Shown: piece by piece, positions 1 to 64,000 of the stretch
Position numbering within the stretch: the stretch's first letter is position 1
Layout: every line of letters begins with the position of its first letter
NCBI RefSeq assembly: GCF_029962835.1
Contig: NC_080588.1
Location: 67,916,001-67,980,000, forward strand
Direction of reading: 5' to 3'
Source of the DNA: Magnolia sinica
Lineage: Eukaryota; Streptophyta; Magnoliopsida; Magnoliales; Magnoliaceae
Length of the DNA stretch: 64,000 bases
Notes under the pieces: model-generated
The model's input: the letters and a program-made list of their open reading frames with translations, nothing else
Told to the model about the DNA's origin: nothing
The model's database searches: none
Position numbers and translations under genes: made by a program

Positions 1-1347
1 TGACCAGAGCTTAAAACTATCTTCATCGATCATCCTTTGAACCATGGGAAGCATCCGTTGAATCTGGGCCTGAATGCGCTTCCATAACAGGGATGCAAAG
101 GGGAAATGGGAAGAAGCCCCATTAGCCTCTAAGCTCAGCCGATATTTAGCAGTCATGAACGAACACTACATAGAGCTCTGCTTGGAGAAGAGGATGCCCA
201 ACGCCATCTTCATTCTGTAGGCCTTCATGACTTCTTCTAATCTCTTGAAACCCAGCCCACCCTCAGCGATCGGGACTGCAATCTGCTTCCAGCTTATCCA
301 ATGCATTTTTCTCCTGCCCTCGGCCCAACCCCAAAAGAAATTGGCGAATCTTGCTTCCAAGGCTTTCAGAACCCGCATTGGAATATGTATAGTGGCTAAA
401 GAGTGGACTGGAATACTAGATAGCACATGTTTGATAAGAGTTGCTCTGCCCGCTTAGGATAGAATCCTAGCTTTCCACCCACTAAGTCTGTCGTCGATTC
501 TCTCTAAAAGTGGTCGGGAAAAGCTTGATTTCAACCTTCCCGCTGCGATAGGAACCCCTAGGTACGTAAAGGGGTTAGAAGATGCCTTGGAAATACCGAT
601 GGTTCTTTCAATTGTTCTAATTCTAGACGATTTTAATTTTATCTAAGCAAACAAAAGAACTCTTGTGGAGGTTGATGCATTGCTCGGATTCCGCCTGGAA
701 AGCATCCAAAAAGACTTTCGTTGCACGAAGGGTCGCAAGGCCTCCATTAAGGAAGAGGAGGGTGTCGTCGGCATACAGAAGGTGGGAGATGGGAGGGCAG
801 CCCCTTCGGCTCATGAAAGGCCTGCACCGGTCCTGCTCCAGCAAACGAATGAGGCCCCTACTGAGAACTTCTACTATTATGATAAAAAGGGCTGGGGAGA
901 GAGGGTCCCCCTGCCGAAGCCCTCGAGAGGACTTGAAGAAGCCATTGGACTCCCCATTAACCAGGATAGAGAACCAATTGTTGGCCCAGCACTTTTTTAT
1001 CATATCAACCCACTCCCTGCTGAACCCGAACTTGAGGAGAACCTTCTTTAAAAAAACCCCAATCTACTTTGTCGTTCCCCCCCCCCCCCCCCCCCCGGAA
1101 CTTTCCTAGAGATCTCTCTAAAGAGCTCCTGACTGAGAGCAATTTTCTCGGATATCAAACGCCCCGGAAGAAAAGCGCCTTGCTCTTTAGAAATCATTGA
1201 AGGCAAGATCTGATTCAGCCTGGAAGCAATGATTTTAGCAAAAATCTTATATAGACAATTGTAAAGACTGATCGGGCAGAAATCGGCAAACTTCTTTGGT
1301 GATTGAGACTTAGGAATCAGACAAATCAGCATTGTGCTCATGGCTCT
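1..1347 (-). pseudogene. LINE ORF2, reverse-transcriptase half (decayed)
   Basis: This is the 3' half of a non-LTR retrotransposon ORF2, read right to left. Pieces in three frames give the fingers of the reverse transcriptase (LICLIPKSQSPKKFADFCPI, then FLPGR, about 1340-1165), the palm (GLRQGDPLSPALF near 920-880 and the catalytic YADD near 765-755), and the later FFWGWAEGRRKMHWISW block typical of plant LINEs (about 345-285). Frames change and stops occur between the pieces, so no full protein can be made. The element runs off the left edge, so its 3' tail is not visible. It continues at 8980, the other side of an LTR insertion. The RT identity is certain from motifs; activity is excluded by the breaks. 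Confidence 0.93.
1077..1096. repeat. poly-C tract, 20 C
   Basis: An uninterrupted run of 20 C lies inside the LINE reverse transcriptase; on the coding strand it reads as a run of Gly codons. It is probably slippage expansion, or a sequencing/assembly artefact, in a dead element. Confidence 0.9.
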
Positions 1348-2124
1348 TGTAACGTCTCGGAAAAATCCGTATAAAGGCCCGAGTACCACCTCAGGCAGAA
1401 ATCACATAGGATCAAATCATTTAGAAATTAGGCGGGAATTAACTAGTGCTAAATTAGCTTATCTGTGAAATTATCATTAATCACTTTAAATATGGTCTGC
1501 AAAACCCAAACCGTGAGAATCATTACCGCCGCATTACCTTAAAGCTTAAGATCAATCTCAAGTCCCAATTGCTCTTGGGAGTGCTTTGAAACTCCATATC
1601 AAACCTAAACGCACGTCAAAAGTCCGATGACCGCGAAACTATACCGTTATAACCACCTTGCTGGACTTGACTGCCACCTCAGAAATCAAGTCCTAATTAT
1701 ATCCAGAAATGCACAACTTGAGCCCGGAGCAAAGTGGGTGAGAGACGCGAATATTTTTGGGAAATGAACTAGGACTTAAGTGAACTGAGTCGTTCACTTA
1801 CAGGTCCAAATATAAGGATTCAAACCATCAGAATTTGACCCAATTACACCCTCGGATTAGGAAAAATTTTCAACACATGCCAGTACACTTGTGGCCCTAA
1901 TCGAGTACCGATGATTGTTGAACTGAAACTGGTCCGCCATGGTCGATCTATAAATCCGATCGAACCGAAAACTCAGCTTGACCTAGATCCAATGTCAAGG
2001 AGCTTAAATCCGACCCCACACAGAAGAAGGGCCACCAGAAGTGCTCCGTTGGGCTGAAACAGACACCCTTTGGATATAACCTAAGTATACCTTGGCCCTG
2101 GGGCCATTTCCATCAGACCTGGGC

Positions 2125-2134
2125 CTATATAAGG
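2125..2134 (+). promoter_or_regulatory. TATA box of the outer LTR
   Basis: CTATATAAGG is followed within 30-90 bases by CTCTCTTTCTCATCTC and a GAGA-rich leader. The same motif with the same surroundings recurs inverted at 42247-42256 in the related LTR. Conservation between two copies supports a U3/R promoter and gives the LTR a plus orientation. Confidence 0.6.
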
Positions 2135-3001
2135 GCCTTAAACCCTCTCTTTCTCATCTCATACGAATTTGGGAAATCTTATGAGAGAGAAGAGAGAAAA
2201 GAGAAGGAAAGAGAGAGGAAGTGAGAGAGTGTACTGGCATTTGTTCTTGGAATTTAATCTTATCACTCCACACGCTTATCTATCACATCTTTAGTGATAT
2301 TCCGGCGTTTCCGACAGTGTACTTGGGTAAGAAAACCTAACCCTAATCTGTTTTAGGGTATCATATAGTATGTAACGCCCCGAATTTTCAAGACTCGAGT
2401 ATATGACCCGTGTCCCAAAAACCTGAGTGTTAGCTTTAAAGGATGGTTAAATTCGAGTGTACATTTTTTTTTCCTTCATCAAAGTAAGCAAATGAGTGTA
2501 GTGTAGACAAATCGATATAAAGGAAAATTTCATTATCATTCAAATTTACAAGAAACTGCCCATAATGACTTATACAAACCAATGTCTTTGAATTCAACAA
2601 GTACAAGATTTATAAGAATTTAATACATGAAGAATAGCGGAAAACATATAAATATAAGCCGCAAGATCACATGGCTCCTCCAGGTAAATACAGCCATGCA
2701 TCCCAGCGATCGTACACTGCTCCTCATCAAGTCTGAACATACATATCACTAAAGCCACCTGTACAGTTGTATATTTGATGGATGAGTGGCCAACTCAGTG
2801 TGAATTTCCCTCAAGATTACACACCGCCGCATTAGGTAAGAAATAGTATAAAACATTCAGACAACCAAAACAGAGTAAATGCAATCTTATTAGGTGCATG
2901 GATGCATGAATGCAATCATCGACCCGGGTAAACCATCCGGACGGTCGGTGCCCCAGGAAAAACATCCAGACAGGCAATGGGGTCATCACCCAAGGATGTG
3001 A

Positions 3002-3190
3002 CTGGTTATCAGCGCAACACGCGGCGTAATCGTATGGGTATGAGTGATCCAAGTCATCATTTTAAATCAATCGGCTGGTCATTACACAACACAGGGCATA
3101 ATCATATGGGCATGAGTGATCCAAGTCATCATTATAAATCGATCGGCTGGTCATTAGTGCAACACGTGGCATAATCGTATGGGCATAATG
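3002..3190. repeat. Tandem repeat, about 73 bp x 2.5
   Basis: The unit contains GGCTGGTCATTA, a stretch like CAACACGYGGCRTAATCRTA, then TGGGYATGAGTGATCCAAG and TCATCATTWTAAATC. Two full units and a partial third are seen. It lies inside the inner LTR-like element and is not coding. Confidence 0.8.
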
Positions 3191-6100
3191 ATGCAAGCCG
3201 TCGTAGTATGCTATACATGCATGATTTACCAGCCCATTAGTAGTCCAATTGCAATCAGCCGTTTTAGAATAAGCTCACGGTCACTACAGGGAGCGTAGGG
3301 CCCAGCGTAAGGCCAACAGCTCGAGCATGGTGTCCCATTACCACCATCCCCGGCTCATGAGGCTACCATCTTAGGATGTTTAATGGAAACGCATCGACTA
3401 GTGGTCAATCATATTACAGTATATGGGGCTCACCATTGCATGGTTGCATGGTATAAAACATCGAACCCATACAGAAAAAATACCAAAACAAAGCCACATA
3501 GGGCGATATCAAACAAACCACATAGGGCAATTATCAAAATAAGCCTCATAGGACGAGAATCAAAACCATGCGATAAAGACCATCCTTGAAAACTATTGGA
3601 CACAACAACCCTGGATGGTAGGCCCACATTAATGATCCTTTTAAACCACTACTCAATAACCACTAAGTCGAAGGTCCATTTTAATCACAACTAGTCGGGT
3701 TACATCTCAAGTATGAGTGTACATTTATAGGCGGGGGTTTCCCACTAGTGTACCAGTTTAAAGTCCATAAGGAATACATAAATAATCCACAAGTATGACC
3801 AAATATACAGGATGAACATTAAGCAGGCAATATAACAATTCAATTTCCACTAGCTAACACATGTGATTATAAGAGAAAGATATCAATTATAATTTTTAAT
3901 AAAAACTATAACTTAAGCTAATGAGAAGATGGAAAGCTCAAGGGGAAGAATCATCACCTTATACGTTGAATCGCCTTCTAGTTTCGCCAAGTGCTTCCAC
4001 CCTTAGAATTGTATCCTACCACAAATCATGAACTTGTACAATTAGGTCCAAGTTCTAATTACTACCTAGGGGTTAAGGTCATAGCCTAGGGTTATCTTTT
4101 AGTGTAGAATTAGGGTTTTCACCTTAGGGTTTAGTTTTAAACTTGGATTTTGGGCTTTAAATGTTAGTTCATGTAAAATTAATTATCATGATAGTTTATA
4201 ACTATAGTATAATTATTAATATTAATGATAAAATTACTATTAGTTAATCGTGGCAATAATAATCATTATAATGGTAGAAATCAGTATACTTCTACTACCA
4301 ATAACGATATCTAAGAATGGTGAGTAAAATCCTAATAACGAAAGTTATGGTTTTATCTATACTAACTAATATGAGTAACTATTAGTGGCTAATCAAGTCT
4401 ATAATAAAATTTACCATGATAATAGTATTTAAGGATTGTAAATCGAGATCCTTCCAGTTTGGTGTACCATTAATTGCCATATAAACTTACTAATTACAAA
4501 ATCATTATTGTCATTAGTGTTATGATGTATATTAGCTAACTTGATAATAAAAATCATTAGGATGGAAATTTATAATTAGAATTACCATTGATGACAGTAA
4601 TAACAACAGCGAATATGATTGGATAGGATGGCTTACCTAACTTGAGCTAGATCCGAGTGAGTTGACACGATTAGACTCGGCAAGTTTTAGCCGAGTTGAC
4701 TTGGCAGCGGGTCGCTCTAATTTGACCTCTCCCTTTATCTCTTTCCTTCTCTTTCAAATTAGCAACGTCCCAGGTTGCACTGAGTCCCAAACGAGTCAGC
4801 GGGTTAACTCGACAGAACTAGTGAAGAAGGCAACATCTTCCTCCTTTCTTCTTCTTCTTTCTGTTCTTCTTTTCTCTTCCTCGGGCTTATACACTCATCA
4901 GAGTTCCTGGACTAAACCAGAACCCAACTCAAGCCGAACTCAGCGTGGCTTGAGGCGTTTTTGGCCTAAGTCGTGACCGTGACTCGGCCCGCTCCAAGCT
5001 GATGCAACAATGCAACAGCCCTTCCTCTCTCTCCTTCTCGATTCTCCTTCCCTATCTCTCCTCTTTCTTCTCCTCACTACTTCAACCAGAAGAACGGTCT
5101 GGATTTGATCAGACCCAACCTAGCTCAGACCCAACTCAGTCCAGCTCGGACTAAGCATGGCCGCAACTCGATGGCAGGTGCATCACAGCCCCCACCCGCA
5201 CATCCTCTCTCTCTCTCTCTATTCTTCTCCTCTCCTTTCCATCCTCCCTCTCTTAGCTCTGCTGAAAGCTAGCAGCACTCAAGCCAGTTCCAAACAGGCC
5301 CCATTTCTGGCCTGAATCAGACCCAACTCGTCCTGCGGTTGGCCCGAGTTGAGCGGCACCAACAGAACCTGCTCTCTCTAACTCACTTCTTTCTTCTCCT
5401 TTCTTTCTCGTCTCTTCCATCCGCTACAGGTCCAGCAGAATCGATGGACGACCGAGCTCGACCCGAACCAATGCACCGACACGGTTTGGAGCAGCTTTAA
5501 CAAGGAAGGAGGCCGGGCAACAATGGTGGATCCCAACCCGATGCTTCTTTCTCCATTCCGACAGCATGGGACGGTTCATATGGGCTCTAGGAAGCTTGAC
5601 GATGAGCTTTTTCGAAGCTTGGGGAATATTTGGGTGGTGGGTTCTAGTGGAGAAGGGAAATGGCTGATTACGAGCTGCAGCAAGGGCGTGGGAGAGAGAC
5701 CCATTGTAACACCATATTCTCATCTTAAATCAAGCCCTAAGCTCTCTCAGGGCCGTTGGATGAGGACTGGATGGCACAGATTGAATACTGCCATTCGGTT
5801 TTCTCAAAATCATGGGAAGGAATGAAAATCGGTCGTGATTTTCCTTGCTAAGGTGGAAGCCGAGTTTGGACGGTTGAGATGCCCTCAAACGGACGTCTAG
5901 GATAAGAGGAACCCTCTTTGTTCGGATCGTTGAGCTGGCAATAGTGGAGGCAGTTTCCATTTCTAGAAACTATGTGCTTGTAGGGCCTGCCTGCACCAAC
6001 GTTTGTGTACGTATGATTTCACCTCTACGTGAGAGGACTACTAGGTTTTGGTCAGGCCCCATCTGTGCTTAAGATGGACGGTTTGGATCAACGGTGGGAG

Positions 6101-6564
6101 CTGTGATGATGGGCCACAGTGCGAAGGAAACGGATGGTGTCCGTCGTTGGTAAAAACAGGGAGAGAGAAAAACTCTCCATTTTTGGAGAAGCACGGGTCT
6201 GACTGGTCTATCCCGCCTGGTGCACAGCGAGTGTGCACCATCTGTGTACACGCAGCATGCTAATTGGGGTCCTATGTGATGTTTTTGATAAATCTCCACC
6301 GTCCATTCCATTTGGTGGGCCAAATCAAAGCCCTTGACCATGGATGGGGCAAATCCAAGGCTTAGGTGGGCCATGCTAATTGATTGGAGGGTTTAGTCAT
6401 GGGTCTACCTTGATCTGAGGGTCGGATTATTCTGAAATTGGACGTCAACGGCTAAAAGGGTCCTGGGGACCACTTAAGCTAGAAATCGATGGCCAGCTTA
6501 TGCATTATATGACCTATTATGCTCTTATAATATTAAATACTATGTTATAATGCTTTTTGTTGTT

Positions 6565-6568
6565 GTTG

Positions 6569-6602
<34 letters not shown>
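6565..6602. repeat. (TTG)n / (ATT)n microsatellite
   Basis: A TTG run passes into an ATT run inside the AT-rich 3' part of the inner LTR-like element. A simple repeat with no sign of function. Confidence 0.8.
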
Positions 6603-6603
<1 letters not shown>

Positions 6604-8979
6604 TTCCTTTATATATTTTGTCATATATAATTTATATTAATGATGTTATAAGTATATGCATATAATAAGGATTATAGTTACACATCATTTTAATGTGTAC
6701 TTTTAAATATTTATAAAATATATAAATAACATTTCATAGTACATATATTTAGGTTCTATTATTTTTTTGTATTCATATTAAATTAAATTAACTAGTAACA
6801 CTCGAGTACTGGAAAGTACGGGGTGTTACATAGTGTTAGTGGTGAAATAGTTAACATATTTCATACTGTAGGTTGTCGTTGTGCTGTAAACAAAGATTCG
6901 GTATACAAACTTAATTCGATACTTGTTTACCGGCATAAGATGCGGACTATAAATGTTTAGGTTATGGTTTTCAAGTCTTTCAATGTCAGTAATGATTTAT
7001 GACTGCCTTGATTGCTATCACATATGCTTAGATACGAGGGTTTTCATATATTACACATATATGTGAACTATGTTGATTTTAAATGCATTCCATGTGTTTG
7101 TTGAAATGACTGAATGAGTATGGAATTATGATTTGTGATTGCCATGATTTCTGATTGGGAATACTTGATTGTTGTACGTATGAAAACTCCTATATGGAAA
7201 GATTTGCTATAATATGTATTATAACTAATATATTACATGTATGTAATATGTATAGTCTAAGTGTCTGATAAAATGCCTGAATGAGAAAATGTTTGATGTA
7301 ATGTACCTAATGAGGGTGTTGAGATAGGATTTTCAATCCCCTCATACGTAGTTACAGTTTCCTATGTGAAGCCTATCTTACTACTATGTGATTATAGATG
7401 AAATACTTATGTGTGATAACATGTATACCATGTGGTTGTTTAAATGCTTAAGTAAGATTTATATTTACACTGGTTGTCATATGCTATTTTGGATTATTAT
7501 ATGTAAGTGGGATTGTTTGGAATGTGAGTGGGGCTACGATGTAGTCCAGGCAATCGATAATGGTTTACGATGGGTGGCTGAATTGACTTAGCCACGATGA
7601 ATACGTTCAACGAATCCGACTTGTATGTCGTTTGACGGCAGTAGTTAGGCCACGCGGAATGCTTACGCAATCCATGTCGATCAAGTCAACGTGCGCTCGT
7701 ACCAGTCGAGCTCGTCAAGTAACCCGATATATGTTCACCACATATGGACGCTATTGCTAGAATCTAAGGTACCAAACTCACCAGTAAAAAATTCCTTTAA
7801 CCTTAGTACCTCGATCCGCTAAGACTCATGAGTCGGGCATGGTGGTATGGGACACCGTGGTCGAGCAGTCGGCCTATATTGGGGTGACGAGCGTCTCCAT
7901 AGTGACTAGTGAGCAACCCAAACTCGTGAGACGAATACGGTGGTATGGAACACTATATTCGAGCTGTCGGCCTACGTTTAGGTGATGAGCCATTCGTAGT
8001 GACCTCGAGCATACTCTAAGACTGTGCTGAGGTAACGAGCCTCGCCGTAGTAAACAAGAGTATAAACCAGGCATACATCGAGGTAACGAGCCCTTTGTAG
8101 CAACCTGTAACCGCAACATCGTATGAGACTAGCTAGGACTGACGACCCTAGAATGGATCATCGTTTGAGAAATGATATAAAGGAGGTACCTTAGCTTCTC
8201 AATCCTGCTGTATGAATAAACCTAAGTAAGCAACTTGGCTAATCACGTGTATGCACCGCATTACGTGTGCCTTTGGCATAGCAGGTCAAGCACTAAGAAA
8301 GTGTTTCATGCCACAATCGTGAGATAAAATCGCTGAGGGAGCACAGGCGAGGGCATACATCATTATTTCAAATCATTCTTGCATTAACAAGAGTACTTAG
8401 GACCTGATTATTGTATTGCATTATCATTACTGCTTGACTGAATTGATAACGTGTTAACCCCTTGCTTTATTATTCCACTGAGTTGATCACTCACTCCCAC
8501 GTTACGGGACGATGTTTTAAACACCAACCAGACCCTATTGTAGTTTTAAATGATGGCGCAGCCTACGAGGCAGAGCCGGACTTTGAGGATGACGAGGAGG
8601 CATTCTCATATATGCAGTATTCGGGCGGGTTTCCATAGATCGTTCTGATCGATGAGGCTTCAGGGCTTATACTTGTGGTGGAACATCACTTTTTGGACAT
8701 TTTGTATTTTGAAACAATACTTGTAACTATTTGACCTGGCAATGCGTTCATACTTTAGGGACCTACAATGATTTATATATTTTATACACTGATCACAGTC
8801 TTCCACTTGCATAAATTCCATTGTCCCTGGAGTATGATTTGTTGATTTAGCTTAATCTCATTCATGTTTTATCCACTAACATGGACAACATCAAATCATC
8901 ATTATCTATGTTGCATAAGTAATGCGTTGGAACTCGGGAGTTGGGTACCTGCTTAACCCCCAATTTTCAGGGCGTTACA

Positions 8980-10471
8980 GCTCTCGACAGATTGCCCCCT
9001 AGGAAGAAGAAAGACACAGCCTTATGTATGTTGTGGGCCACCACATTCCAGTAGGAACTATAGAAGGCTGCTGAAAATCCATCTGGGCTAGTAGCCCCAT
9101 CTACTAGCATGGCGAGAACAGCCTAATGGACCTCTAACAACGACAGTGGGGTTGTCAGCAAACAGTTGTTTTCCTGCGTAACTAGCCTAGGAATGGATTC
9201 CAGAATGCCAAAGTCAGGAGCTATAGGGATAGTTGAAAACTACTGCTTGAAGTACTCCACCACCGCTTGCTTCAGGTCGGACGTGTCGCTAATCTCCTGT
9301 CCCGATTCAAGCCGGATTGTCCTGATGAAGGCTCTGCGTTGCTTCTCTGCGGCTGAGGCATGGAAAATTTGGGTATTCCTATCCCCATCTGACAGCCAAC
9401 TCTGGGCTTTTGCTTCCAAAAAGTCTCCTGTATCTGCTCAAGGCGAATGAGGCAATCAGATGCCATGTTGAACTCATTCTATAACTCCGAGGGGATCCCC
9501 ACGTCCCCTGCCTCGTGTTGACACTTATCTTCTAGCGCTGCTAGATCGCGCACGGCCTGACTGACCTGATCGAAAATATTGTCGAAGACATTTTTGTTCC
9601 ACTCTTTAAGAGCATATTTGACTGCCTTGAGCTTCACAAGCACGTTGAAAATCGGATGGGTACAATCGGCAATCTTCCAAGCTGTGCTGACCTCCTGGAG
9701 AAAGGATTCATGATGAGTCCACATCCTTTGGAACTTGAACGGCTTTGGACAGGTGGGCGCGGCTGACGGGAAATCCAGAAGAAGCGGGGTGTGGTCCAAA
9801 TTTACCCACGGGAGATGATGAACCTGAAAGGTGGGGAAGGTGGAGGACCAAGAGGCACATATCAGAACTCTGTCTAGACGCGCCCACACCCTAGATGAGC
9901 CAGCTTGGTTGTTGGTCCACGTAAACTGATTCCTAACAAACCCCGCATCAATAAGACCTGCATTGTTGATGGCGTCAAAGAATTCGGAAGAACTAGCAAC
10001 ATCTAGCTATCTACGGCTCCTTCTTTCTGAAGCCCCCACCACCACATTAAAGTCCCCACAAACAACCCAACACCCTACCACCGAGGTGGACAGAGCTGCC
10101 AACTCATCCCACAATTCCCTCCTGTGCGACCGAGCGCAACTAGCATAGACAAAAGTTAGATACATTGGGACCACAATATTCTCAATAGAAACAACAAGAG
10201 ACAAGGATTGATTAGTCATGCTGAAAATAGAGCAAGAAATAGTGTTCCTATAAAGTACCCATATTTTATCCCCTTTAATCCCGTTAGAGAAGGATGAGTG
10301 GAAACCCAGGGACAATCCCACTCCCGCTATTTTCTCCTCTCTGAGCATCGGTTCCAGAATAACAACCCCCCAAGGATTGTGAATCTTGATCATTCGCTTA
10401 GCTGATCTAATGGTGCGCTGGTTACCAATGCCTCGGGCATTCCAAACGAGGATTTTATCCATCCATAACAC
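8980..10471 (-). pseudogene. LINE ORF2, endonuclease half (decayed)
   Basis: Read right to left, this starts with MDKILVWNARGIGNQRTIR, the N-terminus of an exonuclease-endonuclease-phosphatase (APE-like) domain. It continues with CGDFNVVV near 10080 and, in another frame, WARLDRVLICASW and WVNLDHTPLLLDF (9890-9780), the SDH-type C-terminal motif of the endonuclease. The linker to the RT follows (9479-9000, with SDCLIRLEQIQETFWKQK). Several frameshifts separate the blocks. The reading stops at the LTR insertion at 8979 and resumes at 1347. The start overlaps the end of ORF1. Confidence 0.92.
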
Positions 10472-12635
10472 AACCGCTGTTCACAGCCCGTCTCTTCAGT
10501 CGACGCAATCTTGCTCCAATCACCCCTAAAGTAGATGGTCCTGTTCCTCCTAGTTTTCCTGTGGGGCATTGAAGCACCCTCATAGGCATTATCCTGCCCG
10601 TCGGCCCATCTCTGCACGCTGATACCCTGACCTGTCTGTTGTGAGGCATCGATGGTCCTTGGTTCCAAAGCACCTGCAGCCCCTGAGAAAAACGGAGAGA
10701 GGTTGACTTCGAGTCCAAACCTCCCTTCCTGAGTAGGAGAGAAAGCAGTGGCCTGCTCCGCCAGAACAGAAACCCGAGGGGACCTGTTGGCGATATCTGG
10801 AGGTTCTGGATCGCCCTCAATAGAGGGATCATGGGCTGAGGGGCCAATGGAGCTGAGCACAGGCAGGGCTGCTAGACCTTCTGGGTCTTCAGTATCAGCA
10901 TTCCAGCTCTTAGACTGATCTTGTGTGAGCGGGGGACATCCCACCGATCTGGAGTAAATTTTCCTGAATCGGTTGATGTTCAAAGGCGACTTGAATGGAG
11001 TTTCTGGCTTATCTAGGAGAGGGATTTCATCTACTGGGTTCAGGTCTGAAGCCAATCTCTGAAAAACACTTTCCACTGCAATGGCATTGTCGTTCCTATC
11101 CTGGTTGTCAGCAGGCTTTCGAGGGCTGCCTTCCACTCTGTGCTGGAGGACTCCGCTATGATGTTGCTGGTCCAATTCGTCCTGACTTATATGTTGGGAC
11201 CAGTAGGGAGGGATCTGCAGCATATCATCATGAACATGCTGAACATACTTGCTGGATCCCGGGTTGTTGATTGTGCTGGTGAGATGAGTGGCATTCTCTT
11301 TCAACCTCTCTGAGACAGTTCCACATACAATAGCTGGGCGGATTTCCAATCCTGCTAAAGTCCATATTTGGAATCTCAGGAAGACACAGCAAAGGGGCCT
11401 GCACCCGCACCATAAACTCCCCAAACTCGTGCCCATCCTGATTGGAACTGGTCTGCACATCAGCATTAGGCTTGCCAAAATCACTAAGGACCCACTCTTT
11501 GGTCCCCACAGTGTCCTCCGATGGACTCTTTGGCTCGGCAGGGCGGTGTGCTGTTGGTTCCCAAATTCTGGATTCCATTTCTGCTACAATCGAATAGTTT
11601 CTCCCAGTGACATTAAGATTTAGCACCTGATTGAAATTGATACCCGAGTGAAGAATCACCTTAATGCGAGCATGGACCTGAAATAGTCCATATTTACTCA
11701 TTTCATATATTCGGGTAACCTTCCCAAAATAGCTACCCAGGTCCAAGATAACCGATTCCAACCAAGCATGCGTCGGAATACCATACAGCCTGATCCAGCT
11801 CCCCTCGTTACTTGCCACTTCCCTAGATTCCATGGGTAGACCGAAACTAATCCCATCTGACTGTGTAGATTGCTGTCTTGCCGGAACTCCTCAAATTCCG
11901 ATCTGTTTTTCAGAGTGATGAGGAATTTCAGAGTTGAGATCCTGATAACGTCTACTGCAGATGATTTAAAATTTGATTGATGAATTGCCGACATCGGTCT
12001 CAATACTGAAATCGAAGGATCCGACGCAACTCCAACTAGAGCAAGGCTCAGTAATTGCATCCGGTGCTTGACCGTGGTCGGGTCTGCCGTAAAGGTGATA
12101 TTAGGGAAGTCTTTTGAGTGACTTGTGGGAGGATTGGGGACCTCCTCTCTCGATGTCCCTTACGGATACCCAAAGCTGTTGCCGCTGCGTAGGAGCTGTT
12201 GTTCCTAACATCCTTCCCAACCCCCTCTTCCCAAACAGGGGAGGGGTTTTCCTGAGCAGCCGTTGGGATGTTCCTTCTATTCCTCGCCCATCTGACCACA
12301 AAGATCCTTCCATCGATCCGTCGGTCGTTGAGGACATCTTTCGCCGCCATTGCATCCTGTTCATATCTAAACCTAACAAAAGCATAACCCCTAGGTTTCG
12401 AAATGCCTGGGAGAGTGGGGATGTATACATCCAGCAACCTACCATATTTGCTAAAAATTTTCCAAATATCCTCCCTGGAATAATCAAACGGTATATTTCC
12501 GACAAAAAGGCTAAAATCTGACCTGAATGGGTTGATTACCCGGCCAGCAGGTTGGGATTTGGAGGTTGTTGGGGATTCCTGACGAGGAGGCCGAGAGGGA
12601 AATCCCTCTTTTCTCGTGGGTGACCTACCTCTCAT
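10455..12635 (-). pseudogene. LINE ORF1, RRM nucleic-acid-binding protein (decayed)
   Basis: The first 195 codons from 12635 carry an RNA-recognition motif: SLFVGNIPFDYSREDIWKIF (RNP2-like) and GYAFVRF (RNP1-like), with Arg/Ser/Pro-rich sequence ahead. The next block, in another frame (11833-11228), has WIRLYGIPTHAWLESVI, typical of the DUF4283-like region of plant LINE ORF1. The C-terminal third (11484-10455) is polar, of low complexity, and shifts frame. This ORF coats the LINE RNA in related elements. At least two frameshifts make it non-functional. Confidence 0.85.
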
Positions 12636-12666
12636 GAGGAGTTAGGGCCACCGGTCCGGCGACGAT

Positions 12667-12718
12667 CTCCTGCTACGCTCTCCAGCGACCTTGATTTACC
12701 AAAACCTTACCACCTGCT

Positions 12719-12761
<43 letters not shown>

Positions 12762-12779
12762 GCTACGCTCTCCAGCGAC
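12667..12779. repeat. (CT)n tract flanked by 23-bp direct repeats
   Basis: The 23-bp repeat containing CTGCTACGCTCTCCAGCGAC occurs at 12667-12689 and again at 12757-12779, with a 40-base CT run (about 12718-12758) between. It sits at the 5' edge of the LINE and may mark the LINE start or a replication-slippage duplication. Confidence 0.8.
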
Positions 12780-14251
12780 GACCTTGATTTTCCACTGTAA
12801 GGATTAATATCTGACACAGAATTCAGGCTGCTTGGCTCATTAGCTGGGCCATATGTCTACGTTAAAGAAGAACGTAGGTTCTCCATTGAGTCCAAAGATG
12901 TGGCTTACCTGATGTGTGGACTGGCCTGATTTTAGTGGCAGGTGATATCTATCGTGGGACCCTTCGTTTCAATGGTACCGATTTCCTACAAAGGTAGTAC
13001 CTTGGTGGGAAACACCTGGTTACACGGAAGTTACAGTACTTATGGTTGTACCTGATCAGTTCTCTCCCTCCCTAGATGCCACTGTCTATCTTTACATTTC
13101 TTTAATGGCTACTTAGGTGGGCCCACTGTGCTGTTTATGTAAATTTCACCCGGACCGCCAGTTGCATCACCTCATGTTAAGCCAATGGCTAAAAAATAAC
13201 TACATCGATGATTCAGGTGGACCACATGATTAGAAAAAGTGTACAAGCAACATTCACCCTCTAAATTATTTTACTGGTATGGCCACCTGAATAATAGATG
13301 GGCCTGATTTTTTGGTTTTGGCCATAAATTTTGAGGTGGCATCTAATGGTTGAAGTAGATTTCATATCCTCTAAAAATCAACGGTGGAAATATCTCTCCT
13401 AGTTGTTTCCCTTGGTTTGGCTCACTGGAATCACATGTTTACTTGAATATCTAATAGTTAGTTGGTGTGGATCTTGCATTAACATAACGTAAGCCCTGCT
13501 GAAAATCAAGTCCTACCTTCATTCGTTGTAAGAGACTATTTTAGAATAATAATAAAAAAGTTATAAAGGGCTTGCTCTTGCTTGTGATGGGGGCCATTGT
13601 GCTGTTTATGTAAGGCTTACTCATTTGAATAAAAAAAAAAATTTAATTAAAAAAGCTGACTCACACCAAATGAATTAGTTAGGAAAGAAACATCCACCTT
13701 AATTTCTATAGGACCCACTGTCATAATTATATAAAATCTATTCCAACCATTAGATTCCAAACAAAGATTTATGCTTTTATCAAAAATTCATAATCACCCA
13801 CGAATAACTTAGGCCACAATAATTGAAACAATTTTGGAGCGAGTGATGCACTACAATGTTTTCAATCATGTGGTCACTTGAATAACAGGTGGGCCTAGAT
13901 GTTTAAGACCCTTGGCCTAACATGGGGTAATGCATGCGGTAGTTGAGATGAATTTTATATAAACACCATGGTGGGGCCACCCAAACCACGTTTGCCCATT
14001 TGGTGATAATTTAGGAGATGGAAATGCATTACATCAATGAACGAGGAGGCTTTTTCAAAACCATCTTGAAAAAGCTAGTTGTTCTGTAAAATTCTCTCTT
14101 TTAAGGAGGTTGCACCAGAACTCTTAGATAAGCATGTTTTATTTGATATTTTTAATCAGGTTTTATGTTTGCTTTTTTATTTCGGATTCTTTCCTTTTTC
14201 ATTTGGGATGAGATTCTATCCGTTTCCTTTTTCCATTTGGGAATCTTCTCA
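12780..14251. other. Intergenic, dispersed-repeat fragments, no gene
   Basis: No convincing coding sequence. The part near 12950-13060 (GATTTCCTACAAAGGTAGTA, then CCTGATCAGTTCTC) is related to the repeat at 20745-20860, 21390-21480, 52370-52470 and 58850-58950. Several GTGGGCC-rich segments (13110-13330, 13590-13620, 13880-13910) look like relics of the short repeat family common in this window. Confidence 0.6.
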
Positions 14252-15596
14252 CACTACACGAAAATCGTCAAAGTGGTACGGTTAGCATTTTGGTTCAGAA
14301 ATGGCTTTAAGCCGTTCCTGACTTGAAACGGTATTCGACTGTACTAGAATTGTGGCTGTTGTACGTGGTTACTTTCACTTCTTTATTAGTGTGTCATGAT
14401 TGAGTGTTGGATATTCTTATTTCTTATTATTATATCTTATTGTATTATTTTGAAACAGATGGACGGAATGGATTCTATTAGAACCCTCCAAATGGACCCC
14501 ACATGGCCTGAGGTCACATTTATGTAAATCTGCTGCAGACTACTGGATCATTTTCATCGCCAAAACGCCCTAATCCCTCCAAAACGCCCAAAACGCGAGC
14601 TCCCTCTCCCTCTCCCTCTCTCTCGATCTCCCTCTCCCGATCTCAACCATCTCTCTCTCTATCTCTCTCTCCCTATCTCCCTCTCTTTCAATCACCCTCT
14701 CCCGATCTCAACCCTCTCTTTCCATGCAATTTCCCCAACGTCTTGCTCAAAATGTCAACGGATTGAAGCTTTTTGGCCCTTTGCAGGGTTTTCAGCTAGC
14801 TCTGCTGCTCCCGATGCAAGATCTCGTGCGAGAACGGAGGAAAATGATGGATTCTAGAGATCTCTAGTGTTTTGGCAAGTTTCATGTTGGGATAATCGAG
14901 AAAATCTGAGCTCTTGGAGGTTTCCTTGTGAGATATGCTGAACAGCAGCGGCATTGCTAGAAAATCGAAGCTTTGTATGAGATTCTAGGGTTTCTGTTGA
15001 AAGTCCTAATTCAGGTATTTTGAAGAAATCATGGTTTTTATTATTTAATTTCTGGTTCTTATTATTTCTGTTGGGACAGAGACGTAAAAATCCAATGGCA
15101 TTTCGATGAACAATGCTGAAATTACAGTGCTCTGATTTGTCAGTTAATAGATATCCGTGCTGAGTTCTTTTGAGATTTCTGTGTAAAAATGTTGAGGGAA
15201 AGGTTACTTATTTCTGTTAATGAAATCTATGACCCTTCGCAAAAAGTAAACACTATGATCTGTTTCATAAAGGAACAGGGAATGGTATTAACCCATTTTC
15301 TATAAATGGTGATTAATGCTTCGCTTTTCTCATACTAGTCATACCAAGGAAGATCATTCGGTATCTATGGAACTTCTATGTTTTCTAGTATATTCCGCTT
15401 TTATGTTTCCTTAAAGCCACACTTACATATAAAAAGATCCCAGAACTACGATCCTCGACTCACAGTATACAATTAACCAAAGACACATCAATTGGTCCAT
15501 GTACAATTGAAAGAATACCATGGCCAAAATTAAATTCCTGTGCCATTCCATCAATGCAGGACATGTATGAGCATGATTAATGCCTACTCCATTTAA

Positions 15597-15840
15597 GATA
15601 TCATGAGAAACAGCACCATTAACTAGCATTAGAAATTTAATGTGATAGGTTGGTATACCTGTCTTATATGCCATAAAAGCTAAAAGCTTCAAGGTATATT
15701 TGCTAGCATGAGAAATAGGTTGGCATTTACTAGGCTGAAATTTTACATGATAGAAGAAACAACACCATTTACTAGCATGAGAAATTTGATGTGATAGGTT
15801 GGCATTCCTGCCTTATCTGCCATAAAAGCTCAAAGCTTCA
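15597..15840. repeat. Direct repeat, about 80 bp x 2
   Basis: ACTAGCATKAGAAATTTRAT, then GTGATAGGTTGG and GCCATAAAAGCT, occurs at 15622-15692 and again at 15771-15840, just 5' of the captured Plus-3 gene exons. Non-coding duplication inside the CACTA-like element. Confidence 0.7.
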
Positions 15841-15909
15841 ATGCGTCTGCTGTCCAAACTCAGTTTGCCAGCATGTACAAGAGCCGCTGTGGTTGTGCAT
15901 GTCAAAAGG

Positions 15910-17000
15910 AAAAAAGGCTTCTGCACTAACTGCTTAAGACTTGCTCTACTGATAGAAGAAAACCTGGATGTCGATTCCAATGGGGTACGCTCTCAACCGA
16001 GCTGTTCTAATTTCTCTTGTATCTTATGCTACTTTCATCCCTATGATAAGTTTCTGATGCCATCTGATATTGTCCTTCTTTGTTGTGGCTTTATCATGCT
16101 CTTTTCAGGGTAAAGTGGATTTTAATGACACAGAGACGTGTGAATTTTTGTTTAAGGAATACTGGGATTTGATAAAGCAGCATGAAGGCTTATCAGTGCA
16201 AGATCTTCATGCTGCAGATGCCCTAATGAAGAAGGGCGAGAACTATGAGGAACTCCCTGAAGATGAAAGGGATTTAATCTTTGATGTTGGTGAAATGGAC
16301 CAAAAAAGTGATGATGAGTTTCCATTAATTGGAAAATACACAGAATAAGATGTTTGGAATTCCTTTTGATACGCTTTGATTGGAATTCCTTTCTGTTCTT
16401 GGATTTGCAGCTCGTGATTTCCGTTTTATCCTCTCAGGCATAAAGAGGGCTTCCAAGTCTTACAAGACAGGAGAGATTAGTACAGACGTTGTCCTGAATG
16501 TGTCCAATCTGATGAAGGATATTTGCATTTGCATGGTATCAGACGATGACTTCTTCGAGGTAAATGTTGTCACCAATTGCTTATGTTTTAAAGATATTGT
16601 GGCAAGTATACTCAACAGTTGATCTCAATTTTCATAAGCTACCAAATTAATTGACTTGGAATTCAGCTAGAGCGACTCAGTTTAGTTGATTCCGAGTATG
16701 AAATCAAATTGCATTTCTGTAGAATTTCTTATGCGTTGGTTGACTGGCCAATTTCTTCATCATGTTGTGGGTTTTTAAGCCTGCTATCAGTATATGTGTG
16801 CAGATTGTTATTGATCTTTTGTACTTGACGACATTAGGTCGTAGAATCTATCTGTGATAAATCACTAGAACTAGTACATATCAATGCCCATGCCAGCACC
16901 ATCTCTTAGAATTGTTCTTTGTTGCATTTTGTGGTCGCAGGAAGAATGTGAGGATCTATGTTACAGAATGAAAGAAGGCCATCTTAAAAGAATGGAAGAC
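15910..17000 (+). pseudogene. Captured PHD/SWIB/Plus-3 (At5g08430/NERD-like) exons
   Basis: Four exons with their introns remain. Exon 1 (to ~15985) gives KKGFCTNCLRLALLIEENLD, the end of a PHD finger. Exon 2 (~16109-16347) gives KVDFNDTETCEFLFKEYWDL and ends early at a stop. Exon 3 (16439-16560) gives RASKSYKTGEISTDVVL and VSDDDFFE. Exon 4 (from 16941) gives EECEDLCYRMKEGHLKR. Exons 3 and 4 join exactly at GAG^gtaaat and gcag^GAAGAA and form the C-terminal half of a Plus-3 domain, which binds nucleic acid in chromatin/transcription proteins. The SWIB domain between exons 2 and 3 is missing, and the end of exon 4 is unrelated. It is a DNA-level capture with introns, not a retrocopy, and not a working gene. 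Confidence 0.88.
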
Positions 17001-17133
17001 AGCTGTTTCTGCTCACACAACGGCCGAGATCGAAAGTACTATCATCAAGGCTTCCTGGCTCATCTAGATCAGTATTAGAAAAAGTTCCTAACATGGACGC
17101 CTCCTCTCGTACATTTTACATAGATAATGTACC

Positions 17134-17300
17134 ACTGCCATTCTGGAGTTGCATGATCAATGTAATACCATTTTTATATATAGGTAATTATCAAGTGGGC
17201 CACATGGATGCACGACATGGATAAACCACATATTTTTGAGATTGGCTCAAAGGAGTTTATATACCATTCTGGAGTTGCATGATCAATGTAATACCATTTT
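17134..17300. repeat. Direct repeat, about 38 bp x 2
   Basis: CCATTCTGGAGTTGCATGAT then CAATGTAATACCATTTTT is present at 17138-17176 and 17263-17302, around 90 bases of other sequence. A small duplication in the captured region, possibly from a repaired gap. Confidence 0.75.
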
Positions 17301-17519
17301 TTTTCACTATTTTACATAGATAAGAATAAACATACATAAAATGTCTCATTTTGGATTGTGATTTTGTGTGTTTTTATTTTATTTTATTGTTTTCAATACC
17401 TAGCAAGTATTTGATCCATAGTCATATCATGGTCATCTGCGTTGATTATCACATTTTGTCATGAATGCTGCCATTTCTTTACAATTAAGATCTATGTTGT
17501 AAGTTCCCTATCTTTTTGT

Positions 17520-17685
17520 AGGGTCAGATTTCTTTGTAAAAGTTTCAGAGTGGAAACTGCAACAGAAGCAACAAAGAGAGCAACTAGAAATAGTTGATTT
17601 AACAATGGGAAACAATGAGCTTGGCAAAGATTCAGAATCTTTGACTTGTGAGTCTATCACTGCTTTCCACTGTCCCATTATTTTG
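17520..17685 (+). pseudogene. Possible further captured exon (unassigned)
   Basis: One frame is open for about 60 codons with a gene-like composition (VSEWKLQQKQQREQLEIVDL, then GNNELGKDSE) after a T-rich stretch and near GT dinucleotides. It would fit a charged linker exon downstream of the Plus-3 domain in the same captured gene, but I cannot match it to a motif. Low confidence. Confidence 0.3.
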
Positions 17686-18668
17686 TCTTTAATGTCTATC
17701 AATCATTACTATAAGCTACTTCGCCCTTGTTAATAATGCTGCCTATCTGCCTATATGAACTGTTGCAGGGCCTATAATGGATGGTAGCAACTTGCAACTG
17801 GAGACTTTGGTATCAATTTGTATTAGATCCAATTTTTAACACTAATTCACAATTGTTGTCAAGTTGAATGCCTGAATTCCAGCTTATAATGGGGTGGTTG
17901 AATCATTTCTTTCATAAGCCATAAAAATTCCTTCTTTCCCTAAAAAGTGGAATAAAAACTTATTGGCCCCACACTGATAATTCCATAAGAACTTGTGTAA
18001 ACTTGAAATATTTTTTTTTTCTTGGAGAAAAGAACTAATATAGTCGGTCCATAAGAATCCAACATAAAATGGTGCATGTCTGACATATGGCCTCAAGCCA
18101 TTGCTCAAATATCACTTCATGGTTCTCTAGTTACTCCTAATTGCCTTCATTGTCATTTCACAAATTGTAAACACAATGGATCTTCTCGAAATGGATGATC
18201 AACAATTATATAATATGGGATGAACATGTAGAGAGATAAACATCAATGGGGATAGAGAACCCATTATCTTAGCATTACCTTTGATAGGCCAATGACAACT
18301 GATGTGTTTCAGTTGTATGATCACTACACCAAAATCGATTATTATTGCCAATACAATCTATTTTCTATGAGATAGCATGATCACTCCCAACGGATGGTTC
18401 GCCACACAAAAAAGGATATGCCTGTCCATGAGCGATTGTAAGTCTTGGGCTGAACTATCTATTGGTGTGATATTTGTAAGTTGTGATGTTTCTTATAACT
18501 TGAAAATTTTCTTTTCTTCTTCTTTCAGTTCATACAGAGACTTGGAACCCAATGTGGTCTGTGGCAAGGTAAGGTGAAACTAAGTTTCAGTTATGTTGCT
18601 GGAATGCTGTTTGTTTGGATTTTGGTAATTGGTTTTAACTGCTTTCACATGCTCACATGTTTAAGTTG

Positions 18669-18767
18669 CAGACGTGCAGCTACAGGTTTCGTATGCTCCA
18701 AAGTTCGAGTCTGTTTCTGATATGAAGGAGAAATTGGAAGGCAGGAGAAGAGAAGTTCTAAGCTGAC
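18669..18767 (+). pseudogene. Captured fragment resembling RBM48
   Basis: The frame reads ADVQLQVSYAPKFESVSDMK then EKLEGRRREVLS and a stop. The LQVSYAPxFES...KEKLEGRRREVL pattern matches my recollection of the end of the RRM and the following helix in plant RNA-binding protein 48, a minor-spliceosome factor. Only about 32 codons are present, preceded by an AG. The family assignment rests on memory of one short block. Confidence 0.5.
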
Positions 18768-18899
18768 TAAACTATGGATTAAAGGTGACACTACCTAATG
18801 CATCTGTCCATTGTAACGCTTCTTGCAGTAAGATTCATGGCACAAGAGTCAACTTCATCTGTCAATTTCCTGTTTTATTTTTTCCTCTTTTTTTTCTAC

Positions 18900-19040
18900 A
18901 GGTACTCCTATGAACATTTCTATGTGATGGATCACCTGGCAGGTTGGCATGTGCCTGCAAAAATCAGGAGAAAGCCACATATGCCAAATTCTCTTTGTAA
19001 AGTGGTGGATCACCTGGCAGGTTGGCATATGCTTGCTGTA
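18900..19040. repeat. Short direct repeat
   Basis: TGGATCACCTGGCAGGTTGG followed by CAT occurs twice, near 18928 and 19008, about 80 bases apart, in a non-coding part of the CACTA-like element. Confidence 0.75.
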
Positions 19041-20639
19041 ATGGTTCGTGGAGCAAGCATGCCTTTGTGGCTTGCAAAACTCCCAGATCAAGGAAAGAGA
19101 ACCTTTGCTTGCTATCAGAATGGACTTCCACAATTATTTATTTATTTATTTATTTTGGTTTCTCCCTAACAATGACCATGATATCGCTGTTTTTGCTATT
19201 CAAAATATGTATGTTTGTTTGTTTTGTTTTTTTTTGGTCGCAGTAATGATGACAATGTCCCTTTTTTCATTCAGAATTGCTGATTGACCACCATGCATGC
19301 GATGGTGTGTTGGCTATGGTTCTTTTATTTTGCACAAAAAACTTGTCTATTATTGCAGTGTCCTCAATTTCAGCTTTGCATATATCAGCTAACTTAGTCA
19401 CCCTGATCATCTCTACACAGCTATACTGCAAGCGAGCTAGACATACTTTCGAATAAAACTCCTGAAGAGCGCGCTCTTCTTGTAGAATCTGGAAGGGAGT
19501 TCTGCTTTCCATATTCTATTTTACATCTTAGGGAGAGCCTTCTTAAGGGTTTTTTCCTTTCTTCAGTAAAAACCTCCGAAGGATGTATTCTGGTTAATTT
19601 GCTTTTGTGGAATTCTTTTGCTATGTTTTTATTATTTCGAAATTCAAATGCTCTCTCTCTCTCTCACATTTGCATTTTTGGATATTAGCATGCATTGATG
19701 TTTTTCTAGATTTTTTCTTGCTCAGCAATCCTATCCAATTGTACAAGTAGCGGTGGGCATGGCATTGTTCTTATTGATTTGTAGATGAGGGGTTATGGAC
19801 ATAAATCATCTTTTATTGAAAGTAATTCTCTTTCATCACAAGGGACCTTTCTTGTTTCAAAGTTTGTCTAAGGATATGTTCCTGATATTTGCTTATTTCA
19901 TGACTTTGGAAATGCCTTGGATAGATTAGCTTACATTTTTTTTTGGATTAATCTTTATTTTGATGGAATGCAATAAACTTCTGTTAATTTATTTCCCTTG
20001 ACCTTAAATTTCGTGTTTATCAGAATTTGAAATTGTTCTTAAAATTCCGTCCTAAAATCTGACCGCTAGCAACAGTAAGAAGCATTCAAAACCATTTCTA
20101 AAATTGTACCCAAAATGTGACCGTTGGCACCAGAACGGTTTAAAACCGTTCCTAAATTTTTGTTTCTAAAAATTGAAACGGTACCCAAAACGGTTCTGAA
20201 CCGTTCCTGATTTTCTGCGATGCCGAAACTGGTCTTGAAGCCTAAATGACGATTTTGGTCAAGACTATATGGGTATACAAATGATTAGAATATATTTTTA
20301 GGAGTTTTCAAATTCATTCAAGAAGCTCAGAGTATACTAAGGGTGAGATTCGAGGTTATTCAAATGGGGTAAACTTTTTCTTTATAATTTTACTTTTATA
20401 GTACTTATCTGGCTTTTTGTGCCCAAGTTTTTTTCCAAAAATATATTTCCACGTTAAAATCTTTGCGTCCATCTCGTTTTGCTTGCTCCCATTGGGTTGG
20501 CATCCTAGATCTTCATCCATGTGCTTCCGCGGTCCCCCGACATGACAACTGCCTGAAACATCCGTACAATGCAAGAGGTCAGGTTACCATGAAGATCACT
20601 TGGGTTAAAAAATCAGACCGGTCCTTTCTTGGGGTGGGC

Positions 20640-21290
20640 TATACCTATAGGTTGAGTCAAACTGTGGGCAGGTCATTGACTTCAATGGTGTGGTGCACTT
20701 AAAAATCTTAATCCAATGATTTTTCTACCAAATGATCCTCCTGATGGGACCCACTAGTTTCATGGTACGGATTTCCTACAAAGCTAGTATATTAATGTAA
20801 ATGAGTGGGTTGGACCACAGACCAGGTACTTTTGGCGGTACCTCATCAGTACTCACGTAAAATAGACGACTCCATCCAAAAACATGATTCCAAATAGAGC
20901 CGACTCCATCCAAAAGCATGATTCCAAACAGAGGAATTGTTTAATTATGATATAAATCCAATCATGCATGTTTTATAATTTTAATCTATGCAAAATCAAT
21001 CTGCACCGTCCAAATTGTTGGCTCTAATTATGGATGTTTTATAACCAAAATTCAAATCCAAGTGAATCTTAACCATCTCCTCTGTCTATAAAAAGATTGT
21101 TTACCACCATTTTGCAGGGACATCCATTGTAAAGTTCACATAGATCTATGTTAATCTAGACTGTCAAAATTGTGGGACACATTATAGATGGAAACCAACT
21201 TAAAAATCTTATGAATTAAATACTCCATATCATCCAATTGATTGAAGTGGAATTCAACAAACAAAATCAAATGGTTGAGATCGTCAGATA
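20640..21290 (+). repeat. Orphan copy of the UGT upstream region
   Basis: This stretch is closely similar, in the same orientation, to sequence upstream of all three UGT genes (44755-45065, 52260-52865, 58770-59345). Shared blocks include TTGTCGGCTCTAATTATTGA, TTACCACCATTTTGCA and GTGGAATTCAACAAACAAAA. No UGT coding sequence follows. It is either a promoter-side relic of a lost UGT unit or a dispersed repeat that lies upstream of the UGT genes. Confidence 0.7.
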
Positions 21291-21299
21291 GACAGTGGG

Positions 21300-21490
21300 C
21301 TGTCCATTGACTCCAGTGGTGTGGCCCACTTAACAATCTGGCTTAAATGATTTTTCTATCACATGATCCTCCCGTTGGGACCCATCAGTTTCATGGTACG
21401 GATTTCCTACAAAGCTATCGCGTAGGCAGAAGTGATTGGATTGGACCACAGACCAGGGTATTTTTGGCTGTACCTTATATCTCTCACATA
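21300..21490. repeat. Dispersed repeat fragment
   Basis: This repeats the first part of the previous block (GGTGTGGCCCACTTAACAAT... TTCATGGTACGGATTTCCTA ...GGACCACAGACCAGG) and is related to 52280-52460 and 58790-58950. Non-coding. Confidence 0.65.
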
Positions 21491-22382
21491 CTAGTGCGGA
21501 CCCTCTGTATCCCGGAAACAGCGAGCAGCTGAATCCAATATTATTATTGTTCCACGTCACTTTAGGTGCCTCATCACCGGTTTTTTTAATATATTAAAAA
21601 ATTTTACATTTCACGGGAAGTCTAACGCGGTTTCGTTTGGAAATCGGATTGCATACCGATAACAGTATGCTCTTGCTATTACCGTACTGACTAAACTCAG
21701 TTGGCCCACCTTGTATGTATGTGGTCTATCGAGGCCGTCCATCCGTTTTTCCATCTAATTCAAGGGGTTGAGTCTAAAATTGAAGTATATCCAAATATCA
21801 AGTGGATCATATCACAGTAAACCGTGGGATAATGATTTCCACCGTTGAAACCTTGCTAGGCCCCACAGTGATTATTTGTCATCCAACCTGTTCATAAGAT
21901 AATACAGGCATGGATGAAGAGAAAACACAAATATAAGTTTGATCCAAAACTTTTGTAGGCCCTGAGAAATTTTCAATAGTAACGATTCAATTCAACTGTT
22001 TCCTATAGTGTGGTCCATTTGAACATTGTATATGCTTCATTTTTTACTCAAGCCCTAAAATTATCCCGGTAAAATTGATGCATCCGAGCGGATAAAATAC
22101 ATAAATCATGGTGGAACCCACAGAGTTTACTCAGTACACTAACATAGTGAGTTTCTCCACAATTGGCTCCCCTTCCATTTGGGGATTTAGCCCACGGGTT
22201 GAGCAGCAAGACTCGCTACTAAAGTGACGTCACCTAGTTATGTGGGTCCCACCATGATGTATCTTTTGTATCTACACCGTCCATCCATTTGGAGAGATCA
22301 CATTTTAGGGCATGAGGCAAAGAATGAATCAAATCCAAAACTCGAGTGGACCCTACCACAGAAAACAGTGGAGAGAGTCATG
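21490..22382 (+). repeat. Long inverted repeat, left arm
   Basis: The reverse complement of 43828-44680 aligns along its whole length. Shared landmarks are ATTATTATTGTTCCACGTCA, CGGTTTCGTTTGGAAATC, CTCAGTTGGCC, ATGGTCTATCGAGGC, TCCATCCGTTTTTCCATCTA, and GAGAGAGTCATGC at the inner edge. The two arms bracket about 21 kb. Non-coding. Confidence 0.82.
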
Positions 22383-23015
22383 CCCACCATTAAAAACCTC
22401 TAAGGGTCACAAAAGTTTTCAATCAAGCTAATATTTGTGTTTTCCCTTCTTCAATGTCTATGTTAACTTAAGGTCTACTGTGATTTTTATTTAAGTTTTC
22501 ATTTAGGAATTCAATGCGCGAGACTCGCTACTAAAGTGATGTCACGTGGTTATGTTGGTCCCACCATGATGTATGTTTTGTATCCACACCGTCCATCCAT
22601 TTGAAGAGATCATTTTAGGGCATGAGCCAAAGAAATCAGATCCAAAACTTGAGTGGACCCCACCACAGAAGATAGTGAAGAGATGACGCTCACCATTAAA
22701 AACTTCTAAGGGCCACAAAAGTTTTCGAACAAGCTGATATTTGTGTTTCCGTTTCTTTAATATCTATGTTAACTTATGAACAAGTTAGATCTCAAATAAA
22801 AATCACAGTGGACCTTAGGAAGGCTTCAACAATGGACATCACTCTCCTCACTATTTTCTATGGTGGGATTCACTCCAGCTTTGGATCTACCTTATTCTTT
22901 TGATCATGCCCTAAAATGATCTCTCCAAATGGATGGACAATGTGGATACAACACATACATCATGGTGGGCCCCACAGAACTTGGTGGCGTCACTTCAGTA
23001 GTGAATCTAGCTACT
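22200..23015. repeat. MITE-like repeats, direct and inverted copies
   Basis: A module beginning GACTCGCTACTAAAGTGAYG then TCAC, followed by GTCCCACCATGATGTATSTT, occurs at about 22205 and again at 22510. An inverted copy ends near 23010 (GGCGTCACTTCAGTAGTGAATCTAGCT read inward). The third copy makes the region self-complementary. Non-coding. Confidence 0.7.
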
Positions 23016-24361
23016 AAACATGTCGGTAGCTAATCCACCTCCAATTTCTTTCTTCTAAAATTTAGTTGGGCCATGTCATCTCACGACAATTTTATAAGAT
23101 ACAAAAAAATATATTTACAAAATTTGCTTGATTAGCAAGAAATATTAGTTACGACCCAGAATGAGTGATGTCGATAGGATCCTCGCCGTGGGCCCACTTT
23201 GATCTATGCGTTGTATATCTACTCCATCCATCCGTTTTCTCATATTATTTTAAGACTCGACCCAAATCAGTACTTGTGATCGAGTTAGATTCAATCCGGA
23301 TTAATCTAGGCCAGACTCGGACTAGGATCGGGTTAGGCATGCTGGACTCAATATCGAGTCAGGTCAAGTTCGGGTTAGGCTTATTTCAAAACCGAATCGA
23401 GTCGGGTTAGCCCTAACTCAACTTGAATCGACTCGATGCCCACCTCTAACCATGATGGTTGTTTTTTTATCCACACTGTTTATCCGTTTTGCTCACTTAC
23501 ATCAAGGCATGAGTCTAAAAATAGATAGATCGATATCTTAAGTGGACCACACCATGAAAAAAGTGGTTATTGAACACATACTATTATAAACTTCGTAGAG
23601 CCCAATGTAATGTTTATTTTCCATCCAACTAACTGATAACGTCACAAAGACATGGATGAAGAGAAATAAAAATTTCAACTTGATCCAAAACTTTTGTAGC
23701 CCTCAATAAGTTTTTAATCTTCTAATCATCCATGTTTCTTGTGGTGTGGTCCACCTGAGATTTGGATATTCCTCAATTTTATGCTCATGAACTACAATGA
23801 TCTGTAAAATTGGATGGACGACGTAGATAAAATACATGCATCATAGTCGAGCTAATAGAGCTTTTCCAATAACACACAGTACTGCAATTTGTGGTATATA
23901 CTACCAGTGTCCCATTTGTCAAAGCCACTTATATGAGCAAATAATCAGTGGCTCAGGTGGGCCATACTATGATGTTTTTTGAAAAATCAACCTGGACCAC
24001 AAAGTGTGTCACCCCATTTGCCACAGGCCGAAAAAGTTACTTCTATCTATAATTCAGATTGACCACATGATTATAAACAGTTTATAGACAATCCTCGCCT
24101 TCCAAATTGTTTCCATTAGTCTGGCCTAAGTGATTCATGTGTCAGTAAGATTTTTGGCAAAAAAAAAAAAATTTAATAATTTAGTTGTTGAAGTGGATTT
24201 TGATATAAGTATAATGTTTGACCCTTTAAAATAAAGGGTAGATATCTCTCTCCCAATTATTTCCTTTAGTGCGTATCTTTAGGCTCAATATGAGACTTAA
24301 TAGCCAATGGTTATAGTGGATATTACATAAACATCGCAGTGGGCCTCGAAAAAATCACGCC

Positions 24362-24363
<2 letters not shown>

Positions 24364-24445
<82 letters not shown>
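24364..24445. repeat. (TA)n microsatellite, left arm
   Basis: About 82 bases of perfect alternating AT, at the position matching the (TA)n at 26557-26614 in the other arm. Flanks match in inverse orientation: ATCACGCCCC on one side and AAACTCTCTTTACAATTG on the other. Confidence 0.95.
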
Positions 24446-24448
<3 letters not shown>

Positions 24449-24679
24449 CTCTTTACAATTGGAAAAATATGGGGGATTGAATTTTTTGCGAGGGCCCACC
24501 ATGATGTGTATGCAAAATCCTCTCTGACAATTAAATGCGTAATCATTTAGGCCCAAATCCAAAAAAAATAGGTTAACACGAGATTCATGTGAGTTACCCC
24601 AAAGAAAATATTTGGAAGAGAGATATCCATCCTTGAAATTTATAAGACCCACCATGATGATTATATAAAATGAACACAT

Positions 24680-25465
24680 TAGTTTATCTAATGGAACCCC
24701 ATCATTTTGTCTAATGGAACCCTATCACTTTATCAAATAAACCTATCACTTTGTCTATTGAAACTACGTTATTTTATTTGACAAGCCGCTACTTTATCTA
24801 GTGAAATCATGTCACTTTGCACAACAACATCGTCACTTTTTCTAATGGAACCAAGTCACTCTATTTGAAAACCCATCATTTTATCAAGAAAAACCCTATC
24901 AATTTGGCTGGCAACCCTATCACTTAATCTAGTGGAACATCATTACTTTGTCTAATGGAACCCCCTTACTTTGTCCAATTATCATGTCACTTTGTGTATT
25001 AGAACCTTCTCACTTTGTCTAGCACCCCTTTCACTTTATCTAGTGAAATCTCGTCACTTTGTCTAGCAACCTCGTCACTCTCTGTAGAACTCTGTCACTT
25101 GATGCAGTAGAACTTTGTCATTTTGTCCTACTACATAGTCTCTTTGTCTAGTAGAAGCTCATCACTTTATCTAACAACTCAATCACTTTGTCTAGTGAAT
25201 CTCGTCACTTCGTCCATCAGCCTCGTCACTTCGTTTTAGTGGAACCAAGTCACTTTGTCCGACAACCCATCACTTTTTCTGACAATCTGTAACTTTGTCT
25301 AATGAAACCTTATTTGTTTTATCTCGTTTAACCTTATTAATTTGTTTAGTAGAATCATGTTGCTTTGTCGAGCAACCTCGTCACTTTCTTTAATATAATT
25401 TTGTCACTTTGTCTAATAACCCTGTCACTTTGTCTAATGAACCCCGTCACTTTGTCTAATGACTA
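24680..25465. repeat. Minisatellite, TCACTTTGTCTAATGGAACC-like
   Basis: About 30 degenerate copies of a 22-25 bp unit (consensus TCACTTTGTCTARTGRAACC plus a few bases) run head to tail. The other arm holds a shorter inverted run (26010-26310, GGTTCCATTAGACAAAGTGA-like). Non-coding array that differs in length between the arms. Confidence 0.9.
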
Positions 25466-26009
25466 AGAAAAAATTATCGACAATGGATGGTCTATATTGT
25501 CAGTGGCCCCACATGATCTAAGACCCACGTTGAATTGTCTTATTACCATGAAAACTATTCATTATATATTGTTTCTAAAAACTGTGCTTAATTATCTTGA
25601 TGTTTAGTAAACTTAGGGGTTGTACCTCACTAGGATAGCCATTGACTCTATCAAACCATATTCAGTGTGTAGGATACACAGATGATGGGTATGTTGGTGT
25701 TCACGTGGAATAGGAGGAGCTAGATAATCTTGCGACTCTCTATTCCTCATTTCATTCGTATTTAATTTGTACTATCGTGTATTGTAAAAACTTAAGACAT
25801 TGATTTGTATAGGCCTTCAAGTAGCCATTCGATTATTTTGTTATGTATATTTGGACTCCCTCTTATACTTAATTTTTTTCTATTCCGTTAAATTGCTAAC
25901 TCCGATAAAGAAAAAAATATACGTAAAATTTGGGTTATCTTTAAAAATTAACACTCGAATTTTTGAAAAACGAGTAGTATACTCAGGTTTCGGGAATCGG
26001 TGTGATACA
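25466..26009. other. Foldback spacer, possibly an LTR scrap
   Basis: The only unique segment of the foldback. It has no gene-like ORF. Its right part (TCGGGAATCGGTGTGATACA near 25985-26010) vaguely resembles the GGGGTGTTACA end of the local LTR family, so an LTR fragment may lie here. Weak. Confidence 0.35.
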
Positions 26010-26552
26010 GACGTGATTATTGGTCAAAGTAACGGGGTTCCATTAGAAAAAGTGACGATATTCCACTAGATAAAGTGATGGAGTTGCTAGACAAATTGAT
26101 AGGGTTTCGCTTGATAAAATGATGAGTTTTCGAATAAAGTGACTTGGTTCCACTAGACAAAGTGACGATGTTATTCTGCAAAGTGACAGAAATTCACTAG
26201 ATAAAGTGGCGGCTTGTCAAATAAAATGATGGGGTTTCAATAGACAAAGTGATAGGTTCATTTGACAAAGTGATAAAGTTTCATTAGACAAAATAATGGG
26301 GTTCCATTAGTTAAACTAATGTGTCCATTTTATACAATCATCATGGTGGGTCCTATAAGTTAATTTCAAGGGTGGATATCTCTCTTCCAAATATTTTCTT
26401 TGGTGTGACTCACATGAATCTCATGTTAACCTAATTTTTTTGGATTTGGGCCTAAATGATTACACATCTAATTGTCAGAGTGGATTTTGCATACACAACA
26501 TGGTGGGCCCCCGCCAAAAATTCAATCCCCCATACTTCTCCAATTGTAAGAG

Positions 26553-26615
<63 letters not shown>

Positions 26616-27741
26616 CGTGACTCTTGATTTTTCCAAGGCCCACTGCGATGTTTATGTAATATCCATTATAAACATTGGCTATTAAGTCCCATATTGAGCA
26701 TAGAGATACACACTAAAGGAAATAGTTGGGAGAGATATGTCCACCCTTTATTTTAAAGCGTCAAACATTATACTTACATCAAAATCCACTTCAATAACTA
26801 GATTATTAACAAAAAAAAAAACATTTTACCAAAAATCATACCGATACATGAATCATTGGGACAAACTAATGGAAACAATTTGGAAGGCGAAGATTGCCTA
26901 TACATTATCTACAATCATGTAGTCAACCTAAATTATAGATAGAACTGATTTTATCGGCCTGTGGCCTAAAATGGGGTGACGCACCTTGTGGTCCAGGTTA
27001 ATTTTTCAAAAAACATCACAGTACGACCCTCCTAATCCACTAACTATTTGCTCATACCAGTAGCTTTGACAAAGGGACACTAGTAGCATATACCACAAAC
27101 TACAGCACTCTGTGTTGTTGGAAAAGCTCTATTGGCTCCACCATGATGTATGTATTTTATCCACGTCGTCCATTCATTTTTCAGATCATTGTAGTTCATG
27201 AGCACGAAATTGAGGAAGATCCAAATCTCAGGTGGGCCACACCATAAGAAACATTCGTGATTAGAAGATTAAAAACTTATTGGGGGCTACGAAACTTTTG
27301 AATCAAGCTGATATTTGTATTTTCTCCTCATCCATGTCTCCGTGACATTATCAGTTGGTTGGATGGAAAATAAACATTACATTGGGCTCTACGAAGTTTA
27401 TAATGGTATGTGTTCAATCACCACTTTTCCTATGGTGTGGTCCACTTGAGATATCGATCTATCTGTTTTTAGATTCATGCCCTGATGTAAGCGGACAAAT
27501 TGGATAAACAGTGTGGATAAAAATACAACCATCATGATTAGAGGTGGGCATCGAGTCAATTCGAACCGAGTTAGGGTTGACCCGACTCGATTCAACTTTG
27601 AAATAAGCCTAACCCAAACTCGACCTGACTCGATACTAAGTCCAGCATGCTTAACCCTATCCGAGTCCGAGTCTGGCCTTAACTAATCCGGACTGAGTAT
27701 GACCCGATCACTAGGTCCGATTCGGGTCAAGTTGGACCGAG
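26010..27741 (-). repeat. Foldback element, right arm
   Basis: The reverse complement of 23259-25465, much alike but with a shorter minisatellite and (TA)n (26557-26614). Matching landmarks include TGGTGGGCCCCCGCC, AATTGTTTCCATTAG (inverse), GGTATATGCTACTAGTGTCC and the terminal Gly/Arg-codon-like GACCCGACTCG run. Confidence 0.85.
26557..26614. repeat. (TA)n microsatellite, right arm
   Basis: About 58 bases of alternating TA, the counterpart of 24364-24445. Confidence 0.95.
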
Positions 27742-27754
27742 TTAGGTCGGGTGC

Positions 27755-28770
27755 AGTGCGGTGCATAGTCGTGTTAGCCAAGTTCTTAATTAAGTTTATT
27801 CATACAGCAGGTTCGGGAAGCTAAGGTACCTCCCTTTATATCATTACCCCAAACGAATGATCCATCTAGGGTCGTTACTCCTAATTAACCACATACGATA
27901 TGCAAATTGTAAGGCATCACCCCTAATAAAATAGCAGTCGATAAGCAAATTCAAGAGTTTATACTCGCGGTCACTACGGGGAGGCTCGTCACCTCAGCGT
28001 AGGCCGACAGCTCGAATACAGTGTCCCATACCACCATATTCGGCTCACGAGTTTGGGTTGCTCACTGGTCACTACGGGGAGGCTCGTCACCCCAACATAG
28101 GCCGACAGCTCGACCACAGTATCCTATACTACCATGCTCGGCTCATGAGTCTTAGCGGATCGTGGTACCATGGTTAAAATGAGTTTTTACACTGGTGGGG
28201 ATATCTTAGATTCAAGCAGTGGCATCCATACATGGTGAACATATAATAGGTCGATTGGTTTGTTAGGGAAGTTCAATTATTATGGGCACACACTAATGTA
28301 ATTGACATGGAGTGCATAAGCACCCCATGTGGCCTAACCACTGTTGACAATCCTCGTGCGACCCAGATTCGTCGAATTTTCCCAAATGTGACGCGACTAA
28401 TTCGGCCACCCGAACAGAGACTGTTACCGATTGCCTAGACTACGTTGTAGCCCCAATCTTACTTAGATGCAGTAAATAGATACATGTGATAAGCATTTCA
28501 ACATTTGACACACAATCCAAGTAAATACTTCATTTGAGCATTTTATCAAACACCTTTAACATGTTAACAAACACTTGCAATTTATCCATAAATTACGTAG
28601 AGGCAAATATGATTACATGAAATAAATTATACATACGTACAAGGTAATGTAAAATACTATCTTCATACTCGTAATAAGTACAAATCATCAACAATTTCTC
28701 ATTCAGACAATTCAACAAACACTTAAACTACACTATACCAAATACATAGACTAGATTAGTTACAACATAT
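27755..28770 (-). mobile_element. Truncated LTR, 3' portion (first segment)
   Basis: The reverse complement of the outer LTR at about 7300-8245: CCAAGTT...TTTATTCATACAGCAGG, AAGCTAAGGTACCTCC, GGAGGCTCGTCACC and GGCCGACAGCTCGA (twice) match. The last ~740 bases seen in the outer LTR are absent at 27755, so this copy lacks its 3' end. It is interrupted at 28770 by the CACTA element and resumes at 41628. Confidence 0.75.
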
Positions 28771-28789
28771 CACTACCAGAAAAATGGGC

Positions 28790-29090
28790 AAAGGCTACGG
28801 ATAAAAGCCGTAGCTAAAGGTCTATAGCTACGGTTAAAGTCCATAGCACGACCGTAGCCATTTGTGCCATAGCCGTAGGTCTTACAACTATGGCTACGGA
28901 TTTAATCCGTAACTATAGAAACAATAGGTACGGATTATATCCGTAGCAATACTTTCCGTAGCTTAAAGTATATATAGCTACGAATTATATCTGTAGCTAA
29001 AAGTAGAACAAGAACCGTAGTAATAGGCTAAAATTAGAAACAGCTACGGTTTCCAGATAAAGGGCTACGGTAAATAGCCGTAGCTAATGC
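28790..29090. repeat. CACTA subterminal repeats, left
   Basis: About a dozen copies of the 9-base motif TAGCTACGG or its complement, with variants (GGTACGGATT, CTACGAATT), lie within 300 bases of the left end. In CACTA families such arrays bind the transposase. Confidence 0.85.
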
Positions 29091-29334
29091 TTATTTTTTA
29101 TTTAAATAAAATATAATAATGGCATCTCTTTCCATTGTACATGCCTAATGGATCATTCATTCATTCATTCAAATACAATTATTCATTCTAATCAAACTTC
29201 ACAACTAAATTATTCATTCATTCAATCAAACACAATCCTTCATTCATTCAATCAAATACAATCATTCATTTTAATCCATTCACAAAATTGTACAATAACA
29301 ACATAATAGTTATATGTCTATTTAAAGTTTTCAT

Positions 29335-29462
29335 TGACAGCAAGATCCAATGCCTTCTCGCAGCCAAATAGCTTCTCAACAATCGCAAGCGAGAACTCCA
29401 TGGATGTGCCTCTACTAGTTATCAATTTACCATCAACTAATACCCTATTCTCAGCTTCGCTT
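29335..29462 (-). pseudogene. Captured DJ-1/PfpI-family fragment
   Basis: The minus strand reads ENRVLVDGKLITSRGTSMEF then SLAIVEKLFGCEKALDLAV. This is the C-terminal part of the second DJ-1 domain of plant DJ-1 homologues (the LITSxGPGTSMEFALAIVEKL motif). Two or three residues of the usual GPGTS loop are missing. In plants these proteins are linked to oxidative stress or glyoxal metabolism. Only one exon is present, so it cannot act alone. Confidence 0.85.
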
Positions 29463-29767
29463 TAATCTAAAAGCTTACTGCACATGGCTGAAAATAAATT
29501 TCATCATACAAACAAGTAGTCATATGAAAAAGCTATGCCCCGAAACTGAAGAACTAAATTATAGAGAAAGACAACAACGAGATGACATAAAAAAAGAAAG
29601 ACAATACTTGGGAGCATACACTGATCTTCTCATTTCTGAACAAGTAAAATCTGCAACAGCCAAAGACAAAATAAAAATTCAGCTATTCAAAATACCAACT
29701 AATATAGGTATAGCAATACCCACTAAATTTACAAAAATAGACATAGCTGTAGAGTTTAGATACATAC

Positions 29768-30255
29768 ATCCTTCCCCTCAAACTTCTCATCAATGATCTC
29801 AGCAGCTTTCCTTCCAACTTCATTGAGGAATGGGGTCAATACCATTGACAACACAACAATGATTATAAGCAACTTATTCAGCTCAAGTGGCAGTACTCCA
29901 AGCCTGCTCACAAAAGAGAATCATGACACAACATATTTGGAAATGATCAATAATCATGTACACTATCATGAAGATATATAGTGACTAACCTGTTTGCTAG
30001 TAAAAATACTACAAAACCAAACTCACCTCCTTGTGATAGAAGTAGTCTAATTTGTACACTTTCTTAAAATGTTAATCCAACACAAGGACCTATCACAGTT
30101 ATTATAAGTGTCTTGATGACAATTAGACCTGCCAAGAGCGAAAGTACATTTGGCCATTCTCGGAGAAGGAGCTGCATAGCAAAGAGCATAAGTTGTATAG
30201 AGAAAGCCTTGGGAGCAAATTGTAGCAAAATTTCTTCTACACATAAAAAGCACTT
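29768..30255 (-). pseudogene. Captured KEA3-like K+/H+ antiporter exons
   Basis: Two minus-strand exons. The first (30255-29990) reads MQLLLREWPNVLSLLAGLIV, IKTLIITVIGP, then RLLLSQGGEFGFVVFLLANR. After a GT...AG intron (about 29990-29907), the second (to ~29770) reads LGVLPLELNKLLIIIVVLSM then VLTPFLNEVGRKAAEIIDEK. These are neighbouring transmembrane segments of the CPA2 exchanger domain of plant K+ efflux antiporters, closest to the thylakoid type KEA3. A stop interrupts VGLTF*ESV. The intron is kept, so capture was from genomic DNA. Confidence 0.88.
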
Positions 30256-30499
30256 GATGCTATGCTCGTTATACTACAAAATGAAAAATTCATCTTTTTT
30301 TTTTTTTTTTTAAAGACAGGATATAAAAGATGTAGAAACTTAGATGACTACAACGTGGCTTAACTTCCCAGAACCATTTTAGAAAATTTAAACTAGATAA
30401 AGATCACAGAAATGCGGATCTCAAGATTAGAGATGAATTTTGGTGATATTAGAATCGACATCAAACTAATATCTAAGGAAGATGCAAAATTGTGCAATA

Positions 30500-30545
30500 T
30501 ATAAAACCAAAAAAGAAAAACAAAAAAAAAAAAAAAAAAAACCAT
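30500..30545. repeat. A-rich tract
   Basis: An A-rich run of about 40 bases with a few C, inside the CACTA element. It could be an old retroposon tail, but no element is seen beside it. Confidence 0.6.
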
Positions 30546-30956
30546 AACATCTAATAAGACAACCATAACCACCTGATGATTGCAATACAAATGAACATGA
30601 TGAGAAATTTTCAACAGTCCAAATTCAACGAACAAAGCTCACTGATGTAATGTTTCAATGATCTGAACCATTTATATGATGGTTTTCAGAAAGGATGGAG
30701 GATATCCAAAATAAATAAATAAAAATCATAGATGGGACTATTCCAAACCTTTGGTTGTTTAACTCTTTTTCTTACTTGTCCAAGCCTTCGTCTGTGTCAG
30801 CCCTGTAGAGCTAAAGGCCAACTCCAGCCTGGCCCTGGCCCTAGTCCGGCCCATTGCCACCCTATGTCAAGCGAGCATGCATTTTGCTGTAGGTGATCAA
30901 TTCTATGTGTATATCATGCAGCCGACTGTAGGTGATCAGTTCTATGAGCACATCCT

Positions 30957-31199
30957 CTAGTCCACCATTCTCAAAACTTGCTGCAGTCCACCACTTCCAA
31001 AAGAATGTCCACAAGATTGTATCATTGCATCATCCATGAGACTGCCACTAGATACCGCATCCACGTAAAGAAAATAATCAAATGTCCGAATTAATGCAAC
31101 ATCCTCCAGAATTAACAAATTAGCCTTCATGAGATCAGCAGCAGCTTCAACCAAAAGGAGCCCAACAAAATGTTCTTTTCTAATTTTGTAATTGATCAA
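30957..31199 (-). pseudogene. Captured U-box (PUB62-like) fragment
   Basis: The minus strand reads FDYFLYVDAVSSGSLMDDAM then IQSCGHSFGSGGLQQVLRM. The D/PMIQSCGHSFGxxGxQxVxRM string is the start of a U-box E3-ligase domain of the type I recall for plant U-box protein 62 and relatives. Upstream residues (DLMKANLLILEDVALIRT) are open but unassigned. Only the beginning of the domain is present. Family confident, subfamily less so. Confidence 0.65.
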
Positions 31200-31234
31200 C
31201 TAAAAGGAGCCCAACAAGCATATGTATAATCAGG

Positions 31235-31400
31235 AACATTTTGGCACCTGGTGTTGCTGATCCTCATGGCACTTGGCATGACTGCAAGCTTGAGATAAAG
31301 CAAACTTTCTAGATAAAGAACATTTTGGCACTTGTTGTTGCTAATCCTCATGGCACTTGGCATGACTGCAAGCTTGATATAAAGCAATGTTTTTCCAGTC
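31235..31400. repeat. Tandem direct repeat, about 85 bp x 2
   Basis: CATTTTGGCACYTGKTGTTG then CTRATCCTCATGGCACTTGG and CATGACTGCAAGCTTGAKATAAAGCAA appears twice in a row. Non-coding duplication inside the CACTA element. Confidence 0.85.
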
Positions 31401-32194
31401 AACTTGAAATAATGAAAGGTCTACTCTATACACTTTAAGGAATTGCTATCTAACTGTGAATGCTTCCATACATGGGAAAATTTTCAACTAATTAAGAAGA
31501 TTTTTTTTCCTGATTTTTTATGCAAAAATGGGATTTGAAATTGTAGCATTTGCAAAATGATGCAAAAATGAATCATGGTCTAAAGAACAAGAAATGAACC
31601 ATGTTGTTCTCTTTCTTCATGGGAGGTAGACTTCTTTAGATGCAGTTTTATTGCTGATTGTCTTTTCCTTCCGACACCCTAATTAAATTCAAAACCACAA
31701 TTTTTGAAATTTTAACAACTAAAGTTCAATAGAGTGGAAATAATGGAAACTGAAATTAACTTCCCTATCATTGGTACAAAGAGATGAGCTCCAAACTTCA
31801 GTTACTTCGGAAATTAACTTCCGACTACCACCATGATGTTTTTTTAGCCATCCAATCTGTTCATAAGGTCACACAAACCAGGATGAAGGGAAAACACAAA
31901 TATCAGCTTGATCCAAAACTTTGGCGGCCCCAAGATTTAATAAGTACAATTACAAACTACTCTAATCAAACAGCAATAAAGAATAGCAAAAGTTACTAAA
32001 AAAATATCCACATCAAATTCAAATAAGAGAGTAATAAACAAAGTTGCTGCATTCATAGGAGAAAAATGGAGAAAAAAAAAAGCATCACAGAAGCTGATCG
32101 ATTCAACGATCATGCATACAACCTGCTGCATTCAATCGCAGCAATGTGATGATATGCAGTGACCATCTATCTGGTACCATCAAATTCAGATTCC

Positions 32195-32500
32195 GGATTG
32201 TGATGAGTAGATATTATGAGAAGATGGTAATGCCTTTTGGGTTGTCGAATGCATCGACATAGGAGACGTTCTCAGCCAGGAAACAATATGCAAACTTGAG
32301 AGAGTGCCACTTAACAACAAATGCCATGTGGTTTGCGTGTGTATCTGTTTCAGCTTAAAAACAAGATAAATCCAAAGATCATATTGCTTATAACATCAGG
32401 AAAAAAAAAGTGAGCATAGGCTGCCCACCATCAAAACCCTTCAGATGTGTGTAGCCGCACACTTTATAGCCACTTAATGTGGGGTCGATGAAGCCATGGC
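32195..32500. other. Possible captured exons or RT scrap (unassigned)
   Basis: Two readings compete. On the plus strand, 32195-32270 gives RYYEKMVMPFGLSNAST, like the Ty3 reverse-transcriptase MPFGLxNA motif. On the minus strand, 32345-32222 is open and ends in a stop with HMAFVVKWHSLKFAYCFLAE then NVSYVDAFDNPKG, and 32490-32410 gives IDPTLSGYKVCGYTHLKGFD. The minus strand agrees with the other captured fragments, but I do not recognise the protein. Confidence 0.35.
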
Positions 32501-33593
32501 CTTCATTTTCAATTCGGCATCACTCTTCCTACCAAGGGAATTGCCAACGTTCACGAATAGATCTAAAATCACCATCAAATAGAATCTTGTCACGAATAGG
32601 TGTGTGTTTGATGGATCAAAGATCGGCACCTTAAGAACTAGAGCTAGCAATGCGTGGTATCCCCACATGTGTGGAGGCAGTATCTGTGCTCATCTGGCGG
32701 TGCATCTTGCGGGCCTGATCATTCCTTTGGTAATCTCTCATCAGCTAGAATTTCATTACTGGTGGCTTAAGTTCTCAATGGGGACATGCAACACTACCTA
32801 GAAGGTTAGATGAGGGATGTAGTAAAGGAAAGTGGTCGTCAACCACATTAGAGGATTGCAAGGACCAGGTGGGCCCCAAGAGTCTCAATGGCCCTTCAAA
32901 TCTTTAGTTGAGAAGCATTCTCAATGTGGTCTGAATTTATGCATCTTTGGCAGTTGGTGTAGATTTACAATCTATGAATGGGATTTTGGCCGGAGAAGGC
33001 CCATTTCGCTCAGTCAATGCAACAATCATATCAGGAATATCATTGTGTTAAATAAATAAATATATATATAGATGTAAGACTTTGCATGATTAACTTTTCA
33101 ACAGAAATCAGAGTTGTGTTTAAAGGACTTTCCACCAATCACCCATTCAGGCTAGTGGACCAAAACATACCATCCATCATCTGAATTACAAGGTGATATT
33201 CACTTCTTCATGGTTACATTGACACTAACATCATCTGTTGTGATATTTAAAGTATTAATATGATTCCCCAATTCTTGAACTTCAAACCATATGAAGTTCC
33301 TTTTTTGTCATTTCTAATTTTTCACTACCTCTGATTCTCTCTTTAGCAAATCACATTCTTTCGCCTCGAGTTTCCCTCCAAATCTCCAAGTCCTCTCCTA
33401 TCCTTGTGGTTTGACATAGTTGATAATTTCTCTACATCGTACTTGCACAGTACATTTGGTTTTTTTAAAAAAAATATATAAAAAAAACTCAAATTCCTAA
33501 CCAGTTAATTCCAAAGTCTTAGAAGCCCTGACTAGCATCAGCCCAAAACAGAGAGATAGCAGATGTTTCATAAGGCTCTTGTTGCATTGAAGG

Positions 33594-33760
33594 GAGAGAG
33601 AGAGAGATGGCGCTAGTTGCGTTGGAGGGAGAGAGATGGCGTTGGTTGCATTAGAGGGAGAGGCAAGAGAGGCTGAGAGAGCTGACGTGCGTTTTGCAAC
33701 GACGTTTGGAGTTGGTCGCGATGGAGGAAGATGTGAGAGAGAGAGGGGGGGAAATGAGAG
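33594..33760. repeat. GAGA-rich region
   Basis: Repeated GAGAGAGAGATGGCG(C/T)T(A/G)GTTG units, about three copies, merge with GA-rich sequence. It resembles a GA-rich 5' leader of a captured gene read on the minus strand, but no ORF is assignable. Confidence 0.55.
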
Positions 33761-35699
33761 AGTACTTCATGAGAGGTATGCGTGTGAGTGAGGCTGCGTG
33801 TACGAAAGATCTATATCTCACTTCTATTACTCGCGTAATGCGCGCTCTCTCTCCAACGAGAATTCCGCCCAAATCCCAACCGTTCCAAACATCCAACGGT
33901 TATGGATGAGGTGCGCATGTATGGCCATGCGAACCAGTGCGTAGCTGAGCATTCCTCTATATATATATATATAAGGCAACACATTTGCATTGAATTAATA
34001 TGGTGACCTAAACAAAAAACAAAAAATCCAACATTTTTAAACCAAATGCATATAAAACCAAAATTAATCCCATCTAGAAAATGAATAAAAATGTTAAAGC
34101 AACAAATCAAATGCTATAAAATTTACAAAATTACCACCAAACCCATCTCTAAGAAAAAAATCATTTCAAACTCACCAACATGGATGTAGCCATGCTCATT
34201 GTGAATAAAATGTTCATAACTTCATGGACTCCTATGCTTTCCATTATATTAAATTACATTAGGTGTGTGATTTACCAAAGACAACCTCCCATGTCACGCC
34301 CCAAACTCAGAAACCGGGCTCACAAAATTCCCGATCGCCGAATCCGGCGCCGACAGCCTCCGTAGAACCTCATTCTCGGTTCTCAGCGCCCATTCGCCAG
34401 GTTCCGATCCTGGGATGCTACAAGGAGAATTTTCAACATCAGTTTGATTCGTAATAAGCATAACCAAAGGCATAACCCACAACAACAACCAAAAACTCCA
34501 TCACATTTCCACTATAATCAAAAACTTTACAAGTACAAAGAGCATAAGGGAAATACAATGAAGATAGACCAAAAGCTCCAAAAAGATCAGCTACGCGCCC
34601 AAGCCTCAGCGCTGCTGTGATCCAACGTCACCTGCACGCAACGGTCGTGCATAAGCTTATAGAAAGCTTAGAGGGTGGTAATGTAGCTATGTAGTATCAG
34701 AATAATGCAGATCATGCTGATGAATGCCAAGAATACCATTAGCCATACCAAGGCCATACTGTGTAAAGAATGATGTCGGCCATACCAAGGCCATGCAATG
34801 CGAAATGCAACTCAAGCATGCAAATCCTCATCTAAGTCCACATATCAATACAGCTCAAAATCTGGAATATCACCAGGGTCTAGTACACTCCAAGCCAGAT
34901 TGCCGCCCCATCGCGCGCAATAAGGTGAGTGGAAAAGACCTCACTATCCGCCTGCCAATATCGGGCTCGGCTCGTCAATAGCGGACCCATTCCTCGAGCT
35001 GGTCAGACTCAGCCTAGCATTGCCCCCTACTCTCGGGTGGGTAAGGCCGCACCCCCTTCCAACCGACCACAACACAATGGAAAGCGCAACCGTCTGATAA
35101 TCGGCACTCAGCGCTCATGCATTCACTCGGTCTAGACGTTAGAGCAACCTCCTGGTACCATAAGGGTTTAGGGACTTTCACCCAGGAATATCTATCGCAC
35201 CCCATGTAGAACAGTATTTCCGGTATCCAATCTTGCCAACCATGATACGTCTGTGGAGGCTACGGCCCTGATGTCGCTAGGGCGTACAGTAACCATATCA
35301 CACAATGCGAATGCATGAATCACACTATTCAGTCATGCAGCAATCTTACGCGTATCGTGCGCTCATGTAGGGCGACACCCCCTGTACGGGAGCCCCTAAA
35401 CAATCTGCCCGAAGGCGTATGCTATGATCAGTCATTTCTCATATCAAGCATACGTATGATGCATATGATCATGAATCATGGAACTAAACATGTTATATAG
35501 GATGGATGATGTGCATAACGAAGACGGGCCTAGACGGCCTACACATTACACATACGAGCCTAACGATAGGCCCTAGGGAAAGTCATAATGCGGACATTTA
35601 ACCAACACTATACTTGCAATGGGGACGTCAAACCGCCATTGCTCCCCAGGTACAGCCCGATGTAAACATCATTACATAACCCATGTTGGGATCGTACAT

Positions 35700-36070
35700 T
35701 GCAATGGACCTTAGGTACATCCCATTGGGCCTTAAATACGTCAAATGGACCATATCATATGGGCCTTATATTCATCAAGTGGGCCACATCATTGGGCCAC
35801 ACCAATGGGCCTTATGTGCATTGCAATGGACCATGACCCGTGGGCCTTAGAATGCATCAAATGGGCCTAATCTTATGGGCCTTATGTGTATCAAATGGGC
35901 CTCGCCAATTGGGCCCCCATATGTACATCAAATGGGCCTCAACCCATTAGCCCCATTACATTTTAATGGGCCTCGACCCATGGGCCCCTAATGCATTAAA
36001 TGGGCCTCGACCCATGGGCCTTGCATATACATCAAAGTGGGCCTCAACCATGGGCTACAAGTACACTGAG
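35700..36070. repeat. ATGGGCC-type short tandem repeats
   Basis: About 20 copies of 15-30 base units with the core (A)TGGGCCTCGACCCATGGGCC or CAAATGGGCCT are arranged irregularly. Each carries short inverted GGGCC/GGCCC pairs. Non-coding, within the nested LTR-like element. Confidence 0.8.
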
Positions 36071-36103
36071 GTGGGCCCCCACCAATATTATATTAAACAT
36101 GAT

Positions 36104-36225
36104 ATAATATATAATATATATATATATACATAATACATATGATATTATATATGATATAATATTATATATATATAAACACACACGCACACACCACACACGC
36201 ATGCACCCACCCACACACGCATGCA
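36104..36225. repeat. (AT)n / (CA)n microsatellites
   Basis: An AT-rich run (36104-36172) is followed by an ACACAC/GCATGCAC run (36174-36230). Confidence 0.85.
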
Positions 36226-38312
36226 CACACATCCCAGTGGGCTCCACCGTCCGGCTGGACGGTGGCTTTAAAACACACACACCACTGTGGGCTCCATGTG
36301 GGGCCCACCATAATGTTTAGATGCCATCCAACCCGCTGATAAGGTCACATGGGCCCAGTTGAAGGGTGAAAACAAATCTCACCCTGATCCAAAACTTCTG
36401 TGGACCCCAAAAGGATTTCAAAAGTAGAAGTCTAATCCCACTGTTTCCTACGGTGTGGGCCACCTGAGTCTTGGATCAAGCTGATTTTTGGGGTGGGCCC
36501 ACGTCAGGTAGTGGCCCACCCTATGAACGGTTTAGATAGCATATAAACATCAAGGTGGGGCCCACAGCTACAGCCGTGGGTGGCTGTACGTCCGGGCTGG
36601 GGCGCTGGCAGCGCTGCTGCGCTTCTGACATAGCAGCAGCGGCTGCTATAATGCTTGTTTTTTTTATTTTTATTTTTTTTGATTTTTGATTTTCTAAGGA
36701 TTTTACAGGTAGGGTCCACATCCAGTGAATCCACTCCGTCCAGTAGCCCTCTATGGCTCAAGACAAGCAAACCAAGCCCAATATTGGGCATATTTCAACG
36801 TATAAAAGATTTAGGGACGATTTCAATGGTGCAAACGACCATTTGCTACGGTATGGCCCACCAGGACCGCAAGTTGGCACCCTATCTTGGTTCAACGCCT
36901 GAAATGGGATCAAGAAACGAATGGACGGCGTGGATTGAATATATGCATCAAGATGGAGCCTACACAAGTAGACCACCTCATTGGCTTGAAACCAAGCTAA
37001 CTTTTTTGCACTTTCCAACGGAAACGTCCAGCGTCAGTGGACGCTGGACTTTGTAAATACATTAGAGGTGGGCCCTGCTTAGGTGGGCCACCTCATTGAG
37101 GATGGTGTGGATACTAAGCACAAAGTGGGCCCCACTTGTAGATGGCTTGAGTAGGATGTATGCTTCAGGGTGGGATCCATCCAAGTGGGCCATACAAGCA
37201 TGATATAATCACACATAAAAAAATGAAATAGAGAGGGAGAGAGAGAGAGGTGGGACCCGCGTGATGGAGGGACCCCGGCACTATGGGCCCTCCCTTGCAC
37301 TAAATCATACATCCAGTGGGTCCCATTACATGTGGATCCATGAAATCGAAATCCAACGGTGGAGATCCCTTCTCCACTAAAATAGACGGTCTAGATGACC
37401 CTAAGCATGCAAGGAAGTAAACATCATGATGGAGTCCATGGAGAATGGCCCCATCATGGAGTGATCATGATGATCCAAGTGGGCCATCGGCCACATCTTT
37501 GGGTCCAAAGTGAGATCCAAACCATTGATCGGTTGGTCTCACTTGGCCCATCATAAAAATACCAAAATCTACCCTATCAAAACACCCACCACTTGATCCT
37601 CTTGCTCCCTTGGCTTCCTTAGCTCCTTGTGCTTCTCTTTGATGGAGGAAGATGAGAAATGGATGGTTGAGATGAGAGATCTAAGGATAGAAGGGTGGGA
37701 CACACATGAGCATTTTTCTCACCATGGGAGGGCTTGGAGAAGTTCATACGTATGGTGCTCTCTTGCTTGGATTGGATTTGAAAAAATGAATAAGAGAGAG
37801 AGTTGTAAAGGGAGAGAGAGAGGGAGTGATGGGTGATGGAGTGATGGATGGGAGAGAGGGATGGGTGTAAGAAGCCTTTTTTTGACTTTTTTGGCAAAAG
37901 GTGTAAGAGGAGTTATGGGTTGTAGGAGACTTTTTGACTTTTGGGGCTTGCTTGGGAAAGGGTGAAAGGTGATGTGTACTTGAAATGATGGGATTGATGG
38001 GATTGATTGATTGATGTGACACCTTGTAGAAATTCTCTCGGGATTCGCACGCGCGGCGTTTTCTCGCACCGAACGCTGGCCCACAACTCCCAACCAGAGC
38101 ATCGCATCAGCGCGAGAGTCGCGGCATCGGAACCGCGGCGACGACGCGGTCGCTAAGGTACGAGTCCTGGGTTGACTCGACTCGGGTTGACGGCACGAGA
38201 ATCCAGGTCGCGCGCAATTACAGGTTAAAGGTCGAAGGTTGCCGGAATTCGACCGGGAAGACCGCGGAAGCCTATGGAACGGTACGGTCTAGGATACGGG
38301 GCTTACATCCCA

Positions 38313-40260
38313 ACAGTTTCATCTTCTCATTACCAGAAAATCATTTAGTAGAAATTTAAAAAGCACATATAAGCCAATTTGAAGTCTATATTAAGATTGC
38401 ATTTGAACAGGTTTTGGGAGGACAGGCAGATTGTTTAGCAGCCTTTACAACTTATCAGTTCAGAAAGATTAACAGCTATGAGACAGTCAATAACCAAATT
38501 GTTTGGACTCCTATTTCAAAAGAAACATGATAGGTTATGAGAAGGAGCTCATTACTCTGTTGAGGGTTAGATCTCTCAAGACAGGACAAAATGATATAGA
38601 AATGGTTGTCTTCTGGGAATTTTTCATAAAATCCATCTATGGAAAATTGGATGGAAGGGGATACCCTGCATTAAAAAGGCATCATGTTTGGAAATGCAAG
38701 GAAAGCAGATTTGGCAATAAAGACGACGATTCCTTTTTCGTTAAAGGGAACCAAAATCGCAATTCCACTTGTTGACGTGAATGTGATAGAAATTTCTGGA
38801 TGAAATCAATTCCACTGGACTACGATTTTAAGATTCCCAAACACATACAATATTGGTGCAGCCAAACGGGTATTAAAAAATAAAAACAAATAAAAAAAGA
38901 GGGCAAAACAAATAAATAGAATAAATTAAACATGTTGCATCTTACTCATAGTCATATCCATCATGTCATATGCAATATGGGTATGCCAGTGGACTTGAAG
39001 AATCTGGGGCATTTGTTAATTGTTAGTTTCTCTACCCCTATGGTTTTTTATTTTTTTTATTTTTTATTGGGTGAATCAGATTTTGTTGCCCTATAGTTGA
39101 TACTACTTGATTCATCCTCTTTACCGGTTAGTTGTAAATCAACATTTTCTCTCTTTAGAAGAATATTAGAGTTTGTTGAGGAGAGTTTACTTGTTGTTTT
39201 GAATAAGAAAAGTTAGAAGGCAGTTATAAACAGAATTTGGTTTATTTTCTGCAACTTTTTGATTCAAATCCTGTATTTTTCTTGTATGAGGTTTTGAGCT
39301 GCACCAATGTTGCAAGTGAGGTTTAAAATCAGTGTATTGGGTATCGTATTGTTCACCATCACCTATTAACTGAATTAGAAGACTTTCACTTATTGAAGCC
39401 TGGATTGTTTGCAATGTGAATTTCCAATTGTCTGGAATAGTCAAAAGTTCACCACTGTTAGCATGTACTGCATGGGGCCTGATAGGACCAGAAATTTAAA
39501 CGGTTGGATTGAAATATGCACGTGCATGAGCAGATTTATCAAACTCGAGCAGAGTACCATACAATTCATGAAGGGAAGATAGTAAGACAGTGATAACAGA
39601 CAGTAAAATTCATATGTAAGAAGAAACTTGAAGAACCAAAGAGACTGAGCACAACACCAGCAGGCAGGAAACCTTCAGCCTTATACTAGAGTCAACAGAA
39701 TTATCCCATCTCCAATACTCCTACCATGAAAAAAACAAAGCTACAAAAACTTCATTCTAATTAGTGTGTGTTGCTACGAGCCATATTTATGGAGGTGACT
39801 GCACAGTTTCCTTTTCGCTTCACAAAACTACACTTTCCAAGGGCAACAAATAAAGCCTTCTAATATAGCTGGACCTTCTAAGATACTGTAGTAATCAAAT
39901 AAGGAAATGTTCATAATAGAGTTTCTAAAATAAAATCATGCATATAAAAACTACTTAGATAGGAATTCTTACCACATGTGATTGAGTGGACCCCATTTGG
40001 TCATTTTCTTGTGCATACATATGAAACATGGGTGTCTGGGTGAGGTGCGGTTGCATCACACACCATTCCACTGTTTTTGGGGCAACACAGAAAAATGGAA
40101 AGTGCATTAACCAGTCCCCTTTCCTTCCCAAAATCAATATTCAAAACAGTTCATCCAGGGAATTATTCAAATAAATGTTTGGAATCCTTCTATACATTTG
40201 CACCTAATAGAATATGAAATTTTTTTTAAAAAAAAAGAAGAAAAAAAAAAGAGGAAACAG
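38313..40260. other. CACTA interior without recognisable genes
   Basis: Between the nested LTR and the CAP-H2 exons there are open stretches of 60-90 codons (38503-38775 plus; 39187-39444 minus; 39955-40137 minus) with ordinary amino-acid composition but no motif I know. Given the captured exons on both sides, some may be further captured exons. They cannot be assigned from sequence alone. Confidence 0.4.
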
Positions 40261-40269
40261 AACAACAGT

Positions 40270-40674
40270 CAGAATTCAAACGTCTTCTGAGAAATGAACT
40301 CCAACGCATGCAAAACTAAAGAATATAGATATTCCACTTTCCGACTATACACCTGAATCGAACCTTGAATAAGCAGAGCAGCTACAAAATAGGAAAATGA
40401 AAATTTTCAAAAGAACCCCCTTGACGGAATGAGAAATCATGGAAAAAGCAATGAGAACAAAGGGGATCTGAATAAGAATGGGACCTTCGGCAAAATTCGC
40501 GGAGGGGTGGCCGCCTTCATCTTCAGCCGTGATTTCTCTGAAACAGATCTTGAGAAGATAGTCATCAAGGTTCTTGGCGAGATCAACGACCCAGATCAAT
40601 TTAGGGTCGCGATTGGGCTACAGGATGCGGAAACTAGCGCCGTTGGCACTGCAGTGCTCTTCTTTTTCTGTCAT
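40270..40674 (-). pseudogene. Captured condensin-II subunit CAP-H2 exons 1-2
   Basis: The minus strand starts MTEKEEHCSANGASFRIL, has a stop where Gln would be (CAG to TAG), and goes on PNRDPKLIWVVDLAKNLDDY then LLKICFREITAEDEGG...ANFAE. A 104-bp GT-AG intron follows, then [20 protein letters not shown] then [12 protein letters not shown]. This is the conserved N-terminus of plant CAP-H2, the kleisin-partner subunit of condensin II. The join NFAE-A-ALLIQG is exact across the intron. The GA/CT tract at 40864-40910 sits where the 5' UTR would be, so 5' flanking sequence was probably captured too. Confidence 0.88.
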
Positions 40675-40858
40675 CTTTCGTGGGACGGCTACCGATGCGA
40701 TTCCATGGACTGTTAGTTGAATGTCATTTCTAAAAGAAACCCTAGATATGGAATGGAGTGGGAGAAACGAGAGAGCTGGAATTGGGCAATCAGGGTTTTG
40801 AAAATGGAACCCTAGAAAAATGCGGGAGAGAGACAGGGAGATATGGTTGAAATGGGGC

Positions 40859-40863
<5 letters not shown>

Positions 40864-40910
<47 letters not shown>
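40864..40910. repeat. (GA)n microsatellite
   Basis: About 47 bases of perfect GA, just upstream (minus strand) of the captured CAP-H2 start. CT-rich leaders are common in plant genes. Confidence 0.95.
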
Positions 40911-40916
<6 letters not shown>

Positions 40917-41054
40917 CGCGGGAGATCGAGAGTGAGAGAGAAAGGGACGGACGTGGGAGGGAATGGGGTTTTTCCCCAAAGAGGGGAGGGAAAGAATGAA
41001 ACATTTCGTGAGAGGGGGAAAAGAAAAAGGAAAGCGCGATTTTCGCATTTTGTA

Positions 41055-41600
41055 CCTGCTACGGCCCTGCTACGATCTAAAACCGTAGCTAAAAGCCCCT
41101 TGGCCGTAGCCATCGTGTAGTCCATTGTAGCCCCTCCGCGTTCACACGTCTGGTGGGATCTTAATGAACGAATTTTTCAAGGGCTTTGTGGGGTCCATCT
41201 TGATGTATTTGATATATCCACTCTGTCCATTAATTTTGTAATTTTTTTTATAGAAAATGACCCCAACATCTAGGGAAATCAAAGTCCAATTGAACCACAC
41301 CATCAATCAATAGTAGGTATTAATCTCCACTGTTTCCTAACGTGTGGTCCACTTGAGTGTTCAATCTACTTCCTTTTTTGGGCTCTTACCTTAACATTCT
41401 CTTTTAAAACGGATAGACGTATTAGATGGAGCACATAAATTTTAATGGGCCTCGTAGAGTCCCTTATAGGGCTATCCCATGTTGGATGAACGGGTGAAGG
41501 TGGTAGCTTTTAGCTACGGTTTAGGTTTTTTTAGCTACGGTTTTAAGCCGTAGCAATATAGCTACGGTTTATATCCGTAGCTAAAACATAGCATGGTCCG
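41055..41600. repeat. CACTA subterminal repeats, right, split by a MITE-like segment
   Basis: TAGCTACGG/CCGTAGC motifs occur at 41055-41125 and again at 41515-41590. Between them (about 41180-41480) lies a copy of the common GTGGGGTCCA...TCCACTCTGTCCAT...TGGGCCTCGTAGAG short repeat, which appears to have inserted in the subterminal region. Confidence 0.75.
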
Positions 41601-41627
41601 TAACCTTTGGTCATTTTTTTGGTAGTG

Positions 41628-43827
41628 TATATTTTAGCAATTCCTTATACCGAGAGAGCAACGTTTATGTGACGATAATTAATCCCTAGATCAGTAACCA
41701 TAGCAAGCTCAAATCACATTCAAATGCTCATTCAAACATTTCAACAAACACATGAAATGCGCCTTTTATCTAACACAGTTCATACATGTATATTACACAA
41801 GAATCGACGTATCTACAACAACATGGCAGCAATCAAGTCAGACATAAATCATTAACTGACATTAAAAGCATTGAAAATCATAACTTAAACGTTTATAGTC
41901 CGCACCTTTCGTCGGAATACTCGATTTGGACACGGTTCAAACACTACGTTCCCGAAAATGGAACATCGGGCACCCAAACAATGAAATAGGTTAGTTATTT
42001 CGTCGATTACTCTATTTGGATCTCTAAATCAAGATTAAGGTTAGGATTTCTTACCCAAATCGTATCTAAGATGGATCATGTAGCGAAACAGGAGAGGTGA
42101 TTCAGTACGTGGAGTAGCGGGAAAGAATCACAGCAATGATCTCCCTATTTCTCTCTTCTCTCCTTACTCTTTTCTCTTCTTTTCTCTCTTCTCTCTCCTA
42201 GGGTTAGAGAAATTCGTATGGAATAGAAATGGGGTGGTTTAAGGGCCTTATATAGGCCCAGAACTAATGCAAATGGCCCCAGGGCCATGGTAAACTTGGT
42301 TTCTATCCAAAGGGCGACTATTTTTGACAAACAGGGCCCATTGGAAGGTCGATAACTCACATACATCACAGGGTAAGTTCCTTGACAATGGATCTATGCC
42401 ATGATGTGAATTTTGGTGCGGTCAAATTAATTGATCGACCGTGGAGGACCCGTGTCAGATTAACGGTTGAACTTGCTCGATCGGAGCCACAGTTATATGG
42501 ATCTGTGCAGGGAAATTTTCTTTTTCCATGGGCGAAGTTTGGTCAGAAACTGACAGTCTGAAATCCTCAATTTCGTGCGTAAGCAAATGGCCCAATTCAC
42601 TTAAGTTTCAATACGTTTTCTAAAGATATTTGCGTTTCTCATACACTTCACTCAGGGCTCAAGTTGTGCGTTTTTGGATACTATCTGGGCTCGATTTTCC
42701 CAATGATTGTCAAGCCAAATAGGACGAACATAATCTTATAGTTTCGCGGTCATCAGACCTTCGACTTGCGGTTTAGGTCCAATATGGAGTTTCAATGTAC
42801 TCCCGAGAGCGATAGGCTCTTGGGATTTTTCTTAAGTTTTTAAGGGACATTGAGTTAATGGTATTAATGATTTTGGGTCTTTCCATTTGTGGAAATGGTG
42901 GTTCGAGTTAAATCCACCAATTATTTAGTTTACTACTTAACTAAATTTCGCCCTAATTATGACAGAATAAGGTCTTAGGGTAGTTCTATATCCTTTTTTT
43001 TATACTTTTAGTTAGTATATTATTTTAATTATTTTTTTAATAGTTCATCATCAAGTATACTTTATCTCCACCAAATTTCATTAAATTTCGTATTCTAAAA
43101 AAATTTTAAAATTTCTGAAAATAGCAGTTGTCCGAACTAATAATTTTTAGACAGTTGTCACATCAACTTAGATTTAACTATATTAAAATTTTTATTTTAT
43201 TTTTTTACTTATTTTTATATGAAACTAGACTTATCAATCTTCATTCTGGCTTTTGAATCACCTAAATTGGAATTATATTGAGAGAGATATGACTTTTTGA
43301 AGTTAGCCTAAAAATACAGAAATTTTAGCGAGGGTCCACCGAAATTCGGTGCACTGGCGGCGCCGCCAACCGGGTGGTGGCGCGGCGCCCCTCTGCTGTT
43401 CTTGGTGGTGATTCCGCCACTCGATTTTTGAAATGAGTATATCTTACAAATCGGAATGAGTTATTTGATGACTAATATATGATTTTGGGGAAGGAGAAGC
43501 TAAGCTATCCAAATAACCTAGTTATTTTTTGAGATTCCATCAGGTTATTGGTCTAAAGTCTATTTTATTTATATTTTTACTATTTATAGTAAATTTTAGT
43601 TTAATTATTATTCTTCATCATTTAAACTTTAGAATTTATGTCGAATATGAAAGTACTTAGAAAAATTTAAAGAATAAGGTGGTGAAATGTGAGATTTTTT
43701 AAGGAGATGGGTTAGAAAGGGAATTTGAGACTTTGGGATTGAGTTTTGAAAAGTCGATAAGGTGTTATGATAGACACATTGTTCAAGGACGTCTAACTCT
43801 AAGTTGGCAAAATTCTGGGACGTTATA
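41628..43827 (-). mobile_element. Truncated LTR, 5' portion (second segment)
   Basis: This continues the minus-strand LTR interrupted at 28770. Reverse-complement matches to the outer LTR: TTTATAGTCCGCA (41890), the TATA region CTTATATAGG (42247-42256) with the GGCCCCAGGGCCAT block, and a long match from about 42560 to 42830 to 1555-1790 (TGAAACTCCATAT, GATGACCGCGAAACTATA). The 5' end is GGGACGTTATA at 43827, a mutated form of the TGTAACGTCCC start. The first ~1 kb (42850-43800) is AT-rich and diverged. Confidence 0.75.
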
Positions 43828-44680
43828 GCATGACTCTCTCCACTGTTTTCTGTGATGGGGTCCACTCAAGTTATGGACCTGATTCATTCTTTGGCTCATG
43901 CCCTAAAATGATCTCTCCAAATGGATGGACAGTGTGGATACAAAACATGCATCATGGTAAGACCCACATGACATCATTTTAATAGTCAATCTCGCTACTC
44001 AACCCATGCCTTGAACCCCTAAATGGAAGGAAGTAGACTACGTAGTGAGTAACTCACTATGTTAGCGTACTGAGTAAACTTTATGGGGTCTATCATGACT
44101 TATGTATTTTATCCGCTTCATCCATCAATTTTACCAGATAATTTTACGGCTTGAGACAAAAAATAAAGCATATACAATGTTTAAATGGACCACACCATAG
44201 GAAACAGTTGAATTAAAAGTTTAACATTGAAAATTTCTTGGAGGTACAAAAGTTTTGGATCAAGCTTATATTTATGTTTTCTCTTCATCCATGTTTATAT
44301 GATGTTATGAAAAAACATTACTGTGGGGCCTAGTAAAGTTTCAATGGTGGAAATCATTATCCCCACTGTTTACTGTGGTACGATCCACTTGATATTTGGA
44401 TATAGCTCAACCCCTGAATTAGATGGAAAAACGGATGGACTGTCTCGATAGACCATATAGATAGAGGGTGGGGCCAACCGAGTTTACTCAGTATCGTAAG
44501 CGCAAGAGCGTACTGTACTCGTTATGGAATCGGATTTCCAAACGAAACCGTCTAAATGCGTCAGACTTATCGGGAAATGTAATTTTTTTAAATACATTTT
44601 TAAAAATGATGACGTGGCACTTAAAGTGACGTGGACCAATAATAATATTAGAGTCAGCTGTTTCCGAGGATCCGCGCTCT
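43828..44680 (-). repeat. Long inverted repeat, right arm
   Basis: The reverse complement of 21490-22382. The inner edge, GCATGACTCTCTCC, touches the LTR end exactly. The left arm continues past the matching base without a break, so the LTR inserted into this copy of the repeat. Confidence 0.82.
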
Positions 44681-44739
44681 GGCCGACAATATCCAAAGGC
44701 AAGATTCCAAACAGATATATCACTTAATGCACTCACTGA

Positions 44740-45240
44740 TCAATATAATATGATGTCATCATAAAATCAATCTGCACCGTTGAGATTGTCGGCTATAATT
44801 ATTGATGTTTTATAACCAAAATTCACACTAAAATCCAAGTGAATCCTAACCATCCGATCTTTTCCATACAGAGAGAGTTTACCACCATTTTGCAATAATC
44901 CTTGACTCACCCATTGTAAATTTGGCATACATCTATGTCAATCTAGACCATCTAAACCGTGGGACGCATTATGGATGGACAGTAACTTGAAAATCATATG
45001 GATTAAATATTCCATATCATCCTATTGATGTCGACGTGGAATTCAACAAACAAAATCAGATGGTTAGGATTATGGGATCAGTCTGATCAATTGATATGAT
45101 CCACCGATGATGGTGCAATTAGTTTGGACCGAGGATTAATAATCTGTTTCGGGGCATCAGATCATACACCCACGATACTTCAAACCTGGTGTTTGGACAG
45201 TCCAAATTGGTGGTGAAATGTCACCAGTGCAACCTTTCCT
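44740..45240 (+). promoter_or_regulatory. Upstream region of UGT gene 1
   Basis: Conserved with the upstream regions of the second and third UGT copies: TTACCACCATTTTGCAATAA, TCCTTGACTCACCCATTGTA, GTGGAATTCAACAAACAAAA, GATCCACTGATGATGG-like. Blocks nearest the TATA box (AATTGGTGGTGAAATGTCAC then CAGTGYAACCTTTCCTTT) are the best kept. An orphan copy of the distal part is at 20640-21290. Which blocks drive expression cannot be read from sequence. Confidence 0.5.
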
Positions 45241-45245
45241 TTAAG

Positions 45246-45253
45246 CTATAAAA
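45246..45253 (+). promoter_or_regulatory. TATA box of UGT gene 1
   Basis: CTATAAAA lies 93 bases before the ATG and is followed by a CT-rich initiator region (CTTCCTCTCTTCCCTTC, about 45263-45279). The same element is present in all three UGT copies. Confidence 0.7.
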
Positions 45254-45338
45254 CTAAGAACTTCCTCTCTTCCCTTCTAAGTGTGTGGTGTGGAGTGTAG
45301 ATAAGGTGGGCGCACCCTTCAATTGCATTTGGTAAGCC

Positions 45339-46721
45339 ATGGCTGATGGAATGCATGTGGTGATGCTTCCATGGCTGGCTTTTGGTCACATGATCCCATT
45401 CCTTCAACTCTCCATAGCCTTAGCCAAAGCTGGCATCCGAATCTCCTTCCTCACCACTCAAAAAAACATCCAAAGGCTACCCAAGATCCCACAACATCTA
45501 ACGGCTCTGATCAATCTGGTGGAGCTTCCCTTGCCGAAGGTGGACGGCCTACCTGAAGGCGCTGAGGCCACTGTCGATATCCTCCACGGGAGTGACGAGT
45601 ACTTGAAGAAGGCCTACGATCTCTGCTACCCCGCCTTCAAGAAGTTCATTACCGAAGAATCGCCGGACTGGATAGTCCATGATATCTTCCCCTGTTGGGT
45701 GGGCAATGTTGCAAGTGAATTCAACATCCCTCGTGTCTTCTTCTCTATTTATTCAGCTACCGTAAATGCATTCTTTGGGCCGGACGCAGACGGCCTAAAG
45801 AAAATGTGGCCATCACCAGAGAGTCTGGCGTCCCCGCCTGAGTGGTTTGAATTCGAGTCGTCCGTTGCCTTTCCAACCCATGAGACTGCTGGTCTCTACT
45901 GTGGGTTTTTCAGCCCAGATGCATCGGGCTTCTCGGGTTTAGATCGTTTAGTGCTAGCACTCCAAGGGTGTTCGGCAATGGCAATTCGGAGTTGCAATGA
46001 GTTCCAAGGGGAGTACTTGGGCTTACTCAAGAAATTACGCAAGAGACCGGTCATTCCAGTCGGATTACTTCCACCAACGCCGCCAGAGAAGAGAGAAACG
46101 ACCGACCCCAAGTGGGCAAACACACTCAAATGGCTCAATGAACAGCCCGATAGATCAGTGGTGTTTGTTTGCTTTGGAAGTGAGTGTAAACTGAGCAGAA
46201 ATCAAGTGTTTGAGATTGCACTTGGGCTTCAACTCTCCAATTTGCCATTTCTATGGGCCCTCAGGACTCCCATATGGGCAACCAACGACATGGATACCCT
46301 TCCGCCGGGATTCGAGAGCCAGATCGGCAGTCGTGGGGTCGTCTATATGGGTTGGGCCCCTCAGTTGGAGATACTGTCCCACCCTTCCATCGGTGGATCT
46401 TTGTTTCACTCCGGGTGGGCGTCCATCATCGAGACCGTCCATTATGGGCATGCTCTCATCGTATTGCCGCTTGCGAACGTCCATTCATTGGATGCGAGGA
46501 TGTTGGTGGACAAGGGTCTGGCTATAAAAGTTGAGGTAAACGACGATGGGTCCTTCCACAGGGATGCAGTCGCTCGGTCGCTGAGGCTGGCCATGGTCGA
46601 AGAGGAAGGAGAAAGGTTTAGGCTTAAATCGATAGAAATGAAGGCCATTTTCAGTGATCAGACACTCCATGAAAACTATATGAATGAATTTATCAACTTC
46701 CTCAAAAGCTCCAAGACATAA
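45339..46721 (+). CDS. UGT91-like family-1 UDP-glycosyltransferase, 460 aa (intact)
   Basis: It transfers a sugar from a UDP-sugar to a small molecule in the cytosol; UGT91-type enzymes usually add a second sugar to flavonoid, triterpene or diterpene glycosides. The N-terminal acceptor domain has PWLAFGHMIPFLQLS with catalytic His17, NIQRLPKIP, and PDWIVHD with the candidate partner Asp115. The C-terminal donor domain has SVVFVCFGSE (273-282) and the 44-residue PSPG box from Trp339 (WAPQLEILSHPS) through HSGWASIIE to Val381-His382. The canonical last two residues, Asp-Gln, contact the sugar; here they are Val-His. The ORF is intronless, has a good start context (AAGCCATGGCT), full family length and a stop at 46719. 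It is the only open copy of a three-copy array. Function and acceptor are not known. Confidence 0.93.
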   Translation: MADGMHVVMLPWLAFGHMIPFLQLSIALAKAGIRISFLTTQKNIQRLPKIPQHLTALINLVELPLPKVDGLPEGAEATVDILHGSDEYLKKAYDLCYPAFKKFITEESPDWIVHDIFPCWVGNVASEFNIPRVFFSIYSATVNAFFGPDADGLKKMWPSPESLASPPEWFEFESSVAFPTHETAGLYCGFFSPDASGFSGLDRLVLALQGCSAMAIRSCNEFQGEYLGLLKKLRKRPVIPVGLLPPTPPEKRETTDPKWANTLKWLNEQPDRSVVFVCFGSECKLSRNQVFEIALGLQLSNLPFLWALRTPIWATNDMDTLPPGFESQIGSRGVVYMGWAPQLEILSHPSIGGSLFHSGWASIIETVHYGHALIVLPLANVHSLDARMLVDKGLAIKVEVNDDGSFHRDAVARSLRLAMVEEEGERFRLKSIEMKAIFSDQTLHENYMNEFINFLKSSKT

Positions 46722-46737
46722 AGGGCAACTGATCTGA

Positions 46738-46743
46738 AATAAA
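46738..46743 (+). terminator. Poly(A) signal of UGT gene 1
   Basis: AATAAA lies 17 bases after the stop codon and is conserved at 61028-61033 after the third copy. Confidence 0.6.
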
Positions 46744-46759
46744 ATGTAAAGATGTGGCT

Positions 46760-48465
46760 GTTAGCATTCCAAACTTTTATATGATATGATTTGTATTTTC
46801 AGGGAACTTTCCCATTGAATGTGAACTTAGTTCTGTATGATTATGGTTGCTTTAATCCAGCCGTTGATATTACGGCCCCATCATTGGTGAATAATGGGGG
46901 CTGATGTTGGAATTTTTTTCCCATCACGGTGGGTGGACATCATCCCAAAAATGAAGCAGATGCAGATCCAAATCGTAGGTGATCATTCTGGTGGCCGACA
47001 GTGTTGGCGGATCTCTTGTGCCCCCACATGTGGAGAATACAGGGGAAGGATATTTGCTACTCCCAGTATTCAAACACTTCACCTTACACTTTCAAATCCC
47101 ACTTTCTTTAAAAGCTCACCTCTTTCTCTGAAAGCTTGAGATGCTCGAGGATATATAGAATATACATAAAGGAACTTTAATACTCAAATATCATATGTCA
47201 TACGTACCATTGTACATTTTCAAGCATTCACATGCGTCACATGTGCTTATCTAGCACATGCATATAACTACTGAAAATCATTTTCCAAAAAAATCTTGCC
47301 ATGGCATGTGTTGTTGCCCATCTTTAAGCATTCGTAAGTGCCATATTGCTAATTTAGCATGTTATTGCTCAAATGTGATCAATCATGCTTTACCTCCTAC
47401 GAGCTTTTGGATATATACCTACAAATAAATGGAGAATAAGAAGACACTGGAGGTATTAGTTATGGCCAAAAACCCTCTAATGCCTAAGTTAGGGGCATGG
47501 ACTCACAGTAGGCATAGTAGAATCAGGATAATAATGTGTATCTTTCTCTTGAGCAGGGTGATGTATCTATAGGTTAGCGAGGTAGTTTATTTATCCGAGT
47601 AGATATATGAGATACACTGGAGAGGCCCGTATTATAATTGAAATTTGTTCTTGAATATTATTTTTTTATGCCTACATTGGCGTGATCTTTAGCTAAGACT
47701 TCACTAGGGAATCTCGTCCATTTACAGTGCAGGATTCTCTCTAGATGTTTTCATTCCGAACCCAAGGTCAACATCCGAAATCAAGGTCAGCATCCAAATC
47801 GGAGGTTGAGGTCGAGGTCGAAGTCAAGGTCAAGGTTGTCGTCCGAAGTCAAGGTCAAGGTCGGCATTGAAGGCTAGGATCGATATTTGTAGTCGAGATC
47901 TGTAGGTTTTGTTGGCGAGTCTTGTTTCCGATCTGGTTTAATTGTTTCAACTCGGTCACTAAGTCTTTCTGCTCAGCTCATTTTCTCTAACCCTTAGATA
48001 TTTTAGAGAGCCTTTTCAAATGCTATTGTTGCCACATGTCTCATACATTAGGTCATCTCAATTTTAATCATAACATAACACATGCCAGTATCTAAAGAAA
48101 ATAAAACTCCCAAGGAAAATCAAACTTTCGCCAAACAATAAATTATATATAATAATAAAATTTTAAAAATTCTTGTTAAAAGATATACGATATTTTATGA
48201 TTTCGATGAATCCCAATGGGTCGCAATAAAGAGAACTTCTGGCCTCCTCCCATAAAAGATAGGTGTGCTACCAGGTGTGCTATACAATACTATTATGAGC
48301 TATTTTATATACACTAGTTTTGCTAAGCCCACACCCGATTACAATAAAAGCTCACGTACATGTCACCCATCATTATGGCATCCTATGTCTGAGATCCAAA
48401 CCATCCAATGGAAAGGCACCACTGCATTGATGCCTTGGCCCCAGTAATCAGGCTAATTGGTAAGG
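46760..48465. other. Intergenic, no gene seen
   Basis: The 3' flank of gene 1. It matches the third copy's flank up to about 46840, then holds AT-rich sequence and a GGTCAAGGTC-type short repeat at 47755-47885. Most of this span is missing in the second unit because of the deletion that also removed most of its UGT. Confidence 0.6.
47755..47885. repeat. GGTCAAGGTC/GGTCGAGGTC short repeats
   Basis: Imperfect 6- and 12-base units (AAGGTC, GAGGTC, CATCCGAAATC) run for 130 bases. Non-coding. Confidence 0.75.
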
Positions 48466-49362
48466 TGGGCCACGATTTGCAAAACAAATGCATGGGTCTG
48501 AAAATTTTAGCTGAAGTTTTTTAATCATTGGGATTTCAACACTGTGGTCATAGATTAAAGTCCCATGTGATGTGCATGTGTGTATATTCTTTAAAAAATA
48601 ATGCCCGAGAAAATAATGATTTTAACTCATTAACCTGTTTACATGACTAAGGCCTATATGTTGATTGTATTCTGGATACAGATTTATGTGAAAGCCTTTT
48701 GCAGGAAGTTCCAGCAGCAAAAAGCCACCATTATGTTTTTGAGAAATTGGCTTCCTTCATCTGTTTTGTGGGCTCATTTTAGGACTTCCGACAAAAAGTG
48801 AGAAGGATCCAACACTCAAGTGGGCCACTCCAAAGGAAAAGGTTGGTAAGGAAATTCCTACAGTTGAAACCTCCTAGGGGTTCACAGTGATGTTTACATG
48901 CCACCCATAACGCCATTCTTACTGCAATGAACTGAAAACACAAATATTAGCTTAATTCAAAATTTCTGTAGCCCCATGAAATGTTTTAATTGTGGACATT
49001 CAATCTTTAATTTTTCAACCCACTTGAGTATTTGATCGGGCTCATTTTTTAATACGTCCTAAGATGAGCTAAAAATTGGATAGACAGGATGGATTTCTCA
49101 CAAACATCACGGTGGGCCCCACTTACGTTCTCAGCGAAGTAACTTCCTCAAAAGGCTTTGCGGGAAATCCGTGTCCAGTTATTTTGTCAAGAATGTAAAA
49201 GGCTGGATATCACCTATGCCACGTGTGGCCCTTATGCACATGAGCTTTATGGCAGACGTGTGTGTGCGCTGCTAGTTACTTTACTAGACAATTCTTTAAT
49301 TTTTAATCGTCCACTGGTCAGCATGATGAAACAAGCTAAAATTCGTTTTCATAAAACCTTTA

Positions 49363-49960
49363 GGGCCTGTTTGGCCGGACCGATCCCACGGTATTAGGTG
49401 GGATGGGATTCAAAAAACATCATTATTACCCATTGCAGGGACTGTTCGCTGTTACCGTGGGATAAGCTTAATTCCCTTTTTAGTTTGTAATATGGTGGTA
49501 CAGTGAAAGGATATACGCACCATCATTTGAAACTATTGATAATAACACGTGTTATATCTAAACTGTTCATTTGTTTTGTAACCTCTTTTTATAGCATGGG
49601 CTTAAAAATGAGGCAGATCCAAAACTTATGTGGCCCCAACGGAGTTTTCAACGGTAAGTATTCAATCCCCATTGCTTTCTATGGTGGGGTCCACTTGAGC
49701 CTTAGATCTACCTGGATTTTTGTCTCATGCTCTAAAATGATCTCAAAAATTGGGTGGACGGTGTGGATATAGCCCACACATCAAGGTGGGACCTACACAA
49801 CTTGCTAACATTGAGTGATATTAGCACGGACCCGATACGATTCCATCCAGCCAACTTCCAAGCTTTTCCGCTCTTCCCAAACACGGAGTGGAATTGGCAC
49901 AGGACCAGATGCAATTCCATCCCACCTAAGACCATCTAATCCAGCCGGCCAAACAGGCCC
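49363..49960. mobile_element. Tourist/PIF-Harbinger-like MITE, 598 bp
   Basis: Ends GGGCCTGTTTGGCCGG and CCGGCCAAACAGGCCC are perfect 16-bp inverted repeats flanked by TTA (49360-49362 and 49961-49963). The sister unit at about 57118 lacks the element (CATATTGCAAAAATAATTTT), giving an empty site. It has no coding sequence and carries a copy of the GTGGGGTCCACTTGAGC short repeat. Confidence 0.92.
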
Positions 49961-50503
49961 TTAATATTGCACAAATAATTTTTTAAGTTTAATTTGAATT
50001 AATTATACGCCAGGTTTATAATTTTATAAGTGCATATGCACAGCACATGTATATCATCCACAACACTGGCCCGAGTATTAAAGCTTCTGGTAAGAAAGTT
50101 CGAATTGGGTAAGGATATATATATATACACACACACATTGGCTAATTCCACGCGGGTATGGATCGTACGCACCTACATCATTCATACTTGCAGATATGAA
50201 AAGCTATAAAGATCTGAGCTGTTGATAAGGCTGGGAATAACTTGGGGACAGATAGAAATTTTATTTCCTGCTTTTGTCAAGCTGAGTTGTGAAATGGAAT
50301 GACTTTTATGTCATAAAATATACTTGATGGATAGCTCATGTCACCCTCATGTATCACATAATGGCCACTTGAGAGCTTGTGTGTAGATGTGCACACTTTC
50401 ACACGCTTATGGAATTAGCAAACTTTGGACTTTTAGATTTTGTTTTACTTTCTATATTATTTTGGGGGGGGAATGTGATTTAGCCATAACTATAATGCTC
50501 GAA

Positions 50504-51442
50504 GGGCTGAAAGTCAGGCGGGTTCAACCCAACCGACTCGACATTGGGTTGGGCTTGAGCAGGATGTATCGGGTTCGGTCTTAGGCTTGGGTTATACAAA
50601 CACCAATCCGATTAAACTTGAGTCAGGCTCGGGTTGAGGTCTCGAGTTGCCCAACCCAACCCAACCCAACCCAACCATCAGGCTCAGGTTGAGGTCTCGA
50701 GTTGCCCAACCCAACCCAACCCAACCCAACCCAACAACTCAATCCAAACCCGATCGATATATAAGTTACTTATAAATTATTATTGAGTGTGGATCATTTG
50801 TGTTGAAGGCACGAAAAATTTCAGTACCGTCGGGTCTCATTGGTCCACGTCATTTCCGATGACTCAAGCTAATAAGATACATCAGATTTCTCTCTCCCAA
50901 GTAGATTGCATGCTACACAACATGACTTTTAAAGGAGTAGTTGTCCTATATTTTAACTTGTTTGTTTAGAAAAATAAACAACATTTTTTATGATAAATAA
51001 TTACATATATAATTAATGAAATCATAAATGCAAAAAGTAAAACATGTATTGAAATATAATATATTAATAGAATAACAAAATTATTAGCATGTATCTACCC
51101 AACCAAATGGATGAAGATTTTTTTTTTTTTTTTACTTTTTTTTTTTACACACGCACACACACCCCAACACACACTCATGCCCATGATGGGATTTCACCAC
51201 CTATAGATACTCAAACCCTTGACCGGGTGTTGAAACTCCCGAGAGTCTACCACCGGAGCAAGAGCAACGATCCACCGACCCAATGAAGGTTGGGTTGGGT
51301 TGAATTACGAACGAGTTGTAAGAACATTGGGCTAGGCGTGGGTTGAAAATACCAAACTCGAGAGGTTGGGTTAGGTTAGATTAAAGTTGAGGTATACGAA
51401 CGGTTGAGCACCAACCCAACTTAACCTGCTCTACTTTCAGCC
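50504..51442. mobile_element. hAT-like non-autonomous element, unit A
   Basis: Ends GGGCTGAAAGTCAGGCGGGTT-like and (inverse) GGCTGAAAGTAGAGCAGGTT. The interior is rich in CCCAACCCAACC/GGGTTGGG runs, including a tandem block at 50645-50740. The same element sits at the same place in unit B (57634-58464), so it predates the duplication. No 8-bp target duplication is clear. Confidence 0.6.
50645..50740. repeat. (CCCAA)n minisatellite, duplicated
   Basis: Two blocks of CCCAACCCAACC units separated by AGGTTGAGGTCTCGAGTTG, each preceded by GTTGAGGTCTCGAGTTGCCC. Unit B has only a short version (near 57765), so expansion occurred after duplication. Confidence 0.85.
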
Positions 51443-51507
51443 ATATGTAGAAGTTCGTGACCTGAAAGACTAACTTTTTTCCTTGGTAAATTGTCAATGT
51501 CCTTTAA

Positions 51508-52078
51508 GGGCGTGTTTGGGCAGTGGGATTAGAAGGGATTAGGTGGGATGGTCCTGTGCCAATTCCACTCCATGTTTGGGAAGAATGGAAGAGCTTGGAA
51601 TCAGATTAGATGGAATGTCAATTTTAGTCAATGCTAGCAAGTTGTGTAGGTCCCACCATGATATGTGGGCTATATCCACACCGTCCACCCATTTTTCGAG
51701 ATTATTTTAGAGTATTGGCCAAAAAATCAGGTAAATCTAAAGCTTAAGTGGACCCCACCATAGAAAGTAACGGGGATTGAATACTTACCGTTAAAAACTT
51801 TTTTGGGGCCACTAAGTTTTGGATCTACCTCATTTTTAGGCCCATGCATATAAAATGAGGTTACAAAACAAATGAACTTTATAGATATAACACGTGTGTT
51901 ATTCTCAATAATTTCAAATGATGTTAGGTATATCCATTCAATGTACCACCGTATTACCAACAAAGCATGGCATTAATCTTATCCCATGGCAACAGGGAAT
52001 CCCTGCCATGCATAATAAATATGTTTTTTGAATCCCATCCCACCTAATCCCTTCTAATCCCACCGCCCAAACGCGCCC
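51508..52078. mobile_element. Harbinger-like MITE, 571 bp
   Basis: Ends GGGCGTGTTTGGGCAGTGGG and (inverse) GGGCGCGTTTGGGCGGTGGG, flanked by TAA and TAG. Unit B/C sequence at about 58515-58535 (TCCTTTAATTGTTTCTGAG) is the empty site. No coding sequence. Confidence 0.88.
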
Positions 52079-52259
52079 TAGTTGTTTCTGAGTAGTCATG
52101 ATCATCTTCACGGATGTTCCTCTGAATTCAGCTATTTCGATGTTTGGATTCATAATGTGTTTAGTTAAGTTCAAGTTAAATATGACTATGGCACACCTAG
52201 TATATATACCCACTCATGCATATATAAAATCCGACCGTTTGTAACACGTGTGGCTGCAT

Positions 52260-53009
52260 GTTCGAATTAAATAGCAATACATTAACTCCAATGGTGTGGT
52301 GCACTTAATAATCTAGCTCAAATGATTTTTCTAGTACCACATTATCCACTTAATGCGGCCTACCGGTTTCATGGTCCGGATTTCTTACAAAGCTACCACC
52401 TAATCAGGAATCAGTAGGATGGACCACAGGCCAGCCTACTTCTAGCCGTACCTTATCAGTTCCCCATCCAAAAGCATGATTCACGGGGGGAACTGTTTAA
52501 TACACCCAACGAATATAATCACACGATATACATCCAAGTGTGCACGTTTTATAATCTTTATCTTTGCAAAATCAATCTACACCGTCCAAATTGTCGGCTC
52601 TAATTATTGATGTTTTATAACCAAAATTCACAATAAAATCCAAGTGAATCCTAACCATCCGCTCTCTGTCCATACAAAGATAGTTTACCACCATTTTGCA
52701 ATAATCCTTGACTCACCCATTGTAAACTTGGCATAGATCTATGTCAATCTAGACCATCTAATCGTGGGACGAATTATGGATGGACACTAACTTAAAAATC
52801 TTATGGATTAAATATTCTATATCGTCCAATTGGTCTGACGTGGAATTCAACAAACAAAATCAGATGGTTAGGATTATCGGATCAGTCTGATATATTGATA
52901 TGATCCACTGATGATGGCGCAAGTAGTTTGGACCGAGGATTAATAATCTGTTTCGGGGTATTAGATCATACATCCTCCATACTTCAAACCTTGTGTTTGG
53001 ACAGTCTAA
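52260..53009 (+). promoter_or_regulatory. Upstream region of UGT gene 2, split
   Basis: Nearly identical to 58770-59490 upstream of gene 3, and similar to 44750-45200. In this unit it is cut at 53009 by a 2.9 kb insertion, after which the proximal promoter resumes at 55941. Confidence 0.8.
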
Positions 53010-53317
53010 GGCCATGTTTGTTAACGCTGAATTTTTACACTTAATACAGAATGGGAAAAAATTTTCGTGTTTAGTGGTGTTTGTTAATACGTTATTAACG
53101 CGAAAGACGGAAAGCGCTAAGTGGTTTTTCACTGAATTCTTTCTGTGATAGGAGTCTGGCTTAATGGTGAACGCGGAATGCACTCCGTGATTTTTCATTA
53201 AACAAAAATTTTTTACTTCCAAAAGTACCCCTTTCAAGTTACTACGGAAATTTTTTCTTTTAAATTATTTACGCAATACAAAATCAACCTTTAACCTATG
53301 AAACTTCTTTATGCCCC

Positions 53318-55250
53318 ACCATGATTTATGTGATTGATCCACACCGTCCATCAACGTTTTCAGATATTTTAAGATGTGATCCAATAAAAGAAGCAGGTCC
53401 AATGATTAATTGGACCATAAGGTGGGAATTGAACGTCCACCGTTAAAAACTTCTTGAGAGCTAGAGAACCTTCACATCAAGCTAATATTTGTGTTTTCAC
53501 TTCATCCCTGTATACATGACCTAATGAATAGGTTGGATGGTAAAAAAAAACATCACAGTGGCCCTTAGAAAGGTTTCAACAATGGGTGTCATTATCACTG
53601 CAGCTTCCTCCAGTGTGGTCCAATGGAGCTGTGGACCTGCTTCAATTTTAAATACATATCATTGATCTGAGAAAAGCCATTAACGGCGTGGATAGAACTC
53701 TTACATCACGGTGGGCACCACAGAGCCCTACCCGGACGGATTGGGGTAGGACGGAATCGGCGTCTGTGTATAAGAGCCGTTGCAAAAGCTTTTCCGGCGC
53801 GGTTTGGCTAAAGAGGCTGCCACCAGCCAGGTGGCTAGTGGTCAGTGTTATGTGGACGCCACCACGATATATGTGTTTTATCCACGCTGTCCATCCATTT
53901 TGAAAGATAATTTTAGGGCTTCATGCCAAAATTGAGGAAGATTTAAGTCTCAGTTGGACCACACGATGGGAAAACAGTGATTGAATGTCCACCGACCATT
54001 AAAAACGTTTTAGGGGCCATAAAAGTTTTGGATAAGATTGATATTTATTGTTTCCCTTCATCTGGGTCTTTATGAACTAATCAACAGATTGGATGTCAAA
54101 TAAACAGTACAATGGGCCTTAGAAGGATTTTAATGGTGGATATCGATTCATTTTTTTTCCTATGGTGTAGCCTACCTAAGATTTATATCCCTATCATTTT
54201 TTGTAACAAGCCTTAAACTTATCTGTAAAAATGGATGAGCGGAATGGATGAAACACATATATCATAGTGGGGCCCACAGAGCACCACCCACCAGCCAGCT
54301 GGTGTCAGGTGGAGTAGCCAATCCGTCTCCGAGTCAAGGACGGGATTGGAAGTGGATTGGCTGGTGTATTGACGCCAGCAAGTTACGTGGGTCGCATCAT
54401 GATGTATTTGTTATATCCAAACCGTACATTTATCTTGCGAGTTTGTCATAAGACTTAAGCCAAAAAATAAAATAAATCTAAAGATAAACTGGACCACACT
54501 GTAAAAAGTAGTAGGGGATTGAACGTCTACCATTGAAACCCTTTTGGGGTCACAAAAGTTTCGGATCAATATGAAATTTGTTTTTCCTCTTTATTCAGAT
54601 ATTTTTAACCTTATGAATAGATTAGGTGCAAAATAAATGTTACAGTGGGCCTGCAAATTTTTTAACGGTGAAAATCATTATCCCGCTGCTATTTTTGGTG
54701 TGGTCCATTTGAGTTTTGGATATGATTCATTTTTTTGGTAAATGCTCTAAAATAATCTCGAAAAATTTATGAACGGTGTAGATATTATAAATACATTATT
54801 GTGGGGCCTATGTAACTTTGATCTCCTTTGATTCCTACAATTGGGACCACAAGGAGCGTCTTGCACATGACATGTATCTACACCAACGATATAGCTGGTG
54901 TGTGATATGGAAACGGATTGGCTACTCCCCAGCCTGGTGGGTGATGGTCAGTGCTATGTGGCCCCATGATGGATGTATTTCATTCATTTTTGCATATCAT
55001 TTTTCTTTCTCTATCTGAAAAATAAGATGGGTATAAATCTCAAGTGGACCCCACCACAAGAAAACAATAGTGATTGGATATCCACCATTAAAATTCTCCT
55101 AGGGCCCACTGTACTGTTTATTTGACATCCAATATGTAGATTAGGTCATACATACCCAGATGAAGTGAAAAAACAAAAATCAGCTTGATTTAAAACTTGT
55201 ATGGCCCCCAAAATGCTTTCAATGAACAAAGCTCATTCAACATTGTTTCC
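53318..55250. repeat. Row of about four MITE-like units
   Basis: Units start near 53318, 53848, 54388 and 54955 with CCACCATGATDTATGTG-like sequence followed by CCACRCYGTCCATCCATTTT. The first three end in an inverse form near 53720, 54285 and 54825 (ACATCACGGTGGGCACCACAGAGC and the like). Each is about 400-450 bp with inverted ends and is non-coding. The same family occurs at many other places in the window. Confidence 0.7.
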
Positions 55251-55455
55251 TGCATGTATCCCGACAAATAAACAAATACCTTATAGAGGAAGAGGAAGGG
55301 GTGAATGTGCTCAAAATGTTATGTCCATATTGACTATAATATGATTTTTACATATGTCATAGCTGGATGGGAAGGGATGGCACATGATTCAAGGGTCCTT
55401 ATGAATGCTGAGCTTGATCCAACAAAGAAATTTCTGTTGCCTCCTCCTAGTAATA

Positions 55456-55460
<5 letters not shown>

Positions 55461-55514
<54 letters not shown>

Positions 55515-55522
55515 TATATATA
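55461..55522. repeat. (TA)n microsatellite
   Basis: About 60 bases of alternating TA with one G interruption, inside the promoter insertion. Confidence 0.95.
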
Positions 55523-55981
55523 ACTTGGTAAAATTATAACTTGAAATTTTGTTAAAATGTCATTTGTTTTTATGTATATAAATATTATCTAGTTGATACT
55601 ACTTACACTCACACAAGAGGATTTATGGCACCATACAATAGTTTATTTGAATTAAATAAAATAATTTTATTTTCATTTAATAAAAAATAACTTCTTTATA
55701 ATGTAAAATATTTTCAAACAGGAAATAGGGGCAAATGTGTCAAATTAACATATTTCAGGCATTTCAGATATTTGTTAACAAACAGATTGTTTCAAATTTA
55801 GTACTTAATTTTTAGACTTCAGCCATAATTACCAAACAAGTTTTTTGACTTCAGATTTCAAATTCAGGTTTGAGATTTCAGATTCAGCTTCAGATTTCAG
55901 ATTCAGGCTTTAGACTTCAGATTTAACAAACGGGGCCTAAGAATGGTGGTGAAATGTCACCAGTGTAACCTTTCCTTTGAG

Positions 55982-55989
55982 CTATAAAA
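55982..55989 (+). promoter_or_regulatory. TATA box of UGT gene 2
   Basis: CTATAAAA in the same context as genes 1 and 3, 45 bases beyond the end of the 2.9 kb insertion. The core promoter is intact but separated from its distal region. Confidence 0.6.
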
Positions 55990-56077
55990 CTAAGAACTTC
56001 CTCTCTTCCCTTCTAAGTGTGTGGTGTGGAGTGTAGAGAAGGTGGGCCCCACCCATCAATGGCGCTTGTTAAGCCAC

Positions 56078-56350
56078 ATGGCTGATGGCATGCATGTGGT
56101 CATGCTTCCATGGCTGGCCTTTCGCCATATGATCCCATTCCTTCAGCTCTCCATAGCCTTAGCCAAAGCTGGAATCCGAATCTCCTTCATCACCACTCAA
56201 AAAAACATCCAAAGGCTACCCAAGATCCCACAACATCTAACGGCTCTGATCAATCTGGTGGAGCTTCCCTTGCCGGCGGTAGATAGACTGCCTGAAGGCG
56301 CTGAGGCAACTGTCGATATCCTCCAAGGAAGCGACGAGTACTTAAAGAAT
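56078..56350 (+). pseudogene. UGT91-like pseudogene 2, 5' fragment
   Basis: The first ~90 codons match gene 1 closely, from MADGMHVVMLPWLAF to GSDEYLK. Gly16, the residue just before catalytic His17, is Arg (FRH instead of FGH). After DEYLKN the frame runs into sequence that belongs 1.7 kb downstream of gene 1 (matching from about 48466), and stops at 56437. The rest of the acceptor domain and the entire donor domain are gone. The joint has the shared bases GGCC-ACGAT, so a deletion at short homology is likely. Not functional as a glycosyltransferase. Confidence 0.93.
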
Positions 56351-58770
56351 GTGGGCCACGATCTGAAAATTTTACCTGAAGTTTTTTTAATCTTTGGGAT
56401 TTCAACACTGAGGTCACAGATTAAAGTGCCCATGTGATGTGCATGTGTGTGTATTCTTTAAAAAAAATATTGCCCAGGAAGTTCCAGCCGTGAAAAGCCA
56501 CCATTATGTTTTTGAGAAATTGGCTCCGTTCATCTGTTTTGTAAGCTCATTTTACGACTTCAGACAAAAAGCGAGAAGGATCCAATACTCAAGTGGGCCT
56601 CTCCAACGGAAAAGGTTGGTAAGGAAATTCCTACAGTTAAAACCTCCTAGGAGTTGACAGTGATGTTTACATGCTATCCATAACGTTTTTAACGCCATTC
56701 TTATGTTTACATGCCATCCCTAACGTTTTTAACGCCATTCTTACTGCAATGAACTGAAAACACAAATATTAGCTTAATTTAAAATTTCTGTAGCCCCACG
56801 AAATATTTTATTTGTGCACATTCCATCCTTAATTTTTCAACCTACTTGGGTATTGATGGATTTCTCACAAACATCACGGTGGGTCCCACTTACGTTCAGC
56901 GAAGTAACTTCCTCGTAAGGCTTTGTAGGAAATCTGTGTCCAGTTATTTTGTCAAAAATGTATAAAAGGCCGGATATCACCTGTACCACATGTGGCCCTT
57001 ATGTACATGAGCTTTATGGCACACGTGTGCACGCGCTGCTAATTACTTTACCAGAAAATTCTTTGATTTTTAATCGTCCGGTGGTCGCATGATGAAACAG
57101 GCTAACATTCGTTTCCATATTGCAAAAATAATTTTTAAAGTTTAATTTGAATTAATTATATGCCAGGTTTACAATTTTATAAGTGCATGTGTATCATCTA
57201 CAACACTGGCCCGAGTATTAAAGCTTCTGGTAAGAAAGTTCGAATTGGGTAAGGATATATACGTTGGCTAATTCCACGCGGGTATGGATCGTATGCACCT
57301 ACATCATTCATACTTGCAGATATGAAAAGCTATAAAGATCTGAGCTGCTGATAAGGCTGGGAATAACGTGGGGACAGATAGAAATTTATTTCTATACTTT
57401 TGTCAAGCTGAGTTGTGAAATGGAATGACTTTTATGTCATAAAATATACTTGATGGAAAGCTCATATCACCGTCATGTATCACATAATGGCCACTTCAGA
57501 GCTTGTGTGTAGATGTGTACACTTTCACACGCTTATGAAATTAGCAAACTTTGAAGGAGCATTAGATTTTGTTTTACTTTCTATATTATTTTTGGGGGGA
57601 AATGTGATTTAGCCATTACTATTATGCTCGAAGTAGGGCTGAAAGTCAGGCGGGTTCAACCCAACCAGCTCGACATTGGGTTGGGCTTGGGTAGGATGTA
57701 TCAGGTTCTGTCTTAGGCTTGGGCTATACAAACACCAATCCGATTAAACTTGAGTCAGGCTCGGGTTGCCCAACCCAGCCCAAACCCGATCGATATATAA
57801 GTTACTTATAAATTATAATTAAGTGTGGATCGTTTGTGTTGAAGGCATGGAAAATTTCAGTACTGTTGGGCCTCATTGGTCCACGTCATTTCATTTCCAG
57901 TGACTCAAGCTAATAAAATACATCGGATTTCTCCATCCCAAGTAGATTGCATGCTACACAACATGGCTTTTAAAAGAGTAGCTGTCCTATATTTTAACTT
58001 GTTTGTTTAGAAAAATAAACAAAGTTCTTTACGATAACTAATTACATATATAATTAATGAAATCATAAATACAAAAAATAAAACATGTATTGAAATATAA
58101 TATATTAATAGAATAACAAAATTATTAGCATGTATCTACCCAACCAACCGGATAAAGAATTTTTTTTTTTTTTACACATGCACACACCCCAACATACACA
58201 CTCACGCCTGTAGCGGGATCTCACCACCTATGGATACTCAAACCCTTACCAGGTGTTGAAACTCCTGAGAGTCTACCACCGGAGCAAGAGTAAAGATCCA
58301 CCAACCCAATGAAGGGTTGGGTTGAATTAGGGTTGAGTTATAAGAACCTTGGGCTGGGCTTGGGTTGAGAATACCGAACTCGAGAGGTTGGGTTAGGTTG
58401 GATTAGGGTTTAGGTATATGATCGGTTGAGCACCAACCCAACTTAACCTGCTCCACTTTCAGGCATATCTCAAAGTTCCTGACCTCAAAAACTAACTTTT
58501 TCCCTTGGTAAATTGTCAATATCCTTTAATTGTTTCTGAGTAGTCATGATCATCTTCACGGATGTTCCTCTGAATCCAGCTATTTTGATGTTTGGATTCA
58601 TAATGTGTTTAGTTAAATTCAAGTTGATGTTTGGATTAATAATGTGTTTAGTTAAATTCAAGTTGAATATGACTATGGCACACCTAGTATATATACCCAC
58701 ACATGCATATATAAATTCCGACCGTTTGTAATATGCGTGGCTACATGTTCGAATTAAATAACAATACATT
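56350..58770 (+). repeat. Duplicated 3' block, unit B
   Basis: The copy of 48466-52260. It lacks both MITEs of unit A, has a 48-bp local duplication at about 56660-56745 (TGTTTACATGCYATCCMTAA then CGTTTTTAACGCC twice), and a duplicated 40-base segment at 58585-58665 (TGATGTTTGGATTMATAATG then TGTTTAGTTAAATTCAAGTTGA twice). Confidence 0.85.
57634..58464. mobile_element. hAT-like non-autonomous element, unit B copy
   Basis: The paralogue of 50504-51442. It starts TAGGGCTGAAAGTCAGGCGG and ends CTGCTCCACTTTCAGG, with a shorter CCCAACCC array. It lacks part of the sequence around 50640-50740 of unit A. Confidence 0.6.
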
Positions 58771-59490
58771 AACTCCAATGGTGCGGTGCACTTAATAATC
58801 TAGCTCAAATGATTTTTCTAGTACCACATTATCCACTTAATGGGGCCTACCGGTTTCATGGTCCGGATTTCTTACAAAGCTACCACCTAATCAGGAATCA
58901 GTAGGATGGACCACAGGCCAGCCTACTTCTAGCCGTACCTTATCAGTTCTCCATCCAAAAGCATGATTCACGGGGGGATTTGTTTAATACACCCAACGAA
59001 TATAATCACACGATATAGTGTGCACGTTTTATAATCGTAATCTGTGCAAAATCAATCTACACCGTCCAAATTGTCGGCTCTAATTATTGATGTTTTATAA
59101 CCAAAATTCACAATAAAATCCAAGTGAATCCTAACCATCCGCTCTCTGTCCACACAAAGATAGTTTACCACCATTTTGCAATAATCCTTGACTCACCCAT
59201 TGTAAACTTGGCATAGATCTATGTCAATCTAGACCATCTAAATCGTGGGACGAATTATGGATGGACACTAACTTGAAAATCTTATGGATTAAATATTCTA
59301 TATCGTCCAATTGGTTTGACGTGGAATTCAACAAACAAAATCAGATGGTTAGGATTATCGGATCAGTCTGATATATTGATATGATCCACTGATGATGGCG
59401 CAAGTAGTTTGGACCGAGGATTAATAATCTGTTTCGGGGTATTAGATCATACATCCTCCATACTTCAAACCTTGTGTTTGGACAGTCCAA
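58770..59490 (+). promoter_or_regulatory. Upstream region of UGT gene 3
   Basis: Almost identical to 52260-53009 and uninterrupted, running to the TATA box. It preserves the empty site of the 2.9 kb insertion. Confidence 0.75.
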
Positions 59491-59531
59491 GAATGGTGGT
59501 GAAATGTCACCAGTGTAACCTTTCCTTTGAG

Positions 59532-59539
59532 CTATAAAA
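59532..59539 (+). promoter_or_regulatory. TATA box of UGT gene 3
   Basis: CTATAAAA, 90 bases before the ATG, conserved with gene 1. Confidence 0.65.
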
Positions 59540-59628
59540 CCAAAGTATTTCCTCTCTTCCCTTTGAACTGTGTGGCGTAGACTATAGAGAAGGTGGGCCC
59601 CACCCATCAACGGCGTTTGTTAAGCCAC

Positions 59629-61011
59629 ATGGCTGATGGCATGCATAGGATCATGCTTCCATGGCTGGCCTTTGGCCATATGATCCCATTCCTTCAGCTC
59701 TCCATAGCCTTAGCCAAAGCTGGAATCCGAATCTCCTTCCTCACCACTCAAAAAAACATCCAAAGGCTACCCAAGATCCCACAACATCTAGCAGCTCTGA
59801 TCAATCTGGTGGAGTTTCCCTTGCCAGCGGTAGATGGACTGCCTGAAGGCGCTGAGGCAACTGTCGATATCCTCCAAGGAAGCGACGAGTACTTAAAGAA
59901 GGCCTACGATCTCTCCCACCCCGCCTTCAAGCAGTTCATTACCAAAGAATCGCCGGACTGGATAGTCCATGACGTCTTCCCCAGTTGGGTGAGCAATGTT
60001 GCAAGTGAATTCAAAGTCCCTCGTGTCTTCTTCTCTATTTATTCGGCTACCGTGATTGCATTCTTTGGGCCGATCGCAGACGGCCTAAGGAAAATGTGGC
60101 CATCACCAGAGAACCTGGTGTCCCCGCCTGAGTGGTTTGAATTCGAGTCATCCGTTGCCCTTCCACCCCATGAGACCGCTGGTTTCTACCATAGCGTTTT
60201 CAGCCCAGATGCATCGAGCTTCTCGATTTTGGATCGTTTAGTGATAGCACTCCAAGGGTGTTCGGCAATGGCAATTCGGAGTTGCACTGAGTTCCAAAGG
60301 GAGTACTTGGGCTTACTCAAGAAGTTGCACAAGAGCCCGATCATTCCAGTCGGATTACTTCCACCAACGCCACCAGAGAAGAGAGAAACGACCGACCCCA
60401 AGTGGGCGAACATTCTCAAATGGCTCGATGAACAGACCAACAGATCAGTGGTGTTTGTTTGCTTTGGAAGTGAGTGTAAACTGAGCAGAGATCAAGTGTT
60501 TGAGATTGCCCATGGCCTTTAACTCTCCAATTTGCCATTTCTATGGGCACTCAGGAGTGCCATTTGGGCGACCAATGATATGGATACCCTACCGTCGGGA
60601 TTCGAGAGCCGGATCGGCAGTCGTGGGGTTGTCTATATGGGTTGGAATCCTCAGTTGGAGATACTGGCCCACCCTTCCATCGGTGGACCTTTGTTTCACT
60701 CTGGGTGGGCGTCCATCATCGAGACCGTCCATTATGGGCATTCTCTCGTCGTATTGCCGCTTGTGAACGTCCAGTCATTGGATGCGAGGATGTTGGTAGA
60801 CAAGGGGCTCGCTATAAAAGTTGAGATAAACGATGATGGGTCATTCCACAGGGATGCAGTCGCTCGGTCACTGAGGTGGGCCATGATCGAAGAAGAAGGT
60901 GAAAGTTTCAGGCTTAAATCGATGGAAATGAAGGCCGTTTTCAGTGATCAGACACTCCATGAAAACTATATGAATGAATTTATCAACTTCCTCAGAATCT
61001 CCAAGACATAA
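59629..61011 (+). pseudogene. UGT91-like pseudogene 3, single nonsense codon
   Basis: Start, length (1383 bases) and reading frame equal those of gene 1. The only break is a TAA at 60520-60522 (codon 298), where gene 1 has CAA (Gln298), a single C-to-T change. His17 and the PDWIVHD Asp are kept. The donor box beyond the stop is open in frame: WNPQLEILAHPS, HSGWASIIE, and final residues Val-Gln rather than Asp-Gln. The truncated 297-residue product would lack the PSPG box. A young pseudogene, or an allele that is functional in other individuals. Promoter TATA and poly(A) signal (61028) are conserved. Confidence 0.93.
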
Positions 61012-61027
61012 TGGGCAACTGATCTGA

Positions 61028-61033
61028 AATAAA
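61028..61033 (+). terminator. Poly(A) signal of UGT pseudogene 3
   Basis: AATAAA, same context as 46738-46743. Confidence 0.55.
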
Positions 61034-61118
61034 ATGTAAAGATTTGGCTGTTAGCATTCCAAACTTTTATGTAATATGATTTGTATTATCAGGGAGCTTT
61101 CCCATTGGATGTGAACTT

Positions 61119-62320
61119 TGTTATGGAAAATGTTTTGATTAAAAAACATTTTAAATAAAAAAATTATATATAAATATATAAAAAGGTTTATGAAAATTTT
61201 AGTTTTTTGTGTTTAAGAAATAGTCCAACATCGTAAAGTAGAGAAGATAATTTTTTCTTAATAAGTAGGGTGTTGAGTACCTTACTATATGCTTGGTGAA
61301 TTAAGAGTACCAAGACTTGTGTGTTCCAATTAATGTGAACACACGCGCGCACGGGCTCGAGCTCGGTGCGAGGACATAGGCATGTGAGGCAGTGTGGCTG
61401 TAGAGGTGAGGGTGGTGCACTTTGACATGTGCATCGTGTCTCTCTCTTGCGACCTTACGCAAACCAACACGAGACAGGCGTGAGTTGTAGTGCAACAATG
61501 GCTAAGAGAGATGGGTTAGGTGGCTGGATTTGGAGTGTTGTGGGTAAGAAGTCTGAAAGATATTTATCTAACTTATATAGGGGGCTAAAACTAACATTTA
61601 AGAGGCCTAGTGTAACTGCTCATGCAGTAATAAACCGGACCATGAAAAAACTAATGTATGTGGCTAGCCCAACTCATAAACGGCTAGCCACTCAGTCTAA
61701 ATGGCTAGTATGCAGCTAGTTTTTCCACATGTAAAACGGTCAGAAATTTTCAAATAATGACTAGTTTCTCACCAACAGTCAGAAATGGTCAATTGGAGTT
61801 AAGAGCATGAACCAAAATGCCAACAACCCTAGCCTATATAAATTGAGCTTAACTGATTCATTTCATCATAAAAAACCACTTGACTCCTTCTCTCATATGA
61901 ACCAGTAAAGCTCTAAGTGTTCTCTAATCAAGCCAGCAAGGTTTAAAATGAACCTAACCCAACAAGTCCACAAGAACTAGACCAGTATAGTGGTCTAAGC
62001 CAATAATTTCATTTTTTGTCTCTCTCTGACTTAGGAATTTAATTCCTTTAAGTTTTCATCTACCAAGAAACTGAGTTTACAGAGTTCAAATAGTGGTTTC
62101 TTCATGCTCACTGTAACACATAAGCTCGTCGTATCCCAGAAGCTATTTGCCAACATATCGGTAGTCTCAATTACTTTGAGAAGTGGTAAATAACGCTTTA
62201 AGGACAGTGTGATAACACGTGCTTCAACCTATCCTTAATTTGTTCGGTTTCTTTCCTTCTTTTTTACTGAAATTATAATTCTGTAATTTGATAATATCAA
62301 ATTCTTAACAATCTTAAAGT
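61119..62320 (+). mobile_element. Copia-type LTR/leader relic
   Basis: UGT 3' flank homology stops here and TGTTATGGAAAATGTTTTGA begins, a start typical of plant Copia LTRs as I recall them. The stretch is AT-rich with a GCGC/CGAGC-rich patch at 61340-61380. It has no gene and precedes a gag-like region on the same strand. The 3' end of the LTR and a primer site are not evident. Confidence 0.5.
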
Positions 62321-62329
62321 GTTAGTGTA

Positions 62330-63175
62330 ATGGAAATCGAAGGCGTGTCCTCCATCAAACTGATGAACCATGATTTGATTCATCTTAATTTGCTCGACGG
62401 AACCAAATTTACAAGATGGTAAGATAAGATAAAGTTTCTCCTTATAGTATTGAAGATTTACTACATCTTGAATCTGAATATTCAAACACTGCCCGAAGCA
62501 AACGACAAGGACACAAACAAATTATTGCACACAACAAATGAGCTGAAGATGAACTGCTATGTTATGGATACATATTGAACACACTTTCTGACCAACTGTA
62601 TGATGTGTATAAGCAAACTCTGTGTACAAAATAAATTTGGACTGCCCTAGAGTTTAAATGCAATGCTGAAGAAGAATGTGTCAACAAGTTCTTAATAGTC
62701 AGGTACTTCGATTTTAACATAGTAAATAATAAACCATTGCTGCGCCCCAAATCTAATAATTGCAAGTAATTGTACATAAAACTAGGGCCATTAAAATTGA
62801 TGTTCCTGAATCATTCTAAGTCGAGGCTATTATCACAAAATTTCTCCCGATGTGGAAAGACTACAGAAATAAGTTAATGCATAAGACCAAGGACTAAAAG
62901 CTAGAACAAATCTAGAAATATTTGAGAATTGAGGAAAAATCATACAACCGCAATAAAAAAGCTAAAAATGAAAATTCCTCATCCAATGTACAAACAATAG
63001 AAAATACCCAAAATAAGAATCCTAAGAATAACAATTATGTGAAAACCAATAAAGGGATATTCAAGAAAACACAAAAGAAGAACAAATAAGACAAAACCTC
63101 TAATCATAAACGTTTCAACTCTAGTTATTGTGGTTCGTATAGTCCCCATTCCCAATGTCCTAGTTATCTCAATAC
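62330..63175 (+). pseudogene. Ty1/Copia gag remnant
   Basis: Pieces in shifting plus-strand frames resemble Copia gag (UBN2-type): LDGTKFTRW then DKIKFLLIVLKIYYIL (62395-62465), KFLIVRYFDFNIVNNKPL (~62680-62740), WKDYRNKLMHKTKD (~62850-62900), LRIEEKSYNRNKK (~62925-62965), and a zinc-knuckle-like SSYCGSYSPHSQCPSY near 63120-63165. Many stops and shifts occur. No protease, integrase or RT follows. Confidence 0.7.
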
Positions 63176-63178
63176 TCC

Positions 63179-63190
63179 GCTCTAATACCA
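63179..63190 (-). promoter_or_regulatory. Primer-binding-site-like motif (tRNA-iMet)
   Basis: On the minus strand the bases read TGGTATTAGAGC, one mismatch from TGGTATCAGAGC, the primer site complementary to plant initiator methionine tRNA. It sits three to four bases past the inner end of the LTR at 63194, the expected place for a minus-strand element. Confidence 0.65.
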
Positions 63191-63193
63191 ACT

Positions 63194-64000
63194 TTTAATG
63201 CCCCGAAAATCGACACATGAGTACATAGATTTCAATCCCAAGTTCCCAAGTGTTAACTTAATAAAATGCATATATATCTTCGTTCAGATTCATATAAAAA
63301 TAATCAGAGTAACGCAAGTTAACTTAGCGGATACAAAGCGAGGTAGAGATAGCGAAAAATCGAGAAATATAAGGCTAACGTCAAAAATACAAGTCCAACA
63401 GTGGTGATCACTCAAAATAGGGATTATGCAACCCACAATGAACATACAACAAAATTTATACATAAAGTATGCCCAATAGTGGACCCTAACATATACATGC
63501 ATAAAATAAAAATAAAAGCAAAGTCTTCTAACTTCACCCAACGCTCCTAAGGCATCTTGGCGAAAAGCGCAAGCCAATCCAAGGCTACCCGCCGGAGGCC
63601 TCGATAAAACCTGCATCAATAACAATGCCTGCTTGGTGTTTTAAAACACTATCCCAGGTGGGAGTGAATAGCTAACTCAGTAATTCCATTAGTTCTAAGT
63701 TACATATATTATTAACCCAATCAGCGTAGATAACGATAAAATAAAAAATCAAGCACTTCCTAAATACTCTTGTTAAATGCATGAGGGAGATTATGAAATG
63801 ATGCATGCACCTCACAATCCAACACTCCCTCATAAGCGACTTCAACGCCTATTTCGCAAATGTCAACACTCCCTCATCACGCAACTCCACCAAATCGCCA
63901 CATCTTATCTAATGCAATGCGATTGATGCGTACATTAGTCGAGTAATTATTAAGTTCCATTCATCCCGCATATTGGCGAAGCTAGGATACCGACGTCATA
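63194..64000 (-). mobile_element. LTR of the TGTAACGCCCC family, cut by window edge
   Basis: The edge reads TTTAATGCCCCGAAAATCG, a mutated TGTAACGCCCC end, and an adjacent minus-strand primer site makes it the 3' end of a 5' LTR pointing left. Interior GTTTTAAAACACTATCCCAG, GGTGGGAGTGAATAG and GCATACTTTA-type blocks resemble the outer LTR (about 8440-8540, inverse). It continues beyond the window. Confidence 0.6.

What the first reader, a model, noticed from the sequence alone, without database searches (positions are those of the whole stretch)
28771..41627. A CACTA element carrying pieces of at least four unrelated genes, all in one orientation
Clean ends (CACTACCA...TGGTAGTG, TAT duplication) enclose fragments of DJ-1 (29335-29462), KEA-type antiporter (29768-30255), a U-box protein (30957-31199) and CAP-H2 (40270-40674). 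All lie on the minus strand, two with intact GT-AG introns. Gene capture by CACTA elements is known, but several co-oriented captures in one 8.8 kb element could yield a chimeric transcript starting at the CAP-H2 end.
Basis: partly seen in the sequence, partly recalled or inferred. Interest (0 to 1): 0.85.

Follow-up and report, generated by a model that had tools for sequence, protein, structure and literature searches.

The report
Jumping gene carrying borrowed gene pieces
This is a plant CACTA transposon that picked up pieces of at least five ordinary genes and spread as many copies; such gene-collecting transposons are known, but here donor genes and some of the joins can be read directly, and the copies look silenced and broken rather than active as a new gene.

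Summary
The observation largely holds. Window 28771-41627 is one CACTA element with paired ends, a TAT duplication and 18 subterminal GCTACGG repeats. A later 4,016-bp LTR-like insert lies inside, leaving about 8.8 kb. Donor or donor-like loci for all four named pieces exist in the same genome: DJ-1 (85%), KEA-type antiporter (94%), U-box-like gene (94%, only 138 bp), CAP-H2 (89%). A fifth piece, a BAHD acyltransferase fragment at 32468-33049, lies in the opposite orientation, so 'all in one orientation' fails. Related copies carry different subsets: DJ-1 alone, DJ-1+KEA with U-box only, with CAP-H2 only, or with both. The KEA piece joins at an imperfect 4-7 base microhomology; the CAP-H2 piece joins within a (GA)n repeat that both the CAP-H2 gene and copies without the piece possess. 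This favours capture by template switching plus exchange between copies. The copies show CHG C-to-T decay that the donors lack, and 7 of 11 CAP-H2 pieces have a premature stop: a silenced, decaying family rather than a working chimeric gene, though no RNA data could be searched. Closest precedents are soybean Tgm-Express1 and Pack-CACTAs: a new member of a known kind.

The parts
28771..41627 (.). whole non-autonomous CACTA element (12,857 bp with nested insert, about 8.8 kb without)
   Evidence: paired termini and duplication; colinear copy L070 with both ends
28768..28770 (.). target site duplication TAT, left copy (right copy at 41628-41630)
28771..29100 (.). left subterminal region, 10 GCTACGG/CCGTAGC repeats
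29340..29490 (-). DJ-1 C-terminal exon fragment; donor-like gene at C3:121.5439 Mb (85%, 6-bp deletion)
29743..30293 (-). KEA/Kef-type antiporter fragment with a GT-AG intron; donor C16:65307110-65307664 (93.7%); left junction at an imperfect microhomology, right end beside a T-run
30962..31099 (-). U-box/RING-like exon with short intron flanks; donor-like gene C13:71560564-71560700 (94%)
32062..33921 (+). module with a BAHD acyltransferase fragment (homology 32468-33049) in the opposite orientation; related sequence also at C13:63.05 Mb and, in part, four further loci, so perhaps brought in by another mobile element
34292..38307 (.). later nested insertion, TG...CA ends, 5-bp duplication TCCCA; LTR-retrotransposon-like, possibly a solo LTR; absent from the six other copies read there
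38943..39604 (.). unidentified dispersed module; among the places scored, found in the 11 CAP-H2-bearing copies and at three further loci (plus short partial matches at four more)
   Evidence: 40 of 108 candidates scored
39605..40903 (-). CAP-H2 (condensin II) fragment: part of intron 2, exon 2, intron 1, exon 1 with ATG, 5' leader; donor C14:12.2873-12.2885 Mb (89% over 1,308 columns)
40863..40911 (.). (GA)n repeat where the CAP-H2 piece joins the right end; two copies without CAP-H2 have their own (GA)n here, and so does the CAP-H2 gene
41040..41627 (.). right subterminal region, 8 GCTACGG/CCGTAGC repeats

Best explanation
A non-autonomous Pack-CACTA family. Shown: elements with a DJ-1 exon are numerous; a subset also carries a KEA fragment; within that subset some copies carry a U-box-like exon, some a CAP-H2 5' end joined to a dispersed 660-bp piece, and some both plus a BAHD-bearing module. 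Inferred: pieces were copied in during repair or replication of the element by template switching at short shared sequences and simple repeats; sets of pieces were then mixed by recombination between copies; a transposase acting in trans spread the products. Inferred from mutation patterns: the copies were methylated and silenced, and have decayed; they most likely encode no working chimeric protein.
For: Donor or donor-like loci for four pieces (KEA identity). Module table: 5 copies with U-box and CAP-H2, 6 with CAP-H2 without U-box, 8 with U-box without CAP-H2. DJ-1-only copies L025-L028 diverge at 29746, where KEA homology starts, and share ATAG/AATAGAT with the KEA gene there. Two copies without CAP-H2 have their own (GA)n at the CAP-H2 join; the CAP-H2 leader also has (GA)n. 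On the left 1.7 kb, CAP-H2 carriers fall in three places among non-carriers. C-to-T in copies: CAP-H2 87/610 CG, 129/1,021 CHG, 81/3,669 CHH; KEA 50/285, 49/435, 88/2,459. Donors at copy-consensus CHG sites: 3/89 and 0/31. 7 of 11 CAP-H2 exon-1 pieces have a stop; exon 1 is the segment most diverged among copies.
Against: No transposase was sought in the genome. Today's copies differ from the proposed KEA microhomology at two bases. Several tree nodes are weak, and the module pattern could be partly loss. C-to-T counts treat shared changes as independent. The CAP-H2 donor shows CG change about as high as the copies (5/55 against 64/608), so for CAP-H2 only CHG separates copies from donor; KEA donor counts are small. 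Exon 2 differs less from the donor than intron 2 does (0.040 against 0.084), as constraint on the donor would also give. Four of 11 CAP-H2 exon-1 pieces are open.
Confidence: 0.8

Rival explanations
1. The element is a transcribed chimeric gene: the captured CAP-H2 leader and first exons start a transcript that runs through the co-oriented U-box, KEA and DJ-1 exons.
For: The CAP-H2 piece holds leader, ATG and two exons; its exon-1 splice donor GT is intact in the window copy; the KEA intron keeps GT-AG; in soybean Tgm-Express1 captured pieces are spliced into transcripts of the host gene (PMC1947982, abstract and passages).
Against: Stop at codon 19 here and stops in 7 of 11 copies; KEA frame stops; 4-kb insert in between; opposite BAHD piece; CHG decay.
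Confidence: 0.1
2. Capture by fusion of neighbouring elements: two elements inserted near one donor gene moved together and lost their inner ends (Pack-CACTA model described in PMC13317346 and PMC8903248, passages read), repeated at each donor.
For: Left ends cluster: 4 pairs within 200 kb among 40 scored places, 0.17 expected; but the C12 pair shares its 3' flank and may be a segmental duplication.
Against: The CAP-H2 join lies in a repeat present in both element and donor, the KEA join at a microhomology; this model requires neither. No other part of the element was found in the 6-kb CAP-H2 stretch or, short simple-repeat matches aside, the 4-kb KEA stretch; old remnants could have gone.
Confidence: 0.25
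3. The pieces are separate insertions of other mobile elements into one CACTA element, each with its own duplication.
For: The BAHD module occurs elsewhere, once between inverted repeats; the 660-bp module is at three further loci; the 4-kb insert has its own duplication.
Against: KEA and CAP-H2 pieces match gene loci, begin or end inside introns or the leader, and show no flanking duplication at the joins that could be read.
Confidence: 0.05

Closest known systems
Tgm-Express1, soybean CACTA element (PMC1947982; abstract and passages read)
   Same: CACTA element with exon and intron pieces of five unrelated genes
   Different: 5.7 kb, inside an intron of an expressed gene, with demonstrated chimeric transcripts; here about 8.8 kb, no expression data, and partial copies show steps of the assembly
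Pack-CACTA / Pack-TYPE elements of Arabidopsis, rice and maize (PMC8903248, passages and section 'Genes captured' read; PMC13317346, passages read)
   Same: non-autonomous elements with terminal inverted repeats and captured coding DNA; [quoted passage not shown]
   Different: the joins readable here suggest switching at microhomology and at a shared microsatellite
Pack-TIRs of animals, gap-filling and FoSTeST models (PMC8277862, passages read)
   Same: capture by template switching with microhomology at joins; multicopy elements spread by transposition
   Different: animal elements; here several donors combined in one plant element

Membership tests
CACTA (En/Spm) superfamily | termini beginning CACTA in inverted orientation | tested here: met
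CACTA (En/Spm) superfamily | 3-bp target site duplication | tested here: met
   window TAT/TAT; of 8 copies read at both ends 5 identical, 1 with one mismatch, 2 not matching
CACTA (En/Spm) superfamily | short subterminal repeats in both orientations at both ends | tested here: met
   18 GCTACGG/CCGTAGC near the ends, 0 in the other stretches counted
CACTA (En/Spm) superfamily | mobilised by a CACTA transposase | not tested
   no transposase family at significant E-value among the selected element frames given to Pfam; the genome was not searched for one
Pack-CACTA / Pack-TYPE | non-autonomous element with coding DNA from host genes | tested here: met
   donor or donor-like loci for DJ-1, KEA, U-box-like, CAP-H2; BAHD gene L085
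Pack-CACTA / Pack-TYPE | multicopy with the captured DNA | tested here: met
   window included: 11 copies with CAP-H2, 21 with KEA, 13 with U-box and 5 with BAHD
Tgm-Express1-like expressed exon shuffler | chimeric spliced transcripts | not testable with these tools
   no RNA data

The most novel reading that the evidence does not exclude
Recombination and template switching between co-resident Pack-CACTA copies act as a combinatorial exon shuffler: sets of pieces captured separately (a U-box line and a CAP-H2 line) are brought together in one element, including a donor gene's leader and start, so that new promoter-exon chains arise faster than by serial capture; some of the four copies with an open CAP-H2 exon 1 could be transcribed.
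Probability: 0.15. Interest if true: 0.7.

Novelty: new member of a known kind. Interest (0 to 1): 0.42.

Why it matters
How CACTA elements acquire gene pieces is not settled. Here elements without a given piece, donor genes and elements with the piece coexist in one assembly, so joins can be read base by base and the order of captures tested. The CAP-H2 join lies in a microsatellite present in both element and gene, and sets of captured pieces appear to be exchanged between copies. It also warns annotators: fragments of DJ-1, CAP-H2 and others in tens of copies or more can pass for gene families.

Tried and rejected
Rejected: four separate insertions (no duplications at the joins that could be read; KEA and CAP-H2 donors are gene loci). 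Rejected: co-orientation as a signal (4 of 4, p = 0.125; with BAHD 4 of 5, p = 0.375; adding Leo1 and TLD-like pieces of related DJ-1-only elements 6 of 7, p = 0.125). Gene pieces were not sought exhaustively: only selected frames of both strands went to Pfam. The TLD assignment is weak (E 0.0026, below its cut-off). Conservation of exons as a sign of function among copies was not seen. PDB sequence searches with the KEA and U-box pieces gave nothing useful. 'U-box' rests on a weak RING/U-box match of the donor exon and recalled resemblance. The 660-bp module was not identified. In the module table two copies had neither U-box nor CAP-H2, but one of them (C12:68.55 Mb) has U-box sequence some 16 kb further on, beyond my distance limit, so only C19:24.63 Mb remains, and its KEA piece is cut short. 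Tree of the left 1.7 kb: 20 sequences; 6 of 8 U-box-only copies and one of the two C12 copies were used. Distances used 15 of 21 KEA copies and all 11 CAP-H2 copies. The paper search for a Magnolia CACTA report (the genus is my guess from 19 large contigs and 1.84 Gb) and those listed no title on this family; only those searches bear on that.

Full report
The window lies at C16:67,916,001-67,980,000 of an unnamed 1.84-Gb genome in 127 contigs. The element at 28771-41627 has the termini, TAT duplication and subterminal repeats of a CACTA transposon. Its left end matches at all 40 places scored (of 5,115 first-look candidates) and its right end at all 40 scored (of 2,706); 15 of the 40 left ends have a listed right end on the same strand within 14 kb, 19 within 30 kb, lower bounds because both lists are capped. 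Of 8 copies read at both ends, 5 have identical 3-bp duplications, one has a mismatch, two do not match.

Inside lies a 4,016-bp insert, 34292-38307, with TG...CA ends and a 5-bp duplication TCCCA. It is absent from the six other copies read across that site: L070, L071, L072, L080, L087, L088. Without it the element is about 8.8 kb.

Donors. CAP-H2: the DNA search (21 of 21 candidates scored) found 11 element copies, one further full-length match at C14:12.287 Mb and nine short exon-2 matches elsewhere; the Pfam search (41 of 41) found both CAP-H2 exons outside the family only at C14:12.287 Mb. That locus matches 39605-40903 at 89% over an alignment with gaps and, at the 50-bit limit used, no other part of the element. 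KEA: of 22 places (22 of 22 scored) 21 are element copies; C16:65.307 Mb is not among the listed left-end or DJ-1 places, matches 29743-30293 at 93.7%, and its 4-kb stretch holds nothing else of the element but short simple-repeat matches. Frames beside it match Na_H_Exchanger and TrkA_N and KefB/KefC models far below their cut-offs, as expected of a KEA gene. DJ-1: of six loci fetched from the Pfam list, C3:121.5439 Mb matches 29340-29490 at 85%; the others showed no match there. Its exon scores above the DJ-1 cut-off (checked). U-box-like: C13:71.5606 Mb matches 30962-31099 at 94%, a paralogue on C8 at 89% over 93 bp. BAHD: 32468-33049 on the plus strand matches a BAHD frame at C14:16.17 Mb at 79-82% (PF02458, 3e-52). 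The surrounding module is 91.5% identical to C13:63.05 Mb, where inverted repeats flank it in the piece read, and part of it recurs at four more loci (18 of 18 candidates scored).

Assembly. DJ-1-only elements L025-L028 follow the window up to 29746 and then differ. Two carry other pieces on the DJ-1 strand: Leo1 (1e-10) in L025 and a weak TLD-like one in L026. At 29746 the DJ-1-only elements and the KEA gene share AATAGAT; the window reads CATAGCT, two differences. Typing by modules: A, U-box, BAHD and CAP-H2, 5 copies (two lack the DJ-1 exon); B, CAP-H2 without U-box, 6; C, U-box without CAP-H2, 8; two were typed as having neither, of which one probably has a distant U-box. Two type-C copies show the site without CAP-H2: homology to about 38945, some 70 bp, the element's own (GA)n, then the common right end. 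The CAP-H2 leader has (GA)n too, and the joined copies switch within it. The KEA right end lies beside a T-run and the BAHD right end beside a TA-run; these were noticed afterwards and not tested. A tree of the left 1.7 kb (20 sequences) groups the four A copies (1.0) and five B copies (0.99), these next to two C copies (0.92, 0.99), with the sixth B copy beside another C copy (0.93). As the CAP-H2 piece reaches the same right-hand repeat and left boundary in the copies compared, exchange between copies is the simplest reading; loss remains possible.

State. K80 distances among copies are 0.03-0.11 for CAP-H2 and 0.02-0.08 for KEA, donor to copies 0.07-0.12 and 0.055-0.075 (11 of 11 and 15 of 21 copies). 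C-to-T changes in copies: CAP-H2 87 of 610 CG, 129 of 1,021 CHG, 81 of 3,669 CHH; KEA 50 of 285, 49 of 435, 88 of 2,459. In the donors, at sites where the copies' consensus has C: CAP-H2 5 of 55 CG, 3 of 89 CHG, 11 of 366 CHH; KEA 0 of 12, 0 of 31, 2 of 170. So the CHG excess is special to the copies; the CG excess is not, for CAP-H2. CHG methylation as a mark of silenced plant transposons is established knowledge, not shown here. Seven of 11 CAP-H2 exon-1 pieces carry stops, the window's at codon 19, and one of the seven has lost the ATG. Among copies exon 1 is the most diverged segment (0.105) and intron 2 the least (0.042); against the donor exon 2 is the least diverged (0.040). The KEA frame of the window stops too.

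Literature. Tgm-Express1 of soybean, a CACTA element with five unrelated gene fragments spliced into transcripts of its host gene (PMC1947982, abstract and passages), is a direct precedent. [quoted passage not shown] Template switching with microhomology is proposed for animal Pack-TIRs (PMC8277862, passages). The finding is a new member of a known kind whose assembly steps are unusually legible.

Noticed in passing
window 45336-46721, 55994-56437, 59581-61011: Three similar plant UDP-glycosyltransferase-like frames (PF00201 in the first; the others by likeness): one open 461-aa frame, one short, one split by a stop; the element ends about 3.7 kb before the first.
   Followed up: partly
L041-L048 (C9:33.90, C4:75.00, C8:30.73, C85, C9:80.80, C1:49.89, C4:76.86, C6:77.51 Mb), also C4:77.49 Mb: A different dispersed sequence carries CAP-H2 exon 2 with some flanking intron (74-78% to window 40125-40377 in the eight loci read), perhaps a second capture of the same gene.
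   Followed up: no
C11:17.51, C9:23.90, C15:67.41, C18:49.26, C10:60.02, C7:19.22, C6:47.40, C8:81.62 Mb: Eight scattered matches to the N-terminal part of DJ-1 (profile about 2-67) with no other DJ-1 match listed beside them, perhaps another dispersed capture.
   Followed up: no
L025, L026: Related DJ-1-only elements carry other gene pieces: Leo1 (E 1e-10) and a weak TLD-like one, on the same strand as DJ-1.
   Followed up: partly
C16:67.739-67.798 Mb and C4:81.47-81.53 Mb: Clusters of related elements within tens of kb, suggesting local hopping or local duplication.
   Followed up: partly
window 31234-31387: 84-bp tandem repeat that has more copies in element copy L071 than in the window.
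   Followed up: no
window 623-1063: Reverse transcriptase fragment (PF00078).
   Followed up: no
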